Positions 1-64,000 of a stretch of DNA of 64,000 nt are shown one piece after another. Under the pieces are notes generated by a model. The model ran no database searches, was not told the DNA's origin, and worked only from the letters and a program-made list of their open reading frames with translations. Source of the DNA: a virus. Position numbers and translations under genes: made by a program. Numbering within the stretch: position 1 is the stretch's first letter; each line of letters opens with the position of its first letter. Location of the stretch: positions 1 through 64,000 of IMG/VR virus record IMGVR_UViG_3300025770_000012. One strand, written 5' to 3'.

Positions 1-91
1 TTAATTCATCACACTTACCTATGTGTAGTCCACCCCAATCAACGCTTATAGCTGATCCTTTTGAAGCTATGGGAGAAAATTTCCTACTTAC
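1..91 (-). CDS. Partial minus-strand reading frame, no start codon, leaves the window
   Basis: On the minus strand a frame is open from just after a TAA (bases 92-94) to the left edge. It contains no ATG, GTG or TTG start, so if real it is an internal or C-terminal piece. The peptide contains VDWGGLHIGKCDEL. This resembles the central IDWGESNKYKEEL of the phage protein at 54825-55298 (shared I/V-D-W-G, K and D/E-E-L, one gap), and the residues before it can also be aligned loosely. The similarity is short and could be chance. It may be the edge of a related gene that continues past the contig end, a gene remnant, or an exon. Confidence 0.25.
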
Positions 92-404
92 TTATAGTGT
101 CTCACGACAGTTTTGTAAGCGTTAACTAGATTACTCTAATTGATATAAATCCCACGTCTGACCCCCTACTTGTTTACCTCAGGGGTGATACGGTAGTATT
201 CCGTGCTTCGTGAAATGCAAATATAGGAGATAGCATCGATAAAACCAAACCTAAAATAAAATTTTTTCCCCGAGTATTAAGAAGTTGACCTGGAGGGCCA
301 TACTTCGTAGGGGTCCCCTTACCTATTGGGATAAGTTTTGAGATAGACTAAAATTTAAAAATTTGGTTTGTTAGTGAGTGTGTAGGGGTATTAGATAGAA
401 CACC

Positions 405-437
405 CCACCGAGTTTTTGGTGGCCGAACGGCCCCACC
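405..437 (+). promoter_or_regulatory. Two mutually exclusive hairpins in the leader of the first gene
   Basis: GGTGG at 418-422 can pair with CCACC upstream (405-409) or with CCACC downstream (433-437). The downstream form is helped by an inner GGCC-GAAC-GGCC hairpin. Only one can form at a time. The pair lies 36 bases before the ATG at 473, an arrangement typical of leader RNA switches, but it could also be part of the wider structured RNA in this region. Confidence 0.35.
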
Positions 438-472
438 AAATGTAAACATAGTTTAATCAAATCCTTTTAACC

Positions 473-793
473 ATGGCTAAAACAATTAGCAACAAAGTTG
501 ATTATGCTGCACGTAATGCAGCATATATCGGTAAGACACTACGTGTCGTTACCTGTAGTAAGGATACTAGACCTAAGAAGAAGGGCTTCTTCATTAGTCT
601 GGCATCCTCTAATATTAATAGTCGAGAGTTAATCTCGAGCTATAGCAGTAGCAGGCTAAAGCCTGGCTCCTTCGTGACCATCAATCAAGATGGATGGCTC
701 ACTGGTATTGCTTCCGTCTCCGACGTGAAAGCAATCCTAAAAGAAGACATAGCGTACAAGTCCGCTGTATCTTCTTTAAACTCCCTTAAATAG
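473..793 (+). CDS. Small basic protein of unknown function, first complete early-type gene
   Basis: 106 residues, rich in Lys, Arg and Ser, with no membrane segment and only one Cys. I do not recognise the family. The first half carries a basic patch (DTRPKKKG); the C-terminal half (about residues 60-95) looks like a small mixed fold with a QDGWLTG stretch. There is no HNH, GIY-YIG or LAGLIDADG motif, so it does not look like a homing endonuclease although it sits inside an intron-like region. The leader is structured and A/T-rich with no Shine-Dalgarno site. The stop codon is buried in the terminator that follows, so the gene appears to be its own transcription unit. Confidence 0.7.
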   Translation: MAKTISNKVDYAARNAAYIGKTLRVVTCSKDTRPKKKGFFISLASSNINSRELISSYSSSRLKPGSFVTINQDGWLTGIASVSDVKAILKEDIAYKSAVSSLNSLK

Positions 794-804
794 GGAGTTT
801 TTTT
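778..804 (+). terminator. Intrinsic terminator after the first gene
   Basis: AAACTCCCT and AGGGAGTTT form a perfect 9-bp stem with a 5-base loop, followed by TTTT. The TAG stop codon (791-793) lies in the right side of the hairpin. Confidence 0.8.
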
Positions 805-864
805 AAATAATAGTATGTGATATAGTCCTATGGTCTAGTCACTTAGGTAACCATGTTGGTTAAG

Positions 865-921
865 GTGAGGTGGGAGGGAGTGGGAGTCAATGTAATGACC
901 AGATCTCTCTCCCCATTTCAC
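865..921 (+). other. Long-loop hairpin in the 211-base gap before 1005
   Basis: GTGAGGTGGG (865-874) pairs with CCCATTTCAC (912-921) over 10 positions, two of them G-U. No T-run follows, so it is not a plain terminator. The rest of this gap (805-1004) shows no reading frame of note apart from the intron S-like motif at 819-828 and an AACC/GGTT mini-hairpin near 850. Confidence 0.3.
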
Positions 922-1004
922 AGCCAATATATCTATCCATCTAATTCAAGCTATAACAAAGTATAGCACATTCAACAAATATTCATTTAAATTCATAAGA
1001 AAAC

Positions 1005-1604
1005 ATGGGACATAAATCCTATTCAATGGTAGCATTACTTACAACTCAAGTAGCTAACCTAACTGATGCATTAATTGTATCACAAGAGATCAACCAACGT
1101 CAAATAGACCAAATGGATGGCTTTCAACAAGAGCTATTCGCTATGGAAGCAAACCATGATAGTCATCTGGAACACTCTCGAGAGCAGAAACAAATAATAG
1201 AAGCTCAAAAGGAGATAGTAGCAGAGCACCAACAAAGATTCCTAGACTTAGAAGCAAAGTTAAAGAACACTCAATTTGAGCTCTCTTCTATGACAGATCA
1301 GTGCCTAGCTAATGACGATCATGCAGCCATGGAATATACACCTCCAACAGCAGAAGAGGAGATAAACTGTGCAACTGAAATGACTAAGAGATTAGTATCA
1401 TTAGAGATATTACAACATCTCAAGAAGAAGAACATCTCAGTCAGTACTAAACACGGTAAGTTTGAAGTGCCTACTAATGTTGAGCAATTACCTCCAAGTC
1501 TTTGCAGTCCTAAGCATAATGGTAAAGCTAATCCATTTTGGGGGGCAGCATATCAAAGAGCAAGGAGAAATGTGAAGAAGAACCTTCAAACTCTTCAAGC
1601 ATGA
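1005..1604 (+). CDS. Coiled-coil protein of unknown function
   Basis: 199 residues. Residues about 25-105 are a long run of Gln, Glu and Lys heptads typical of a coiled coil. The C-terminal third is different: a conserved-looking globular part with LQHLKKKNISVS and a basic end (RARRNVKKN). No catalytic motif is visible. It opens a cluster of four tightly overlapping genes (1005-2185) in which the next two are membrane or very small proteins, which suggests an early accessory or host-takeover operon, though this is only inferred from position and size. The stop TGA overlaps the next start as ATGA, so the genes are probably translationally coupled. Confidence 0.75.
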   Translation: MGHKSYSMVALLTTQVANLTDALIVSQEINQRQIDQMDGFQQELFAMEANHDSHLEHSREQKQIIEAQKEIVAEHQQRFLDLEAKLKNTQFELSSMTDQCLANDDHAAMEYTPPTAEEEINCATEMTKRLVSLEILQHLKKKNISVSTKHGKFEVPTNVEQLPPSLCSPKHNGKANPFWGAAYQRARRNVKKNLQTLQA

Positions 1605-1849
1605 AATACTTCCTACCCGCATGCGTTAGAGGCGTAGGATATATCCTTGCATTTGCATTGACATATCTTACAGTCCATACTGTACTAACAACGATACTCG
1701 CCTTAATATCAGGAGAGACGTTTATAGGACTATTCCAATCAGGCCTAGCATTACTAAGTATACTTCTTACACTCTTAACAATAGGTATTATCCTAAAGAT
1801 AGAAGCAGATCTAGAAAAGGAAGCTAACCGAAGAAATGAGTACCGATGA
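1601..1849 (+). CDS. Small membrane protein with two transmembrane segments
   Basis: 82 residues when started at the ATG that overlaps the preceding stop (ATGA at 1601-1604). An in-frame ATG at 1538 would add 21 residues that overlap the upstream gene, so I prefer 1601. Two hydrophobic spans (about residues 10-38 and 44-65) are joined by a short loop and followed by a charged tail (KIEADLEKEANRRNEYR). Family not recognised. Small membrane proteins in early phage operons often act at the host envelope, but nothing here specifies the role. Confidence 0.65.
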   Translation: MKYFLPACVRGVGYILAFALTYLTVHTVLTTILALISGETFIGLFQSGLALLSILLTLLTIGIILKIEADLEKEANRRNEYR

Positions 1850-2028
1850 GCCAAAACAGAGAACATAGCAAGTCCTTATTATATTTAGGGGCTTGCTTAA
1901 GCTCTGAAGATAAAGATACTATGACTACTACTTTAAAAGATAAGTATGGTTACAATACTCTTGACCTTCAAAGCTTTTGGAATCAGACACTAATCTTAAA
2001 AACCCAGGCAAATGCGAGAAGCATGTAA
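1846..2028 (+). CDS. 60-residue hypothetical protein
   Basis: Starts in an ATGA overlap with the preceding gene. It has no membrane segment; the middle is acidic (SSEDKDTM). I recognise nothing in it. Its end overlaps the next small gene (2012) in another frame. Its place in an unbroken chain of stop-start overlaps is the main support for it being translated. Confidence 0.5.
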   Translation: MSQNREHSKSLLYLGACLSSEDKDTMTTTLKDKYGYNTLDLQSFWNQTLILKTQANARSM

Positions 2029-2185
2029 CCAAATATTTGACTTATGCGTCCAAGCACTAATATTCTTAGCGGACGTTATAAATATATCGTATAAAGAAAT
2101 CAATGTAATAATGTTTGTGATATGGATGCCATTACACATCTTAGTCTTACACTACATTTTATATAAGAAGAGAAAAACTTCTTAA
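2012..2185 (+). CDS. 57-residue small membrane protein
   Basis: The frame runs ATG at 2012 to TAA at 2183-2185. It begins MREACNQIFDLCVQALIF and has two hydrophobic helices (about residues 8-24 and 31-50) ending in a basic tail, YKKRKTS. It overlaps the end of the previous gene by 17 bases and completes the 1005-2185 operon, with a long-stem terminator just after it. It looks like a small inner-membrane protein; function unknown. Two Cys residues lie in the first helix region. Confidence 0.6.
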   Translation: MREACNQIFDLCVQALIFLADVINISYKEINVIMFVIWMPLHILVLHYILYKKRKTS

Positions 2186-2199
2186 TAGTATAACATTAG

Positions 2200-2260
2200 T
2201 AACTCTTACCTCGGGCCGTTCCCTAATCCCTAACACACATTTGGAAGGTAAGAGTTATTT
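2200..2260 (+). terminator. Long-loop hairpin with 12-bp perfect stem
   Basis: TAACTCTTACCT (2200-2211) and AGGTAAGAGTTA (2246-2257) are exact complements around a 34-base loop, followed by TTT. It separates the small-gene operon from the AAA+ ATPase gene. Confidence 0.6.
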
Positions 2261-2299
2261 TAATAAAAACAATAAAAACATCTAAAACCAGCATCAATC

Positions 2300-3217
2300 A
2301 TGAATGGAATTAAACTAGACTTAGGCCAAGACATAGGCACAGTCATAAAAGACGCACTATCTAAGATAGTAAATGAAGACAAAAAAATCTTCACAGACGC
2401 AATAGAAACCTTAGTACAAGAAGAAGTACAAAAGCTTAGACCTACTAAAGTAGTGATACCAGGGAGACCTATTCACATACTTAAGCAAAGAGCACATAAA
2501 AAGTTCAGGATAACTGCTACATTGTGTAACATAAGCAGACAGTGTATGTTAGTGGGGCCTGCAGGAACAGGTAAAACTACATTAGCTGCACAAGTAGCTA
2601 AAGCTGCAAATCTAAACTTCGCTGCTATCTCTTGCTCTGCAGGAATGAGTGAAGCACACCTAACCGGCAGAATGTTATTTAATGGGGAGTACGTAAGCTC
2701 TCAATTTGTTGAAATCTTTGAAAATGGAGGAGTATTTCTATTTGACGAGATAGACGCTGCAGATCCTAATACGTTATTAGTTATCAACTCTGCTTTGGCT
2801 AACGGATACATCAACCTAGTAAATAGGAAAGATAAACCCATAGCTAAAAGACATGGAGACACTGTTATTATAGTGGCAGGTAACTCATATGGTACAGGCT
2901 CTGATATTTATCACGGTAGAAACTACTTAGACGCAGCATTCCTTGATAGGTTTGCCTTGACTAAGATAGAAGTAGACTATGATGAAGAGTTAGAAAAATC
3001 CTTCGGTGCAGATATTTCCGATAAATTAGTAATCGGTAAGTTTCACCAGTTCAGAGCTAACGTAAAGAACTATGAAATTAAGCGCACTGTATCTACAAGA
3101 GCTATCATTGATGCTCTTATGCAAAAGAAAGCAGGATTAAGTATGCAAGGAATCTACGACAGATTCTTTCAAGGTTGGACTCCCGAAGAAATCATGAAAA
3201 CCAAAGGAGATGCGTAG
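2300..3217 (+). CDS. AAA+ ATPase, MoxR/CobS/dynein-related type
   Basis: 305 residues. Walker A is GPAGTGKT (residues 86-93), Walker B is VFLFDE (145-150), a sensor-1 Asn is in AGNSYG and an Arg-finger-like FLDRF follows. This layout is that of the AAA_5/CobS group, whose members use ATP to remodel a partner protein, often one with a VWA-like domain. The N-terminal 60 residues are a helical, acidic extension. The next gene follows at once with a VWA-like conserved block, so the two most likely form a chaperone pair. Target unknown. The leader includes AACATCTAAAACC, nearly repeated before the DNA polymerase gene. Confidence 0.85.
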   Translation: MNGIKLDLGQDIGTVIKDALSKIVNEDKKIFTDAIETLVQEEVQKLRPTKVVIPGRPIHILKQRAHKKFRITATLCNISRQCMLVGPAGTGKTTLAAQVAKAANLNFAAISCSAGMSEAHLTGRMLFNGEYVSSQFVEIFENGGVFLFDEIDAADPNTLLVINSALANGYINLVNRKDKPIAKRHGDTVIIVAGNSYGTGSDIYHGRNYLDAAFLDRFALTKIEVDYDEELEKSFGADISDKLVIGKFHQFRANVKNYEIKRTVSTRAIIDALMQKKAGLSMQGIYDRFFQGWTPEEIMKTKGDA

Positions 3218-3218
3218 A

Positions 3219-4097
3219 ATGAAACAATACACCCCTGAATTTGTATCCTTCCTTAATTGGGAGGATACTTCAGAGGAAGGAGAAATGCTAACACATGAGT
3301 TCGCAGTATTTAAAGATGTTAAACATCTTCTAGATGGTATGGACGGAATTAAAAACAAATACAATCATGGCGTTGATGACCCAAGTTGGACTCATGGAGA
3401 GCTAGGCACAAGAGAAAGAACTAAACATTCAGTCTACTATGCCAAGCCTACAGCAAAAACAATTGCCAAAGTCAAAGAACTTAGAACTGAGTTAACCAAT
3501 ATTAAAGCTGTTAAAAACAACTTTAAGATAGCAACTAACAAACGTTCTAAGATTAGGTTTGACAATCACGGAGACGAGTTAGATATAAATAGATTAATGT
3601 GTGGAGCACCTGATTATTGGAGCATTAAAGCCAATAGTAAAGTTGAACCAGCTATTAAACTATTCCTAAATCTAACTCTATCTTGTGGAAATGGCGAGGA
3701 GAACTTCCAACGCTTAGCGGCTCTCACCGCGGTGGCCGCTGAACTGCTCCAACGAATGGGTAAAAATGTAGAGATTAAATGCATTGCACCAATTAGGAAA
3801 AGAGATGACGAAAGAATACTCAGACACGGAGTAATCTTTACAGTCAAGCGAGCTGAAGAACCAATAGATATATACAAGATAGCCTCTTTGGGATGTCCTG
3901 GATTATTTAGAGACTACATCTTCAGAGCTATAGGCAATTGTATAGAAAACAATGGTAATGATATGGGCTCTTCGGAGAAACTATCAGAAGACCATAGACA
4001 AGAACTAGGGATTGATTACATGATTGAACAACAATGGATCAACGGTAAAGAAACCCTATTTGTTGAAGACATCTTTTCACAGGAGATGGCCAAATAA
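3219..4097 (+). CDS. Probable partner protein of the AAA+ ATPase (degenerate VWA-like)
   Basis: About 292 residues. I use ATG 3219 because AGGAGA lies about 9 bases upstream; an ATG at 3210 is also in frame but would sit directly on that site. The central part (KLFLNLTLSCGNGEENFQRL, then AALTAVAAELLQRMGKNVEI) is the Asn/Ser-rich strand plus helix layout seen in phage proteins encoded next to dynein-related AAA+ ATPases and is related in layout to VWA domains, but without a full DxSxS MIDAS motif. I infer it is the substrate adaptor of the preceding ATPase. A strong terminator follows, closing a two-gene unit. Confidence 0.7.
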   Translation: MKQYTPEFVSFLNWEDTSEEGEMLTHEFAVFKDVKHLLDGMDGIKNKYNHGVDDPSWTHGELGTRERTKHSVYYAKPTAKTIAKVKELRTELTNIKAVKNNFKIATNKRSKIRFDNHGDELDINRLMCGAPDYWSIKANSKVEPAIKLFLNLTLSCGNGEENFQRLAALTAVAAELLQRMGKNVEIKCIAPIRKRDDERILRHGVIFTVKRAEEPIDIYKIASLGCPGLFRDYIFRAIGNCIENNGNDMGSSEKLSEDHRQELGIDYMIEQQWINGKETLFVEDIFSQEMAK

Positions 4098-4103
4098 GAG
4101 AGA

Positions 4104-4138
4104 AACAACAAGGGGCTTAAAACTCCCTTGTTGTTTTA
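4104..4138 (+). terminator. Intrinsic terminator
   Basis: AACAACAAGGG (4104-4114) and CCCTTGTTGTT (4125-4135) form a perfect 11-bp stem with a 10-base loop, followed by TT. Confidence 0.8.
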
Positions 4139-4177
4139 ATTAAAATTAACTATAAACACTTTTAAAACAATAAGATC

Positions 4178-4618
4178 ATGTATAAAGAATTATACGCTGA
4201 AACCCTTGGGGGCTTTACGCACACAGGAGAAACAATAGAAGAAGCATGTTGCCTATCTGACGGATATTTAGACAGCAAACAAACTGAGTTCAAAGAACTG
4301 CTTAAAAATAATCTAGGAGACGTTGGGCTTAAGTCTGAACTATACCAAAAAGCTCTATACGAATTAGCACCAGCAAATCTCATAGAAGTATTCTTTACAG
4401 GAGTAATTATAGGACGCTTTGAATCCATGATGGAACGAGAGATTGATAAAGATGACTCACCAAACTCTGAAAAAGCAAAAGTGTTCTCTTCACTGAAGAA
4501 AGCAATTGAAATGTACTACCACATACTAGATAAAGTGAATGAAGACGACCACGAAGAAAAAGCATCGATGGAGAAAAACCTCCGAAAGTTACTCGAAGCT
4601 GCGTGTATGATACTATAA
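4178..4618 (+). CDS. Helical acidic protein, paralogue of the 4798 gene
   Basis: 146 residues, mostly helical and acidic. The stretch SELYQKALYELAPANLIEV with a following GVIIGRF matches SEMLQHSLYEAEPQNLKET and GYMIGVL in the protein at 4798-5076, so the two genes appear to be a duplicated family. The C-terminal extension (residues about 95-146) is extra here. No known domain is recognised. The gene stands alone between two terminators, and its leader (ACACTTTTAAAAC before the start) resembles that of its paralogue. Confidence 0.7.
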   Translation: MYKELYAETLGGFTHTGETIEEACCLSDGYLDSKQTEFKELLKNNLGDVGLKSELYQKALYELAPANLIEVFFTGVIIGRFESMMEREIDKDDSPNSEKAKVFSSLKKAIEMYYHILDKVNEDDHEEKASMEKNLRKLLEAACMIL

Positions 4619-4732
4619 AACGAAAGCCGCCTTCCAAATGAATCATGGGCAAATTATGACTGTAGGAAAAGACTATAAACCTTGTACAAGTCGAGATACC
4701 AAGGCATAAGCTTGTAAAATATTATCTCATAC

Positions 4733-4774
4733 ACATCAGAGGAGACTTCAAAATAAGTGTCCTCTGATGTTTTT
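4733..4774 (+). terminator. Intrinsic terminator
   Basis: ACATCAGAGGA (4733-4743) and TCCTCTGATGT (4760-4770) form a perfect 11-bp stem, followed by TTTT. The 180-base gap from 4619 to 4797 holds otherwise only a 23-codon frame at 4638-4709 that I do not call. Confidence 0.8.
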
Positions 4775-4797
4775 AACACATTTTAAAACCGTTATAA

Positions 4798-5076
4798 ATG
4801 GAAAAGAAATTTAGAACCCTATACGACGAAGCTTTAGGACAATTTGAACACGATAAACCTGACCTCTTAGAGGTTATGGGTATTCCGACAGAGCGTGCAC
4901 AAGAGCTGAAAGACAAATTAGAAAAGATAATTGACTCGGACTTATGGAAAAGATCCGACTCAGAAATGCTTCAACACTCGTTGTATGAAGCAGAGCCGCA
5001 AAATTTAAAAGAGACCCTATTAGTAGGCTACATGATAGGTGTCCTTAAACAATTAGATAGCCATGATAACTTATAA
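4798..5076 (+). CDS. Short helical acidic protein, paralogue of the 4178 gene
   Basis: 92 residues, helical, rich in Leu, Glu, Asp and Lys. It shares the SE-x2-Q-x2-LYE-x2-P-x-NL-x-E pattern and the following G-x2-IG motif with the 4178-4618 protein, but is shorter at the C terminus. No membrane segment and no catalytic motif. Function unknown. It is followed after 12 bases by the 5089 gene, so the two are likely co-transcribed. The leader AACACATTTTAAAACC then TTATAA before the ATG is very like the one upstream of 15242. Confidence 0.7.
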   Translation: MEKKFRTLYDEALGQFEHDKPDLLEVMGIPTERAQELKDKLEKIIDSDLWKRSDSEMLQHSLYEAEPQNLKETLLVGYMIGVLKQLDSHDNL

Positions 5077-5088
5077 ACATTTTTCACC

Positions 5089-5679
5089 ATGGAAAATACA
5101 TTAAATACAGGTTCACTTGCTACCTTGAAAGCAGGACAGACGTTACTAGTTAACGCACGTAAAGTAAAGAACAACAAGATTCATCTTGAGTTCGCAGAAG
5201 TAATACAAGGTGGGTCAGCCCCAGTAAATGTATTAGCATTGTTAAACAAATCAGATGATAGATTCAGTTCTAACGCACGACGTGCTTGGGTAACTGCTGA
5301 ACCAGCTGATGCTGAAGAGTACTTCAACATAGATTTTGGACTATCCGCAGGATGGTACATGTCTGAGAAAGGTGAAATGCTTGACCTAGATGTCCTCAAC
5401 CCGACCATGGAAGGTGTGCGTTGTAGAGTTCTTGTTCAAGAAACCACTGAAGGTACTGAATACCAGATAGACAATCTAGACAAATCTGCTAAACGAAGAG
5501 GTAAAGATGGTGAGTTTATCACACATCAAGGTTCTTACATCTTCAGTAACACTATCGTTACATTAACAGATGAAGTAGATACAACTGATAGGCATGACTT
5601 TTTAGAGGCTGATACACAGGCTCAAGAGAAAGCCAAATCAAGAATAGAAGGAGTAAGTGAGCTCTCTGACATGATTTAG
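5089..5679 (+). CDS. Unknown phage protein upstream of DNA polymerase; possible OB-fold/ssDNA-binding candidate
   Basis: 196 residues. The N-terminal part is beta-rich with alternating hydrophobic residues (LLVNARKVKNNKIHLEF), then RRAWVTAEPADAEEYFNIDF, which looks family-conserved. The C-terminal part (about 115-165) again looks beta-rich with a basic KSAKRRGKDGEF loop, and the end is acidic. The pattern would fit a small nucleic-acid-binding beta fold, and the next gene is the DNA polymerase, but I cannot confirm this. A G/C-rich hairpin follows. Confidence 0.65.
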   Translation: MENTLNTGSLATLKAGQTLLVNARKVKNNKIHLEFAEVIQGGSAPVNVLALLNKSDDRFSSNARRAWVTAEPADAEEYFNIDFGLSAGWYMSEKGEMLDLDVLNPTMEGVRCRVLVQETTEGTEYQIDNLDKSAKRRGKDGEFITHQGSYIFSNTIVTLTDEVDTTDRHDFLEADTQAQEKAKSRIEGVSELSDMI

Positions 5680-5710
5680 AGAGTTGATTAACTATGTTTA
5701 CAAATCGGAG

Positions 5711-5739
5711 AGAGCACGGGAATTACGTTCCTGTGCTCT
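5711..5739 (+). terminator. Strong hairpin between the 5089 gene and DNA polymerase
   Basis: AGAGCACGGGAA and TTCCTGTGCTCT pair over 12 positions with one G-U around a 5-base loop. There is no clear T-run after it, so it may be a terminator or an RNA-stability element. Confidence 0.5.
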
Positions 5740-5815
5740 TGATGATTATTACGGCTGCACTGTGAATTCGGTTCAATGAGGTTACACACTTTTTCAACAT
5801 CTAAACCTATATATA

Positions 5816-7702
5816 ATGATTTACCTAATCAACAGTACCTATAAAGGTACACATAAATTTAAAACAGCGTCCTTACAAGATGCTGTAGACTACTGTAAGA
5901 CACAAGATGTCCTCTCAGTAGACACAGAGACTACAGGTTTAGACTTTACCTCAGACAAAGTAATCCTATTTCAAATAGGCACAAAAGAAAAGCAATTCCT
6001 CATAGACACACGTTCCGAAGGAATTGAACTTCTAAAACCCATCCTTGAGTCACCAACTATACTTAAACTCTTTCACAATGCTAAGTTCGATTTGAATTTC
6101 ATCAGGTCAAGCTTCGGTATTAGATGTGAAACCGTCTATGACACTATGCTCATGGAAAAGGTACTCACCTGCGGTAAAGGAGAATCAGCTAGCCTATTCA
6201 ACACTCTTATCAGAAGACTTAAGATAGAGCTTGACAAGACTCAGCAGTCCTCCTTTGTAGGACATAAAGGAGAGTTTACTACTCCTCAACTCATCTATGC
6301 TGCTAAAGATGTGGAACATCTGATAGACGTCAGATACATTCAAAACAAGCTTATAACTGGGAACAAACTAGACACCCTAGCAGATCTAGAGAATGAAGTA
6401 GTAATATCTTTTGCAGATATAGAATTCAACGGCTTAGACTTAGACCAAAATGCTTGGCTAAAACTAGCTGATAATGCTTTAACTAAAGCAGAAGCACACA
6501 TGAACACGTTAGATGAGCATATAACTGCGGATAAACAGTTCAAGAAATTTGTCATGTCTTCTGTTCAAGGAGACCTCTTTACCGATACAGCAGATTTACG
6601 CAAGATAGACGTTAAGTGGACTTCACCTACTCAGGTGCTAAGCGTATTCCAATGCTTAATACCTAAGTTAGACAATGTTAACGGTAAAGAACTGTTCATA
6701 CATAGATTCTCTAACCCTATCATAGATGAGTATATAAAGTATAAGGAGCAAATGAAAATCTACACTTCATACGGTGAGAGATTCATGCAAAACCTTAAAG
6801 GCGATGGAAGAGTACACACATCCTTTCATCAAATCTTAGATACTGGGAGAGTATCCAGTTCTAAGCCTAATATGCAACAGATACCAGCGGACAATGCTTT
6901 TAGGAATTGCTTTATAGCACCTGAAGGATGGAAGTTTGTATCTGCTGACTACAGCTCACAAGAATTAAACGTTATTGCATTCGGGTCGCAAGATCCCGTA
7001 TGGCTAAAGGCACTTGAAGAAGGACAAGACCTGCACTCAGTATGTGCAGAGCTCGTGTACGGAGACAAGTGGATGAAAGCTGCTGATAAAGACTGTAACT
7101 ACCTAGTAGCTAAAGGAAAGTGCAAGTGTAAACAGCACAAGAAGCTCCGTACCAATGTCAAGTCGATTAATTTCGGCTTGGCATACGGAATGGGGGCCAA
7201 CAAACTAGCTGCTACATTAGATATAAGTAAGAAAGCAGCAGAGAAACTAATCGAAGACTATTTCGAAGCGTTCCCTGCTATTAAAGGCTTCTTAGAGAAG
7301 CTGTCTAACTTTGGAACTAAGTTCGGGTATATAAAGACCTTTCCTCCTTACAATAGGAGGAGATGGTTTAACACCTGGTTCCCTAAGATGTACAATTCTA
7401 GGGAGAACTCACAAGAGTTTTCATCAATAGAGCGAGCCTCAAAGAACACTCCTATTCAAGGAGCTAGTGCTGATATGACTAAGAAAGCTCTTATTTTAAT
7501 CAGAAACTATATTAAAACACATGACATTCCTGTCAAAGTAGTGATGACTGTGCACGATCAAATAGATACTATCTGTGAAGAGAGCTATCTAAAAGAATGG
7601 ACAATTCAATTTAAACTATTAATGGAAGAGGCAGCAGCAGAGATAGTAACCAATGGCCTGTTAAAGGCGGAGGTATCTGTATCTGATTGCTGGGAAAAAT
7701 GA
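5816..7702 (+). CDS. Family A DNA polymerase with 3'-5' exonuclease domain
   Basis: 628 residues; replicates the phage genome. The N-terminal exonuclease begins with VDTETTGLDF (catalytic D36 and E38) and HNAKFDLNFI. In the polymerase part, motif A is SADYSSQELN (D378), motif B is KSINFGLAYG (K449), and motif C is TVHDQID (H580, D581). There is no 5'-nuclease domain, but a separate FEN-type gene lies at 21462. Between motifs A and B is an insertion with C427, C436, C438 and H441, spaced like a zinc site, which is unusual. It stands alone in front of the helicase genes. The usual length for phage PolA enzymes of this type is similar. Confidence 0.95.
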   Translation: MIYLINSTYKGTHKFKTASLQDAVDYCKTQDVLSVDTETTGLDFTSDKVILFQIGTKEKQFLIDTRSEGIELLKPILESPTILKLFHNAKFDLNFIRSSFGIRCETVYDTMLMEKVLTCGKGESASLFNTLIRRLKIELDKTQQSSFVGHKGEFTTPQLIYAAKDVEHLIDVRYIQNKLITGNKLDTLADLENEVVISFADIEFNGLDLDQNAWLKLADNALTKAEAHMNTLDEHITADKQFKKFVMSSVQGDLFTDTADLRKIDVKWTSPTQVLSVFQCLIPKLDNVNGKELFIHRFSNPIIDEYIKYKEQMKIYTSYGERFMQNLKGDGRVHTSFHQILDTGRVSSSKPNMQQIPADNAFRNCFIAPEGWKFVSADYSSQELNVIAFGSQDPVWLKALEEGQDLHSVCAELVYGDKWMKAADKDCNYLVAKGKCKCKQHKKLRTNVKSINFGLAYGMGANKLAATLDISKKAAEKLIEDYFEAFPAIKGFLEKLSNFGTKFGYIKTFPPYNRRRWFNTWFPKMYNSRENSQEFSSIERASKNTPIQGASADMTKKALILIRNYIKTHDIPVKVVMTVHDQIDTICEESYLKEWTIQFKLLMEEAAAEIVTNGLLKAEVSVSDCWEK

Positions 7703-7725
7703 AACATAAACTTAAATATTAAACC

Positions 7726-7983
7726 ATGATTAGACAAACACAGGTAGAGTCCTATGAAAAACTCCAACCAGACCTTTCTAGAAGGCAAACAGAGGTATAT
7801 GACTGCTTAAAGAGCTCTCGTAACGGCCTTACTAACCGAGGAGTGGCTAAGCTTTTAGGTTGGGACATAAATAGAGTTACAGGTCGCATGAATGAGCTTG
7901 TTGCTAAAGATGCAGTTACAGGAGACACTACAGTTTTCGATAGCCAGACTCAACGTACAGTTACTCTATGGAAAGTAACGTAA
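7726..7983 (+). CDS. Winged-helix DNA-binding protein
   Basis: 85 residues. LSRRQTEVYDCLKSS, then LTNRGVAKLLGWDINRVTGR, gives the helix-turn-helix, and the NELVAKDAVTG plus VTLWKV stretches give the wing, as in MarR or phage replication-region winged helices. It probably binds DNA as a small regulator or replication accessory factor. It lies 23 bases after the polymerase and its end overlaps the SF2 helicase start by 16 bases, so it belongs to the replication operon. Confidence 0.75.
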   Translation: MIRQTQVESYEKLQPDLSRRQTEVYDCLKSSRNGLTNRGVAKLLGWDINRVTGRMNELVAKDAVTGDTTVFDSQTQRTVTLWKVT

Positions 7984-9134
7984 CCACACATAGAACTAAA
8001 GATGAAGAACAACGGAAAGCCCTCAATAACTGGGCTCTCCAAGGCTTCATCGGCAGTATTATCGCGGGTACAGGATTCGGTAAATCAAGATGTGGTGTTG
8101 TAGCTGTTAGCTACGTGCTCAACAAGCTGAAAGGCTCTAGGGCACTAATTTTAGTACCTACGACACAACTTCAAGATCAATTTGCTGAGGAATTTCACAA
8201 ATGGGGGCATAGCGATTGCTTAGACCGTGTTGATATTCTTTGTTATCAAAGTGCATATAAACTTCAAAAACAACATTACGATATAGTAATATGCGATGAA
8301 GTGCACTTAGGATTAAGCAAAGAGTACCGCAAGTTCTTCATAAATAACAAGTATGAAAAACTCTTATGTATGACTGCTACTCCACCAGAGGAGGAGGAAT
8401 ACAAGCATCTGCTCTATCGTATTGCACCAATCGCTTACCATATTACATTAGACGAATGTGTTGAGCTAGGATTGGTGTCTCCGTATGAGATACACTGTAT
8501 ACCGATACAATTAACAGTTAAAGAACGAAGACGTTACCAAGAGATCAACAAAAAGTTTGTTGAGCACAAGGTAGCTTTAGATCCGGACGCTTTTAATTTT
8601 GCAAAGATTGCCTTATCAAGCTCCAATGTCTCTTCAGCAATGAAGGCACATGCCATTGGATTTTATGACACTATTCGTCAAAGAAAAGAAGTCATAGATT
8701 CAGCAGAAGGTAAGGTAAAGAAGTTTCAAGAAATAGTATTAAGCAGCAAAGACAAGAGAATCATATCTTTTGGTGGAATAAACAAGTTTACAGACAGACT
8801 AGCAGAGAGTGTTACGCCCTTAGCAGAGATCTATCATAGTAAACGCACCACTCAACAAAAGAAAGAAGCTCTACGCCGCTTTAAAGAAGGGGAGATCAAT
8901 GTACTGTGTTCAACTAAAGCGTTGAATCAGGGGTTTGATATTCCTAACGCTAATCTTGGGATTATCTGTGGGCTAACCTCCAAATCACTTTCTATGATAC
9001 AACGTGTAGGAAGACTAATACGATTTGAAGAGGGGAAAGTAGGCAAAATCTATGTTTTATACGTAGAAGACAGCCAAGAAGAGAAATGGTTAAAGAATTC
9101 AGTATACAATCTGAAGAATATAACCTGGCATTAA
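7968..9134 (+). CDS. SF2 DNA helicase (DEVH box)
   Basis: 388 residues. Motif I is GTGFGKS (34-40), motif II is DEVH (110-113), motif III is TATP (136-139), and motif VI is in QRVGRLIR near residue 350, with GINKFTDRL and LNQGFDIPNA between as the second RecA-like domain. This is the compact UvsW/RecG-like or Rad25-like helicase design common in phages, used in branch migration, replication restart or recombination. It is coupled to the preceding winged-helix gene by overlap. Confidence 0.9.
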   Translation: MESNVTTHRTKDEEQRKALNNWALQGFIGSIIAGTGFGKSRCGVVAVSYVLNKLKGSRALILVPTTQLQDQFAEEFHKWGHSDCLDRVDILCYQSAYKLQKQHYDIVICDEVHLGLSKEYRKFFINNKYEKLLCMTATPPEEEEYKHLLYRIAPIAYHITLDECVELGLVSPYEIHCIPIQLTVKERRRYQEINKKFVEHKVALDPDAFNFAKIALSSSNVSSAMKAHAIGFYDTIRQRKEVIDSAEGKVKKFQEIVLSSKDKRIISFGGINKFTDRLAESVTPLAEIYHSKRTTQQKKEALRRFKEGEINVLCSTKALNQGFDIPNANLGIICGLTSKSLSMIQRVGRLIRFEEGKVGKIYVLYVEDSQEEKWLKNSVYNLKNITWH

Positions 9135-9170
9135 ACTTATGAAAAACTTTTTTATTATGTATATTTTTAT

Positions 9171-9178
9171 TATATTTG
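9171..9178 (+). promoter_or_regulatory. Candidate Bacteroidetes-type promoter -7 box
   Basis: TATATTTG matches the Bacteroidetes housekeeping TAnnTTTG element. It lies in the 84-base A/T-rich gap before 9219. A clear TTTG -33 box is not present, only T-rich sequence, so the call is weak. If right, the helicase-loader/helicase operon could be read by host polymerase. Confidence 0.35.
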
Positions 9179-9218
9179 ACACGATGTTCTGTTCGTTCAT
9201 AAAGAAACCTTTTATATT

Positions 9219-9770
9219 ATGACTATAGAAATAGATTTTGAAATCTTAAAAGACACTCAAATGAGTGCAGATGACTATCTCTATCTTTATATAGTATATA
9301 GAAAAGGGTTTAATTATTTAAGCAGCCTCAATTTAAAACCCAATTTAGAGCAACTGCAACGCAGTGGTTTCATTAAACTCGGCGAATCGCCTGATCAGCA
9401 TGAGATACAGCAAGCTTTTATAGACTTGTTTACCTCGGATTTTGATCAGATGTTCGCTGAGTTAGTGGGGCTCTATCCGGTTAAAGTTGAAACATCCACA
9501 GGTATTCGAGTGTTACACGCTATCGATCCAGAGGCTAAATCTAATAGAAGAACTAAAACGTTATACAGTAAGGTAGTTAATCAGAAGAAAGCCACACATA
9601 ATCATATTATGACGTGCCTTAAGAAGCAGCTACTTGTCCAAAAAGACAATTTAGGGTATTTACAGAATTTAACCACATGGGTTTCCCAACATACTTGGGA
9701 ACAATACGAAAATTTAAGCGAAGATGACACAAGAGCCACCACCAGACCAAGAATCACAAGATCTTTATAA
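9219..9770 (+). CDS. Unknown replication-region protein, candidate helicase loader
   Basis: 183 residues with no catalytic motif. The N-terminal part is helical (MSADDYLYLYIVYRKGFNYL), the middle is a globular block with FDQMFAELVGLYPVKV and HAIDPEAKSNRR, and the C-terminal half is helical and basic. I do not know a characterised family. Its gene overlaps the DnaB-type helicase gene by 47 bases, and helicase loaders are usually encoded beside their helicase, so a loader or primosome role is a reasonable guess from position only. Confidence 0.65.
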   Translation: MTIEIDFEILKDTQMSADDYLYLYIVYRKGFNYLSSLNLKPNLEQLQRSGFIKLGESPDQHEIQQAFIDLFTSDFDQMFAELVGLYPVKVETSTGIRVLHAIDPEAKSNRRTKTLYSKVVNQKKATHNHIMTCLKKQLLVQKDNLGYLQNLTTWVSQHTWEQYENLSEDDTRATTRPRITRSL

Positions 9771-10674
9771 AAAAAGAGGTTTTCATAGCATAGAACAATC
9801 AGTCGATACCTCCTTAACAGAGGTAAGGACAGGTATGCTAGGGAAACGCCGTCTCTTACCAACAAAATGGGACAAACTGAATAGAAATTTATTAGGGGGA
9901 CTACAGCCTGGAAAAATGTATGTAATAGCAGGAAGACCCGGAGTGGGTAAGTCTGCATTCTCTAATCAATTGATATTTGATGTTTTAGATAGAAACGTAG
10001 ACAAAAAGCTTATAGTATTATACTGGAGCTTTGAGATGCCTGGGCATCAGCAAATTCTACGAGCTGGATCTAAAGATGTAAAGAAAGAGGTTATTGATCT
10101 TCTATCGGTAGAAAAGAAACTATCTAAAGAAGACTACGATCGTTATGAAGAGAAGGTAGCTGCCTACAGGCATTATCCTATCTATTTTAATAATATTCCT
10201 AGGACCATCAAATACATCAAAGAAACTAACGTTGAGGTATTTAAAGAAACTCCTGGAGCATTAATTATTAATCTATTTGACCACTCAAGGCTTATTATAG
10301 GCCAAGCGGACTCAGAACTACAAAGATTAAATGAACTCTCTAAAGGTTGCATGTGGATGCAAGCTAAAATGGGAGTTATTACTGTATTACTATCACAGTT
10401 AAATAGAAACATAGAACGTGAGCATAGAGCTAAACAGCAATATCAGCCCATGCTTACTGATTTATTTGGAGGAGATAGTATAGGACAAGACGCACACGTA
10501 GTTATGATGCTACAGAGGCCCTTTGATTTGTATGGAATAACAGAGTTATACTGTAATGAAGATCCAGTAGGATTACTTGCAGTACATATTGAAAAAAACC
10601 GTGACGGCCTGCTTGGGATGATACCATTCGAAGCAGACATGAGCACATTTACAATTACCGAAAGAACTAAATAA
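9724..10674 (+). CDS. DnaB-type replicative helicase (RecA-like domain only)
   Basis: 316 residues. Walker A is GRPGVGKS (70-77), the catalytic Glu lies in YWSFEM, Walker B is the IINLFDH strand, and LLSQLNR plus DLFGGDSIGQDA match the later DnaB motifs. It would unwind DNA at the fork as a hexamer. The DnaB N-terminal domain is missing: only about 40 residues precede the ATPase core, as in other short phage helicases. I keep the 9724 start although it overlaps the previous gene, because the residues before the core look family-like. A later ATG at 9835 is possible. Confidence 0.88.
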   Translation: MTQEPPPDQESQDLYKKRGFHSIEQSVDTSLTEVRTGMLGKRRLLPTKWDKLNRNLLGGLQPGKMYVIAGRPGVGKSAFSNQLIFDVLDRNVDKKLIVLYWSFEMPGHQQILRAGSKDVKKEVIDLLSVEKKLSKEDYDRYEEKVAAYRHYPIYFNNIPRTIKYIKETNVEVFKETPGALIINLFDHSRLIIGQADSELQRLNELSKGCMWMQAKMGVITVLLSQLNRNIEREHRAKQQYQPMLTDLFGGDSIGQDAHVVMMLQRPFDLYGITELYCNEDPVGLLAVHIEKNRDGLLGMIPFEADMSTFTITERTK

Positions 10675-10886
10675 TGATTTTATTAAACATCAGCCTCTGT
10701 GCCCTGGGCTTTCTATTAGGGTTCGTATTAGGGTTCATTTTTAGTACCTATAAATCTGCTCAATTTGCAGCTTTTCAGCAAGATACTATTGAAGAACTAT
10801 CTATTGATAAAAAGGATCTTCAGAGCTTAATAGCTAAAAAAAGAATTAAAAAACCAACTAGGAAAGCAAAAAAAAAGGAAAAATGA
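10674..10886 (+). CDS. Small single-pass membrane protein
   Basis: 70 residues. Starts in a TAATG overlap with the helicase stop. One hydrophobic helix (residues 3-25, with GFLLGFVLGF) is followed by a helical linker and a very basic tail rich in Lys (KPTRKAKKKEK). It may tether something to the membrane or bind nucleic acid at the membrane. Family not recognised. The tight overlap with the helicase gene supports translation. Confidence 0.6.
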   Translation: MILLNISLCALGFLLGFVLGFIFSTYKSAQFAAFQQDTIEELSIDKKDLQSLIAKKRIKKPTRKAKKKEK

Positions 10887-10922
10887 ACCAATTAAATAAA
10901 GTAATAGGCTCATGATACTATC

Positions 10923-10977
10923 AAGTGAACATAACCAATAGTGAATGAACTCACTTAATAGCATAACTAAAAGTGAA
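10923..10977. repeat. Cluster of AGTGA repeats, possible operator or iterons
   Basis: AAGTGAA occurs at 10923-10929 and 10971-10977, AGTGAA at 10940-10945, and the inverse TCACTT at 10951-10956. CATAAC is also repeated twice in the same 55 bases. The cluster fills the gap before the zinc-ribbon gene and lies about 560 bases before the DnaA-domain gene. It could be a protein-binding site; the short repeats could also be chance in A/T-rich DNA. Confidence 0.3.
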
Positions 10978-10983
10978 AACAAA

Positions 10984-11097
10984 ATGGAAGACGAACTAAC
11001 AAGTGACTGCTGCGGAGCTTTCACCACCCACCCCGAAATGGGTATATGCCCTGACTGTTTAGAGCATTGTGAATTTACATCTACAGAAGATGAATAA
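10984..11097 (+). CDS. 37-residue zinc-ribbon-like protein
   Basis: Frame from ATG 10984 to TAA 11095-11097. The peptide has CCGAF at residues 9-13 and GICPDCLEHCEF at 20-31, so C9/C10, C22, C25 and C29 are spaced like a small zinc ribbon, flanked by acidic ends. Very short proteins of this CCG...CPDCLEHCE pattern are, from general knowledge, frequent in phages and bacteria of this group. Function is unknown. Confidence 0.65.
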   Translation: MEDELTSDCCGAFTTHPEMGICPDCLEHCEFTSTEDE

Positions 11098-11177
11098 CGA
11101 CTGTCAGCATCGTGCTGATAGGTAAAACATAATTAAATATAACGTAACGGTCTGTGTTTAAAACTATGTGATACCAA

Positions 11178-11256
11178 GAAAGGAGTCCGCAAGTAAAATC
11201 AAATAAATGGTGAAGACCTTGCTTAGTTGATTAGCTGACTTAGCGGGCTCCTTTTT
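11178..11256 (+). terminator. Long-loop terminator
   Basis: AAAGGAGTCCGC (11178-11189) pairs with GCGGGCTCCTTT (11243-11254) over 12 positions with one G-T, around a 53-base loop, followed by T residues. It is another long-loop hairpin like the one at 2200. A TCAGCA/TGCTGA mini-hairpin near 11105 lies just upstream. Confidence 0.6.
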
Positions 11257-11281
11257 AGTATTAATTTAAAACTATATAAAA

Positions 11282-11443
11282 ATGAAAAGACTTATAGGAG
11301 TTAAAGAACTTAGAGCTCTACTAGAGTCTGAAAACACTATCTATGAAACCATGGATACTCTTAATAACATGGCTAGAAAATATGCTAGAGACACCACAAT
11401 AGAAGTGATGACTAGAGAATTTAAAGATGGCCGCAAAAAATAA
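11282..11443 (+). CDS. 53-residue basic helical protein
   Basis: Frame from ATG 11282 to TAA 11441-11443, with an A/T-rich leader (TTTAAAACTATATAAAA). The peptide is one or two amphipathic helices rich in Arg, Lys and Glu and ends in a basic DGRKK. It may be a small nucleic-acid-associated protein; no family recognised. It follows a terminator and starts a new unit with the 24-residue membrane peptide. Confidence 0.5.
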   Translation: MKRLIGVKELRALLESENTIYETMDTLNNMARKYARDTTIEVMTREFKDGRKK

Positions 11444-11449
11444 AATAAC

Positions 11450-11524
11450 ATGACATTAATAATCATAGGAATGGCTGCGTGCATTTTCGCACTTTACTTT
11501 ACTTATAGAAACAGAGAAGACTAA
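11450..11524 (+). CDS. 24-residue single-transmembrane peptide
   Basis: Frame from ATG 11450 to TAA 11522-11524, six bases after the previous stop. The peptide is almost all membrane helix (TLIIIGMAACIFALYF) with a charged C-terminal end, YRNRED. Size makes the call uncertain, but the codon-tight placement between two genes and the clean membrane-helix pattern suggest it is made. Confidence 0.4.
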   Translation: MTLIIIGMAACIFALYFTYRNRED

Positions 11525-11541
11525 CTTAAACTGATAATACA

Positions 11542-11979
11542 ATGATAGAAACAAAACCTTTAAGTGCACGTTTACAAAAAATAGTAGACGATGTATTTCC
11601 CATGCTTGAACAAATAACTGGAGTAGATCAGGAATTAGCATGCAAAAATGACAGACGGCGTTTTGTGGTAGATTCCCGTAAAATTTTAGTAAACATATTA
11701 CGTAAACAAGCAAATTTAACGTGTATGCAAATAGCTAGAATTATAAGTAAAGACCACACTACAATAGTCCATTACGAGAAGATGCATAAAATACATATGA
11801 TAGAACCTGAATACAGACGTATGTATTCTGCTGTAGCTGGTATGTACGCAATAAATGATACTATAAGAACTCATGAAAGTCTTAAAAACCAGTTTGATAC
11901 TCTACAGTATCAGACTAAAAATCTTTTAAATTCTCTTGAGAAACAATGTGATTTAATGGCCCAAATAGCTGAACTATGA
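11542..11979 (+). CDS. Stand-alone DnaA domain IV (DnaA-box-binding type) protein
   Basis: 145 residues. Residues about 42-90 match the DnaA C-terminal DNA-binding domain: SRKILVNILRKQANLT, QIARIISK, then DHTTIVHYEK at 71-80, which is the DnaA signature (DHTT). The AAA+ ATPase part of DnaA is absent. The C-terminal 55 residues form a coiled coil, perhaps for dimerisation. It could mark the phage origin or recruit the replicative helicase, or act on host DnaA boxes; which of these cannot be told from sequence. It sits between the helicase and Sak4 groups. Confidence 0.8.
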   Translation: MIETKPLSARLQKIVDDVFPMLEQITGVDQELACKNDRRRFVVDSRKILVNILRKQANLTCMQIARIISKDHTTIVHYEKMHKIHMIEPEYRRMYSAVAGMYAINDTIRTHESLKNQFDTLQYQTKNLLNSLEKQCDLMAQIAEL

Positions 11980-12227
11980 CAAAAGCACGTATAATAGAAT
12001 TTGACTCCGAGCATGGAAGCTTGTACATAGAAGTTAAATATGAATATGACCCAGGATTTAGAGGGTCACAAGATGAACCTCCTGAAGTAGACCAAATTTC
12101 TATACTCGATGTAAAGATTATGTCTAAAGGAGAAGAATATGTTAACTTTATTACAACCTTAAAAGATGACATTCAAGAATACGAACGTGAAGGTGGGGGT
12201 AGATATAACCCTGCAGATGATCGTTAA
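11976..12227 (+). CDS. Small acidic protein of unknown function
   Basis: 83 residues, starting in an ATGA overlap with the DnaA-domain gene, so the two are coupled. Beta-strand-like N-terminal half (ARIIEFDSEHGSLYIEVKYEY) and an acidic, Gly-rich end (YEREGGGRYNPADD). No motif recognised. The coupling suggests it works with the DnaA-domain protein. Confidence 0.6.
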   Translation: MTKARIIEFDSEHGSLYIEVKYEYDPGFRGSQDEPPEVDQISILDVKIMSKGEEYVNFITTLKDDIQEYEREGGGRYNPADDR

Positions 12228-12294
12228 CCGAAGTGCACAGATACACTGTGTGCTATAATTATTAACCTGGTGGTTCAGGGATTATAATTTGGCG

Positions 12295-12323
12295 AGGGGG
12301 AGTACAATGGTAGTCCCCCTTTT
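12295..12323 (+). terminator. Intrinsic terminator
   Basis: AGGGGGA and TCCCCCT form a 7-bp G/C-rich stem around a 12-base loop, followed by TTT. Upstream in the same gap, A/T-rich arms around 12253 and 12281 could pair, but this was not checked by folding. Confidence 0.7.
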
Positions 12324-12354
12324 GCACTAATAAAAATTTAAATAAAAAACATAA

Positions 12355-13065
12355 ATGGATACCTATATTGAATTACCAAACCAAAAGATAAAGGCCAGCC
12401 GGAAATCACCTAAACATATGATTGTGTATGGTGCACCTAAGGTTGGTAAAACTACTGCACTAGCTCAGCTAGACGACTGTCTAATAATTGATTTAGAAGA
12501 CGGATCAGATATGCTAGATGCTTTAAAAATAAAAGCACATAGTTTACAAGATCTAGCTAAGATCGGAAAAGCAATCATGCTCGACGGCAGACCATATAAA
12601 TATGTAGCCATCGATACAGTCTCTAAATTAGAAGAGTGGTGTGAAGATGAGGCTAAGAAGATTTATATGAAAACTCCTATGGGTAAAAACTTTGAAGAGA
12701 AAAATCCTGGAATGTCAATACTTTCATTACCTAATGGTGGAGGGTACTTATACTTGCGTATGGCATATAAGAAATGGATCGATAGATTAGGAATGCTAGC
12801 AGATCATGTCATTCTTGTAGGGCACTTAAAAGATAAGATGCTTGAAAAGAAAGGCAAAGAAGTAGCAGTTAAAGACTTAGATCTTACAGGAAAGATTAAA
12901 CAAATTACGTGTGCCAATTCGGACGCAGTTGGGTATATCTATAGAGAGAATGATGAAACAATGATTTCTTTTGATTCTTTAGGTGATATTACAGCCGGAT
13001 CTAGATGTGACCACTTAAAAGGTAAGACCATGCCTCTAGATTGGTCAAAAATATTCATAGACTAA
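12355..13065 (+). CDS. Sak4-like RecA-fold ATPase (phage recombinase family)
   Basis: 236 residues. Walker A is GAPKVGKT (26-33), followed by the acidic IIDLEDGSD strand typical of AAA_24/Sak4 proteins, the Walker-B-like KYVAIDTVSK, and HVILVGHLKDK as the next core strand. Sak4 proteins are single-strand annealing or RecA-like ATPases in phages and normally work with a phage SSB. Two genes later lies an SSB candidate (13484). The gene starts a unit after a terminator. A strong family match, but activity is inferred. Confidence 0.85.
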   Translation: MDTYIELPNQKIKASRKSPKHMIVYGAPKVGKTTALAQLDDCLIIDLEDGSDMLDALKIKAHSLQDLAKIGKAIMLDGRPYKYVAIDTVSKLEEWCEDEAKKIYMKTPMGKNFEEKNPGMSILSLPNGGGYLYLRMAYKKWIDRLGMLADHVILVGHLKDKMLEKKGKEVAVKDLDLTGKIKQITCANSDAVGYIYRENDETMISFDSLGDITAGSRCDHLKGKTMPLDWSKIFID

Positions 13066-13077
13066 ATAACAATAAAC

Positions 13078-13458
13078 ATGTCTAAACAAACAATTACAAT
13101 CTCCATGATATTGGAGGACCTATCTAATGGAATAGATAGAAAAGGAATACAGGATAAGTATGGCCTTAAACTATGGGAAGTGACAACTATGTTCGACCAC
13201 CCACAACTTAAGGGCAAACGTCCTAGTAAGAAAAAGGAACTGTCTTTCGATTTTATCGATGATATTTCCGTACCTTCACTTTCCGTTTCTGAAGAAGTAG
13301 TAGATCCTGCACAGATTACTTTAGATGAAGGGATTGAAGAAATAACTGCAACTCAAGACAGTACATCCGAATACGCTAATGAAGAGGAAGAGGAAGTCGA
13401 AGACACCCCTCTTTACGAAGAGCTAATAGAAGATGATCTTGATACATTTGAACTATAA
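13078..13458 (+). CDS. Small HTH-type protein with long acidic tail
   Basis: 126 residues. The first 45 residues (MILEDLSNGIDRKGI, then DKYGLKLWEVTTMF) look like a small helix-turn-helix. A basic HPQLKGKRPSKKKE link follows, and from about residue 60 on the chain is strongly acidic, ending DDLDTFEL. Acidic tails with a hydrophobic tip are used by SSBs to dock partners; this protein lies between the Sak4-like ATPase and the SSB candidate, so it may be a recombination mediator. That link is inference. Confidence 0.65.
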   Translation: MSKQTITISMILEDLSNGIDRKGIQDKYGLKLWEVTTMFDHPQLKGKRPSKKKELSFDFIDDISVPSLSVSEEVVDPAQITLDEGIEEITATQDSTSEYANEEEEEVEDTPLYEELIEDDLDTFEL

Positions 13459-13483
13459 TATTAATTAATTAAAAACTATAAAC

Positions 13484-14260
13484 ATGGCTATTAAAAGCAA
13501 CGCAAGTACAGAAGAAGTGATGGGCTCTGGCATTAAATTGTATTCAGGCATCACAAACATGGCAATCATTGCCGTAAACCCAACTATGGCAGATTTACAT
13601 GCCTTAGACATTAACGTTAAATCTGAGCAGAACTATGACGTAACCATAGCTGACGCTTCTTATCAGAAGATAGCATTCTGGTTGAGGAACAGTCAAGCTA
13701 CAGTTCGTTTAGAAATTCTTATGCAAAGTGAGAAGAGAACATCTAAGACAGGTAAATTCCAATGGATTAATAACATTGGACAGGCTACTTGGTCGGATGA
13801 TGCTCCAGCATATGAATGGTGGAAGTCTGAAGGACAGCGTCATGCATATGTGGGAGAGGAGACTTTAGTTAGTTTTGTTAAAGCATGGGCTAACGTAGCG
13901 TCAGGTGATGAGGTTTCATTTGAGACCATTGACAAGATTGTAAAAGGGGATACTAAAGAACTTAAAGATTTAGTTAATCTTCTAAATTCTAACTCAATTA
14001 GAGTACTAGTAGGAGTTAGAGATGGTAAATATCAATCAGTATATACTAAGCACTTTGGAAGAATTAAGCCACAGCGTGACGATCTATTTATTAAGTCTCT
14101 TAATGATGACTATGGAACATTCAATGCAGATTTTAATGCAGATCTAGCTTGGGGAGACCATATACCAACAATTGATCTAATTTCACCTGATGCAGTATCA
14201 GAAGATGAAGATTGGGCCATGCCTGTAACAGCGAAGGCTGCTACTGTAGCGCCCTTCTAA
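13484..14260 (+). CDS. Candidate phage single-strand DNA-binding protein
   Basis: 258 residues. The N-terminal half begins SGIKLYSGITNMAIIAVNPT and DLHALDINVKSEQNYDV; FQWINNIGQATW near residue 90 carries aromatic residues that could stack on bases. The C-terminal end is acidic (DAVSEDEDWAMPV), then TAKAATVAPF. I do not see a textbook OB-fold motif. The call rests on size, likely abundance (gene between recombinase and primase), and position next to Sak4-like ATPase, TOPRIM primase and polymerase genes. Its stop overlaps the primase start as TAATG. Confidence 0.6.
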   Translation: MAIKSNASTEEVMGSGIKLYSGITNMAIIAVNPTMADLHALDINVKSEQNYDVTIADASYQKIAFWLRNSQATVRLEILMQSEKRTSKTGKFQWINNIGQATWSDDAPAYEWWKSEGQRHAYVGEETLVSFVKAWANVASGDEVSFETIDKIVKGDTKELKDLVNLLNSNSIRVLVGVRDGKYQSVYTKHFGRIKPQRDDLFIKSLNDDYGTFNADFNADLAWGDHIPTIDLISPDAVSEDEDWAMPVTAKAATVAPF

Positions 14261-15264
14261 TGATCAAAGCTAGAAGTAGCGATGATTACTTACACACGGA
14301 TGTCATACTCAGTAAAATCACTGAGTATGACGTCTTTGTGTATTACTGCCCTAGCTTTAAGGAACTAAATAAGAAATTTTGTAGTGAATTACGCAAAGAT
14401 AGAAGCCCTACCGCATCAGTTATCTTATGGAATAAGAAGCTGTTGTATAAGGATTTCGGACATGCTGAACATTCGTTCAATTGTTTTGAGTACATACAAT
14501 GTAAGTACGGTTGCACCTTCATGGAGTCACTCCAAAGAATAGACTGCGACTTTAATCTTGGATTGAATGCATTTAAACAAGAGCACCTATTCAGCATGGG
14601 TCAACAAGGTAGTTCTGGAAAACAGCCGGATTTAAAGACTGCTAGCACGTTTATTAGAAAGAAAAAGAGATCTTGGAGTTCCGATGATAGAAACTTTTGG
14701 GCTAAGTACTTCATTAGTAAGGAAATATTACTTATATTTGAAGTAGAACCTATAAGTTATTATTGGGTGAACGAAAACAGATTCAGTTGTAAAACAGTTA
14801 CTTACGCCTATAAATTCGGGCCTCGGTATAAAATTTATGCTCCTTACGAAAGCGAGTATAAGTGGAGTAGTAACGTAAAATCTACTGATATTCAAGGACT
14901 AAAGCAACTACCTAAGACAGGTAAGTGTTTAATTCTTACCTCTTCTCTAAAAGATATAATGTGTTTAAAAGCCGCGGGATTCAATGCCATAGCTCTTCAG
15001 AGCGAGATGCAGATGCCCGATACAAGTTTAATACAAAACCTTTATACCAGATTTGAAGAGATCATTGTCTTCTATGATAACGATTACGACAATGAAAACA
15101 ATCCTGGCCAGACAATGGCCAAGAAAGTCTGTGAAGAGTTCAACTTAAGTAATGTGTATATACCGGATAAATACGAATCGAAAGATCCGTCAGATTTGGT
15201 ACAAAATGTAGGTTCGCTTAACATTTTAAAACACCTTATAAATGAACAAAGAAGATGTACTTAA
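14260..15264 (+). CDS. TOPRIM-domain DNA primase
   Basis: 334 residues from the ATG in the TAATG overlap (14260). An in-frame ATG at 14212 would add 16 residues and overlap the previous gene by 49 bases. The TOPRIM core is near the C-terminal end: LILTSSLKDIMCLKAAGF, AIALQSE, then IVFYDNDYDN with D273 and D275. The usual catalytic Glu before the first helix is replaced by Ser in TSSLKD (S228-D232), as seen in other phage primases of this layout from general knowledge. The N-terminal half would hold the zinc-binding and RNAP-like parts but is too diverged to place. It would make primers for the DNA polymerase. Confidence 0.8.
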   Translation: MIKARSSDDYLHTDVILSKITEYDVFVYYCPSFKELNKKFCSELRKDRSPTASVILWNKKLLYKDFGHAEHSFNCFEYIQCKYGCTFMESLQRIDCDFNLGLNAFKQEHLFSMGQQGSSGKQPDLKTASTFIRKKKRSWSSDDRNFWAKYFISKEILLIFEVEPISYYWVNENRFSCKTVTYAYKFGPRYKIYAPYESEYKWSSNVKSTDIQGLKQLPKTGKCLILTSSLKDIMCLKAAGFNAIALQSEMQMPDTSLIQNLYTRFEEIIVFYDNDYDNENNPGQTMAKKVCEEFNLSNVYIPDKYESKDPSDLVQNVGSLNILKHLINEQRRCT

Positions 15265-16402
15265 ATATTTACGAGAGAAGACTGGGTATGTAAAAAAAGG
15301 CTCCGTATGGTTAGCTGATAAGCTAGGTATTTCGGAAGATCTTGCTGCAGATTGCAAACAGACTGTGTCTTCCGAGCTACGAAAAACAGCAAGAGATTCT
15401 TTTATAGAGTTTACAAATGAAAACGTAAATGAGATTGACGATACTGGGTTTAACAACCACTTAAACAGTATTGGATTGAAATTAGAAGATGTCAAGTCAG
15501 TTAAGTTTTGGCAAACAAGTTCTGGGGAATCCAGATACTCTGTAGTACCTAGAACTCAATGGCATGAGTTAGAGTCTGATAAAGCTGTGTTCTTAGAATC
15601 AGTAAAACAAAAATCCCGTAAGATAGATCGTCATGTATATGAAGTAAAGACAGACCCTTGTTTAGGAGTTCTATCTCTGCCGGACATACACTATGGTAAG
15701 ATTACAGGAGAAGGCATGAACGCTGTAGAAAAAGATTTCTTAAAGGCAGTTGTAAGCCTATGGAATAAAGCAGAAGGTGCTAACATAGAACGTTTACTCA
15801 TGCCTATTGGAAACGACGGTATGAATTCAGAGGGTCTTAGACAGACTACGACGAAAGGCACACCACAAGATGATTACATGGGTTGGAGAGAATCTTTTAG
15901 AGGCTATTGGCATCTAATGGATACTGCTCTAATGTGGTTATCTGAACGTGTACCTGTTGACGTAGTTATTGTCCAAGGTAATCATGATTTTGAACGAATG
16001 TTTTATGTTGGAGAATTGCTAGAAGCTAGATACCACAATAATGCGAATATTAACGTAAACAATTCCTTGGAAGAAAGAAAATATTACCAGTACGGTAAGA
16101 ATATGTTTTTAAACTTCCATGGGGACAAAGTAAAGAAGAATAATATTCCTTTGCTTATGGCTACAGAACAACCAATTATGTGGAGTGAGTGTAAATACAG
16201 AGAGGCTTTCATGGGACACATTCACAAAGAACTTGTGGATGAGATTATGGGGACTAAACTGAGGTTTATACCTAGTATATGTGGAAATGATGAGTGGCAT
16301 AAAGGGAAAGCCTATGTAGGTACCCAGAGAGTAGCTCAGATACACATGTATAATAAAGACAGGGGTTATGAAGGCATGTTCCAAACAAACCCTGCAGAAT
16401 GA
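15242..16402 (+). CDS. Metallophosphoesterase (SbcD/Mre11-like) with N-terminal HTH
   Basis: 386 residues. All calcineurin-type motifs are present: PDIHYG (D148, H150), GNDG (190-193), GNHDF (246-250), HGD (293-295) and GHIH (325-328), so it should be an active two-metal phosphoesterase, probably a nuclease. The first 40 residues (EDVLKYLREKTGYVKKGS, WLADKLGIS) look like a helix-turn-helix that could place it on DNA. It overlaps the primase gene and the next endonuclease gene, so all three are co-expressed. No SbcC-like partner is visible. The leader contains AACATTTTAAAACACC. Confidence 0.85.
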   Translation: MNKEDVLKYLREKTGYVKKGSVWLADKLGISEDLAADCKQTVSSELRKTARDSFIEFTNENVNEIDDTGFNNHLNSIGLKLEDVKSVKFWQTSSGESRYSVVPRTQWHELESDKAVFLESVKQKSRKIDRHVYEVKTDPCLGVLSLPDIHYGKITGEGMNAVEKDFLKAVVSLWNKAEGANIERLLMPIGNDGMNSEGLRQTTTKGTPQDDYMGWRESFRGYWHLMDTALMWLSERVPVDVVIVQGNHDFERMFYVGELLEARYHNNANINVNNSLEERKYYQYGKNMFLNFHGDKVKKNNIPLLMATEQPIMWSECKYREAFMGHIHKELVDEIMGTKLRFIPSICGNDEWHKGKAYVGTQRVAQIHMYNKDRGYEGMFQTNPAE

Positions 16403-16833
16403 GTTGGAAAAGAAAAGGAAAACGAAAAGTAAAGAACGTTAAGAAAACAAGTTATGATGGGATCATATTCCAATCTCAGCTTGAGGCGCACATGTATAAA
16501 ATCTTACACAAAAAGAATATAGATGTTGAGTATGAAAAACATGTCTTTACCATCTTTGATGCTTTAGTATACCCACAAGCATGTTATGAGGGAACAAAAA
16601 GGAAGCTGTATAATAAAGGGTCTAAAGTCAGACCTATTACTTATACACCGGATTTTGTAGATCCCCACGGCAAGTGGATAATAGAGACTAAAGGATACGC
16701 GAACGAATCTTTTCCATTAAGGTGGAAATTATTTAAACAGCATTTAAAAAGCAAAGGATTGCCCTATGTTCTTTTCATGCCTAGAAACAAAATACAATGC
16801 GAAGAAGTATTAGACTTAATTAAACAATTATAA
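16399..16833 (+). CDS. PD-(D/E)xK endonuclease, T7 endonuclease I / Holliday-junction-type
   Basis: 144 residues with a basic N terminus (SWKRKGKRKVKNVKK). A catalytic Glu in QLE (about residue 29), PDF (84-86) and ETKG (96-99) make the nuclease core, and RWKLFKQHL follows as the usual helix. The arrangement fits the DUF1064/endonuclease-I type that cuts branched DNA. It overlaps the metallophosphoesterase gene by four bases (ATGA). It probably resolves branched recombination intermediates before packaging. Confidence 0.85.
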   Translation: MSWKRKGKRKVKNVKKTSYDGIIFQSQLEAHMYKILHKKNIDVEYEKHVFTIFDALVYPQACYEGTKRKLYNKGSKVRPITYTPDFVDPHGKWIIETKGYANESFPLRWKLFKQHLKSKGLPYVLFMPRNKIQCEEVLDLIKQL

Positions 16834-16834
16834 A

Positions 16835-17995
16835 ATGAAACATAACGAGCAACTCGCTCGAATTTCAAAATCTCTAATCTTTAAAGAGCCCTTTTACGGG
16901 CTCTTTTTGGTTGGATTAAAAAAGAAATTCACTAAGGGCGTACCAACCGCAGGTGTTGCTAAACACAACATCGGCATACAACTTTACATAAACCCTACTT
17001 TTTTTGAAGGTTTAAGTGAAGCACACCAATTAGGATTATTAAAACATGAGTTACTTCATGTATCCTTTGGTCACATGACGTTAAGAGACTTGTACCCAGA
17101 CCATAAGCTATTTAATATAGCCGCAGACTTAGAAATAAATCAATACATAGATAAGGAAAACTTGCCTGAAGGGGGGATGGTTCTGAGTATGTTCCCTGAG
17201 CTGCACCTTCCACATAGAGCGGGAACTAAAGTTTACTATGACCTACTATCTGAGGGGCATAAGAACAAAACCTGCCCTGCGCTAGAAGAAATGATGGCAT
17301 GCAACGGTGGAGGAGAAGAGGACATCCATGCTACATGGGAAGAATTCGATTCTTTAGACGAAGCTGAGAAAAAGCTGATACAAAAACAAGTAGAACATCA
17401 GCTTAAAGAGACCGCAGATGTTATAACAAAGAAACAAGGGAGTATACCTGGAGAGTTAGCAGAGATTATATCTCGCTTATTAAACCCAGAACCCCCGAAG
17501 TTCAATTGGAAAGCATATCTACGAAGATTTGTTGGAAGCTCTAGTATAGTCTATACAAAAAAACTAAGACGTAAAGACAATAAGAGGTATTCAGCTAACC
17601 CGGGACTTAAAATAAAAGTTAAAAATCACATCCTGGTAGGAGTTGATACATCCGGATCTGTCAGCACAGATGAGCTAATAGAATTTATGCATGAGTTAAG
17701 TCATATGAGTAAAACTGGACATAAAATCACAGTTGCACAATGCGATACTCAATTAGTTAGCGTTGCAGAATTCGATCCAAAAAAAGATTGGGATATTAAA
17801 GGCCGTGGTGGCACTAGTTTTCAACCTGTAGTAGATCATTATAACGAAAAAGATAAGCAGTATACAGCGCTTATATATTTAACAGATGGTGAAGCTTATC
17901 CACCAGAAGACTGCCCAAAAAATACATTATGGGTACACAGTTCACAAAGCAGCATAAACGACAACCTTCCGGGGTTAAAAATTAAATTAAATTAA
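16835..17995 (+). CDS. VWA domain protein with metallopeptidase-like N-terminal domain
   Basis: 386 residues. The N-terminal domain has HELLHVSFGH (71-80), a zinc-binding HExxHxxxxH, then NIAADLEIN as in the DUF2201 family. A linker leads to a VWA domain starting at VGVDTSGSVSTDE (DTSGS MIDAS, 271-275), then GRGGTSFQPV and TDGEA. Proteins of this kind pair with MoxR-type AAA+ ATPases, and the next gene is such an ATPase, 11 bases away. Whether the peptidase site is active is unknown. An intrinsic-terminator-like hairpin lies within codons 17-25. Confidence 0.88.
   Translation: MKHNEQLARISKSLIFKEPFYGLFLVGLKKKFTKGVPTAGVAKHNIGIQLYINPTFFEGLSEAHQLGLLKHELLHVSFGHMTLRDLYPDHKLFNIAADLEINQYIDKENLPEGGMVLSMFPELHLPHRAGTKVYYDLLSEGHKNKTCPALEEMMACNGGGEEDIHATWEEFDSLDEAEKKLIQKQVEHQLKETADVITKKQGSIPGELAEIISRLLNPEPPKFNWKAYLRRFVGSSSIVYTKKLRRKDNKRYSANPGLKIKVKNHILVGVDTSGSVSTDELIEFMHELSHMSKTGHKITVAQCDTQLVSVAEFDPKKDWDIKGRGGTSFQPVVDHYNEKDKQYTALIYLTDGEAYPPEDCPKNTLWVHSSQSSINDNLPGLKIKLN
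16883..16908 (+). terminator. Terminator-like hairpin inside the VWA/peptidase gene
   Basis: AAAGAGCCC and GGGCTCTTT form a perfect 9-bp stem with a 6-base loop, and the T-run TTTTT spans its end. It lies 48 bases after the ATG and codes for KEPFYGLFL, which may itself be conserved, so the DNA symmetry could be partly forced by the protein. It may act as an attenuator. Confidence 0.45.
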
Positions 17996-18006
17996 AAGTA
18001 GAAAAC

Positions 18007-19188
18007 ATGGCAGAAGTCAATTTAAACATTGATGAGTTACGTACATTCGTAACTCACATAATCAACAACAACAGAGCTTTACAACAAGATGGGAAAAAAC
18101 CAGTAGCTGTAGAAGTCATAGGAGAATCAGGTATTGGTAAAACTACCAGCATCATGGACCTAGCACAGGATCAGGGCCTAGACTTTGTTAAGCTCAATCT
18201 AGCTCAAATTGAAGAATTAGGTGATTTGGTAGGATTCCCTATCAAGCAATTTCAAATGTACACAGAAAAAGACGGCAAGAAAGTCGGCAAATGGGTAGAT
18301 GAAGTTGCAGTTAGTGACCACTCTTCTCTAGGGTTTAAAACCACAGGTAAAAGTAAAATGGGATACGCAGCTCCTGAATGGATTGCAGACAAGAAACAAG
18401 GAGGTATACTTCTTCTTGATGATTGGAACAGAGCAGACGTTAGATTTATACAAGCGTGCATGGAATTAATTGATAGACAGCAATACATTTCTTGGACCTT
18501 GCCTAAAGACTGGCACATAATCCTTACAGCTAACCCGGACACGGGAGATTACATGGTAAACTCTGTGGATTCAGCTCAAAAAACTCGTTACGTTACCGCA
18601 AACTTAAAGTTTGACATGGATGTATGGGGACGTTGGGCAGAAGCGGAAGAAATAGATACTAGATGTATCAATTTCATGCTACTTAATCCAGAGTTAGTTA
18701 GTCAAAGTACCAATGCTAGATCCATTTCTACATTTTTTAATGCCATTTCTAGTATACCATCTTTTGAGGACCAATTACCTCTTATACAGATGATTGGAGA
18801 GGGCTCTGTGGGGATAGAGTTTGCAAGTATGTTTACTACTTTCATTAATAACAAGCTTGATAAACTAGTGACACCTAAAGAGCTTCTCTTAGGTGAGGAT
18901 GATAAAGCTACTATGAGTAAATTAAGAGTGTGTGTAGGAGCTAACGAAGAGTACAGAGCAGATATTGCTAGTATTCTTGCTACACGATTGGCTAACTACT
19001 CCGTTGTGTATTCAAAAGACAACACTATAAGCTCTAAAATAACAGATCGACTAATAACTCTTTGTACTAAAGAGTACTTTACAGACGATCTTAAGTATCT
19101 AATGGTTAGAACTATATTTAATGGTAATAAGCAAAAATTTAACAAAATGATGATGAATGCGGAAATCATCAAAATGACAATTAAGTAA
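18007..19188 (+). CDS. MoxR-type AAA+ ATPase paired with the VWA protein
   Basis: 393 residues. Walker A is GESGIGKT (39-46), Walker B is ILLLDDWNRA (134-143), followed by sensor-1 in IILTANP and a NARSISTFF stretch in the lid. The GGILLLDDWNRAD line with DDWNRA in place of DE is typical of this MoxR subgroup. With the preceding VWA/peptidase it should make an ATP-driven remodelling or peptidase machine. It is the second AAA+/partner set of this genome. Confidence 0.88.
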   Translation: MAEVNLNIDELRTFVTHIINNNRALQQDGKKPVAVEVIGESGIGKTTSIMDLAQDQGLDFVKLNLAQIEELGDLVGFPIKQFQMYTEKDGKKVGKWVDEVAVSDHSSLGFKTTGKSKMGYAAPEWIADKKQGGILLLDDWNRADVRFIQACMELIDRQQYISWTLPKDWHIILTANPDTGDYMVNSVDSAQKTRYVTANLKFDMDVWGRWAEAEEIDTRCINFMLLNPELVSQSTNARSISTFFNAISSIPSFEDQLPLIQMIGEGSVGIEFASMFTTFINNKLDKLVTPKELLLGEDDKATMSKLRVCVGANEEYRADIASILATRLANYSVVYSKDNTISSKITDRLITLCTKEYFTDDLKYLMVRTIFNGNKQKFNKMMMNAEIIKMTIK

Positions 19189-19190
19189 TC

Positions 19191-20219
19191 ATGGCAACAA
19201 AAACAGTATTCCAGCCTTATAGGCCAGAAGCTGTTACTGCTCTGGGAATCACTGACGATCGGTACTATGGAATACCGATCGCCAGTGGTAACAGGGTTGA
19301 AACAGTTTTAATAACAGAATCAGAGTCTACGTACAACAAGTTAAGAGAAACTCTATCTACAGAAACAACTTCACAGTTGTCTTCTTTAAAGAGAGCTTTT
19401 ATTTTACCTTTATGTAACATATCTCAAGATAGAATAAAAGCAGCTCTTAAAGAACATAACATAACAGTAACTAATGATTATGAATTAGCAGATTGTATTA
19501 TAACCCACGAAGGATTTCATAGAAGACTTCAATCGGGGGAGAGTATACCATCCACAGCTTGTTTACTGCATCTAAGTAACTATTATACTAATGTTACTTT
19601 AACTACTGGTATATCACTATACCACGCTGAAACAGGAAACGATGTCTTTTTGGATGACAAATGTGCACCTGGAAACTCTAGGTGGAGAATCGCTACACTT
19701 AGCGCCCCTTATGATTGCTATGCTATCTCAGGATTAGCTATAGAGCTAGAAGAAAAAATACAAAACAACGAATTACAAGTAGTCTCAGTAGAGGCTGTTT
19801 TACAGTCGTCCGCTAACATAACTGACCTAACTGAAGAGTTAATAGAGAGTTTGGAAAGTATGCTAAATTCTCATGACGCAGAAAACTTGGCAGTAGTTTC
19901 ATCGATTTTACCCACGATAGAGGCTACTAAGTTTCCCTGGTTAATGTATAAACTAGCACAGACAATAGGGCACAGTGAAGGCAGATTTTCTAGACAAAAA
20001 GATGTGCTGTACTGGTGGGTCAAATCTGAGATTTCACGGTTATACGTTTGCAGTGCGGAAGAGGCTATTCAATTCTTTGAAGAAAGGGGTCTTCTAGATA
20101 AGCATACCTTTAGAATGCTTGAACCTATCTGTAGAAAGCAGATAGATATTTACAATAGAAGCCTATACACGTTTACCGTACAAGTAAAGCCTGAGTATAG
20201 ACACTTATTAACAGATTAA
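19191..20219 (+). CDS. Unknown phage protein, likely paralogue of the 20230 gene
   Basis: 342 residues, two bases after the AAA+ gene. Not recognised. The first part carries ITVTNDYELADCIITHEGF, which matches IKITRKKEEADLHVTSEKI of the next protein, and SMLNSHDAENLAVVSSILP matches TMLTSTDKDNSTLALSMMA, both in the same order. The C-terminal half is helical. Its place in line with the VWA/AAA+ pair suggests it could be a partner or substrate of that machine, but nothing in the sequence proves it. Confidence 0.7.
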   Translation: MATKTVFQPYRPEAVTALGITDDRYYGIPIASGNRVETVLITESESTYNKLRETLSTETTSQLSSLKRAFILPLCNISQDRIKAALKEHNITVTNDYELADCIITHEGFHRRLQSGESIPSTACLLHLSNYYTNVTLTTGISLYHAETGNDVFLDDKCAPGNSRWRIATLSAPYDCYAISGLAIELEEKIQNNELQVVSVEAVLQSSANITDLTEELIESLESMLNSHDAENLAVVSSILPTIEATKFPWLMYKLAQTIGHSEGRFSRQKDVLYWWVKSEISRLYVCSAEEAIQFFEERGLLDKHTFRMLEPICRKQIDIYNRSLYTFTVQVKPEYRHLLTD

Positions 20220-20229
20220 TAAATTAATA

Positions 20230-21363
20230 ATGATAGTTCATACACTAAAAACAGGACAGCAGAAAAACACCATTGATGTTTCAGGCAAGTGTTTCCTTTT
20301 GGAAGGCCAAACTTCATGGGGGGAACTTCCTACACAAATACGTGATATTATAGATAACACAATTAAAACCATAAACTTTAAACACATTGATAAAATATAT
20401 AGATACCCTAACATAGATCTGTCAAGAGATAAAATGGGTTTTTTAAAAAAAAAACATAATATTAAAATCACGCGTAAAAAAGAAGAAGCAGATCTACATG
20501 TAACCTCTGAAAAGATAATATCTGACTTGTATGTTACTAGATGGGGAGCCTATTTCATAGATAAACTTTCATTTCTAGAAGTTTTTGAAGCGAACCATGA
20601 AGTACAAATGCCTGACTGTATGCTTGAAATTCTAAATGCATTAAAAGATACAGATGGATTTTTAATATCTTCAGGATACGGATTTAAGAAGAGACTATCG
20701 AATCATCATAATAACCAAGAGCCAAGCGACCTGTTTATACAGGCTCTTTTAGACCGATGTTCAACGGGCGATAAAAGGGTTCATGGTGGTGGGCTATCAT
20801 ATCAAGTTATAGATACAAATAAGCTAGCGGATTATGAAAGTCTAATAGCTAATAAAAGTAAGGTGATGTTAGATGTAGATCTAAATGAACACACTGGATC
20901 AGACTCTATTACTATAGATAAGAAACAGTATGCTTCTTTAGAGACTATGTTGACTTCTACAGATAAAGATAATTCAACATTGGCACTGTCTATGATGGCC
21001 CATTGCAATCTTGCAAAATCTAAGACTATGTTAGCATTTTTATTTTTTCATTATGGAGATCTTATGAAATCAATGCCAGGTTGGAATCAAGTAGCCTTTA
21101 AGACGCTAAGAAAACGGTATTCTAAATATTGGCATTTATCGAATAGCTACCATTATAATGTCCCAGCCAAGTACGAGAACTTTGTTAGTCTTCTTATAGA
21201 AGATGGGGCCTATACTAAAGAAGCTGAAAAAAATATACTAGATTTAGTATTTGATACTGCAATCTTACAGAACAACATTGGTAAAACCAATAGTTTGTTT
21301 AGTTTACAGAGAAAAGACCTGAAAATGAACACTAAAAAATTAACACAAATAACCAGCAAGTAA
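20230..21363 (+). CDS. Unknown phage protein, likely paralogue of the 19191 gene
   Basis: 377 residues. It shares two ordered sequence blocks with the preceding protein (the EAD-containing strand near residue 85 and the TMLTSTDKDN-SMM helix near 240), suggesting tandem duplication followed by strong divergence. No catalytic residues are evident; a His/Asn-rich NHHNNQEP loop lies near 160. A terminator follows, ending the operon that began upstream. Confidence 0.7.
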   Translation: MIVHTLKTGQQKNTIDVSGKCFLLEGQTSWGELPTQIRDIIDNTIKTINFKHIDKIYRYPNIDLSRDKMGFLKKKHNIKITRKKEEADLHVTSEKIISDLYVTRWGAYFIDKLSFLEVFEANHEVQMPDCMLEILNALKDTDGFLISSGYGFKKRLSNHHNNQEPSDLFIQALLDRCSTGDKRVHGGGLSYQVIDTNKLADYESLIANKSKVMLDVDLNEHTGSDSITIDKKQYASLETMLTSTDKDNSTLALSMMAHCNLAKSKTMLAFLFFHYGDLMKSMPGWNQVAFKTLRKRYSKYWHLSNSYHYNVPAKYENFVSLLIEDGAYTKEAEKNILDLVFDTAILQNNIGKTNSLFSLQRKDLKMNTKKLTQITSK

Positions 21364-21403
21364 GCTGTTTGTTAGTTGATTGATAAATAGTGTTTAGATG
21401 AGG

Positions 21404-21439
21404 AGTGCCGAGGAAGAGTAATCCTTCTCGGCACTTTAT
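21404..21439 (+). terminator. Intrinsic terminator
   Basis: AGTGCCGAG (21404-21412) and CTCGGCACT (21427-21435) form a perfect 9-bp stem with inner partial pairing, followed by TT. Confidence 0.75.
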
Positions 21440-21461
21440 TAACAAATAAAAATAACTTAAT

Positions 21462-22226
21462 ATGGAAAAAGAAAACACAGAGCCAGTGGTTCTAATAGAC
21501 GGAGATAGTCTTCTCTACTTTGAGATGGGGAAGAACACCTTAGAAGAAGCCTTACTTGGCATCGACGAAAGGATTATGAATATGTTAGACGCAGGAAAAA
21601 CAAAACGATACGCCGGATTCCTAACAATAGGAAAATGTTTTAGGTACAAAGAAGCAAAAACACGTATATACAAAGGCAATAGAAAACGAGGAAGCAAACC
21701 AATCATATTTTACGCACTAGCAGAATATTTAAAACAACATTGGCAATTCACATATGTGTCAGCTTTAGAAGCAGATGACTTAGTAGCTATTTATAGCGCA
21801 GAGTATCCTGCGGCACTGATATGTAGCCCAGACAAAGATGTTCTACATCAAGTGGAGGCATCGCATTACAATTATAGAACCAGCAAATACATAACAACTA
21901 CTACGAAGCAGAGTGATACTTTCTTATGGAAACAGATGCTAATGGGAGATTCAACTGATGGAATAGTTGGGATCCCCAAATTAGGTGTAAAAACAGCAGA
22001 TAAGATGCTAGACCCCTTGAAAACAAAGGATATGCCAACTTTTGTGCTAAACAAATACATCGAAACCTTTGGAATTCACGAAGGAATTAGTAAATTTGGA
22101 GAAACCTTTAAACTTGTTTATATCTTAAGATCTCGTAAAGAAGCCTTACTAGAAACAGGAATAGAGTTAGACGATTTAGTCATTAACAAGGTAGAAACAG
22201 CAGAATCCGACGAATTATGGGCGTAA
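21462..22226 (+). CDS. FEN-type 5'-3' exonuclease / RNase H-like nuclease
   Basis: 254 residues. The metal-binding residues of the T4 RNase H/T5 flap-nuclease family are seen: LIDGDSLLYF (DGD 13-15), YKGNRK (70-75), EADDLVA (103-109), SPDKDV (122-127), then GDSTDGIVGIPKLGVKTA, the helix-hairpin-helix-like DNA-binding part. It should remove RNA primers and flaps during lagging-strand synthesis, filling the role missing from the family A polymerase, which has no 5'-nuclease domain. Confidence 0.9.
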   Translation: MEKENTEPVVLIDGDSLLYFEMGKNTLEEALLGIDERIMNMLDAGKTKRYAGFLTIGKCFRYKEAKTRIYKGNRKRGSKPIIFYALAEYLKQHWQFTYVSALEADDLVAIYSAEYPAALICSPDKDVLHQVEASHYNYRTSKYITTTTKQSDTFLWKQMLMGDSTDGIVGIPKLGVKTADKMLDPLKTKDMPTFVLNKYIETFGIHEGISKFGETFKLVYILRSRKEALLETGIELDDLVINKVETAESDELWA

Positions 22227-22975
22227 AATGTGATCAATTAGTATTTACACCTATCTCTCCTCTAACTTTTAGAGTGAGCGGTGGGACTAAGATATTAGAA
22301 TCACACACCCTTAACAATCTCATACAATCTGTGGAGGGCCCTGAAACGCATATACCTTTAGGAATCACATATATTGTAAAAAAACTGCGGTATAAAGTTA
22401 ATATCATTGAAGAAAGATGGACTCAAAATATTTTAGCCTACGATTTTACTACGGCGAAGAGAACAAAGTCTTCTATCTTCATGTTACCTATATTCGGAGC
22501 AAGCAGGAGTCTCTACTTATGGAGTCAACTGTTTATGAACTGCTTCATTGGAGAAGAAGATGGGACACCTGTTATTCAATTGCTGTATAGAGATTCAGCA
22601 GACCCGTTATTTATAGATTTTGAAAACGCCTTAAATCAATTTAGAACATTTAAACGACAAGAACGACCAGCTAAAGATTTTGTATTGTACACCTTTGCCA
22701 TACCAAAAAGACATTTAAAAACATACGACCATTTTAAAAACGGAGAATATTCAAAGCTGACCTTAACATATAAACATGCTATTTTAGATTTTCATGGGTA
22801 TGAAGTAGACAGTCTAATTGGACAAGTTCTATTTAAAACACCTACCCGTAAAAAAGCATTAGAGCAAAAAATAGGAATACTTCTACCTGAAGATTCTGAG
22901 TTACTAAGCATAATCAACTTAAAAGACGAAATATTCAACCCAAAAACATACTTCAATGAGCAACGACTACGATGA
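22217..22975 (+). CDS. Unknown conserved-type phage protein
   Basis: 252 residues, overlapping the FEN nuclease gene by 10 bases. Beta-rich N terminus (LVFTPISPLTFRVSGG), a middle with FMLPIFGASRSLYLW and aromatic residues, and a C-terminal basic helix (TPTRKKALEQK). No catalytic motif that I recognise. Coupling to the FEN nuclease gene and to the next gene points to DNA or nucleotide metabolism. Confidence 0.65.
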   Translation: MGVKCDQLVFTPISPLTFRVSGGTKILESHTLNNLIQSVEGPETHIPLGITYIVKKLRYKVNIIEERWTQNILAYDFTTAKRTKSSIFMLPIFGASRSLYLWSQLFMNCFIGEEDGTPVIQLLYRDSADPLFIDFENALNQFRTFKRQERPAKDFVLYTFAIPKRHLKTYDHFKNGEYSKLTLTYKHAILDFHGYEVDSLIGQVLFKTPTRKKALEQKIGILLPEDSELLSIINLKDEIFNPKTYFNEQRLR

Positions 22976-23270
22976 CGAATTACTAAAAGCCGGATATTAT
23001 TCTACTGACACAGCAGAATCCCCATTCGAGCGAGACGTGGACCAAATAGCTACACACATTACAAATATATTAAAAACCAAAAACAAAGCATATGGTAATA
23101 GTGCACTAGAACCTTGCAATATATTCAGTCAACTGGATGCTAAGGAGTCTATATGTGCTAGACTAGATGACAAACTAATGAGGATTAAAAACAAAGGCAT
23201 CACTGATGCAACTGAAGATACAGTAGATGATCTCATCGGGTATCTGTTTTTATTAAAAATGTCTATGTAA
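22956..23270 (+). CDS. Nucleotide-modification-associated (DUF1599-like) small protein
   Basis: 104 residues. The stretch KNKAYGNSALEP, IFSQLDAKESICARLDDKL and EDTVDDLIGYLFLL matches the pattern of the phage DUF1599/Nmad1-type family, which is linked by gene neighbourhood to nucleotide or base modification; the acidic helices resemble all-alpha nucleotide pyrophosphohydrolases. Its exact reaction is not established. It ends the + strand block, overlaps the gene before it by 20 bases, and is followed by a two-way terminator. No thymidylate synthase or base-modifying enzyme is visible in the window. Confidence 0.75.
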   Translation: MSNDYDDELLKAGYYSTDTAESPFERDVDQIATHITNILKTKNKAYGNSALEPCNIFSQLDAKESICARLDDKLMRIKNKGITDATEDTVDDLIGYLFLLKMSM

Positions 23271-23272
23271 GT

Positions 23273-23299
23273 AAAAGGGGGGCTAATGCCTCCCTTTTT
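23273..23299. terminator. Bidirectional terminator between the two gene blocks
   Basis: AAAAGGGG-GGC and GCC-TCCCTTTTT form a strong stem with a TAAT loop, A-rich on the left and T-rich on the right, so it can stop transcription from both the + strand early block and the minus-strand virion block. A second T-run follows near 23325. Confidence 0.8.
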
Positions 23300-23344
23300 A
23301 CTTTACCAACTTAGGTACCCCCTTTTTTCCTGTGTAGCCGTCTT

Positions 23345-26300
23345 TTAGCGGACGATCTTATCTTGAGGATAGATCTCAGCAGCGCGCACTACCCCAGAGA
23401 GACCAGGTAAGAACTTCCAAGTATAATATCCTGGGCCTGTTCTGTCTTGTGCAGAATCTTCTCCGAAGAGTCCGTCTCGCATCTCATCCATAGAGTTCGA
23501 AGTCCACTTTAAACCTTGTTGAGCAAGTGAAATAAGTGGAATACCAGATGCTCTAGGTCCTGTCATCTCTGTAGGATCGTAGAATACAGCAGTCTCACGG
23601 TATATCCTATTGACCACACTCAATAGCTTTCTTCCAGCCCAAGATTGTTTTAGATCAACTTTATCATCATCGTCCCAGTCTCCTCCAAGCGCAAGCATGA
23701 GTCCTATTAAGAGGAACACCGCTCTAAGCTCCATGAGAGCTCCTCTAATGTTAGCACGTTTAAAGTCTAAAAACTTTTCAAAAGATACTTCCTTTTCTGC
23801 TTCATTTTTAAAATCAAATTCTGGGTTACCTTTTTCGTTCTCTATAAACTTTTCAAATTCTAACCGAGCTCTATTATCTTTAATTTTATAGGCATTAGTT
23901 AAACCAAAGGTTCCTATATCTACACCAATCTTAGCTAAATCAGTAAGAGCGTCTGTAGTAAAGATATGCATCCATGTCTCCGTGTCTACTACTTGCCCAA
24001 AACTGTCAAATTGTGCATCTGCTCCTATGTTGCCCCACATTGTCTTCCAAGTACCCTGATCAAAATTCTCCATAATATAATCATAGCGCAGGTTTCCAAA
24101 TCTTTCAATGGCAATACCAGGTAACCAAGATCTGTAATGGATAAACAGCCTGTTAATCAGCTTATTTTGAGAATTAAATCTATCCTCTTTAGGCACAGCA
24201 CCCTTCACTTTGGATCCTATTTTATGTACTTTTTGTTTAAAAGATACCCAATTTCTATTATTTTCTTTTAAATTCTCCACTTCAGGAATCTTAGTAAGAT
24301 ACCTATCTTGAGTTCCTGTACGTTCCCAGGTAGGGTTTTCTTCAATTTCAATAGTATCCCATATGGATTCTGTCCCTTCAGGAAGGTCCTTTAAAAGTTC
24401 TAACTTTTTTGTTTTTGGATTAATTCCGTAGTTCATAGCCATACCTGCTGCTAAAACAGCATCTAAAGTACGATCTGCTCGAGCTAAAAACTCAAACCAT
24501 CTATCCGCTGTCATGTATTTAGCACGAGTAGTAGATGATAGCATATCCGCACGCCTTGTAGACAAGTCCTCTAAGGTTAATTGAAAGTACTCAAATACTG
24601 CACGTAACTTAGGGTCTCGTGAGAAGTATGCTTTTTGTGCTGCTCTTAGATTAGATCTTGTTAAATATAATCCTTTAGAAGCTTGCATTTCTAATCCCAT
24701 AAATCCAGCACCCAAAGCTCCAATTGCTACTGGAGATTTTAAACCAAGAGTAGCTATAGTATGGTAATTTTTAGCTACTAATATAGTTTTATTAACACTT
24801 AAATCTTTACCGAAAGTTTTATCTTTAGTAACCAGACTTTGTCCAAAAAATTCTGCATTAATAAATTCGGTTATAGTACCAGCATTAGTTCTAGTAGCCT
24901 CTCCTTTTGCTCTACCAATAGAATCAAGAATTATATCCCCAAGTTTATCTTGTGTAGCTTCTTCTATATGAGAATCTTTAAAAAGACTTTCCATCATAAG
25001 CAGAGTAGGAGTTATGTCATTTAAATAGCTATACATATGAGCGGCGCTTCCTAGTAGATAAAGATTTTTACCTAGCTCTTTACTTTTTAAACTAGAATCA
25101 TACTTATCTTGACTGTTCTTTAAAGGAGTAACATGAAATCTTGGTATGCTACGAAGAAACTCTCCGTCCAACCCTACCATACCAAATTGCTTATCATGCT
25201 CCTTAAGTTGAAATTTATCTAACCATGCTTGCTTCATCTTTCCCATGTCAAACCCATCCTGTAAGAACTGGTCGATCATATTTTTATGAATATCTGCAAC
25301 ATAGTTATATTTCTTATCTACACCCATCAATCGTAAGAACTCAGATGTTTTCTTAATATGGTAATCATAAAAATCTTTAAGTACTGGAGAATTTTGAATC
25401 TTCATGTACTCAGGAGATAGATATTTACCCATCTTATTATTATCCTTGCCAGCCTTTAAAAAAGGGTTTGTAGGATTATACCATGCGGTCTCATGTTTAG
25501 GATTAAATCTAGTTTCCCACTTTGCTAGTCTAGAAGCCTGTGTTTTAGCACTTCCTCCTTTCTCTTTTAAAAGCTTAATTTGATTCGCTCTCCAATTCTT
25601 GTACTCTTTATCAAGTAGCTCTTGATCAACCTCAAAATACTGCTGTAACCATTTTATATCCTGATCCTCAAATGCCTTTTTTCTATCTTCAGTATACTTC
25701 TCATTAAATCTAGCATAGAGATTTCTAGTGTTAGGGTTAATAAGAACATCGTATACTGACGCGCCTGGGTAGCCATTTGCAGACCCCCACTCAAAAAGTG
25801 CATTAGTTTTAGATTCTATTTCAGTAGCTAGCTCTTTTTCTATTCTAACTAGGTGTCCTTCTATTTCAGCTTTAAAGTTATGTATCAACCTAAGCGCAGG
25901 GTGAGACTGACCTGATCTACTAACCCAGTCTGCAGTAAGCTTACCAACTTCTTTATTAAACTCTGTAATACCTCGAACCCCTTTATTACTAGCAGATACA
26001 TCAAGACGTTCCATCATCTTTTCTACTAAAGATTCCTGCTTTCTAGCTATGTCAGCATGTAATACTTCCAAATCTTTGGACAGTCTAGCTGCTGCATCCT
26101 TGTCTTTTTTTTCTAAAGATTTAATAATATCTGTCAGTGTTGTAAACTTACTAAAGTGCTTTAAATCCTGGTATGCATTATTTAGTTCTGCAGCAGACAT
26201 GTAGTCTGGATTGGGATCCCCATTTTTAAGGTACTCCTTATTAGTATTCAGGCCTTTTTCTATAACTTTTAACGTTTGAGAAACCTCCCTAATAACTGCA

Positions 26301-28246
26301 TTAGCGCTTTTAGATACCTGCAGGTCTCTAATAATTCTTCTAGACGCATTAATTCTTTCTTGCAAACGTTGCCTCTCAGCATAGTTGGCATCTTTTTGTT
26401 GAGAAATAAGAATAGTTAATCTATCCCCTTCCTTTCTTATCAACTTATCTAGCCTAGCGAAACCGGTAGTCTCGTGAGCCAAAGCTAGCTGTTGTATGTA
26501 TTGATTATCATCTGTTTCTAGCTGAATATCATTTACAATCTTGGTGGGCATGTTATTAGAGTCTCTCTTATAGTCTAACATAATAGGCACAACTCTAGAT
26601 CTAACAACTTCAGTAACTCCGTATTCACTTAACAGAGTATGTACATAACTACCCATCTGTAAGTCATAAGTCTCAGCGCTCTCTAACCATACGTCCTTTC
26701 TAAGAACTACTTTACCTGTTTTTTTATCTCGGTAAGCATATCCAGTATGTGTTTGAGCGATCTTAGATTTGTAGTCAAATATAGCTGCTGAACCATCACT
26801 AAAGAATGCAAGAAGGTCAATAGTACCACCCATCTTCTTAGCACGATTAAGAACAAACATCTCTGTACGAATATGAACTTTACCTTTAGGATCTTTTTCC
26901 TTCTGTATTGCTTTAATGTCTGCAACTAATTTCTTAGCATACGCATTAAGCTTCTTAAAGTTTGCTCCGTATTCTGAGTACTCTCGTTCTATTTCTGCAG
27001 GGCTTATTTTAGAATTACCAGCATGAAAGTCAATTAGACGCTCCATAGTTTCGTGAACCCTATTTCCTGAGGTAGTGTGTATCTCAGACCATCTGTCATA
27101 CTTCTCTTTCTGCTCATCCGAATAGTATCTTTCTGTACTAGAATACTTCAAAGACCCCTCGTCTGACATACGTTTAAACAGAACCTCACCAGTTACTGAG
27201 TTTCGGTAACGCATCACCGTGGTCTCTCCAACACCGGCTAATTTCTTAAAGTACGGATCATCTCCCACAGGCACTGGTACGGCTTCCCACTTCGATTGGT
27301 CTGCTTCTACCCTTTCTAATGGAGTGGCTTCTGCCGTAGCAGAGGATGCTTTATAAAAGGTTTCATCTGGCAATACCATAGTAGCCGGATCTGCTTGCAT
27401 CACATCAGCTAAACGATTATCCATAAGAATCCGCGCAGTCTTTGAGAAAGGGTTCCCGGCTGTGCCAAATACTTTATTTAGAAGGGCTAATACTTTTTGC
27501 CACCATCTATTTAATCTCGATAATTTAGCAGGGTCTAGCTCTGTAGCTTCAACGTCTGTCTCATTACCCATAATGTGACGTGCTATTACTTTACCAATCG
27601 CTTCACGTTTAAGAAGCTCTACGTTTCCTTCATATTTTTTATAGTAGAATCCATTAGGATCCATAATTTCCGCAAATTCAGCATATCCCTCAATCTGACT
27701 CATCATAGAGCGGTATAAGGGATGGTCATCAGTTTGAAGCATAGCTGTAATAAAGTGAGCTGCCTCCTCTGCTAATGCATCAGTAGTTGCCTCACCTTGA
27801 GAAAGTCTTATAACTCTATCAAGAAGTCTAGCCTGACCGACTACTGGAAGTACCTGTCCAGTCTTATCTTTAATCTGGCTAGCAACTTCAACTTTAACTC
27901 CCACGGTCTCTAAGAAGTTATGAAGTGCCTCACCTAGCTTGTCTTTCTTGTACTCATGGCTTAACTCATGTACAGCAGCTTCATATTCCCCCACATTCTG
28001 TGCCGCCTTAGTTATTAAACGTACGGCGTCAGGAGTTAAAGCAGGGTTGACCTCCCCCTGATTATTCATAACAGCTTGAATTTCTCCAGACTCCGCTTTA
28101 GTTTGGAGTTCTAGGTATGAAGCATACGATGCGGTAGGATCGCCTACTATCTGATTGATAAATTCAAACAGAGCAGATGGATTCCCATCATTAGCATATA
28201 CTTCAACTACTTTGCCTGCGTTATCTTTTACTATATTACATGCCAT
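23345..28246 (-). CDS. Large virion-type protein with zincin-like motif and PD-(D/E)xK nuclease
   Basis: 1633 residues. Near the N terminus is VHELSH (H93, H97), a zincin-like HExxH, with a related EEAAHF at 159-164. Residues about 430-540 form a RecB/Cas4-like PD-(D/E)xK nuclease: GGTIDLLAF (D477), IFDYKSK (D491, K493), and a downstream YDLQMGSY. A long helical, coiled-coil-rich middle follows, then a C-terminal region with WLPGIAIERFG and hydrophobic VFLLIGLMLALGG. It starts in a TAATG overlap with the 4636-aa gene. Large packaged proteins with peptidase and nuclease domains match the polyvalent-protein theme; injection with the genome is likely but inferred. Confidence 0.75.
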   Translation of the reverse strand: MACNIVKDNAGKVVEVYANDGNPSALFEFINQIVGDPTASYASYLELQTKAESGEIQAVMNNQGEVNPALTPDAVRLITKAAQNVGEYEAAVHELSHEYKKDKLGEALHNFLETVGVKVEVASQIKDKTGQVLPVVGQARLLDRVIRLSQGEATTDALAEEAAHFITAMLQTDDHPLYRSMMSQIEGYAEFAEIMDPNGFYYKKYEGNVELLKREAIGKVIARHIMGNETDVEATELDPAKLSRLNRWWQKVLALLNKVFGTAGNPFSKTARILMDNRLADVMQADPATMVLPDETFYKASSATAEATPLERVEADQSKWEAVPVPVGDDPYFKKLAGVGETTVMRYRNSVTGEVLFKRMSDEGSLKYSSTERYYSDEQKEKYDRWSEIHTTSGNRVHETMERLIDFHAGNSKISPAEIEREYSEYGANFKKLNAYAKKLVADIKAIQKEKDPKGKVHIRTEMFVLNRAKKMGGTIDLLAFFSDGSAAIFDYKSKIAQTHTGYAYRDKKTGKVVLRKDVWLESAETYDLQMGSYVHTLLSEYGVTEVVRSRVVPIMLDYKRDSNNMPTKIVNDIQLETDDNQYIQQLALAHETTGFARLDKLIRKEGDRLTILISQQKDANYAERQRLQERINASRRIIRDLQVSKSANAVIREVSQTLKVIEKGLNTNKEYLKNGDPNPDYMSAAELNNAYQDLKHFSKFTTLTDIIKSLEKKDKDAAARLSKDLEVLHADIARKQESLVEKMMERLDVSASNKGVRGITEFNKEVGKLTADWVSRSGQSHPALRLIHNFKAEIEGHLVRIEKELATEIESKTNALFEWGSANGYPGASVYDVLINPNTRNLYARFNEKYTEDRKKAFEDQDIKWLQQYFEVDQELLDKEYKNWRANQIKLLKEKGGSAKTQASRLAKWETRFNPKHETAWYNPTNPFLKAGKDNNKMGKYLSPEYMKIQNSPVLKDFYDYHIKKTSEFLRLMGVDKKYNYVADIHKNMIDQFLQDGFDMGKMKQAWLDKFQLKEHDKQFGMVGLDGEFLRSIPRFHVTPLKNSQDKYDSSLKSKELGKNLYLLGSAAHMYSYLNDITPTLLMMESLFKDSHIEEATQDKLGDIILDSIGRAKGEATRTNAGTITEFINAEFFGQSLVTKDKTFGKDLSVNKTILVAKNYHTIATLGLKSPVAIGALGAGFMGLEMQASKGLYLTRSNLRAAQKAYFSRDPKLRAVFEYFQLTLEDLSTRRADMLSSTTRAKYMTADRWFEFLARADRTLDAVLAAGMAMNYGINPKTKKLELLKDLPEGTESIWDTIEIEENPTWERTGTQDRYLTKIPEVENLKENNRNWVSFKQKVHKIGSKVKGAVPKEDRFNSQNKLINRLFIHYRSWLPGIAIERFGNLRYDYIMENFDQGTWKTMWGNIGADAQFDSFGQVVDTETWMHIFTTDALTDLAKIGVDIGTFGLTNAYKIKDNRARLEFEKFIENEKGNPEFDFKNEAEKEVSFEKFLDFKRANIRGALMELRAVFLLIGLMLALGGDWDDDDKVDLKQSWAGRKLLSVVNRIYRETAVFYDPTEMTGPRASGIPLISLAQQGLKWTSNSMDEMRDGLFGEDSAQDRTGPGYYTWKFLPGLSGVVRAAEIYPQDKIVR

Positions 28247-31200
28247 TATTCACACTCATTTTCGTTGTTTGCTTTTCTTAAAGATTGTAGGTCTAAAGTA
28301 CTTGATACTGTTTCAGGTGCTAACTCTTTAGGTTGAGAAGGTATCAACTTCTGCGTTTCTAATGTTTCTACTGCAAAGAAACTTCGTTTAACTCTGCCAT
28401 TAATAAAGGACGTGTTGTATTTATCCTTAGAAAAGTCAGCCCAGTTTTTATATCCTGAGCGTTTTGCAATAGAGGCTTTAAGGGCCTTTTCATCCTTAAC
28501 TCCAAAAATACGATATTCATCCTTATTAAGCAACTCCCGCAATGAGCTGGTTGAAATGTGCTCTAAATGAATAACAGTTCCATTGGGTAATATCTTCGTT
28601 CCAGCCTTAACCCGCTTTGGGTCATTAACATCATATGCAAAATGCAACATGTCACGTTTAGATTCGTGTAGCTGCTTAATTATTTTTGTAGTTAGATGAA
28701 GCCTTTGTCTACCAAATGGATGATTATTAGATTCTATAATCGACTTATCTGTGTTTACTTCTATTAAGTGGCCCATAATGCCTTTTTTAGCTCTTCGCTT
28801 ATAGACATAATAACCATCTTCACTAGTGCCTACATATTCTAAGTGCACTGTAAAATACTTCTCATTTGAATTGGACGCGATACCTTTTGCAGCCCCTCTT
28901 TGTCTAAGTGACTTTATAGTTACTCTGTCATCATTAAACTCTTTAGTGTAGATCACTTCATCAGATTTATACATACTCTTATTGGAGTACTTATGACGTG
29001 TAATCCTAGGGTTATCCCAAGAATTATCTAAGAAGTCTATTTTTATGTCTTGGATTACTGAGGTAGTAATACCCCCAACACTTATAGCGTCATGAACTGC
29101 CTTCAGCATAGGTGCTGTTGCATCTAAAACTTCAACTCCAGGGAGCGCATGAAAGAAAGAAGTAGGATGAAAACCTGTTCCAGACTTCATCATACTAAAT
29201 AGTACAATATCATCCGCTAGTCTTTTTCCAGTGGGTCCACTATTAGAAAGCTCATACCAAGCATCTGCTAAGTCATCAATTTCTGAAGGAGCGTACTTTC
29301 TAGAGAATAACTGCATCATATCTATTGTATGATCGAAATCTGTAGGGTCTGTAAACTCTTGCAAACTAGAAATAAGGTCTTGAATAAGAGCGTTATCTGG
29401 GAAGGTATCTTTAGCTTTAAGTACTCTAGCAGGTAAACTGTTATCTCCTTGGAAGTACTCAGACAAACTCTCATTTAACTTAGTTAAATCAGTTCTTTGA
29501 TGTGCCTGCCAAACCCAAGAGGTAACAAAATTATCAAATGCACGTAGTACATATATAATCTCATCTTTTGATTTACCTTCTGAAATAAGATCTTCTGCCA
29601 TTTCCACCATCGCAGACTTTAAAGGATTAATCGACTTACCATTAATATCAGTACTCATTGCCTCTTTCAAATCAGTCTGTGTAAAGTAATCTGGAGCTGT
29701 AGTATACATATCCTGTAGTTTACTTACAAAAGGAGCAGACTTATCTATTCCCTCCTCAGACCCTAATTGACCAAGACCAAAGATTCTACTTGTCTTATTA
29801 GAAAGACCGTAGAATGCATTCTTACGATTTACAATATTACCAAGCGCAGCTAGATGTATAAGATCATACCCACTTCCTATCTTATCCGTGTCGAAGGATG
29901 AGAGCTTCTGAGCTTTTCTAAGAAGATCTGCATATTCTTTATATCGTAAGAAGTCTGAGAAGATTTGAGCTTGTAATCCCTTTTGTCCCTTACCCATATC
30001 CTTGAGGTTAGTAACTAGCAGACTATCTGAAGCTCTAACCATTTTACCAGATCGAGATTCCTCATGTCTGTCCAAAGCCATCTCATTTAAAGCGGCTGTT
30101 CCTTCAGATTCTCCTACTAACTTTCTAATCTGATCTTGAACATCGGTTTCAGAATACGACTCAGCATAATCACTTGTTGTGGAAGCTATAGATTGCATAT
30201 TCTTTAAGCGATAGTACTCTTGTATTACAGGCTGTGACATAAACTTAAGAACTGTTTCTAGAGGAACTCCAGCGCGTATTAGCATAACGTGCACTGCAGC
30301 TCCTGATTGCCCTGCATTGACATACATAGCAAATGGATCCTTCTCACCATCTACATAAGCAGTAATGTACTGCTGCATAGAACGATTTATATAGTTTCCA
30401 TTAACATCTTTAACTCGTGATAAAGAAATAGTCTCATTCTGCAGGCCTTCGAAGTTTAGATTATATACTGTAGTATCCATTGGATCTCCAAATCTATCTA
30501 CTTCTTCTCCTGCCTGATTAAACCCAAATCCGGCTCTTTGTGATTTTCCAAGGTCAGACATATTGGTTGCAATAATACCCGTACCCCCTAACGTTTGGTG
30601 CATTTGATACGTAGTAGTAATGAGATTATCCATACTAAATATATCAAAGAGTGCTGTGGCTTCTGCTTCTACACCCTTAATACCTGCGGCTACTTGTGCG
30701 TTATGTATCTCATGTGCAATATCCTTTAGCTCAAATGCACCTACTGGGGCAATTAACTGTGGAAAGCTTGCTGGGTGCTTTAAGATATTCTTCATATTCT
30801 CAAGAAGCATATTCTGAACAACGTCACTAGGCTGTTGCATTACATCAGATAGATTATCCCATCCCATCTGAACCATTGTAGTACTTAACTCTATACCCAT
30901 GACAACCTTTTCAGAAGGATCTATCTCATCTCGGTAAGCTGTGATGTCAAGTAAGAAATCTCGTAAGCTGTTAGAATCTGTTCCAAATAACTCTGCAGCT
31001 GCAGCTCTGAATGCGTTAACATCCCTATCTAACAACTCTAATGGATTGTCTATTCTTGATACTAACCCTACTTTACTTGTTCCATCTTCTAAAACTGTTC
31101 TAGAAACATTAGGTAAGTAGATAGTTAATTTATCAATATCATAGTCAGCTCCTGACTTAGCTACCATCTCATGTGGTACAACTACTGTTGCCCCCATACT

Positions 31201-34200
31201 CTCTGGTAAGAAATCAGCTACTTTGATAAACTCTACAGAATTCAATCCCTCAGTAGGGATACGGAATCCTACTAGTTCTCTAGCAGCATCAGTTAAGTCT
31301 TCAATTCTAACTTCTCCTTCTCCAAAGTGCTTACGCATGTAGTGAGGTAAGTAAACTTCCATAGCTGTTACAGTTTTACCATCTTTCTCGAAATCATAAA
31401 AACGTAATGTTCTATACCCTGGTAAATCTACTGTATCTTGCTTTCTAGCTTTTAAAGTAAACCCTACATCAGGTTGAAGTACAGCCATAGTACCATTGAT
31501 CTTTCTAGCTATAACCGCATTGGTTACTATTGAATATAGAAGATCATCTAATTTTTGTTTATTGGCTAGCGAGTTTGTATATGAAAGATCCCCAGCAAAT
31601 AACTCTTCAACTGTATCCTTCATATGCTCCGGATTCTCTCTCTTAGAAAGTTCTTCAAGGAGAGCATTTTTCATAGACGGCTTAGATTTTCCTGGGATGG
31701 CCTCATATCCTTCTTGAGTTCTAATGAATCCTAACTTAGCCGCTAATGATGCTTTATCCTTTTCTATCATCGCACTATGGATGGCATGGAACTGCTCATC
31801 CAAAGCTTTAAACTCTGGTCCGTAATTTTCAGTATTTAATACCCCGTCTACAAAGACATTCATAAGAGCCATACTTGCAGACTGTGTACCTACTCGGACG
31901 TTAGTCTTATTCTTTAAAGTAGGATCTAACTGCACACCAAAGTATTCAAGATCGAATTCTTGTTGGTATGAGCTGTCGGCGGACAGTGGTATGTACTCTC
32001 CGGTTTCTGTATTAAATGCAGGCTCAAATTGACCCTTAGCATTAGTCTTAGCTCCAACCTTAGTACCAGACTCAAACACCATATAGTCAAGATTATTATT
32101 AACCATATCATAATAAAGATCATCCATAGCAGTATCCTGACCTTGTTGTGACACGGTCTTGGATAAATTTGGATGTACTGGGTATAAAGCGAATTTGTTG
32201 AAGATATTGACTCGCATACCTCCTACTACAGAAGGTGCAAATACTTGTGGCTTCAATGGTGGAAACAGCGCTAACTCTGAAGGATGTACCTGCTCTCCGG
32301 CAATGATCTTTCTATATGCCTGCTCCTGCTTATCACTCCAGTTATCTGTTAAGAACAATGTACTCCGATAAAAGTCAAACGTAACTAAACCTCCACCATC
32401 AAAGATTTCCATATTAGAATATGCTTTAGACACAGAATCTACAAGATCCTCACGGCCTAATTCTACAAGTCTGTTTATGTACTTATCTAAATATGGAGAC
32501 TTCCCAATAACATGTTCCTTTCTAGTAACGAATCTAACAGTTGGAGTATGATCCTTCTTCGTACCCATATTAGGCATGTTATTATTCATCCACTCTAGTA
32601 TACCTTGTGTGTATGTTGGATACTTCTTAACACCCACCATACCCGATGTTCTCTTGAACACATCTTTATAAAGTGCAGGACTACCTAAGAACAATCTATG
32701 TTGCTCTACTATTCCAATCAACTGATTGTTAGCTAATTTAGTAGCTACCCTATTTATAACCGCAGAAGATACTCTACCGTTATCTGTAAACGCAGCTGAT
32801 CTTTCTCTCTCCGGCAGTGACTCATATGCCTCGTCTATGTGAGTATTATCAATACCAATGTTATTATATCCACCCTTTGCTCCTTTGCTAATAAAGCCAT
32901 ACTTAGTTAGTAAGTCTAAAGCCTCCTTTTCTTTTTTAGCTAAGAAAGCCAGTATTTCTATTTGGGCATCTTTTCCGTATACTGCATCTAACAGTTTAGG
33001 ATCTGTTTCTGATAATTTACCATTTCCAATATGGAATAGAGCCAATTTCTGAATCCGTGGAAAGGCTACAGGGTCACCAAAGAACTGTAGTTTCTGCCCG
33101 TTCTTTTTTAATTCTGGAATTTGTTGAATCTCTTTATTATTAGCGATTGAGTTAGCCATTAAGATTTCACCCAAAAGCAGGTCTTGTAAATACTTACGCA
33201 TTTCCGGTAAAGACCTATGCTTATTATGGCCTATCTGCAAGGCCTTTTCCATCTTCTTATTTCCTGTTCGAATCAATGGAACAAAACCCTCTAAAATAGA
33301 AGCTACATGCTCTAACGCAATATTGGCCTTGGTAGTCCTAGAAATATCATGCCCCACTCCTCTATGTATATCCTTACCTCCCTCAATGGTCCTTATATTC
33401 ATCACAGGCTCCGAGAGATATAATGACCCTCGCATCCAAGGTGATTCTTTTAATAAAGCCTCTGCCTCTTCTTCGGTGCTATTCAGTTTGTCAGCTAGTA
33501 TATTAATATAGCTTTTACGAGTAATACCGAACACCACTTTATTCATAGGATTAACGTGTTGAAGTGTGATAGCTAAATCTGTAGTATCTATCTCGTAGCC
33601 TAATAAAGTCTTTAAGTTACCTTCTACCTCTCTACCAAACAAAGAAGATACGTCTCCTTCTGATTCTATAATCTCTTTAAATACCCATCCAGCCACTGCT
33701 TCAAACCCCTCTAGTCTGCCATTCTCCTGCATCTCAATAATACGAGACTTATTGCTATAGTTGATTCCAATAACATCAAGTAATGCTAGCAGCTGTGGGA
33801 ATGTTAAGTTTGTCTGAGTCCACTGTTTGAATGATTTGTGCTGCATAAGACCAGACCCACTAGGTATACCAATGCTTCCTTTTTTATCTATATCAAGTAC
33901 ACGTCTACCCCCTTCTATAGTTTTACCCAGTCCTCTTCTAACGTTGTCTTTGAAGATGCTGTTCCATGAGCGCTTTAATATATTCTCTGCTCTGTCTGTA
34001 TTAGAATTAGTAAAATATCTACCCGGATTAGTTTCATAACTTGTCTGGTTAGCCATTAATGTCACATACTCTTCAGAAGCCACATTGAACGTATTCAAAA
34101 AGCCCATTAACATGTACATCTGATTAGCGTTTAAATGCTCTACAGATTCTATTCCCTGACGTATACCTAAACGGTCAAGTAAAAACGCGTATGTTTTGTT

Positions 34201-37200
34201 TTCTTGGGCAAGCCCTTGTAATACATCTACCATGTCTTCCACATTGTGGACATTAGCTAGATTTTTATACAGAGTATTAATAACTTGACTAAACGTAGCC
34301 AACTGATATGTACCCGATCTATTCTTCTTAAACAAAGATTGCCCGTCCATATCACTAATGGTCTGAGGTAAAGTACCTAGAAGTAATTTAACTCCAGGAG
34401 AAACAAGTGTTCTCTGATCAATAGTATTAGCAGCTCTAATTCCAAGAGTATCTCTGCTCATACCATTCTCTTCTAGTTCCTGATTTAGAACCTCTTCTAA
34501 GCTTCTAGTATTTGCATCCAATTTAAATTGCTGCAAGTACTCTATATTCTTAGCAATCAGAGACCCCCATTCTGCTTCGAGAACAGTTAAGACCTCCTCA
34601 AGTTTCTGATAATCCGTTTTAAGCTGTAATATACTCTTAGCCATAGATGCAGGCTTCCCTGCAGCTCGCCAAGTTTGTATCATTGCATTAGTTTTTTCTC
34701 TTAAAGCTTTTTTGTCCTGTACAATAGAACTTCTCACGATAGAATAGACAGTGCCCTTACTTCCAGGTATGCCGTATAGTTTACCCAGCTTTTTACCCAA
34801 TGCTTTGGGATCATTTTTAATCCCGAACAGATCTTCAATCTTGATAGTATCTGTTTTAGACATAACGTCAAATAGCGCCACTGTCATACCACTGCTCAAA
34901 TCTCGCTGAACTCCCGTAGTAGATTTCTTAGCTCGACTTGCCGCTCCTGCTCTTCCGTTTAGAGCCTCTTCAACACTGTAGACGGTATAATCCTCAATAG
35001 CATTATTATAGTACCCTGTGTGGATCCTATGAAACAAATCTTGTGATTGCTTTGCACTATTTAAGAACTTAAATAAGAAACTAAATAACTTCTGAATCCA
35101 AGACTTTTCTATATTGTCCCCGACAGTATAGTTACCATCAGCTTGGACATATTCACGAAACTCCTCAGCTAACCACTCATCTGCTTCTAAATCTGTAAAG
35201 TCTTTAAGATCTTTAACTGCTCCTTTATATGTAGTTGCTTTTCCTTTTAGACCTCGAACTTCATTGTATAGCTCAGCTCTTTCCTCTGGAGAAAGTAGTT
35301 TTAATGTGATTCCGTGGAATGTCTCGTGATAAAGTGTACCGGCGGCAGCATCTGCAGAAAGAAGTATTTTCTCTGTCTTACTAAAGAATCCCCAATCTGT
35401 ACCATTGACTAGCCTTCTAACTATTTCAACATCAAAGATAGGATTACCATGTTTGTCTTTGGGAACCATCTTCAAGAATTTAGCATATTCTTCCTCGAAG
35501 TTCATACGCTGATAGTCATCGGATATAAGAGCAACTCTGCTGCTTCCTAATGTATCATCATCTTCTTCCTCATCCTCTTCAGGAAGTTCTTCTATGTCGT
35601 TCTTTTTAAGATCCTTTTCATCCTTCTTTGCTTCGTCTTCAGTCTTTTTACCTAGATCTCCCAACTTCTGTTCAGTAGTCTCATATACTGTATACTCAAC
35701 TACTCCATCCTCATCTACATTTTCTCGAGATGTATATATAGCAGCCATTAGCTCTGCAGACATTTCATCAGTTACCCTCTCTAACGCTATAGAGTTTCCC
35801 TCTGGTCCTGTTATAGATTCTAAATCAAAGTGAGTTAAACCGTTCTCATGGTCAACGTGATTTATAGTGAGTATAATCTCAACACCGCTTGATCCTTGAA
35901 CGTACCTATATGTCTGTCCTTCCATAACCCCTGAAGGGGCCAGCCCCTCTACCTTCTCTTCGGCAACTGGAGTTTCTTCGTCAGTTTCGTCGTCGAGAAT
36001 ATCTGCATTTACAGGAACGTTTCTCAACTTTGGGGCTGAAGTTGGGTCTCCCATCTGAGATAAAGGAGTGGTCTTAACTTGTGAGCCGTAAGTAAGATAA
36101 ACATTCATAAATTGAGGAACCTCATACGATAAGTTATCTCTACTAGCAGAGGACACATCTTCTTCCATATTTACTGTAACGGGAACCTCATGAATACTTC
36201 TAGATGAAGTTTCATTAAGAGCCTTTTTACCCATTAAGAAATGAGTATAGTTATCCCAGACTCTAGTAGTCACTGTAAGATCTGCTCCAACTACGACCTC
36301 AGTATACTGCTTATAATTAGGATTAGCATCCTGCTTTTTTAGAAGGGCTTTTTCTTTATTAGTTAAACGAGCTAGTTTATTTCTAATCTCCGACTCACTT
36401 GCAGTTTTATGTTTTTTTCTAGCTGCTATTATCTTCTTGCGAATAGCCTTCATTACGTCTGAACTAGATTCAGTAGCAATATCTGTTCTTCCTTTGCTTC
36501 GTACTTCTTCGTCAGCTTTTAACGCTAGATTATTAACTTGAACATGTAGATTAGCAATGAATGTTCGAAGCTCCTCATGCATAACAGGGTATGTCTCCTC
36601 ACTTGCTAATTGAGCAAATGTGATAGACTGGTCTCCGAAATACAAAGTATCTCCCTTAGTAAAAATAGAAAACGCAGAGTTTTCCCTTCCTGCAGAGTGC
36701 TTACCAAAGTATATTAATTCAGTAAGCTGCTTTATAATACTCTTATCGTAGTTAGGAGGGAATAGAGCGGATGTGGGTGTGAAATCAGCATTCTCAGTCT
36801 TAGAGTTCTCCACTTGAGTAGCTAAGAGCTTTAAGAGATGGTACACATTACTAGCTATCTGAGGAGGTAGCGTATTCATTTTAAATCTAACTAGGTTATC
36901 ATCCTTAACTGCATAGAGAAAACCTGCTCTAACAGTGTATTGTCTACCCGCAATGGATACCTTATTAGTTTCCTTATTACTACTAATTCTAAGATCAATA
37001 TTTTTAACATCTTCTTCTCTTTTAACCAGCGTAGTGCCTGCAAATCCTTTATGGTCATAGTTCAGACCTGGATAAATTTGCATTCCGTGAGATTTACCAG
37101 AGATAGGAATATAAGTGTTACCTTCAGATTGAGCTAGTAACTTTCTACGGAAATCTACATGCTGCTCTAGAATAGCTTTAGACTCCTCTGACATCTCGCC

Positions 37201-40200
37201 AGTAAAAAAGTACTTACCATCAACTTTAAACCCAGGTACAGTTCCATTTACTTTCTTAAGATCTGCTCTACCGTATCTATAAACTTGATGAGTCTTACCT
37301 TGAAGATCTGCTTGAGGCTTGTACGCCTCACTGCCCATCATACTAGTATAAATGACTCTTCCGTTTACTCTTACTGGAACACCGCGTGAATCTACTACTA
37401 AAAGAACAAGATCTTCTTGAGATTCATCTCTCAACTCATTTGTACTAAACTTAGTTGGTTTCCCCTCTTTATTTGTAGCCGCAGAATACCTTGGATCTCC
37501 CTTAGCTCGCTTAGCTCCTGGATGATTATAAAAGAGAACATCTGCCCCAACCTTATTATCAGCATTTGCTAACTGATTATCAAAATCTATAATATTCTGT
37601 CTTGTAAGAACAACTAACTTATGATGATTTGCCAAATCATTTCTATTAGTTTTAGCTGTCCATTCAAAAAATACTTCTTGGTTTATATACGCTTGAAGTT
37701 GAGCTTTCTCAAAAGGCTTTAACTCTCGTTGTGTGGCAAGCAACTGCAATTCTTCTCGCTTAGCACTAGCAACTGCATGGCTTCCTGCAGTTTTACCCAT
37801 TCCAGTATGTATAATTGCAGGACTATTATAATAAACCTTTGGCTTAGTTCCCTTTTGATTATCTATGCTCTTCTCAAATTCCTCATCGTCCATCTCTGCC
37901 TCCTTATTATTATCTTCATACTTTCCTTTCTCTCTTTCGTCGGGGATAGTACTAGCTTCTGGCGTGAGAATATCATCTATAATAGTAGTAACAGTATTAA
38001 ACTGATCAATTAAGATGTTGTTGGCGGCGACAATTTTCCCTTGAAGGGTAGTCTGTTTCTGCACCTCCTCAAAAACGGGACTTAGCTCCATTTGTAGCTC
38101 TGTCCTAAGTTTTTCAACAGCAGTATTATATCCAAGCAGCATAGCGTCAACATTGTTAACCATAGCTTCATATGTAGCCCTATTCTGTTCTTCTGTTGCG
38201 CTTTTAAATCTAGCATCATAAGACCCATCTGCTTTGAAATGGAGCATACTTCTAAGACTTTCTAAAACAGGTAACGCTTCTTCGTATTTAGTTTTAAGAT
38301 CTGCAACTCCTGCATCGAGAAGTCGTACAAGCTCCAGAGGAAGCTCATCCATAGTAGATGCAAAATGATATACAGCTTGTGCTAGCTTGTTTAGTTTGTC
38401 CACATCCTCCTCGGTAGTGAACATCTCAGACAGCAATTCTACATCTTTGAAAAAGCCATCCCCTACAAACTTTTCTAAAGTTTCAGCTAATGTATTCCAC
38501 TGTGTTTTTAGATGCTCTTTGATTCTCTCAGCAACATCCTCTCTAGACTCTGCTCCTAAAACAACCTCAATCAGCTTATTGACATTATTAAGCTTTTCAA
38601 CTAAGACAGCTTTATTTACTTCAATACTAGAAATAGCTTGTTCAACCGCTGCTAGCTCTACTGCCAAGTTTTTAACTTTCTCTGCAAGATCTTTCTTACG
38701 TCTCTCACTTACTCGTGAAGAGTTTGCTTTAACTAAATCTTCAGCTAACTTCTCTGCTGCTTCAACAGCATTCTTTAGTCGTTGATCTTCTGCTGCTATT
38801 TGATTTTCTAATTCTTGTCTAGCCTCGATTGTAGCAATGTCGATAATCTCTTGCACCTGAGCCCCAGCACTTATTTCTCTAAGATTCTCTGCCTGTAATA
38901 AAAAGCTAAGATTACGTTCTTGATACTCTGTTGTAAACCCATTAGCTTTTAATAGTTCATTTATCTCCTCAATTCTTTTGCTGGCCTCTCTGTTGCCTTC
39001 TAGCTTTTCTAAAGCTCTTAACTCTAAAATAAGCTCCACATTCTCTTGTGTAGGATATGTGATTAAGAAGTTGTCCTGATCCGAAGTTGGCTTACCCGGT
39101 CTTACATAGAACCTATATGTTCCCGTTTTAGGACCAGTCTCTATCTTAACACCTGCCGTGGTAAGAGCCGTTTTTAAAGAATCTATTTCTGATAGCCCAG
39201 AATCTTTTTCACGAAGCGCTAAAGCATCTTTAATAATTTTCTCTTCTATACCTGCCTCTTTAGCTCGAGCAAGAAGACCTTCTTTGGTATCCTTATTAAT
39301 TCTAGTATAATCAAATTCAATTACTTTTCCTTGGTACTTGACGAATAGACGCTTAAGTCTGAGATCTTTAATGTCTTCAGCATTGTCTGTCGCCGGGTCA
39401 TGTAACATCTCAGGACGTAACATCCTAGGCTTTGGTACTTTTTTACCTCTGTGCTCCTGACTTCCTAAACCAAATGCTGCTTCGTTCTCATGGTAATCCA
39501 TAAGCTCGTTCACCATATCTATCTTTCTGTGACGTCTAGCTCTGACCTTTCTAAGGTCCTTCATCATAGTCGTTACATTCTTAATATTTTCTGTGTGCGA
39601 TCCAGGATCGTCATTCTTCCACTTATCTAAAAGAGCTTGCTCTGAGGCACTTAAATCTGGGTCTAACCCTTCATTTATCGCTTCTAGTAACTCGGTAGTC
39701 TTCTTATCTATCGAGTCAAATTCGTCTCCTAAAGTTCTTAGCTTAGCCCACTTAACTTGCTCTGCTTCAGTGCCTCCAATATTATGACCGTCTTTATCAA
39801 AGACAGCAGGTTTAGGAGTTACTGAGTCGTCTTCTTCTAATGCGGTTATTTCCTCCTCTAATTCTTTTCTACGCGTGATTAGGTTTAACACCAATTCCTC
39901 CATATGTGTAGGATCGGTAAATTCTTTGATGCCAACCATCTTCATGTAAGCCTTAGCTTCAGGAAGTGCTAATATCTTTGACTTCTGCTTCTTTGTCAGA
40001 CGGCCCCACAGTCTAGATACTCTAGCTCGAACCCCTATATCTTCTCTCTTATCTCTTTCTAAACGAGATTCCACATCCATCTCTCCTTCCAGTGTGCTCC
40101 CTATGATCTCTTCAATAGCTTGGATCATAGCATCTTCACGAGCATCTAAGTTCTTACTAGTTGCCAGCGCGTGTACAATAGCATCTTTAACGTCTTCGTC

Positions 40201-42156
40201 GTAATTAACAAACGTTCTATTTACTTTGTTAGATGTAGTTTTTATTTCAGCAGTTCTAGCTTCCATTAAATCTGCCATCTCTGTTTGCTTATTTCTAATC
40301 TCTGCATCATTTAAGTCTTGCAGCTCATCCCAAGCAAAGTTTTGTCTAAACTCTTCAACGGACATATTACGGATAGTTTCAATATCATCTAAAACCTCTT
40401 GCTCAAATCCAGCTTTAAGTCTACTGCTTATATAGTTAAAGATGTTATCATCTTTAGTATTCTTACCCATGTAAGGGCTATCAATGATCTGAGACAGGTC
40501 TGCCTGGTCTAAATTCACACCTCCTCGAACCATACGATCTCTGTATAGGTTAAGTGATGTAACAGCGTCGGAATTCTCTTTAAGATCTGTAACCAACTGG
40601 TCCAACATCTTCTTTTCAAACTGGCCGTCTTTAATGGTACCATACACTCCTCCTTGCCATTTAAACCCAGTCTTAGTCTTACCAGTTAGTTTATCTACTA
40701 CCGCATCTCCTTTAGAATCTGTTTTAACTCCCATACCAGGAAGCCCGATAGCTGCTAATAAAATTCCTATACCAATTTCTTTTTGTCCTTCTTTGGAGCC
40801 ATATGCCTCCCCCATAGCCCCACCAATGTTACTTACTAATTCAGTTGCCATTCCTAGAGCGGACGGATCTTTTTTACTATGGTACCAATTCTCTGCAGCC
40901 TCTTGTCCTGATAGGTCTAATAATTTTTGACCTCCCTCTTCTACAAATCCTTCATATAAAGGAGCCTTTAAAACTCTCCAAGCCTGCCTAGTAAATCCTC
41001 TTCCTTTACCAACTGATTTATATAAGGCCTTGTAATCTCTTGCCTTACCTTTTACACTGTTACCAATTTGCTTTTTAAAACTATTTTTAGTAGCATTAAA
41101 TCCTTTACCAAAGATTCTAGGGAACATCATATAGTTACCATACCCCACAAGAGCAACATTACCTGCAAATACAGCATTAGCACTCTTAGTGGCAATGTCT
41201 ACCAAATGGGCCATCTCTTCGTCTCCAGGCTGTCTGCCATACTCCTCTAGAAATGCACCTGTAAGGTTAGTCATAGTCTGATCGTAGTGGTGTCTAGCTT
41301 CTACACCAGATTCATACATAGCACCTGTACCTAACTGTCTTAATGTGGTACGAGCATTAGACCACCTTTTAGCATTCAGAATATCATCTGCAGCTTTACC
41401 TGCTCCCTTACTAGTTGCTCCGGCGCCTAAGTACGCTTTTCCTTTACTGAGCCCGGAAGCTTTCCCCGCTTTATGAAAAAGCTGTCCTGCCCGTGCTGCA
41501 AGTGAAGACGTAGCAGCACCTCTAGTTAAAGCCTCTGATAAAACAGCACCTACAACAAAAGATAAACCTTGAGAAAAGTCATTAGCCCAAAAATTAGCTG
41601 TCCCCATAGATTGGAAAAAGTTATAGTCCTGTTCTTCTTTAGTATAGTAATGTGGAAGGGCACCATCCATCCAATCATTGATGCCATCCATGCTTCTCTG
41701 AAAGTCATTATCAAAGAAAGATTTGGTTGCATTGTCTCCTTCAGGACCATCGAATAGACCTCCTAAGAAAGCACCTCCTCCATAGACTAATCCTACTGTG
41801 GATCCCAAGACATTGGTACCAACACGAGTAACTAGTTTAGGTAAAGCATATGCCCATTTTTCTCCTGTAGATTGTCCGTAAGCTCTTAAATCATCTGGAT
41901 CATCTGAAATGAATGAGAAAGGACGATCAATATATTTTGCATACTCAGCATAATTAACATTCTTAAGCTGTACTCCTGTTGAAGGAGTATACGAAGCTCC
42001 TTCCATATCAAAAGGAATAGGCTCCGCAACGGGAGCTTCTTCGGTACCTGTTGTATCTATAATACCATCAGACCCAACTTCATTTCCATCCCCAGGCTGA
42101 ATTAGATCCGAGTTTGATGTTAAATCTGGGCCTCCATGTTGCTTCTTGTATGTCAT
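28246..42156 (-). CDS. Giant virion protein with RNA polymerase DxDxD active site and zincin motif
   Basis: 4636 residues, by far the largest gene. Around residues 3625-3680 the chain reads RIPTEGLNSVEF, FLPESMGATVVVP and SGADYDIDKLTIYLP: D3671, D3673 and D3675 form the DxDxD loop of multisubunit-type RNA polymerases (double-psi beta-barrel), as in the virion RNA polymerase of crAss-like Cellulophaga phage phi14:2. At 2277-2281 is HETFH (zincin) with EWLAEEFREYV after it. The N-terminal 500 residues contain Ala/Gly-rich hydrophobic stretches (GLVYGGGAFLGGLF, GIGILLAAIGLPGMG), followed by very long coiled coils (about 550-1400). It is probably injected and transcribes early genes. Fusion of all these parts in one chain is unusual. 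Confidence 0.85.
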   Translation of the reverse strand: MTYKKQHGGPDLTSNSDLIQPGDGNEVGSDGIIDTTGTEEAPVAEPIPFDMEGASYTPSTGVQLKNVNYAEYAKYIDRPFSFISDDPDDLRAYGQSTGEKWAYALPKLVTRVGTNVLGSTVGLVYGGGAFLGGLFDGPEGDNATKSFFDNDFQRSMDGINDWMDGALPHYYTKEEQDYNFFQSMGTANFWANDFSQGLSFVVGAVLSEALTRGAATSSLAARAGQLFHKAGKASGLSKGKAYLGAGATSKGAGKAADDILNAKRWSNARTTLRQLGTGAMYESGVEARHHYDQTMTNLTGAFLEEYGRQPGDEEMAHLVDIATKSANAVFAGNVALVGYGNYMMFPRIFGKGFNATKNSFKKQIGNSVKGKARDYKALYKSVGKGRGFTRQAWRVLKAPLYEGFVEEGGQKLLDLSGQEAAENWYHSKKDPSALGMATELVSNIGGAMGEAYGSKEGQKEIGIGILLAAIGLPGMGVKTDSKGDAVVDKLTGKTKTGFKWQGGVYGTIKDGQFEKKMLDQLVTDLKENSDAVTSLNLYRDRMVRGGVNLDQADLSQIIDSPYMGKNTKDDNIFNYISSRLKAGFEQEVLDDIETIRNMSVEEFRQNFAWDELQDLNDAEIRNKQTEMADLMEARTAEIKTTSNKVNRTFVNYDEDVKDAIVHALATSKNLDAREDAMIQAIEEIIGSTLEGEMDVESRLERDKREDIGVRARVSRLWGRLTKKQKSKILALPEAKAYMKMVGIKEFTDPTHMEELVLNLITRRKELEEEITALEEDDSVTPKPAVFDKDGHNIGGTEAEQVKWAKLRTLGDEFDSIDKKTTELLEAINEGLDPDLSASEQALLDKWKNDDPGSHTENIKNVTTMMKDLRKVRARRHRKIDMVNELMDYHENEAAFGLGSQEHRGKKVPKPRMLRPEMLHDPATDNAEDIKDLRLKRLFVKYQGKVIEFDYTRINKDTKEGLLARAKEAGIEEKIIKDALALREKDSGLSEIDSLKTALTTAGVKIETGPKTGTYRFYVRPGKPTSDQDNFLITYPTQENVELILELRALEKLEGNREASKRIEEINELLKANGFTTEYQERNLSFLLQAENLREISAGAQVQEIIDIATIEARQELENQIAAEDQRLKNAVEAAEKLAEDLVKANSSRVSERRKKDLAEKVKNLAVELAAVEQAISSIEVNKAVLVEKLNNVNKLIEVVLGAESREDVAERIKEHLKTQWNTLAETLEKFVGDGFFKDVELLSEMFTTEEDVDKLNKLAQAVYHFASTMDELPLELVRLLDAGVADLKTKYEEALPVLESLRSMLHFKADGSYDARFKSATEEQNRATYEAMVNNVDAMLLGYNTAVEKLRTELQMELSPVFEEVQKQTTLQGKIVAANNILIDQFNTVTTIIDDILTPEASTIPDEREKGKYEDNNKEAEMDDEEFEKSIDNQKGTKPKVYYNSPAIIHTGMGKTAGSHAVASAKREELQLLATQRELKPFEKAQLQAYINQEVFFEWTAKTNRNDLANHHKLVVLTRQNIIDFDNQLANADNKVGADVLFYNHPGAKRAKGDPRYSAATNKEGKPTKFSTNELRDESQEDLVLLVVDSRGVPVRVNGRVIYTSMMGSEAYKPQADLQGKTHQVYRYGRADLKKVNGTVPGFKVDGKYFFTGEMSEESKAILEQHVDFRRKLLAQSEGNTYIPISGKSHGMQIYPGLNYDHKGFAGTTLVKREEDVKNIDLRISSNKETNKVSIAGRQYTVRAGFLYAVKDDNLVRFKMNTLPPQIASNVYHLLKLLATQVENSKTENADFTPTSALFPPNYDKSIIKQLTELIYFGKHSAGRENSAFSIFTKGDTLYFGDQSITFAQLASEETYPVMHEELRTFIANLHVQVNNLALKADEEVRSKGRTDIATESSSDVMKAIRKKIIAARKKHKTASESEIRNKLARLTNKEKALLKKQDANPNYKQYTEVVVGADLTVTTRVWDNYTHFLMGKKALNETSSRSIHEVPVTVNMEEDVSSASRDNLSYEVPQFMNVYLTYGSQVKTTPLSQMGDPTSAPKLRNVPVNADILDDETDEETPVAEEKVEGLAPSGVMEGQTYRYVQGSSGVEIILTINHVDHENGLTHFDLESITGPEGNSIALERVTDEMSAELMAAIYTSRENVDEDGVVEYTVYETTEQKLGDLGKKTEDEAKKDEKDLKKNDIEELPEEDEEEDDDTLGSSRVALISDDYQRMNFEEEYAKFLKMVPKDKHGNPIFDVEIVRRLVNGTDWGFFSKTEKILLSADAAAGTLYHETFHGITLKLLSPEERAELYNEVRGLKGKATTYKGAVKDLKDFTDLEADEWLAEEFREYVQADGNYTVGDNIEKSWIQKLFSFLFKFLNSAKQSQDLFHRIHTGYYNNAIEDYTVYSVEEALNGRAGAASRAKKSTTGVQRDLSSGMTVALFDVMSKTDTIKIEDLFGIKNDPKALGKKLGKLYGIPGSKGTVYSIVRSSIVQDKKALREKTNAMIQTWRAAGKPASMAKSILQLKTDYQKLEEVLTVLEAEWGSLIAKNIEYLQQFKLDANTRSLEEVLNQELEENGMSRDTLGIRAANTIDQRTLVSPGVKLLLGTLPQTISDMDGQSLFKKNRSGTYQLATFSQVINTLYKNLANVHNVEDMVDVLQGLAQENKTYAFLLDRLGIRQGIESVEHLNANQMYMLMGFLNTFNVASEEYVTLMANQTSYETNPGRYFTNSNTDRAENILKRSWNSIFKDNVRRGLGKTIEGGRRVLDIDKKGSIGIPSGSGLMQHKSFKQWTQTNLTFPQLLALLDVIGINYSNKSRIIEMQENGRLEGFEAVAGWVFKEIIESEGDVSSLFGREVEGNLKTLLGYEIDTTDLAITLQHVNPMNKVVFGITRKSYINILADKLNSTEEEAEALLKESPWMRGSLYLSEPVMNIRTIEGGKDIHRGVGHDISRTTKANIALEHVASILEGFVPLIRTGNKKMEKALQIGHNKHRSLPEMRKYLQDLLLGEILMANSIANNKEIQQIPELKKNGQKLQFFGDPVAFPRIQKLALFHIGNGKLSETDPKLLDAVYGKDAQIEILAFLAKKEKEALDLLTKYGFISKGAKGGYNNIGIDNTHIDEAYESLPERERSAAFTDNGRVSSAVINRVATKLANNQLIGIVEQHRLFLGSPALYKDVFKRTSGMVGVKKYPTYTQGILEWMNNNMPNMGTKKDHTPTVRFVTRKEHVIGKSPYLDKYINRLVELGREDLVDSVSKAYSNMEIFDGGGLVTFDFYRSTLFLTDNWSDKQEQAYRKIIAGEQVHPSELALFPPLKPQVFAPSVVGGMRVNIFNKFALYPVHPNLSKTVSQQGQDTAMDDLYYDMVNNNLDYMVFESGTKVGAKTNAKGQFEPAFNTETGEYIPLSADSSYQQEFDLEYFGVQLDPTLKNKTNVRVGTQSASMALMNVFVDGVLNTENYGPEFKALDEQFHAIHSAMIEKDKASLAAKLGFIRTQEGYEAIPGKSKPSMKNALLEELSKRENPEHMKDTVEELFAGDLSYTNSLANKQKLDDLLYSIVTNAVIARKINGTMAVLQPDVGFTLKARKQDTVDLPGYRTLRFYDFEKDGKTVTAMEVYLPHYMRKHFGEGEVRIEDLTDAARELVGFRIPTEGLNSVEFIKVADFLPESMGATVVVPHEMVAKSGADYDIDKLTIYLPNVSRTVLEDGTSKVGLVSRIDNPLELLDRDVNAFRAAAAELFGTDSNSLRDFLLDITAYRDEIDPSEKVVMGIELSTTMVQMGWDNLSDVMQQPSDVVQNMLLENMKNILKHPASFPQLIAPVGAFELKDIAHEIHNAQVAAGIKGVEAEATALFDIFSMDNLITTTYQMHQTLGGTGIIATNMSDLGKSQRAGFGFNQAGEEVDRFGDPMDTTVYNLNFEGLQNETISLSRVKDVNGNYINRSMQQYITAYVDGEKDPFAMYVNAGQSGAAVHVMLIRAGVPLETVLKFMSQPVIQEYYRLKNMQSIASTTSDYAESYSETDVQDQIRKLVGESEGTAALNEMALDRHEESRSGKMVRASDSLLVTNLKDMGKGQKGLQAQIFSDFLRYKEYADLLRKAQKLSSFDTDKIGSGYDLIHLAALGNIVNRKNAFYGLSNKTSRIFGLGQLGSEEGIDKSAPFVSKLQDMYTTAPDYFTQTDLKEAMSTDINGKSINPLKSAMVEMAEDLISEGKSKDEIIYVLRAFDNFVTSWVWQAHQRTDLTKLNESLSEYFQGDNSLPARVLKAKDTFPDNALIQDLISSLQEFTDPTDFDHTIDMMQLFSRKYAPSEIDDLADAWYELSNSGPTGKRLADDIVLFSMMKSGTGFHPTSFFHALPGVEVLDATAPMLKAVHDAISVGGITTSVIQDIKIDFLDNSWDNPRITRHKYSNKSMYKSDEVIYTKEFNDDRVTIKSLRQRGAAKGIASNSNEKYFTVHLEYVGTSEDGYYVYKRRAKKGIMGHLIEVNTDKSIIESNNHPFGRQRLHLTTKIIKQLHESKRDMLHFAYDVNDPKRVKAGTKILPNGTVIHLEHISTSSLRELLNKDEYRIFGVKDEKALKASIAKRSGYKNWADFSKDKYNTSFINGRVKRSFFAVETLETQKLIPSQPKELAPETVSSTLDLQSLRKANNENECE

Positions 42157-42169
42157 ATTCTATATATTA

Positions 42170-44434
42170 TTACCCTCTAACTTCTTTCTCTTTAAACAGA
42201 GTAAATCCTGCCATGTAACGCTGCTTTGCTTCAAGCTGATCTCCCGCAGAAAGCTTATCAAAGGGAGTATTGGTAGGTAAGCCCTTCTCCTGCATAAGTA
42301 ACGCAGCTTCATTATTTAGTCCGTTTGGATAGGCACGTTCATAAGAACCAAAGATATAACTATTTGCCCAATTATAGGCATTCTGTTCAGTAGAACCGGT
42401 ATGAGCTTGATGTAATCTAGTTAACTGATCTACAAACTGAGCTCCTGTGGCTTCTTTATTTTTACCCTCCCCAGTCTGAGATTCCTCAACATAATTGATC
42501 CACTGCCTGCCCTGGTCTAGTATGATAAGATCTGCTTTATTCAGCCCCATAGTAATTTGCTCTAACAGATTTTGATACTGCGGTGAGTTAGCCTTTGGCT
42601 TAGCTAAGTACGTATCGCCATTTATACTCCATTTAAACATTAATTCGGTATCATCTACCTCACTTGGAGCAACAATTCCTCTGAATTCTATGTCCGCATC
42701 TCCGGGCCCCTTTCCTTCACCGTCTGGATCAAAAATACCCTCCCATCTTGAACTAAGTTCTGGAACTCCAAATATATCCCAATCTTCGGGATCCCAATTT
42801 TTCTCGATGCTCCCAATAGCTTGATTCATTTCTTTATTATAAATATCTGGGACCCATGTTTCTGCTTCGAAAATATCTCCATCATAATTGTTCATCTTAT
42901 CGGTTAACTCGTCTCCTCCTCCTTGCTGCTTATATAATAGAAATGCTTGTGCATTCTTTTTAAGTTGTTCCCACGTTGCTTCCCCCTCTTGGTAGTCAGT
43001 ACCTAAAAGTTCATTAATGTGCTCGACATCATTAAGGTTTGCCGCCAACTCTTCGGCCTCAGAATCAAGCATACCAAAAAGCATTCCATCCCCCTGCTGA
43101 GGATTCCACGTATCTCTTACATTTCCGGACTCACTTGTAAGCATCTTACCTCCTTGATAAGCAGAATCACCCACTGCACCAATTGCACCTCCCGCCAGGG
43201 CACCGTAGCCTACCATTGTTGCACCCGCCGCCAGTGTAGGTAGACCGATCGGGGCACCAAGACCTGTAGCGGTTAACGCAGCCCCAACCACTGATAACAC
43301 TAGACCTGCAGCTGCTCCTAAAACTGTTCCTACTCCAATAGCTGATCCTAACTCTTCCGCGTCAAAATCATCATCTGCTGCGTAAGTTGGATTCCAAGTT
43401 TGAGTTGTAGCATATTCCATATAAGAACCAAACTCATTATGTCCTCTAAATAAGTTTTGATTCTTTTTCCACAGTTCGTACTCCTCAGGAGTAAGAGACT
43501 CTCTTGCAACACTGTTATCTATGCTGCGCATTTCTTTAGCAGCTTTCCATTTATCACCGGCAGGTAAATCTCTAAATACATCTCCATGCAAAGATAATAT
43601 TTTATTACCATAATCTTTGCCAGTAAGTCCCGCTTGCTGCATTGCAGTATATCCTTTATTAAGTGCACCCGAGCCAGACATTGCGTGCGCACCATTTGTA
43701 ATGGCGGCTTGTTTAGTCATATGTATTTGCTGATCTGTAAGAGATTGCATTCGTTGATTAATATCCGTTAAAGCTTCGTCATGAGTAAAGCCCTCTATCT
43801 GTGTTAATCGTCTGTAATCTTGATCTCCAACAGTACCTTGAAGATACATTTGGGTTAAGCCTGCTGCTATAGCATCTGCTTTTCTTCTAGAAATACCTGT
43901 GTAATCAGCCTTTATGTTTCCGACCATGGACGCCATATTGGCAGCATAATCTTGCTCGGACTCGTTAAGGGGTTGGTATACATTCTCCACATATTCCCCC
44001 TCCTCATTCTTATAATAAGATACATGAGTATCTGCAGATCCTCTTCCAAAATCTAAGAAATTAGCACCCGTTTTTATGGTAGCCTCGTTCATATAATCAA
44101 GCTCCTGCTTACGAGCTGCGAAAGATAACTTAGCAGACCTTAAACCTCTGTCCGATTCTAGATCTGTCATTACTTCAGATACAAGTAATCCGGAATCTTC
44201 CCAATTGCCCTGATCTACATAGTTTGACATCTTGTCTCTCACCTGGCCTTTAGCAGATTCTACTAAATGTTTATCACCTTTAAGGGTATCCATGGCCCCT
44301 AAGGTTACATCGATAGTATCCTTAGCAGCCTTATTTGTATCCCATCTCTCACGAAGAATAGCTGCAGACTCTGCCTTAAATGGATTTACGTATTGGCTAA
44401 CGTATGGTTTTAATTCGTATTGTTCAACTGGCAT
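42170..44434 (-). CDS. Virion cargo-type protein with glycine-alanine hydrophobic region
   Basis: 754 residues. The first 340 residues are helical and charged; residues about 368-430 are an uninterrupted Ala/Gly-rich hydrophobic stretch (VGTVLGAAAGLVLSVVGAAL, then GYGALAGGAIGAVGD) like those of ejected podovirus internal proteins that line a channel in the host envelope. The C-terminal third is acidic. The gene lies between the giant polymerase gene and the 1083-aa gene with 10-13 base gaps, matching the place of cargo proteins in crAss-like genomes. No enzyme motif seen. Confidence 0.7.
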   Translation of the reverse strand: MPVEQYELKPYVSQYVNPFKAESAAILRERWDTNKAAKDTIDVTLGAMDTLKGDKHLVESAKGQVRDKMSNYVDQGNWEDSGLLVSEVMTDLESDRGLRSAKLSFAARKQELDYMNEATIKTGANFLDFGRGSADTHVSYYKNEEGEYVENVYQPLNESEQDYAANMASMVGNIKADYTGISRRKADAIAAGLTQMYLQGTVGDQDYRRLTQIEGFTHDEALTDINQRMQSLTDQQIHMTKQAAITNGAHAMSGSGALNKGYTAMQQAGLTGKDYGNKILSLHGDVFRDLPAGDKWKAAKEMRSIDNSVARESLTPEEYELWKKNQNLFRGHNEFGSYMEYATTQTWNPTYAADDDFDAEELGSAIGVGTVLGAAAGLVLSVVGAALTATGLGAPIGLPTLAAGATMVGYGALAGGAIGAVGDSAYQGGKMLTSESGNVRDTWNPQQGDGMLFGMLDSEAEELAANLNDVEHINELLGTDYQEGEATWEQLKKNAQAFLLYKQQGGGDELTDKMNNYDGDIFEAETWVPDIYNKEMNQAIGSIEKNWDPEDWDIFGVPELSSRWEGIFDPDGEGKGPGDADIEFRGIVAPSEVDDTELMFKWSINGDTYLAKPKANSPQYQNLLEQITMGLNKADLIILDQGRQWINYVEESQTGEGKNKEATGAQFVDQLTRLHQAHTGSTEQNAYNWANSYIFGSYERAYPNGLNNEAALLMQEKGLPTNTPFDKLSAGDQLEAKQRYMAGFTLFKEKEVRG

Positions 44435-44445
44435 GATTATTAATT

Positions 44446-47400
44446 TTAAAAGTATCTACGCTTATAGCCATTACTGCTAAAGCCTCCCTTCTGCGCTTTG
44501 TCTGGCTTATCATTACGGTTATTAAAAGTAGTCATCATCTCTATTCCTTTGGGTGAATTAGGATCTATATTGTTTTTAAGTAGGAGTTCTTGGTAATTAG
44601 CGCGTTCGTCTACGCCAGTGGTACCTGCGATAGCAGCTGTATATCTATCTTGAGCATCGTACGACAGTCTATCTCTGTTCATATTAGCCAAGTTAGAAGT
44701 AGCAGTATCTAAAGCCATTAGCTTTCTGTTCTTCACTCTAACATCCTGGTCTCTATTATACGTTTCTGTAGCAGATCTTTCAGCAGCATTAACCACATTG
44801 ACATCTTTTTGATTGCCCACATTTACTTGAGAAGCGGTTAATGCATTTTGAGCATTGGTAGCTTTACGCTGAGCATCCATAACAGTTTCTTGGTTCCTTA
44901 TAGCATCGTTAGCTTGTAACTCCTGAGATCGTACCTGACCCAAAGCTTGTTGCTTTTTAGAGTAAGCTGCCATTTTATTTATAACATTAGACGATCCTCC
45001 ACCTGATGAATCTATAAACTGATTCATTGCGTGGGCATCTGCTCCAACAATTGCTTTGTCAGAATTTAAATCAACTCTCTCTAAATTAGACTTGGCTAAA
45101 CGCTCAGCAAAGATTGGAGGTATATTGGCCATAAGGTTATTTTTCTTATAGTCAGGCCCTTGTTTAGAAGCTAATGCTGCAGGAAGTAATTGAGCCATAG
45201 CAGCAAGTTGAGATAATTTATCATCTCCTTCCTCTAAGATTTCATCGGTGCCGCTGCTATCCTCCGTATCAACTGTCTCCATATTTCCCTCATCGTCTTC
45301 TTTAACTACTTCTTCCTCACCCTCTTCCTCGTCAGTGTTACCAGTAGCTGTTCTCCAAGTCTGTTCTCCTAGTTTACCATCTACTTTAATCGTATTATCA
45401 GGATGTAGTTCATTCCAAGAGCTTTGATAAGCTGTTACTTTATCAGCATCTTTCATATCTTCAAGACTTGTTATACCAGCAGCTTCTAAAACAGCAGGGT
45501 CTGCATTTTCTATCCAATTGTCTCTAAACTCGGAATCTTGCAGACTCTCTCTAAAAGCCGAATCATCACTACCTGCGTAAAACGTTTGTCCATCTACTAC
45601 ATAACTATCTTGTCTATCAGCTATATCTCCATACACCTCTGTGTCGTAATATGTATCAGAGGCTACTTTAAAGGTATTTCCTCTACCTGAGGGAGACCTA
45701 GAACCAGAAGTACTAGTAGTAGTAGGCTTTGATGTAGCAGGTGCTGATTCTGACTTAAGTTCAGCTTTCTCTGCAGCTCTGCCCTTTTCAGCCTCTGGTG
45801 AAGCCTCCTGTGTGCCGGCTACATCTGAGTAGTCTGCAGGAAGGTTATTAGATTTTCTATGGGCCATATATTCCTCTTCACTCTTAAATCTACGTCTCTT
45901 ACCATCGCCCCCTAGATAATAAACTGCGTCAGAGTTAGGATCTTTATAATAAGTACCAGACGGCTCTTTCTTAGACTTAGACATAAATGGTGTAGTATTC
46001 CCACCTCCACCTCCACCTCCTACACCGCCCCATTGGTATCTTAGCCCACCATTTTTAGCTAGATTCACAGGTTTATTAGCCAACGGCTTTCTACCATAAT
46101 GTTGCTCTTGTAGCTGGGCTAACATGTGCTTTTGGTTTTCTTTTTCCCCAGGAGATGAATTACTGTTAAGTATAGATTGGTGGTTCTCAGCAAAGGTACT
46201 TCCATTTTTAGCTTTACCGTCTGATGAGAAGAAATAATCTCTACCAGCAATCCTATCTTTAGTTTCTTGATCTTCAACTTCGGTTCCAACATCATTAGAA
46301 CCTCCTCTCTCTAATCTAGTATCTTTATCCACATCTAGTAAAATTCCACTTTGAGAGCCCTGTCCAGATTCATCGTGTTCATTACCTAGATAAATTTCTG
46401 CATGCTCTCCACCAGGCAATGACTTAGCTACTCCACCAGGTAATCGTTTTCCTCCAGTTTCGTACTGCTGCATTCGCGCCATATAGTTTCCTTCATCTCC
46501 AACAGGTTGAGCTTGCGGTACTCCCATATATCCTCCTTTCTGCATTTGAGGACTAGGCTTAGCTTTTTCACAATCTACACAAGGTTCCATTCCGTATCCA
46601 GTATTTACAAAAGGAGGAAGAGCTCGTTGTCCTCCATCTTTGGCTGTAGTATTTGTACCAAGATCATACCCAGAAGTAGTCTTAGATTGGAGCTCTGCTA
46701 TTTTAGCTTCTGTAGAATTGGCGTACATATCTCTGACTAACTGACTATTATCTCCTTCAATTTGACTGTCTTCACGTCTCTTATTAGAATCCCACTGTAG
46801 TCTAGCTTTATTTCTGTCATGAAGAGTCTCCGCTACCCCCAGTCCACCACCGACAACACCACCAACAACACTCCCTACAGGACCAAATACGGAACCGTAC
46901 CCCGCAAATTCCCCTGCCCTAGACATCATGTTACCTCCAATCTCAGCAGCATTTACAGTTCTATCATTATCATCCGCCCCTAGCACTTTAATACCAGTAC
47001 CTGCCACATTAGCTATTGTAGCATACGGCGTCGAATATGATCCAGCACTAGAGACGGCTGATGTCGCTGCTTCTGTTCCCACCTTTTTTGCTGCCTCTGC
47101 CCCTGCAGTTTTTGCCCCTTCGGTTGCTACCTGCTTCGCACCATAATTAGCCATAACATCCAATGCTGACCCCATCCCCTCCTTCGCAAAAGTAGACGAT
47201 GTCTTTGAAAGTAAGGCATCTCTTGTTACATCTCCTGTAAGACGCTTTGCAATCTCTCCAGAGCCCCTCCTTAAACCGTCCGTAGCAGCTTGCTTAGCCA
47301 GTTGTTTAGCTTGGTGATTAGCTAGTACGCCAGACACCCCATTTTTGAATTTCTCCGATTGAGAGTACTCTAAGGATTTACCTGCAGTAGTAAACGCAGA

Positions 47401-47697
47401 GTTTCTCCCCTGCCGATCTTCCTCGAGTCCCTCTGAAATGAGATTTTTATTTTCCTCCCTAGTCCTTACCGCTTCTTCTGCCAACGCCGCAGAGTCTGTC
47501 ACAGCCTTTTTCTTACCTAAAGCTAAAGCCTCCTGCTTAGCTTTGAGTGTATTAGGATCGTTTTCCGCATATACTATATTAGCAGTAGTGTTTCCAGATC
47601 CTTGCCCTGCCGCCTGGATAGTATTATCAGAATACATCTTGCTGCCTGCGAATTGGTATCTGCGTGTTTGTCTTTTATTAAGTGCTCTTTTGGCCAT
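44446..47697 (-). CDS. Virion cargo/tail protein with peptidoglycan-binding-like motif
   Basis: 1083 residues. A basic start (RALNKRQTRRYQFAG), an Ala-rich helical part to about 330, then CVDCEKAK and the KRLPGGVAKSLPGGEHAEIY, DESGQGSQSGILLD and EVEDQET blocks that recur in crAss-like virion proteins. Near 560 there is a run of Gly residues. At about 752-785 the stretch around IKVDGKLGEQTWRTATG (D773) looks like a peptidoglycan-binding domain. The C terminus ends QKGGFSSNGYKRRYF. It probably belongs to the ejected or tail part of the virion and may help the tail cross the cell wall. Confidence 0.7.
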   Translation of the reverse strand: MAKRALNKRQTRRYQFAGSKMYSDNTIQAAGQGSGNTTANIVYAENDPNTLKAKQEALALGKKKAVTDSAALAEEAVRTREENKNLISEGLEEDRQGRNSAFTTAGKSLEYSQSEKFKNGVSGVLANHQAKQLAKQAATDGLRRGSGEIAKRLTGDVTRDALLSKTSSTFAKEGMGSALDVMANYGAKQVATEGAKTAGAEAAKKVGTEAATSAVSSAGSYSTPYATIANVAGTGIKVLGADDNDRTVNAAEIGGNMMSRAGEFAGYGSVFGPVGSVVGGVVGGGLGVAETLHDRNKARLQWDSNKRREDSQIEGDNSQLVRDMYANSTEAKIAELQSKTTSGYDLGTNTTAKDGGQRALPPFVNTGYGMEPCVDCEKAKPSPQMQKGGYMGVPQAQPVGDEGNYMARMQQYETGGKRLPGGVAKSLPGGEHAEIYLGNEHDESGQGSQSGILLDVDKDTRLERGGSNDVGTEVEDQETKDRIAGRDYFFSSDGKAKNGSTFAENHQSILNSNSSPGEKENQKHMLAQLQEQHYGRKPLANKPVNLAKNGGLRYQWGGVGGGGGGGNTTPFMSKSKKEPSGTYYKDPNSDAVYYLGGDGKRRRFKSEEEYMAHRKSNNLPADYSDVAGTQEASPEAEKGRAAEKAELKSESAPATSKPTTTSTSGSRSPSGRGNTFKVASDTYYDTEVYGDIADRQDSYVVDGQTFYAGSDDSAFRESLQDSEFRDNWIENADPAVLEAAGITSLEDMKDADKVTAYQSSWNELHPDNTIKVDGKLGEQTWRTATGNTDEEEGEEEVVKEDDEGNMETVDTEDSSGTDEILEEGDDKLSQLAAMAQLLPAALASKQGPDYKKNNLMANIPPIFAERLAKSNLERVDLNSDKAIVGADAHAMNQFIDSSGGGSSNVINKMAAYSKKQQALGQVRSQELQANDAIRNQETVMDAQRKATNAQNALTASQVNVGNQKDVNVVNAAERSATETYNRDQDVRVKNRKLMALDTATSNLANMNRDRLSYDAQDRYTAAIAGTTGVDERANYQELLLKNNIDPNSPKGIEMMTTFNNRNDKPDKAQKGGFSSNGYKRRYF

Positions 47698-50600
47698 TAT
47701 CGGTACATTTTTCGGATAGAGACATTTGTAGAGTATAAATTTAAGGAATTATTCGTTACATTACTATAAATTAGACGAATTCCTACCCATTTATCTATAA
47801 ATTTCTTCTTTTGATTCCAGTTTTTGTTTAAATCTAAGTAAGCTGCGTTTATAACTTCCGACATCCCTGATACAGTAAACATAGCTGCTATAGATGAAGT
47901 TGTTACAGTTCCCATATTAATACCCCCAGCAACGTTCTCAGCAGTGGACATATAGTAGGGAGAGGTATTAACAGCTATAGCTGCTAAGTCTCTAAAGTTG
48001 TTGACCTTCCAGTTATTCCCGATACGTCGTATATTTATAAGATAATCTAACATAGATTCCCCAGAGTTCTGGAACGTATTATATAGGAAAAAGCTTGTAA
48101 AGCCGTGATCTAGAATATTAACCCCTAAAGGAGTAAAAGTTTCTAGAGTATAGTTTAATGAAGCAAGGACAGCAGTATCTGATTTATGTTCATTATGGAT
48201 GACTTCAAATTCGAAAGGAAACGGAGTTTCCTCTGCCACAACCTCTTGATAGAAAACACCTTTATTCCCTACATTATGCTGCCATATACCAACATTACCA
48301 AATACAGTTCCTAAGCCCAATGCGCCCAGTGTCTCGCTTCTCTCATACTGGTCTGTAAAAGAGTAGAAGTCTGTAGATGTATTAAAATATAGGTATGGCT
48401 GGTAGTCATGAAATCCACCCCAAACACCTAGTGCAGGATAGTACGAAATAGTCCAACCATCACAAGTAAAGTATTTATGGTCTTCACAGCTTAGAGGAAG
48501 CGGTACCCAGACATCATCAATAAGAACCTCATAAATAGATAAGCCAGAGTCAAACCTTATAACTCCCCTTTCAAACTCCCCTATAAAAAAAGCAGTTGGC
48601 ACAAGGTCTCTTTTAGTTAAGAGTATTCTCTTATACCTTGGATCCCATGTAGAGTGCATTCCCATACCTTGTATAGGATTGTCGATACCATATCCTGAGT
48701 ATCCGTAATCCTCTAAGTTGAATTTTAAATTCTCGTTAAACCACTGTCTCATTCCCAAGCCGCTGATCTCACTCATCGACTCTCCCATTAAGAATACTTT
48801 TCTAGCGTTTACATCTACAAAAAAGTACCCATATCTGGTAGTAAGAACCGCCCATTGAGATTGTGTGCCACCAAAGCCTCCCTCAGTCTGTATAACTTCA
48901 TCTGGCTCTTGCTCGAATATATCTCCTCCTCCTATAAAGGCTTGAGTTCCATCACTGAGCCCCATAGACTGCTTACCTTTTGTGGCAAATAGACTGTCCT
49001 CCATATGGAAGTAAAGTAGATTGTTAAAACTGGCTAGAGACCAAAGCTCTCCACGATTCTTTGGAAGATCTTTATATTGATTAGCTAGGAAGATCCTAAA
49101 ATTATCAATAAGACTTGTAGTATCATCCTTGGTGCTTCTATGCGTCCTTGTAGAAAAGTCATCTTGATCCACAGTTTTAAGAGGCAAAGGAAATGCCGGT
49201 CTAATATCGTTAACTGAAGAGTAATCTGTATTATAAGTTAAATTATCGAAATGGCTATAATCACCATCTTCACTGCCCACCTGTCTAAGAATATCTCTTA
49301 CAGGTGTGCCAGGAAAGTATAAACTTTTATCACTCTCCATATGTCTGAATGCTATATTATCTGTACTCTCTACAATAACTGAATGTACGGCTTTTTTAGG
49401 CGTACTAGATAAAGCAGGAGTGCTAGGTTTAAGAGCTGAGGCAAAAGCGTACCTAGCTATAAAAGTATCCCCACCAAAGATACCTGTATCATAAAGTGGA
49501 GTCTCATTAATGGCTTGTAAAGTAGCAATACTATAATTTGCATCAAAAACTCCGTACTTGTTTGTAAAAGTATTTGGAGATCCATCCGCTTCAAAAATAA
49601 AATTCTCTAGCTCGTCCCCTAGAACTTCGAATCCCGTCCAAACTAAAGTTTGACTATCCAAGGATTTGTATACATCTGTTTTAAATGCATGTAGATTAAT
49701 TAAATACATCTGCATTCTATGCCAAGGCTCTGTAGCATCTGAAGCATCATACGCTAAATCTACATTCTCATTTACTAACATAGGACTAGCAAGAGGGTAG
49801 TATACCCCAAATCTATAACTAGGTTCGCCACTTGGACTAGCTGGATTTACGGATAATGGAGGCAATTCATGTTTATCTCGTAACCCAAAAGCAGCACAAC
49901 TAACTCCGAACTCATTAAACAACTTACCCCCAAAACCTAAAGATTGCCCTCTAAAAATAGTATCTCCAAGAAGATATGTTTTAGATTTTTGAGAAAGTAT
50001 TCTAGGATACGAGTAGGTAAAAATAGAATTAGAACCTGTGCCCTCTTGATCAAACCTTGAGTTTAAATAATTTACCCCCATCGTGATTACAGAGTACATT
50101 TCTTTAGGGTAACACGTTGACGCGTCGTACCCCCATAGCTCTTTAACTATTAATGGCTCTCCGTCATCCGCCTCCACATTTGCTATGACGGTATTCATTC
50201 GACGGTTTTGTGTAATACCTGGCCCATTCCAAACATATGGTACTACTACATATTCAGGCTTAATATGAGTGGCTCCCGCAATGCTTCCTTTATGTTTAAG
50301 CATTGTAAAATCATGAAACGAAAAGTTCTTATACCCACGACTGTCGTGCTCGTAGGCACCTACTTGGTCATTAAATATGGTCTCATACTCGGGGTACTCA
50401 TCACTAGCAAGTGGCCATGGATCAACATTATAAAATTCTTCAGGGTCTGAAGTTAAAGATTGTAATACCTGCATAGTGGCTGCAGAGGTCTGAAGGCCCG
50501 GTGTTGTTGCATCCTGTGCTTCTTGGCAAATACCTATTACAGCTCTATGTTGTTGCATAGGCATTAATAAAGATTGCCCTAAAATTCTACGATTAACATG

Positions 50601-53204
50601 TTCTCGTTTGGCGTAAAAGATTCTAAATCCTTGTACTGTATCAGCTATAGCTCTAGGAATTTTAATGTCAGCTAAATTAAACCCTAGTCTTTGAACCTCA
50701 TGAGATACTTTAACATCACTGTATAATCCAGTATCTAAAAGCGCATCCTCTTGGGGCCTTATAAAAAATGATACGTATGACATTTTTGGCATAGCTTCAA
50801 CATCTTCAACATTATTACACCCCGATATGTTAAAATCAGAATCGCAGTCCTCTTGGTTATGGGTACCTATCATTCTTATATCATCTCCCTTCAGACCTGT
50901 ATATCTACATTGTATCTGTATAGTATCTCCAGCACTCAAGTTAATATATGGGGTCGCTCCTCCTAGTTGCCCCGCAGAATCATTCAACCAATAAGCCTCA
51001 CTGGGTGAGCTGAAAGAGTCGGTCGTACCACCTTCCCCCCAGCCAGACTGGGTTGCTGACCCATCGGCAACTTCCCCTAAGAAAAGTGGAGCTACATCAT
51101 TCTGATTCCAACACCCGCCATAGTCATTTGTGAACCCGTTTGTAGGAATTTCACCAGTTGTAAGCAAGTCCTCTTGCACACCTCCTATCATCCTCAGTAT
51201 TCTGGCCTCTACAGGCTGATTTGTGGTATTACCATTCTTCTTAGTGAACCATAGTAAAGCTTTAACACTGACTTGTATATCCGTAAGGGCTGTAAATACA
51301 CCATTTCCAAAATAGGCGCTTGCCGCTTCACCATCTCCAGCATACTCATAATCAAGATTCTGAAAGTTTGCCCAAGTATCATCATCCTCTGTGAACGTAT
51401 CTTCGTCGCAACTCTCACGCACATTAGTAAACCAAGTTGGATCTATACCCCCACCTACCGAAGAAGTTCCATCAGAGTCAAAGTGTTCAGAATTATGACT
51501 TAGAATGGTTTTATACTTCTCATTAGAATTAGACGGGAAATGGTGGTGTCTAACATTTGATCCTTTTAAACTGTCTAAAATACCATATTCGTTCCACACC
51601 TCAAAGTTATCTGTTTGAGGGTAGAACTCAGTGGCATTCTCCCAGTACTGCATTCCCAAAGTGCTACCTACAGTATCTGAATAATCATAAAAATGAAAAT
51701 TTCTACTATACTGCTTACTTAGATCTCTTAAATCTCTTGCTATTTCATTTGACTCACCTTCAAAAGGAAGCACAGATAGTTCTTGGCTAAGAGCCTTTCT
51801 ACCAGGAATATGGTACGCATATGACATGCTACCATCATTCATTACAAATGCAATATAAAATGCATACACCTCATCTCTTGTGTAACCTTTATATTTAAAA
51901 ATATTAGGAGCCCACCTATACGACCTAGTCTCGTCAACCTTGTTCCCCATATCAACAACTTTGGTACCGAAGCCTGTTTCAAAATTATCTACAGTAGCAT
52001 ATATAGTATCAAAATCTGGTATTGGGTGCACTACAGCGTCGAGTGAAATATTATTGGCGTATTTCTGATACCCTACATCCTTACTGCCTGTAAGATTTCC
52101 AAGGTATAAAATACCATCTAGTTGTCTAATAGTTTTGGCAGTCTCATATGATGTAGTATCTATTATAACCTCTTCCACAGAAGAAGTAGCCGATCCCTCA
52201 GTTCCGCTGTATACAATTCCCGCTTTAATAGCTACACTCAAGTCCACATCGTTTAACTGAAAAGCCTCTTTAACTCCTCCCATCGTACGTATAATAACTG
52301 GGCGGATAAATTGGTAATCCGTATTTAGATTAGACACTGTCCATTTAATAGCCTTAGAGGTCTGCCCACCATCCTTGAATCCACTCTTCCTTGTTGTAGG
52401 GCGAGTATGGTCAAATTCTGGTACAATTGAAACTGGGTTGGCTACAGTCAAGTAATTAGTAGCTACAAAGTCTGCATCCACATAAGCTAGGGCTAAGTAA
52501 TAAACACCAGTCCTAAGACCTCCTCCTTCTATAATTGATGATTGATTAGAAGATTGATTATCAGGAGTATCCGAAAGATTAATAATATACTCTAAGGATA
52601 CTCTAGGAACCGGACCTGAACTCGGGAACAAATTCAATAAGTCTATATGATTCGCGTGCGTCTCTTGAGGATCGATTGCATATAACCAAGAGATAGGATT
52701 CCCTTCTGCAATACTTCTTTGTTGCCTAGCTACATTAAATGCCCTAGGAGTGTTTAAATCGTCTGTAAAGTAAACTATTAAATCTCCTTTAGAATCAATC
52801 TTAAAGGTACCTTGTATGGGGTGTGTTTCTCTTAACTTTAGATCATGAGGAAGCACAGTAGCAGAGACATCCGGTCTGTACAAAACAGTGTATACATTAT
52901 TTTCCCATATACCAATTTCACTACTAGGAACTATACCAGTTATATCTAGGGTATTTACAATATCTGTTACAAAGATAACCGTACGATCGTTATCAACTTC
53001 GATAGCTCCGATAGCTTTATACTCTTGTGTGCCAAATATTGACGAATCTCCTAGATACCCAGTAAGACTCGTACCCCCCTCATTAGATATGGCACCATCA
53101 ACAGCTGCTACCACAGCATTACGAGCGTATCTCCAAGACCCTTCAATTTGGTCTATAGGAGCGGTATCTTTAAATAACCCCTTTATAAAGTGCTTTTCTG
53201 CCAT
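47697..53204 (-). CDS. Muzzle-like large tail protein
   Basis: 1835 residues, mostly beta-rich. The start HFIKGLFKDTAPIDQIEGSW, then RYARNAVVAAVDGAISNEGG, is the typical opening of the crAss-like phage muzzle/stabilisation protein that forms the end of the short tail tube. Further in are many aromatic, glycine-rich strands and no enzyme motif. Start and stop both overlap the neighbours as TAATG, so translation of the ring protein, this protein and the 1083-aa protein appears coupled. Size is at the upper end for such proteins as far as I know. Confidence 0.75.
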   Translation of the reverse strand: MAEKHFIKGLFKDTAPIDQIEGSWRYARNAVVAAVDGAISNEGGTSLTGYLGDSSIFGTQEYKAIGAIEVDNDRTVIFVTDIVNTLDITGIVPSSEIGIWENNVYTVLYRPDVSATVLPHDLKLRETHPIQGTFKIDSKGDLIVYFTDDLNTPRAFNVARQQRSIAEGNPISWLYAIDPQETHANHIDLLNLFPSSGPVPRVSLEYIINLSDTPDNQSSNQSSIIEGGGLRTGVYYLALAYVDADFVATNYLTVANPVSIVPEFDHTRPTTRKSGFKDGGQTSKAIKWTVSNLNTDYQFIRPVIIRTMGGVKEAFQLNDVDLSVAIKAGIVYSGTEGSATSSVEEVIIDTTSYETAKTIRQLDGILYLGNLTGSKDVGYQKYANNISLDAVVHPIPDFDTIYATVDNFETGFGTKVVDMGNKVDETRSYRWAPNIFKYKGYTRDEVYAFYIAFVMNDGSMSYAYHIPGRKALSQELSVLPFEGESNEIARDLRDLSKQYSRNFHFYDYSDTVGSTLGMQYWENATEFYPQTDNFEVWNEYGILDSLKGSNVRHHHFPSNSNEKYKTILSHNSEHFDSDGTSSVGGGIDPTWFTNVRESCDEDTFTEDDDTWANFQNLDYEYAGDGEAASAYFGNGVFTALTDIQVSVKALLWFTKKNGNTTNQPVEARILRMIGGVQEDLLTTGEIPTNGFTNDYGGCWNQNDVAPLFLGEVADGSATQSGWGEGGTTDSFSSPSEAYWLNDSAGQLGGATPYINLSAGDTIQIQCRYTGLKGDDIRMIGTHNQEDCDSDFNISGCNNVEDVEAMPKMSYVSFFIRPQEDALLDTGLYSDVKVSHEVQRLGFNLADIKIPRAIADTVQGFRIFYAKREHVNRRILGQSLLMPMQQHRAVIGICQEAQDATTPGLQTSAATMQVLQSLTSDPEEFYNVDPWPLASDEYPEYETIFNDQVGAYEHDSRGYKNFSFHDFTMLKHKGSIAGATHIKPEYVVVPYVWNGPGITQNRRMNTVIANVEADDGEPLIVKELWGYDASTCYPKEMYSVITMGVNYLNSRFDQEGTGSNSIFTYSYPRILSQKSKTYLLGDTIFRGQSLGFGGKLFNEFGVSCAAFGLRDKHELPPLSVNPASPSGEPSYRFGVYYPLASPMLVNENVDLAYDASDATEPWHRMQMYLINLHAFKTDVYKSLDSQTLVWTGFEVLGDELENFIFEADGSPNTFTNKYGVFDANYSIATLQAINETPLYDTGIFGGDTFIARYAFASALKPSTPALSSTPKKAVHSVIVESTDNIAFRHMESDKSLYFPGTPVRDILRQVGSEDGDYSHFDNLTYNTDYSSVNDIRPAFPLPLKTVDQDDFSTRTHRSTKDDTTSLIDNFRIFLANQYKDLPKNRGELWSLASFNNLLYFHMEDSLFATKGKQSMGLSDGTQAFIGGGDIFEQEPDEVIQTEGGFGGTQSQWAVLTTRYGYFFVDVNARKVFLMGESMSEISGLGMRQWFNENLKFNLEDYGYSGYGIDNPIQGMGMHSTWDPRYKRILLTKRDLVPTAFFIGEFERGVIRFDSGLSIYEVLIDDVWVPLPLSCEDHKYFTCDGWTISYYPALGVWGGFHDYQPYLYFNTSTDFYSFTDQYERSETLGALGLGTVFGNVGIWQHNVGNKGVFYQEVVAEETPFPFEFEVIHNEHKSDTAVLASLNYTLETFTPLGVNILDHGFTSFFLYNTFQNSGESMLDYLINIRRIGNNWKVNNFRDLAAIAVNTSPYYMSTAENVAGGINMGTVTTSSIAAMFTVSGMSEVINAAYLDLNKNWNQKKKFIDKWVGIRLIYSNVTNNSLNLYSTNVSIRKMYR

Positions 53205-54088
53205 TATCCTCTATATAAATCTTCTCGTGTGTTTAATTCTTCAAATGATTGACTATGTCTGTTAAGGTGAGGTATTAATCTAACCCACTGATTCATGAAT
53301 GATTCATACCTATCAATATCAGGGAAGTTAGCTGCATTTCTAGCTTGAGTACAGTAGTACTTCCATTGAGTTTCTGCTAGTTCGTATCCAATTCCGTTTG
53401 CTTTGAACGTAGGATTCATAAGTAATAGTTTTTTATATATGTACCAGAACATAGCCTCCTTAAAGCTAATGTCATCTGGAACTAATGGGAAGCAGTCTTC
53501 ATCAGTAGGTATGGCCTTATAGCTAAGGCATATCTTCCCTGAAGGAAATGAGGTTTTAATATAATCATTATCGATTATATAGGTATCATCGTAGGATACT
53601 GTCTCATTAACACAGCCTGTACAATGCATGCTTGCATGGAATGTGCTAGCACCATATTGCAATGGCTGAAGAGAAGCGCTATCTTTAAAAAAGACATTTT
53701 CTAAAACTACAATTCTAGAATTGATTTCATTAAGTACATTGACTGTGTCTGCGTAATCCTCACCTGCCTCAGTGGCATCTAAGATAGCCTTCTTCAAAGA
53801 ATCCACTTTTAATATTAGAGTATCTAACTCAGTTGACGCTGTAGGTGATACTACGGTATTAATTGCTACTTGATTGATATAGTAGAGATCATTAGGCAAA
53901 AGTACTTTATGGTCCACCACAGTGAGGAGACATTGACGTTGAACGAGTTGAGGTGAGGCCCCGATATGCTCGAGTGCTTCACCTATCCATTCTATCGCAT
54001 CATCTATCCAATTATCAGTATCAGGGCGCAGATCTCGAAAGATCTTCCTAATAATAACTTGGCTTGATATAGTTTTATAAATTGCCAT
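53204..54088 (-). CDS. Tail ring/adaptor protein, crAss-like
   Basis: 294 residues. The N terminus (YKTISSQVIIRKIFRDLRPD, then WIDDAIEWIGEALEHIGA) is a helical block like that of crAss-like ring proteins and podovirus tail adaptor (P22 gp4-like) proteins, followed by beta strands (LPNDLYYINQVAIN) and a Cys-containing loop HASMHCTGCVNE. The C-terminal helices hold many aromatic residues. It would join portal and muzzle. It lies just before the muzzle-like gene and is coupled to it by TAATG. Confidence 0.7.
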   Translation of the reverse strand: MAIYKTISSQVIIRKIFRDLRPDTDNWIDDAIEWIGEALEHIGASPQLVQRQCLLTVVDHKVLLPNDLYYINQVAINTVVSPTASTELDTLILKVDSLKKAILDATEAGEDYADTVNVLNEINSRIVVLENVFFKDSASLQPLQYGASTFHASMHCTGCVNETVSYDDTYIIDNDYIKTSFPSGKICLSYKAIPTDEDCFPLVPDDISFKEAMFWYIYKKLLLMNPTFKANGIGYELAETQWKYYCTQARNAANFPDIDRYESFMNQWVRLIPHLNRHSQSFEELNTREDLYRG

Positions 54089-54095
54089 TTTCTAT

Positions 54096-54818
54096 TTAAT
54101 CTAGTGATTCAATTTCAGGATCTAAGAATCCAGCTTCCTGTTTGCAATATTTACCTTTGTTTCTTTTTTGTTTCCTACGTCGTTGTCTTGTGTCTCTGTT
54201 TCTTTGTCTTGTGTTTTTGTTCCTCTTTCTTTGCTCATTCCACGTATCCCACTTACTTCCACCTAATTGCTTTTCATCTGCCCCAGAAACCTGGTGAACA
54301 TTAATTTCTCTAGCCCTATCATAAGGGTCAGTGCCAGAATCAGTATCACGGTATTCTCTATTAGTTTGAAGCCTGCCTTGTGTATTGTTCCAATCTATCA
54401 TATTTGCAATCCCTGATCTATTTGCAATAGTTGTGCTGTCTCTAGCTATAGCAGTATCAATTTTAGATCGACTATGATCACCTCTTCGACCCTTTGTATT
54501 AGGCATAGTAGGATCATATATTAGAGGTTTATCTACTTGTTTTCCATCCCATATATGGGCAAACCCCGCTTCTTGACGCCTGAGGAAGTTTGGTGTCTCC
54601 GCTGCATTGTTAGGGTTGGTGCCTGGAGAAGAGACGGTCTTAACGTCATAATTCATAGGCGGCTCTACTGGAGGGTTCTCACTAACTGGCGGCGGCACAG
54701 GCGGTGCAACACCAGGCCCTCCTAGTCTATTCCACATTCTAGGAGGAGCTCCTCTAACCATGTTTTTAACAAACTGTTTTGCTCCAACTCCCGCTCGTTG
54801 AGATTTCTTACTTGCCAT
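54096..54818 (-). CDS. Proline-rich and very basic small virion-region protein
   Basis: 240 residues, low complexity: a Pro-rich part (PPVPPPVSENPPVEPP) near residue 40 and an Arg/Lys-rich part (RQRNRDTRQRRRKQKRNKGK) near 200-220, then a short acidic end EAGFLDPEIESLD. The middle repeats QEAGFAHIWDGKQ. No fold recognised. The basic part may bind DNA in the head or tail. The AGFLDP end resembles the GGFLEPP end of the 55295 protein. Confidence 0.6.
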   Translation of the reverse strand: MASKKSQRAGVGAKQFVKNMVRGAPPRMWNRLGGPGVAPPVPPPVSENPPVEPPMNYDVKTVSSPGTNPNNAAETPNFLRRQEAGFAHIWDGKQVDKPLIYDPTMPNTKGRRGDHSRSKIDTAIARDSTTIANRSGIANMIDWNNTQGRLQTNREYRDTDSGTDPYDRAREINVHQVSGADEKQLGGSKWDTWNEQRKRNKNTRQRNRDTRQRRRKQKRNKGKYCKQEAGFLDPEIESLD

Positions 54819-54824
54819 CTTTTC

Positions 54825-55298
54825 TTAGTGCTTCTTAAAGTTTAAATAAGCCAAATCATTATTTTTTAAAAGGTAGATTAGCTTCTCTTTGTTGCCTTTT
54901 GACCCCCTAGTGGCGTCGAATCTATAAACTGACTTATTCGGAATTTTACATTTTCCTTTATTCCAGTAGTATTTACAATAGAACTCATCGGTAAAATAAA
55001 TATGCCACTTAGTGCCCAGCTTAGTATCAGAGTTATAAAGAGGATCTCCATTTTTAATGAGCTCTTCTTTATACTTATTACTCTCTCCCCAATCAATTCT
55101 AGGGGATCTAGGATCTCTTTCCCTCCTAATAATAGAAAGGCTTGAGAGATTATTCCCCATATTAAAAGGTTTACCTTCAAGAATATATTCAAATATTTCT
55201 ACGTTAAAAGTGTGGCATATATCAAAAAACACCGTCCTATCTATATCCCCGCCCTCTTCAACATACTGTTTATATATGTCACTGAGGTTGTAGATCAT
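54825..55298 (-). CDS. Conserved-type phage protein with IDWG and YFTDEFYC motifs
   Basis: 157 residues. The N-terminal 60 residues are helical; from about 55 come PRIDWGESNKYKEELI, KWHIYFTDEFYCKYYWNKG, KCKIPNKSVYRFDATRG and NKEKLIYLLKNNDLAYLNF. Many aromatic and basic residues suggest a compact, strongly conserved fold, but I know no function for it. It is coupled to the 55295 gene by an ATGA overlap. A fragment of a similar sequence may lie at the left edge of the window. Confidence 0.65.
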   Translation of the reverse strand: MIYNLSDIYKQYVEEGGDIDRTVFFDICHTFNVEIFEYILEGKPFNMGNNLSSLSIIRRERDPRSPRIDWGESNKYKEELIKNGDPLYNSDTKLGTKWHIYFTDEFYCKYYWNKGKCKIPNKSVYRFDATRGSKGNKEKLIYLLKNNDLAYLNFKKH

Positions 55299-55945
55299 TC
55301 AAATAAAATATCCATTGGGGGCTCTAAAAATCCACCTTCCATTTTTCTCTTAGACTTCTTACCTCCATGTCCGAATCTGTTTTTTACATCAGATTCTATA
55401 TCAGCCATTATAGCGTTTTCTTTTGCTTTTTTAGATGCGTTAGCTACTGCACCAGAATTGGAGTTCGAGGTACGATTAACTTTCCGTGCAGCTCTATTTG
55501 TCTTCCTACGAAGAACTCTCTTTGCCTTACCAGTAAGAGCAGCAGTAGGAGCAGCAGTAGGTTTAGCTACTGCTAATGTCTTTGCAGGAGCAGCACTAGA
55601 AATAGTTGTAGGCTTCTTTGCTGCTACCAGTTCTGGAGGTTTATTATGACTTTTGTGTAGTTCGTATTGGCGTTTCTCAGCCTGCTTCTTAGCATACGCT
55701 TCCTCCGCTGCTCGCCCTTTAGTTGCATCCTCTGATGGTGTGGTATCTCTTTGTGGTCCTTTTTGGTACGCAGCGTTAATTGAATTTTGAGCTTCCTTCC
55801 ATTGAGTACTGTTTTTATCGGAGTTATTACGTATTTTAATATACGAATCTAATTTAGGATCTCTCTTTTTAGCTTCCGCATAAGGATCTTTTGGTTTAGA
55901 CGCTCCTTTTGGAGGCCTAGCGGAGTTATCATTTATCTTTCCCAT
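55295..55945 (-). CDS. Basic, alanine-lysine-rich protein with GGFLEPP end
   Basis: 216 residues, low complexity, rich in Ala, Lys, Pro and Arg (NNSDKNSTQWKEAQNS, then KPTAAPTAALTGKAKRVLRR). The C-terminal end, KMEGGFLEPPMDILFE, is distinct and resembles the AGFLDPEIE end of the 54096 protein. No domain recognised. Such basic chains in virion blocks may bind DNA or be internal proteins cut at the GGFLxP site, which is a guess. Confidence 0.6.
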   Translation of the reverse strand: MGKINDNSARPPKGASKPKDPYAEAKKRDPKLDSYIKIRNNSDKNSTQWKEAQNSINAAYQKGPQRDTTPSEDATKGRAAEEAYAKKQAEKRQYELHKSHNKPPELVAAKKPTTISSAAPAKTLAVAKPTAAPTAALTGKAKRVLRRKTNRAARKVNRTSNSNSGAVANASKKAKENAIMADIESDVKNRFGHGGKKSKRKMEGGFLEPPMDILFE

Positions 55946-55957
55946 ATCTAATTTATT

Positions 55958-56677
55958 TTATTGTTGTTCTTGTTGTTGGGGTTGAGTCCCAGGAATTCCC
56001 CTACTCGATTTAGGATCTTGAGACCTATCATTCATAGTATCAGAAAACGTTCTAGAAATCAAAGACAGTTCCCCATTTAGAAGTCCTTGATTTATTAATT
56101 GCAGCATGTCCATAGGAATAGGAAAATCGGTCGCACTGTCATCATAACAAGCACCACCGGAACAATCCCCAAAAACAGCTATATCCCTAGGATCTTCAAA
56201 AACCCCACGGATATTTATATACTCTAGACCTTCTGCATTGTAAATATACAAATATTTATCTATCATATAAGCTTTTCTCTTATTTTTTGTGTATTTATCG
56301 TAAGGAAGCCACTTAATAGCATTCGAATTAACTAATGGAATAGTACTGAATCCAGTTACGTCTCCAACATAGGTAATAGCTTCCTCAAAGTTATACCTAA
56401 TAGTTTTAGGTACTGCTTTAACTGTTCTGTAAACTGCGCAACTAATTGGCAGATCACAGCACTTAGATGCATCAACAGCCTCAAGCTGGATACACCCTAA
56501 ATCTTGTTCCACATGTCTTGTGGTTAATCCGTTACGGGCATAGTCTCTTCTTATAAACATAGCTCTATAATGCAGGATATTAAACTTTATCTGCTCTAGA
56601 GAAATATGCTCATCATGATTAGACCTTCCTCCTCGGAGTAAGTTTAAGAGATTGTATGCAACTTCATCAAATGTCAT
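55958..56677 (-). CDS. Tail ring protein, crAss-like
   Basis: 239 residues. The N-terminal block (EVAYNLLNLLRGGRSN, then ISLEQIKFNILHYRAMFIRR) followed by LGCIQLEAVDASKCC, YRTVKAVPKTIRY and INIRGVFEDPRDIAVFG is the pattern I associate with the second ring protein of crAss-like tails. The C-terminal end is a Gln-rich tail. It probably stacks with the 294-aa ring protein under the portal. Confidence 0.75.
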   Translation of the reverse strand: MTFDEVAYNLLNLLRGGRSNHDEHISLEQIKFNILHYRAMFIRRDYARNGLTTRHVEQDLGCIQLEAVDASKCCDLPISCAVYRTVKAVPKTIRYNFEEAITYVGDVTGFSTIPLVNSNAIKWLPYDKYTKNKRKAYMIDKYLYIYNAEGLEYINIRGVFEDPRDIAVFGDCSGGACYDDSATDFPIPMDMLQLINQGLLNGELSLISRTFSDTMNDRSQDPKSSRGIPGTQPQQQEQQ

Positions 56678-56683
56678 TATCTT

Positions 56684-57139
56684 CTATTTTCTATCTTGTG
56701 AGCTAGTTCCGTAGTAGTATGCAAAAATGTTACCAATAACAACACCTTCAACCATACCTAAAAGGTGTATAAAAAGATCATTGTCAGTAATACCATCTAC
56801 ATATACTACTGCATATATTAAAAATACGAAAGAGCCTAATCCTATAATACCTGTTAGAGCCATCATCCAATCTTGCCCTCCTGCTTTTTTAATTTCTACT
56901 TCTCTAGATCTAGCAGAAGACCTATCAGCTACTTCTAGCTCATACATTGCCTTCGCTTGATTTAGAGCTATCTCCTTATCTGCTGGAGATATAGATTCAT
57001 CTTTTTCAATAAGGTTTTTAACTACCCCCAAGACACCTGCGTCAGGAAGTAAATCCCCTGCAATGTCTAAGATACTTGGAGCAGTCTTTTCCAAGAACTG
57101 TCCTAGTTTAGTATCTTTAAATTTCTTTTTATCTTCCAT
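56684..57139 (-). CDS. Holin, three-TM/GTA-type
   Basis: 151 residues. An N-terminal amphipathic part (DKKKFKDTKLGQFLEKTAPS), a helical charged middle (KAMYELEVADRSSARSREVE) and two clear membrane helices (WMMALTGIIGLGSFVFLIYA and IHLLGMVEGVVIGNIFAYYY) match the phage holin 3TM family. It would open the inner membrane at the end of infection. It sits beside the thioredoxin-like and coiled-coil genes; no endolysin is recognised in the window. Confidence 0.8.
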   Translation of the reverse strand: MEDKKKFKDTKLGQFLEKTAPSILDIAGDLLPDAGVLGVVKNLIEKDESISPADKEIALNQAKAMYELEVADRSSARSREVEIKKAGGQDWMMALTGIIGLGSFVFLIYAVVYVDGITDNDLFIHLLGMVEGVVIGNIFAYYYGTSSQDRK

Positions 57140-57145
57140 ATTTTC

Positions 57146-57508
57146 TTAAAATGAGTCCATTAAAATATCATCGATCGCGTCTTGCACTTCTTCTTCAGTT
57201 GTCTCAAGCTCCATCATAATGTTAGCTTGGAACCGCTGAACTTCTTTTCCGTCCCAAAAAAGTATAATAGTTGGGACAACAACTATCTTGTGTTCTTTTT
57301 GTAACTCAGGGTTAGCAGCTATGTCTACTCTCTTGCCTTCGCAATCACTAAGATTATCTATCCAACTAACGCTATTAGAAGCGTTAAAACTAGCATTAAA
57401 CTCTACCACACAAATGCCCGAGTCTGGTATTTCTTCAACTGCGGGGGCGGTTACATATACTGCTGTTGACAGTAAGCTAAGGAGGCATATGGTAAGAAAG
57501 GCTTTCAT
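57146..57508 (-). CDS. Exported thioredoxin-fold protein lacking the CxxC site
   Basis: 120 residues with an N-terminal signal peptide (KAFLTICLLSLLSTAVYV). After it come the thioredoxin strands VVEFNASFNASNSVSWI, VDIAANPEL, and the cis-Pro strand VVVPTIILFWDGKEV. The catalytic CxxC is replaced by N-A-S-N, so it should not be a redox enzyme. The acidic C-terminal helix is EEEVQDAIDDIL. crAss-like phages are known to carry thioredoxin-like genes near the lysis region; the role is not known. Confidence 0.75.
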   Translation of the reverse strand: MKAFLTICLLSLLSTAVYVTAPAVEEIPDSGICVVEFNASFNASNSVSWIDNLSDCEGKRVDIAANPELQKEHKIVVVPTIILFWDGKEVQRFQANIMMELETTEEEVQDAIDDILMDSF

Positions 57509-57514
57509 AAGTTT

Positions 57515-57799
57515 TTATTTTAAGGCATCTATTTTTTGTTCTATAGATTTAAGATCATCTTTAATTTCTTTTACATCGTCTTGAGTAGTCATAATAGTTT
57601 GACGCACCAGCTTATCTTTCATGTCAAACTCCATACGTGTTATTTCTGGGTCAAGAGGAAGTGGTAATTCCATAGCTCGCGCTATATCAGCCTGCAGAAT
57701 AAACCACATTGAAATTATGGTTGCCATTCCTACCCCTACCGCTATCAAGGTTTTTATATTTACTGTAAACCCTGTATTTTCATCTAATTTCATACTCAT
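57515..57799 (-). CDS. Small protein with one membrane helix and a coiled coil
   Basis: 94 residues. One membrane helix (IKTLIAVGVGMATIISMWFI), then a periplasmic-type charged helix (DDVKEIKDDLKSIEQKID) that should form a coiled coil. The layout resembles i-spanin-type or pore-associated lysis proteins, and the neighbours (holin, exported proteins) fit a lysis role, but there is no direct proof. Coupled to the barrel-like gene by TAATG. Confidence 0.6.
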   Translation of the reverse strand: MSMKLDENTGFTVNIKTLIAVGVGMATIISMWFILQADIARAMELPLPLDPEITRMEFDMKDKLVRQTIMTTQDDVKEIKDDLKSIEQKIDALK

Positions 57800-58890
57800 T
57801 ATTTTATTACGTAATTAACACCCATTGTTACACTCCCAAAGGATCTCCCCCAGTACTCACTAAATTTACCTTCAGCAAAGACTCCTAGGTGTTTACCTAT
57901 GTTAGCCCCGAAGACAACTCCTGCATTATAATCTATCCATGAATCTCCTACTACTCTTGCATAAGAATACTCATACTCCCCAAACTCTTTGTGTAAGGGC
58001 ATTACGTTTGCCCAAGTATGGATCCAAAAGTCTTTAGAGTAATGGTAGAAGTCAAGCCCAATCGCAGCTGATAGCTGATATTGATTTGGGAGTAGGCTTC
58101 TTACGTCTCTATTATACTCATTTACGATTCTTCCATATTGGTAGCGTCTGAACTCAGAGTCTGTTTCAGCAACTAAATTACCTTCAGGTCCATACCACTC
58201 CCAATCACTCCATTCCCCCGAAGTAAATTCCCCATCACTATTAGAATCTATGTATACCCAGTTATCTGTGTAGTCATAGTCATATGCTAATAACCACCAA
58301 GCACCAAGGTTTTCTTCTATCCAATCCTCAATAGGGGCTACAGTATAAGCTGGGTGTCTACGACCTGCTACCCCTGCAGTAAAGTTTAATTTCTTACCTA
58401 CTTTAACACGTAGTTTAAGAGCAGCTTCTAAATACTTTACATCAGCTCTACCATTCTCTAAGAAATCAAGTTCTGCTACAAACCATTTAGAGAGGTGTCT
58501 AAGGAAATATCTCTGGTCCATTGCTCCTCTACCAGTAAGTCTTACCTCAGAGCGTTCAAACACGTACTCAAAACCGCTTACAGCACCTACATTTGCTTCT
58601 TCTGACATGGATACTTCTGATCCGTCATAGAAATTGGTTGCTTTAATCTCGTACTTAAAACGTGCTAACTTCCTTAACCCAACAGAAAAGGTGTAGTTAG
58701 GCTCATACTCCATAGGGATTACAGTAAGTAACCCATCTCTGACAGCATACACATCCTCTTGAACCATAGAGTTAGACTGATTGAAAGAAGCATAAAATGT
58801 ACTATACTTAAAAAAATCCTTAACAACCTCTTGCCCTACACATGATAGTGTAAAGAAAGAACACAGTAGAATAAGTAATAATTTTTTCAT
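57799..58890 (-). CDS. Exported outer-membrane beta-barrel-like protein with EF-hand-like loop
   Basis: 363 residues. A signal peptide (KKLLLILLCSFFTLSCVGQ) ends with a Cys that could be a lipid site, though the lipobox is weak. The rest alternates hydrophobic and polar residues with many aromatic ones, as in barrel strands, and ends YWGRSFGSVTMGVNYVIK. At 215-226 is DSNSDGEFTSGE, a full EF-hand/dockerin-type calcium loop (D1, N3, D5, G6, E12), inside a long aromatic-acidic loop. A phage-coded surface protein could change the host cell surface, for example to block superinfection. It could also be a virion or lysis protein. Confidence 0.6.
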   Translation of the reverse strand: MKKLLLILLCSFFTLSCVGQEVVKDFFKYSTFYASFNQSNSMVQEDVYAVRDGLLTVIPMEYEPNYTFSVGLRKLARFKYEIKATNFYDGSEVSMSEEANVGAVSGFEYVFERSEVRLTGRGAMDQRYFLRHLSKWFVAELDFLENGRADVKYLEAALKLRVKVGKKLNFTAGVAGRRHPAYTVAPIEDWIEENLGAWWLLAYDYDYTDNWVYIDSNSDGEFTSGEWSDWEWYGPEGNLVAETDSEFRRYQYGRIVNEYNRDVRSLLPNQYQLSAAIGLDFYHYSKDFWIHTWANVMPLHKEFGEYEYSYARVVGDSWIDYNAGVVFGANIGKHLGVFAEGKFSEYWGRSFGSVTMGVNYVIK

Positions 58891-58898
58891 AGTAATGA

Positions 58899-59279
58899 TT
58901 AAATTTTATAGTATCCGTAATCTAAACCCATAAATCCGTGTACACCATCTCCTGTCACATCAACCGCAGCATCTCCCCAACCTTCAGGGTGTGTAACGGC
59001 TTCTTGACCAGTAACTTCTCCATCTACAACGATGTCTGCACCTACAAGTCCTTTCCATAGAACGTCTACGTGGTATCCGCTAGATAGTACTGGAGCAGTA
59101 GTTTCTTCTCCTTCTTCGTCGTATACACCTGGAGTAGTTACTATATTGCCTAATCTAGCAATAGTGTGCCCGTGTGTAGGGTAGCTGTTACCTTCTTCAT
59201 CTGTGCCTACACCTAAAGCTGTTATAGCGGTGTCTGCTTGAGCTTTGCTTGCAAACTCATATTTACCTATTTTTTTCAT
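58899..59279 (-). CDS. Small beta-rich protein next to the fibre genes
   Basis: 126 residues, acidic, starting KKIGKYEFASKAQADTAI. The middle has HTIARLGNIVTTPGVYDEEG and GYHVDVLWKG; the end is VHGFMGLDYGYYKI. No known domain. Size, Gly content and place between fibre-like genes and the barrel gene suggest a small tail-fibre accessory or virion protein. No coupling overlap with either neighbour. Confidence 0.6.
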   Translation of the reverse strand: MKKIGKYEFASKAQADTAITALGVGTDEEGNSYPTHGHTIARLGNIVTTPGVYDEEGEETTAPVLSSGYHVDVLWKGLVGADIVVDGEVTGQEAVTHPEGWGDAAVDVTGDGVHGFMGLDYGYYKI

Positions 59280-59280
59280 G

Positions 59281-60528
59281 TTATAATGTTGTTAGCGCAG
59301 TTAGCTCTGCGTCTGTTAATGCTGTTTTAAATACTTGTAGTTGTTTTACTTTTGCGAATAAATATTGAGCACTAGTACTAGAAAACTCTAAAGTATTTAA
59401 ACTTACAGGTACTGCACCACTTGAATCTGTTGATACTTCAGTTCCATCTATCCATAATGCAAAATCATTTAATTTATACTTAAATGCAATTTTAGAAAAT
59501 GAAGTTTCATCAGTAAGTGTATATTGACAAAGTCCCGATAATCCTGTAGAAATATAACATAAAGCCTGAAGTATATTTGAAGCATTACTATACCTTATAA
59601 TTATTCTATTGTCGCTTGTCCCATCACTTATTGTTATACTTCTGTATGTTGAATCATTACTTAAAGCAGCCATCTCAACAAACAAAACCCCCTCAGTACT
59701 ATTAATAGAATTACTAATACCTGTCTGTGAACAAGTCTCCACAACCCTCGTAACTGCAGTACCACTTGTAGGTATGTATGATGTAGCGTCAGAACCTGCT
59801 TCTAATTGTAATCCCCAAACTAAAACTCCATCAGTACCATTAGCAGTAACAGCAGGGTCTCCCTTTGCATCACACACACCTATACCACTTCCACTACCTA
59901 AGACAAAAGCATTTCCTGATGTATAACTTATTTTATACCAATCATTACCATAAGATACGATTGTGGCTGTTGGAGTTCCTGCACTTCCCGGTACTACTTG
60001 TGTAGTCCCATCACTTAAATCGTAATAAATAAAACCAATTTGACTACTAGAGTTAATATAAACCCATACTACATTTTTACCACTTGCTTTAACAAATGCA
60101 CTAATAGTATATATAGAAGTAGAATTTGTCGTAGAATTGTGTATGTATCTGTAATCACCACTACTACTTGGATATAAAAGAGAAGCGTTGTTTGTTCCGT
60201 CAGGAGATTGAGAACTATTATCAACAACTGTTACATTACTTCTCGACCATTCACTTTCATTAAAACTTTCGCTATATTCAAATAAGTTAGTCCTCTGTGG
60301 CTCTAATAATATATGTGGGCCCGCTCCCCCTGTGTAGTCTATACGAGGTACGTTATAAATCTCAGCATAATTTACTAAACCATCTTCATCTACAACCGTA
60401 GCACTTGATGCCCGTGTAAAATCAAATGGCAAAGGTTTATTCTTACCGCCCGCGTCGCTGTAAGCAAGCAAAGAATCCGCCTTCACTGCCCAATGTCCGT
60501 CTGTACCTAATTTTAAACTTGCTGACAT
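59281..60528 (-). CDS. Receptor-binding/tail fibre protein with lectin-like C-terminal domain
   Basis: 415 residues. After a short N-terminal block (LKLGTDGHWAVKADSLLAY) comes the LLEPQRTNLFEYSESF motif, a carbohydrate-binding-module-like stretch, TSYIPTSGTAVTRVVE, and a LamG/ConA-lectin-like end (LQVFKTALTDAELTAL). The same order of motifs occurs in the two genes upstream on this strand, so this is one of a series of related fibre proteins. It would bind host surface sugars. It lies one base from the next fibre gene. Confidence 0.75.
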   Translation of the reverse strand: MSASLKLGTDGHWAVKADSLLAYSDAGGKNKPLPFDFTRASSATVVDEDGLVNYAEIYNVPRIDYTGGAGPHILLEPQRTNLFEYSESFNESEWSRSNVTVVDNSSQSPDGTNNASLLYPSSSGDYRYIHNSTTNSTSIYTISAFVKASGKNVVWVYINSSSQIGFIYYDLSDGTTQVVPGSAGTPTATIVSYGNDWYKISYTSGNAFVLGSGSGIGVCDAKGDPAVTANGTDGVLVWGLQLEAGSDATSYIPTSGTAVTRVVETCSQTGISNSINSTEGVLFVEMAALSNDSTYRSITISDGTSDNRIIIRYSNASNILQALCYISTGLSGLCQYTLTDETSFSKIAFKYKLNDFALWIDGTEVSTDSSGAVPVSLNTLEFSSTSAQYLFAKVKQLQVFKTALTDAELTALTTL

Positions 60529-60529
60529 G

Positions 60530-62632
60530 TTATTTAACTGTGTAATTATAGGCTACTGCCATTCCTTCGAAAGAGCTCCACTCAGGTAAATCTCCATTGG
60601 TTGTTAGATACTCAAGCTCGTCGTCTACTAATGCTCTGTTGAATACTTGCAATGATTTTATTTTGCCATAGAACCTAGTAGAAGATCCGTTTCCTAAATC
60701 AAAGTTTAATGTGTTAAGCTCGTCAACGGCAAATGCCGCAACACTTGTGTCTGTAGAACCCGCTTGTGAACCGTTAACAAAAAGCTTAAAGTCGTTAAGT
60801 TTATAATGAATAGCAGTCTTATAGAAAATACTCACATCAAGATTCTCCTGCGCGATTGCAAGCTGACTAGTGGTATTCACCACTTGGCCTTTTATAAGGC
60901 CTGACGCAGTGCTATGGTATAAACCTACGCGGTTATCGTTAGTTCCATCTGAGATAGTTATATACTCATTAGAACTAAATGCATCAGTCAAACCTGCGAG
61001 TTCCGAATATAATACACCCTCCACGCTGTTAAAATCTTTAGCTGCACCTGCTCCAGTACAAGCCTCTCCACCTCGCGTTACCGCAACCCCGGTTGTTGGG
61101 ATATATGATGTTGGGTAAGAACCTTCTTCTAATTGTGCGCCCCAAACGTAAACTCCTTCTCCATTTGAAATATTAGTTCCATTAGAAATTGTAGTTCCAT
61201 TATAACTTAAATATATTCCACTATACTTACTTGTAGTGTCTGCATCAAATGTTGATGTACATCTATACCACCCATTACCAAAATCTTCAATACTACTTGA
61301 AATAGTTCCTGTATTAGATAAATTAGTGCCATTATTTAAATCAAAATAACTTATAGTAAAAGGGTTTAATCCTACTAAAGCAATATAATCTATTTCTCCT
61401 TTTTTTGCAAAACAAGATAATGTATATACACTTCCTGAAGAAACTGTCGGTGATACGCTAATATATTGCTGATTTGCAGCATTTAAAGCATTTAATTTAT
61501 CTGCTGTTATTTCTCCACTTGGAGATGTTAATTGATTTGCCACTACAACTGATTCCCCCACACCCCATTGAGTAAAATCCTCACTATATTCAACCAAATT
61601 AGTCCTCTGTGGTTCTAAAAGTAAATGCCCCTGAGGATTGTTTAAGAAGTCTATACGAGGTATATCACCAACTGCGTCTGCAATTTTCTTTAAAGAAATA
61701 TTGTGAATCTCTACTGTGTAGTTTGAAGTCGACGTCTCTCGTGCAACTAGGAGATGTATACTACTGCTATTGGACGTGAAATAATGTACCACTGTTTGTA
61801 ATTCACCGTTCATTGTTAATTTCGAAACTAGAGAGACCAAACCCCCGGTATTGGCGGAGTTATCTTGAAATCGAACTTGCTTTCCAGAAGTCCCCTTTAC
61901 AGTAAACTCAGCTCTATATAATTTGCTGTCTACATACATAGAATTCATATTTGACTCGCTTTGTAGCACGTAGGCATAACCACTACCTCCGTTATTAGCG
62001 ATAACGTTCATTCTAAATTTACCCTCGCTAGTCAGATCTATAGAGGAGAGTACACTACCTGTGGTTGTCCATCTGTTATTCGGATCAACTTCTTTTATTG
62101 AGATACTGTTTAGAACTACATTTGTCCCACTGAGATATAGCCCAGCAAATGAAGGATAATTCGCCGTTTTAATGTATATAACGTTAACTCCAGTGCTTGA
62201 AATGGAAGATGACGGGCCGTCTTTGAGCGTCACCGTCAATGTCGAGCCATTTAAGTTATAAACGTCTACTGTTACTTTATACCACGTTGACACAGCTGCA
62301 GTAACTGTATGTGTAACCGACCCGTTAATTATTAACCTATTTTCACTAAAAGACACACCGCCCCACCACCCAGCTTCATCAGCAAAATCAACAGCATTTG
62401 AAGGAATTCTCTCTATACCCAACTCACTAAAGTCTCCATTCTGAATTAACTCAGGTGAGGGGTCTGACATCTGCTTAATTAAACCATCTCTCCCTACATA
62501 CGTAGCGTCAGTACCTCTAGCAACGGTAAACTCCGTATTAAGGTATTTACCCCCAACTTGCTTATAAGCTAAAAGATTGTTCTCTTTAGTAGCCCAGTTT
62601 CCGTTACCTAATTTTACTGTTGCGTCGCTCAT
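60530..62632 (-). CDS. Receptor-binding/tail fibre protein, longest complete paralogue
   Basis: 700 residues. Start VKLGNGNWATKENNLLAY matches the 415-aa protein. It contains an extra jelly-roll-like module (about 55-320) before the shared LLEPQRTNLVEYSEDF, WGAQLEEGSYPTSYIPT and C-terminal LQVFNRALVDDELEYL lectin-type part. Start overlaps the upstream gene's stop (TAATG). Function: adsorption through sugar binding, inferred from the domains. Confidence 0.75.
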   Translation of the reverse strand: MSDATVKLGNGNWATKENNLLAYKQVGGKYLNTEFTVARGTDATYVGRDGLIKQMSDPSPELIQNGDFSELGIERIPSNAVDFADEAGWWGGVSFSENRLIINGSVTHTVTAAVSTWYKVTVDVYNLNGSTLTVTLKDGPSSSISSTGVNVIYIKTANYPSFAGLYLSGTNVVLNSISIKEVDPNNRWTTTGSVLSSIDLTSEGKFRMNVIANNGGSGYAYVLQSESNMNSMYVDSKLYRAEFTVKGTSGKQVRFQDNSANTGGLVSLVSKLTMNGELQTVVHYFTSNSSSIHLLVARETSTSNYTVEIHNISLKKIADAVGDIPRIDFLNNPQGHLLLEPQRTNLVEYSEDFTQWGVGESVVVANQLTSPSGEITADKLNALNAANQQYISVSPTVSSGSVYTLSCFAKKGEIDYIALVGLNPFTISYFDLNNGTNLSNTGTISSSIEDFGNGWYRCTSTFDADTTSKYSGIYLSYNGTTISNGTNISNGEGVYVWGAQLEEGSYPTSYIPTTGVAVTRGGEACTGAGAAKDFNSVEGVLYSELAGLTDAFSSNEYITISDGTNDNRVGLYHSTASGLIKGQVVNTTSQLAIAQENLDVSIFYKTAIHYKLNDFKLFVNGSQAGSTDTSVAAFAVDELNTLNFDLGNGSSTRFYGKIKSLQVFNRALVDDELEYLTTNGDLPEWSSFEGMAVAYNYTVK

Positions 62633-64000
62633 TATTGTATTGTATATCCGTTAGCAGCTACAAGCTCACTAAAGCTGTTGTAACTATCACCTGTTAAAGC
62701 TTCCATTTCAGCGTCTGTTAAAGCCTCATTGAAATATGCTAAGCACTTTACTTTCCCCACGAAGGGATTTCCAGTTCCAGTCCCAGCAGTAAAAGTAATC
62801 CACTTGAGAAGATCTGCGTCAAAATCTATATTGTAAGTACTAGATCCTGTTGAGAAATAAGTCTCAAGCACTCCGTTTATATAAAGTTCTATTACATTAG
62901 GCCCCCACTTAAAAGCTACTTTGTTATAATCGTAAATAAGTGGATACGGATCGCCATCGTGTTCGCCTGCGGAGGTGCTAGTAGTGGCCACAACAGCCCC
63001 ACCTTTTTTAACTTGAAGAATAATATTACCAGCGCCACCTGACTGATAAAGTAAAAATCTATTGTTAGTACTGTTGTCACTTAACGCCATAGAAACTTGA
63101 TGATCAACACCTTTTGCATAAGCTATTTCTGTATAGAAAGTTCCTCTTTTGCTATCTATAAGAGATGTATTCCCAGATCCTGTCATAGTCTCCTCACTCC
63201 GTGTTACAGAAGATCCTGTATGGGTTGGAATGTATGAGGTTGGGTACGCGCCTTCTTCAAACTGAGCACCCCAAACAAAAGTACTACTACTCCCATCTCC
63301 TGTAATTGCTTCAGTATTGTCTGCACTTGCTAATTGCAGTCTAATTTTAGCACTTCCTGTTGTAGCATTTGCTGTTGTTGTTGCTGTACATTTATACCAA
63401 CCATTGCCAAAATCAGTTATAGTTCCTGAATATCCACTATCAATAGTACCTAAAGCACCACTATTAATGTTAAAGAAAACATTTCCTGCCGAAAAAGCAC
63501 TACCTACACCTGTAAACCTTATTAAGAAAAAATCATAGTCCCCCTTCTTTACAAAACAAGACATAGTATAATCTTCTCCACTTGTAACTGATAAACTTCC
63601 AACATCTAAATATTGTTCACTTGTACCACTTGTTGAAACTATTGTACTTGCATTTGTCCCTCCATTTGGAGATGTCGTAGTATTAGAACTTATAGTTGAA
63701 TTAATTTCAGACCAAGCTGAGGCACTAAAATCCTCACTATAAGGAAGTAAATTAGTCCTAGCAGGCTCAAGTAATATATGTCCGTTCAAACCGTCTTTAT
63801 CGTAACTTATTCTTGGTATGTCTAGGTCGTCAGCTAAGGTTATATCTTGGACTGAGATACTGCTTATAGTTACAAAGTCGGTTGTACTTGTTGAACCTCC
63901 TCTAAGGAATAATCTAAAAAACCATTTATCATTCGCTACTACTGTAGCTGCTGTGTAGTAAAATGTATGAGTTCCTACACCTTGTTCGGGTAAATCAATA
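62632..64000 (-). CDS. Receptor-binding/tail fibre protein, 5' end outside the window
   Basis: The frame stays open to the right edge: the residues before NGHILLEPARTNLL read DITLADDLDIPRISYDKD and continue upstream with no stop, so a TTG start at 63787-63789 would be a false start. At least 456 residues are visible. It has the shared LLEPARTNLLPYSEDF, WGAQFEEGAYPTSYIPT and LAYFNEALTDAEMEAL parts, and before them a jelly-roll-like module like that of the 700-aa paralogue (YYTAATVVANDKWFFRLF). Confidence 0.75.
   Translation of the reverse strand, partial: IDLPEQGVGTHTFYYTAATVVANDKWFFRLFLRGGSTSTTDFVTISSISVQDITLADDLDIPRISYDKDGLNGHILLEPARTNLLPYSEDFSASAWSEINSTISSNTTTSPNGGTNASTIVSTSGTSEQYLDVGSLSVTSGEDYTMSCFVKKGDYDFFLIRFTGVGSAFSAGNVFFNINSGALGTIDSGYSGTITDFGNGWYKCTATTTANATTGSAKIRLQLASADNTEAITGDGSSSTFVWGAQFEEGAYPTSYIPTHTGSSVTRSEETMTGSGNTSLIDSKRGTFYTEIAYAKGVDHQVSMALSDNSTNNRFLLYQSGGAGNIILQVKKGGAVVATTSTSAGEHDGDPYPLIYDYNKVAFKWGPNVIELYINGVLETYFSTGSSTYNIDFDADLLKWITFTAGTGTGNPFVGKVKCLAYFNEALTDAEMEALTGDSYNSFSELVAANGYTIQ

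Follow-up and report, generated by a model that had tools for sequence, protein, structure and literature searches.

A small gene in the viral record IMGVR_UViG_3300025770_000012 raises the question of what a phage does with just the DNA-binding domain of the replication initiator DnaA. The record comprises 84,947 bases, and its positions 1-64,000 (hereafter the window) are the stretch under study. Judged by its sequence, the phage carrying this gene is crAss-like; its portal protein shares 29-33% identity over 83-96% with crAss-like phage portals in the 12 matches listed, and the gene order polymerase, ScpB-like, DnaB, Sak4, primase is the order in Crassvirales records. The sole PHROGs match of the gene at the ScpB-like place is weak (E 0.016), pointing to a protein of replication initiation, and the 50-aa Cys-rich protein encoded further downstream has no match in Pfam. 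Elsewhere in the window, a 4636-aa ORF (28246-42156, minus strand) has one PHROGs match, to a family of unknown function. The features of the locus are collected in Table 1.

Table 1. Coordinates of the features described, given as positions in the window.
Feature	Position	Strand	Basis or remark
Gene at place of Crassvirales 'segregation and condensation protein B'	9219-9770		weak PHROGs match
DnaB-like replicative helicase	9724-10674	+	neighbour
50-aa Cys-rich protein	10945-11097	+	zinc-ribbon-like by eye; found ahead of the gene pair in L001 as well
DnaA domain IV protein with C-terminal helix	11542-11979	+	ORF, 145 aa, ATG start
PF08299 (Bac_DnaA_C) match, helix-turn-helix with DHTT motif	11605-11775	+	profile match
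Long C-terminal helix, residues 89-144	11806-11973	+	predicted, AlphaFold2 model; heptad in last 34 residues
Gene of the acidic 83-aa partner (computed pI 4.4)	11976-12227	+	ATGA overlap with the DnaA domain IV gene
Conserved element, covarying hairpin at its start and terminator-like second hairpin	12222-12354	+	window compared with L001
Sak4-like ssDNA annealing protein	12355-13065	+	neighbour

In a Pfam profile search, residues 22-78 of the 145-aa protein matched PF08299 with an E value of 7.3e-7 and a score of 29.6 bits, slightly below the curated cut-off of 31.5 bits; the fold of DnaA domain IV (DnaA-IV) and kinship with it are claimed here, and formal Pfam membership is not. Among viral contigs, the nearest relative found is the homologue at locus L001, with 48% identity across the aligned part; it scored 44.7 bits, above the cut-off, and three more distant relatives scored 46.7 to 64.9 bits. 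An AlphaFold2 model built from a two-sequence alignment had a mean pLDDT of 89.6 and matched the DnaA-DBD of M. tuberculosis (Z 14.8, 95 residues, 1.6 A) and E. coli DnaA domain IV on DnaA-box DNA (Z 14.3, 92 residues, 1.6 A), and the first non-DnaA fold in the structural ranking had a Z of 6.7. This confident model gives the protein the DnaA domain IV fold. No AAA+ ATPase was found in the 145 residues, to which DnaA models align solely through their C-terminal end, and the record holds one PF08299 match in total, with no second. These data bear out the earlier note, which had recognized DnaA domain IV without the ATPase, and indicate that the protein keeps just the DNA-binding domain of DnaA.

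R407, D433 and H434 of DnaA have DNA-reading roles. In addition, contacts are made to bases by T435, to the backbone by R442/K443 and to the minor groove by R399/S400, according to the available text of one report (PMC9638019). E. coli DnaA, as encoded in NC_000913, served as the reference for an alignment of seven phage proteins (those of the window, L001, Gundel_1, phi19:3, tooticki6-1, HTVC100P and HTVC010P). All seven were identical at the equivalents of R399, R407, D433 and H434; the T435 equivalent was threonine in four proteins and alanine in three, and the T436 equivalent was threonine or serine. The K443 equivalent is methionine in the window and L001 proteins, and in the alignment to E. 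coli DnaA the P423 equivalent is lost. Among 12 proteins of related phages, R38, R46 and H72 were invariant and D71 was nearly so. Because the key DNA-reading residues are kept, the protein should bind DNA, perhaps at a box-like site. The kept residues and the absence of the ATPase/oligomerisation domain would also suit a host-directed competitor, in which a dimer would occupy DnaA boxes at the host oriC and block host initiation; the methionine in place of K443 and the loss of P423 argue against it.

The long helix that the model predicts behind this domain carries 4-3 heptad positions (L-F-L-T-L-L-Q-M-I) within the last 34 residues of the protein. Shuffling of these residues gave p values of 0.005 for the window protein and 0.0009 for the L001 protein, and shuffling of the last 35 residues gave 0.024 and 0.0012, respectively. 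The test took in 17 of the 18 distinct sequences of the family, and 13 of the 17 have a C-terminal heptad (p under 0.025 each, uncorrected for the number of tests); the other four have none and carry a terminal CxxC pair instead. A C-terminal coiled coil had been predicted beforehand, and the modelled helix and the heptad uphold this prediction; the helix probably pairs two copies of the protein.

Related loci (L024-L174) were taken from viral contigs as the best 80 of 302 and the best 80 of 484 matches in searches with DnaB and Sak4. An iterated profile found the DnaA-IV protein in 23 loci, the window and L001 included. The gene lies upstream of an SF2 helicase in 20 of the 23 loci, directly behind the DNA polymerase in 17 of those 20 (no polymerase was seen within loci L118, L145 and L001), and between DnaB and Sak4 in three (the window, L168 and L125). 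Searched whole, two of 15 long contigs (43-90 kb) have the domain and 13 do not. Furthermore, a scan of 12 records found PF08299 in none of the eight with similar replication genes (seven Crassvirales, one unclassified); the remaining four, picked as domain carriers, were all positive. The cr10_1 gene between DnaB and Sak4 is, by eye, unrelated to the DnaA-IV gene, and homology to the DnaB-Sak4 intergene of gut Crassvirales was dropped because of this dissimilarity and the missing PF08299 in the eight records. A profile search of genome contigs found no further relatives, and a plasmid search gave four weak matches, none above 80% coverage.

An alternative small protein, with an NYFKYSGE-like motif and a length of 28-146 aa (some possibly fragments; e.g., L040 2828-3211), lies upstream of SF2 in 78 of its 79 matches, and behind the polymerase where a polymerase is visible. 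Polymerase, SF2, DnaB and Sak4 are all present in 76 loci, some of which share one contig so that the counts are not independent; 18 of these have the DnaA-IV protein, 56 the alternative protein, none both and two neither. Counted as distinct DnaB-Sak4 pairs, 17 go with the DnaA-IV protein and 46 with the alternative protein. Mutual exclusion of the two proteins thus stands as a pattern. It may represent one old split, since a single DnaA-IV clade is not rejected: a quick tree of 63 loci had three changes between the two proteins (three with DnaB alone, two with Sak4 alone), and the tree constrained to one clade for all DnaA-IV loci was 1.4 log units better (p-AU 0.537), for which reason repeated exchange between the two proteins is not claimed. 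The window DnaB shares 79% identity with the DnaB of L063, an alternative-protein locus, and 65% with that of L001, whereas the window DnaA-IV protein is 48% identical to that of L001 and 17-22% to ten others aligned; the gene pair may therefore have moved between lineages. A scan of seven alternative proteins found several weak helix-turn-helix (HTH) matches in each of three, C-terminal in some, whereas three others lacked any and the seventh had a marginal one, so that the two slot proteins need not have equal function. One alternative protein also weakly matched 'transcriptional regulator' (E 2e-4) and sigma-factor (E 0.008) families.

The ATGA overlap between the DnaA-IV gene and the partner gene occurs in both the window and L001, and the partners of the two are 60% identical. 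This translational coupling suggests that the two proteins may form one complex. The gene pair is partly conserved: partner relatives, some of them remote, were found in 10 of the 23 DnaA-IV loci and in none of the 78 alternative-protein loci, and no partner was detected in the other 13 DnaA-IV loci. Two more partner matches touch a contig start, with the upstream sequence missing, and L170 and L174 have a small gene separating the DnaA-IV and partner genes. Pfam and PHROGs searches with the partner gave no match, not even to the GafZ family; in the phage collection, the window partner had no match at E up to 5, and the L155 partner none at E up to 1. A beta-beta-beta-alpha arrangement is predicted in its model, which is weak (pLDDT 70) and had a best PDB Z of 4.5, to unrelated proteins. 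Against a viral structure library there were two matches with E under 0.001, to uncharacterised phage proteins, at rmsd 12.8 and 16.6 A, and no fold is assigned to the partner from these comparisons.

Behind the gene pair lies a conserved element of 133 bases, whose L001 counterpart is at 1191-1323. All 20 pairs of its two hairpins form in both the window and L001. Seven of the 20 changed on both sides, compared with a mean of 3.5 in shuffles and 0-1 when partner columns were slid; this covariation comes from two sequences, and the structure was derived from the same two. The inverted repeat after the partner was considered as a palindromic operator and rejected, because four of nine pairs change on both sides and pairing is kept while sequence is not. 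Rfam, searched at its gathering threshold, gave no match in the window. A second folding non-coding stretch at 11098-11257 (11098-11240, z -3.2) ends in a terminator-like GGAGTCCGC...GCGGGCTCCTTTTT and weakly resembles the element (E 0.3).

Tentatively, and as a possible rather than a probable reading, we propose that the 145-aa protein is a dimeric regulator that binds DNA sequence-specifically and acts, together with the partner, on the replication/early region of the phage itself. The DnaA-type domain (residues about 9-85) would read a short site, and pairing of two copies through the C-terminal helix would let the dimer bind two half-sites; the acidic partner, made from the translationally coupled gene, would be an effector contacting host or phage machinery. 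On the replication/early region, the regulator would most likely act on transcription, as GafY-GafZ do, and would not be an ATP-driven origin opener. This reading is favoured by the fold scores, the kept residues, the heptad in most relatives and the restriction of partner relatives to DnaA-IV loci, as well as by the either/or slot, in which some alternative proteins have weak HTH or regulator-like matches; it is further favoured by GafY, the closest experimentally tested case found in the text available. Against it stand the partner, which lacks a family match and is missed in more than half of the loci, the alphaproteobacterial origin of GafYZ, and the four relatives without the heptad. Scans of the record for boxes and repeats found no binding site for the protein, and therefore no regulated promoter is proposed.

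The position in the replication module would fit a replication role equally, and it is here that a phage origin-recognition factor must be considered, which would bind a non-canonical origin, bring the neighbouring DnaB-like helicase and set replicon identity. In the window the DnaA-IV gene sits between DnaB and Sak4, and in most related loci it adjoins the DNA polymerase; both places might suit such a factor. In phi19:3, RecT, SSB and a COG1484 replication gene all lie no more than 5 kb from the DnaA-IV gene, and in the Tenacibaculum phage Gundel_1 the neighbours of that gene are NinB and two replication proteins. Also in Gundel_1, AACAGAAAGGG repeats cluster inside the replication gene that follows (L017 16569-17336), a candidate iteron origin. 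Polymerase swapping is known in Crassvirales, with replicon incompatibility offered as a possible driver in the available text of that report (PMC11348598). The earlier note had suggested that the gene may mark the phage origin, and a clustered-box scan of all 84,947 bases gave this no support: TTATCCACA was seen once (0.82 and 0.95 expected) and TTATNCACA twice (4.55 and 4.35 expected), boxes with at most one mismatch numbered 27 (25.8 expected), and the maximum was two boxes per 500 bases, a density reached by 58 of 60 simulations. A canonical DnaA-box cluster is ruled out for this record, and an origin with other sites is still allowed. Iteron-like clusters of 9-, 10- and 12-mers in the whole record (7, 0 and 0) were not above five shuffles, and 8-mer clusters numbered 65 against 31-54 in shuffles, the eight shown being scattered across the record. 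GC skew tracks gene direction and indicates no origin near the DnaA-IV gene. With the origin-opening ATPase absent and the domain missing from all eight similar records and most long related contigs, origin recognition is unlikely, although it ranks next after the replication-region regulator.

The box counts also bear on the host-oriC competitor. The phage's own boxes are slightly below expectation, and its genome would thus titrate little of such a protein. However, box scarcity is unspecific: alternative-protein loci hold 19 TTATNCACA against 36.5 expected and two TTATCCACA against 5.8, whereas DnaA-IV loci hold 11 TTATNCACA against 12.0 and five TTATCCACA against 2.8. Box enrichment in DnaA-IV loci is not claimed, since three of the five TTATCCACA are one homologous place (L164, L170 and L174). 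For predicted DnaA sites, positional asymmetry is described as absent in Alphaproteobacteria phages in the available part of one study (PMC9437464). Capture of host DnaA sites and control of host replication, both raised in the earlier note, would be compatible with the kept DNA-reading residues, and nothing favours either. Competition at the host oriC is improbable and ranks below origin recognition.

Least probable of all is some other explanation, such as a role in recombination or in organising the nucleoid, or decay of the gene; recombination genes are also among the neighbours, but the DnaA-IV frame is open in all 23 loci, with 18 distinct sequences, which argues against decay. It is conceivable, though rather doubtful, that a zippered DnaA-IV dimer and its partner are the replicon-identity factor of these phages, recognising an origin or control site peculiar to the phage, and that an unrelated small slot protein, which would be DNA-binding in at least some phages, can stand in for them. 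If so, related phages would avoid using each other's control sites. Whichever reading holds, many phage proteins labelled 'DnaA' or 'replication initiation' hold domain IV alone, and the stand-alone cellular case found studied has, in the text available, been re-read as a transcription activator; a 'DnaA' label should not be read as replication. The crAss-like group, with its partner and either/or protein, is a compact system for settling the roles of DnaA-IV proteins.

The regulator reading rests on comparison with known systems, and a transcription role, which was absent from the earlier note, has the best experimental precedent found, in GafY and GafA. Bacterial DnaA has the fold and the key DNA-reading residues in common with the 145-aa protein, which lacks domains I-III and has an extra C-terminal helix. 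In the available text of one report, GafY, whose gene shares an operon with that of GafZ, has homology to DnaA domain IV, binds GafZ, directly regulates transcription and is proposed not to act on oriC via DnaA, contrary to its earlier reading as the replication regulator HdaB (PMC9632790); in that of another, the GafY-GafZ complex activates transcription and GafY works with IHF (PMC11150451). Like the 145-aa protein, GafY (formerly HdaB) of Caulobacter is a stand-alone domain IV encoded in an operon with a partner gene, but its partner is GafZ, whereas the window partner matches no Pfam or PHROGs family, and GafY comes from a different phylum and works with IHF. We know of no zipper in GafY. 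GafA of Rhodobacter likewise has a DnaA-like N-terminal domain, described in the available text as a likely activator of GTA promoters (PMC9638019). Unlike the 145-aa protein, GafA is a single protein with a sigma-like C-terminal region, and its equivalents of R399/S400 are E8/S9, whereas the 145-aa protein keeps R38.

Among phages, stand-alone PF08299 proteins like the 145-aa protein occur in Pelagibacter phages, Muminvirus, Gundel_1, phi19:3 and uncultured Caudovirales; they are annotated as 'DNA replication initiation', 'DnaA protein' or 'DnaA C-terminal' and are 24-44% identical to it over 28-71% of the query. A protein of the crAss-like virus ctXt06 is among the fold matches (E 1.8e-3), and two Polaribacter phages have a gene named DnaA, according to the text available (PMC4615864). 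Two of six 'Bacteriophage sp.' unverified faecal scaffolds were examined, MT835859 (L021) and MT835476 (L020); both look bacterial, since near full-length DnaA lies beside dnaN-like ORFs (by eye), and these two were not accepted as phage relatives. No paper on the DnaA-IV protein of crAss-like phages was found in the literature searched, which left subscription journals mostly outside. Taken together, stand-alone DnaA-IV proteins are already common in phages, and what is new here is the form seen in crAss-like phages, which bears a heptad, comes with a partner gene and occupies an either/or slot.
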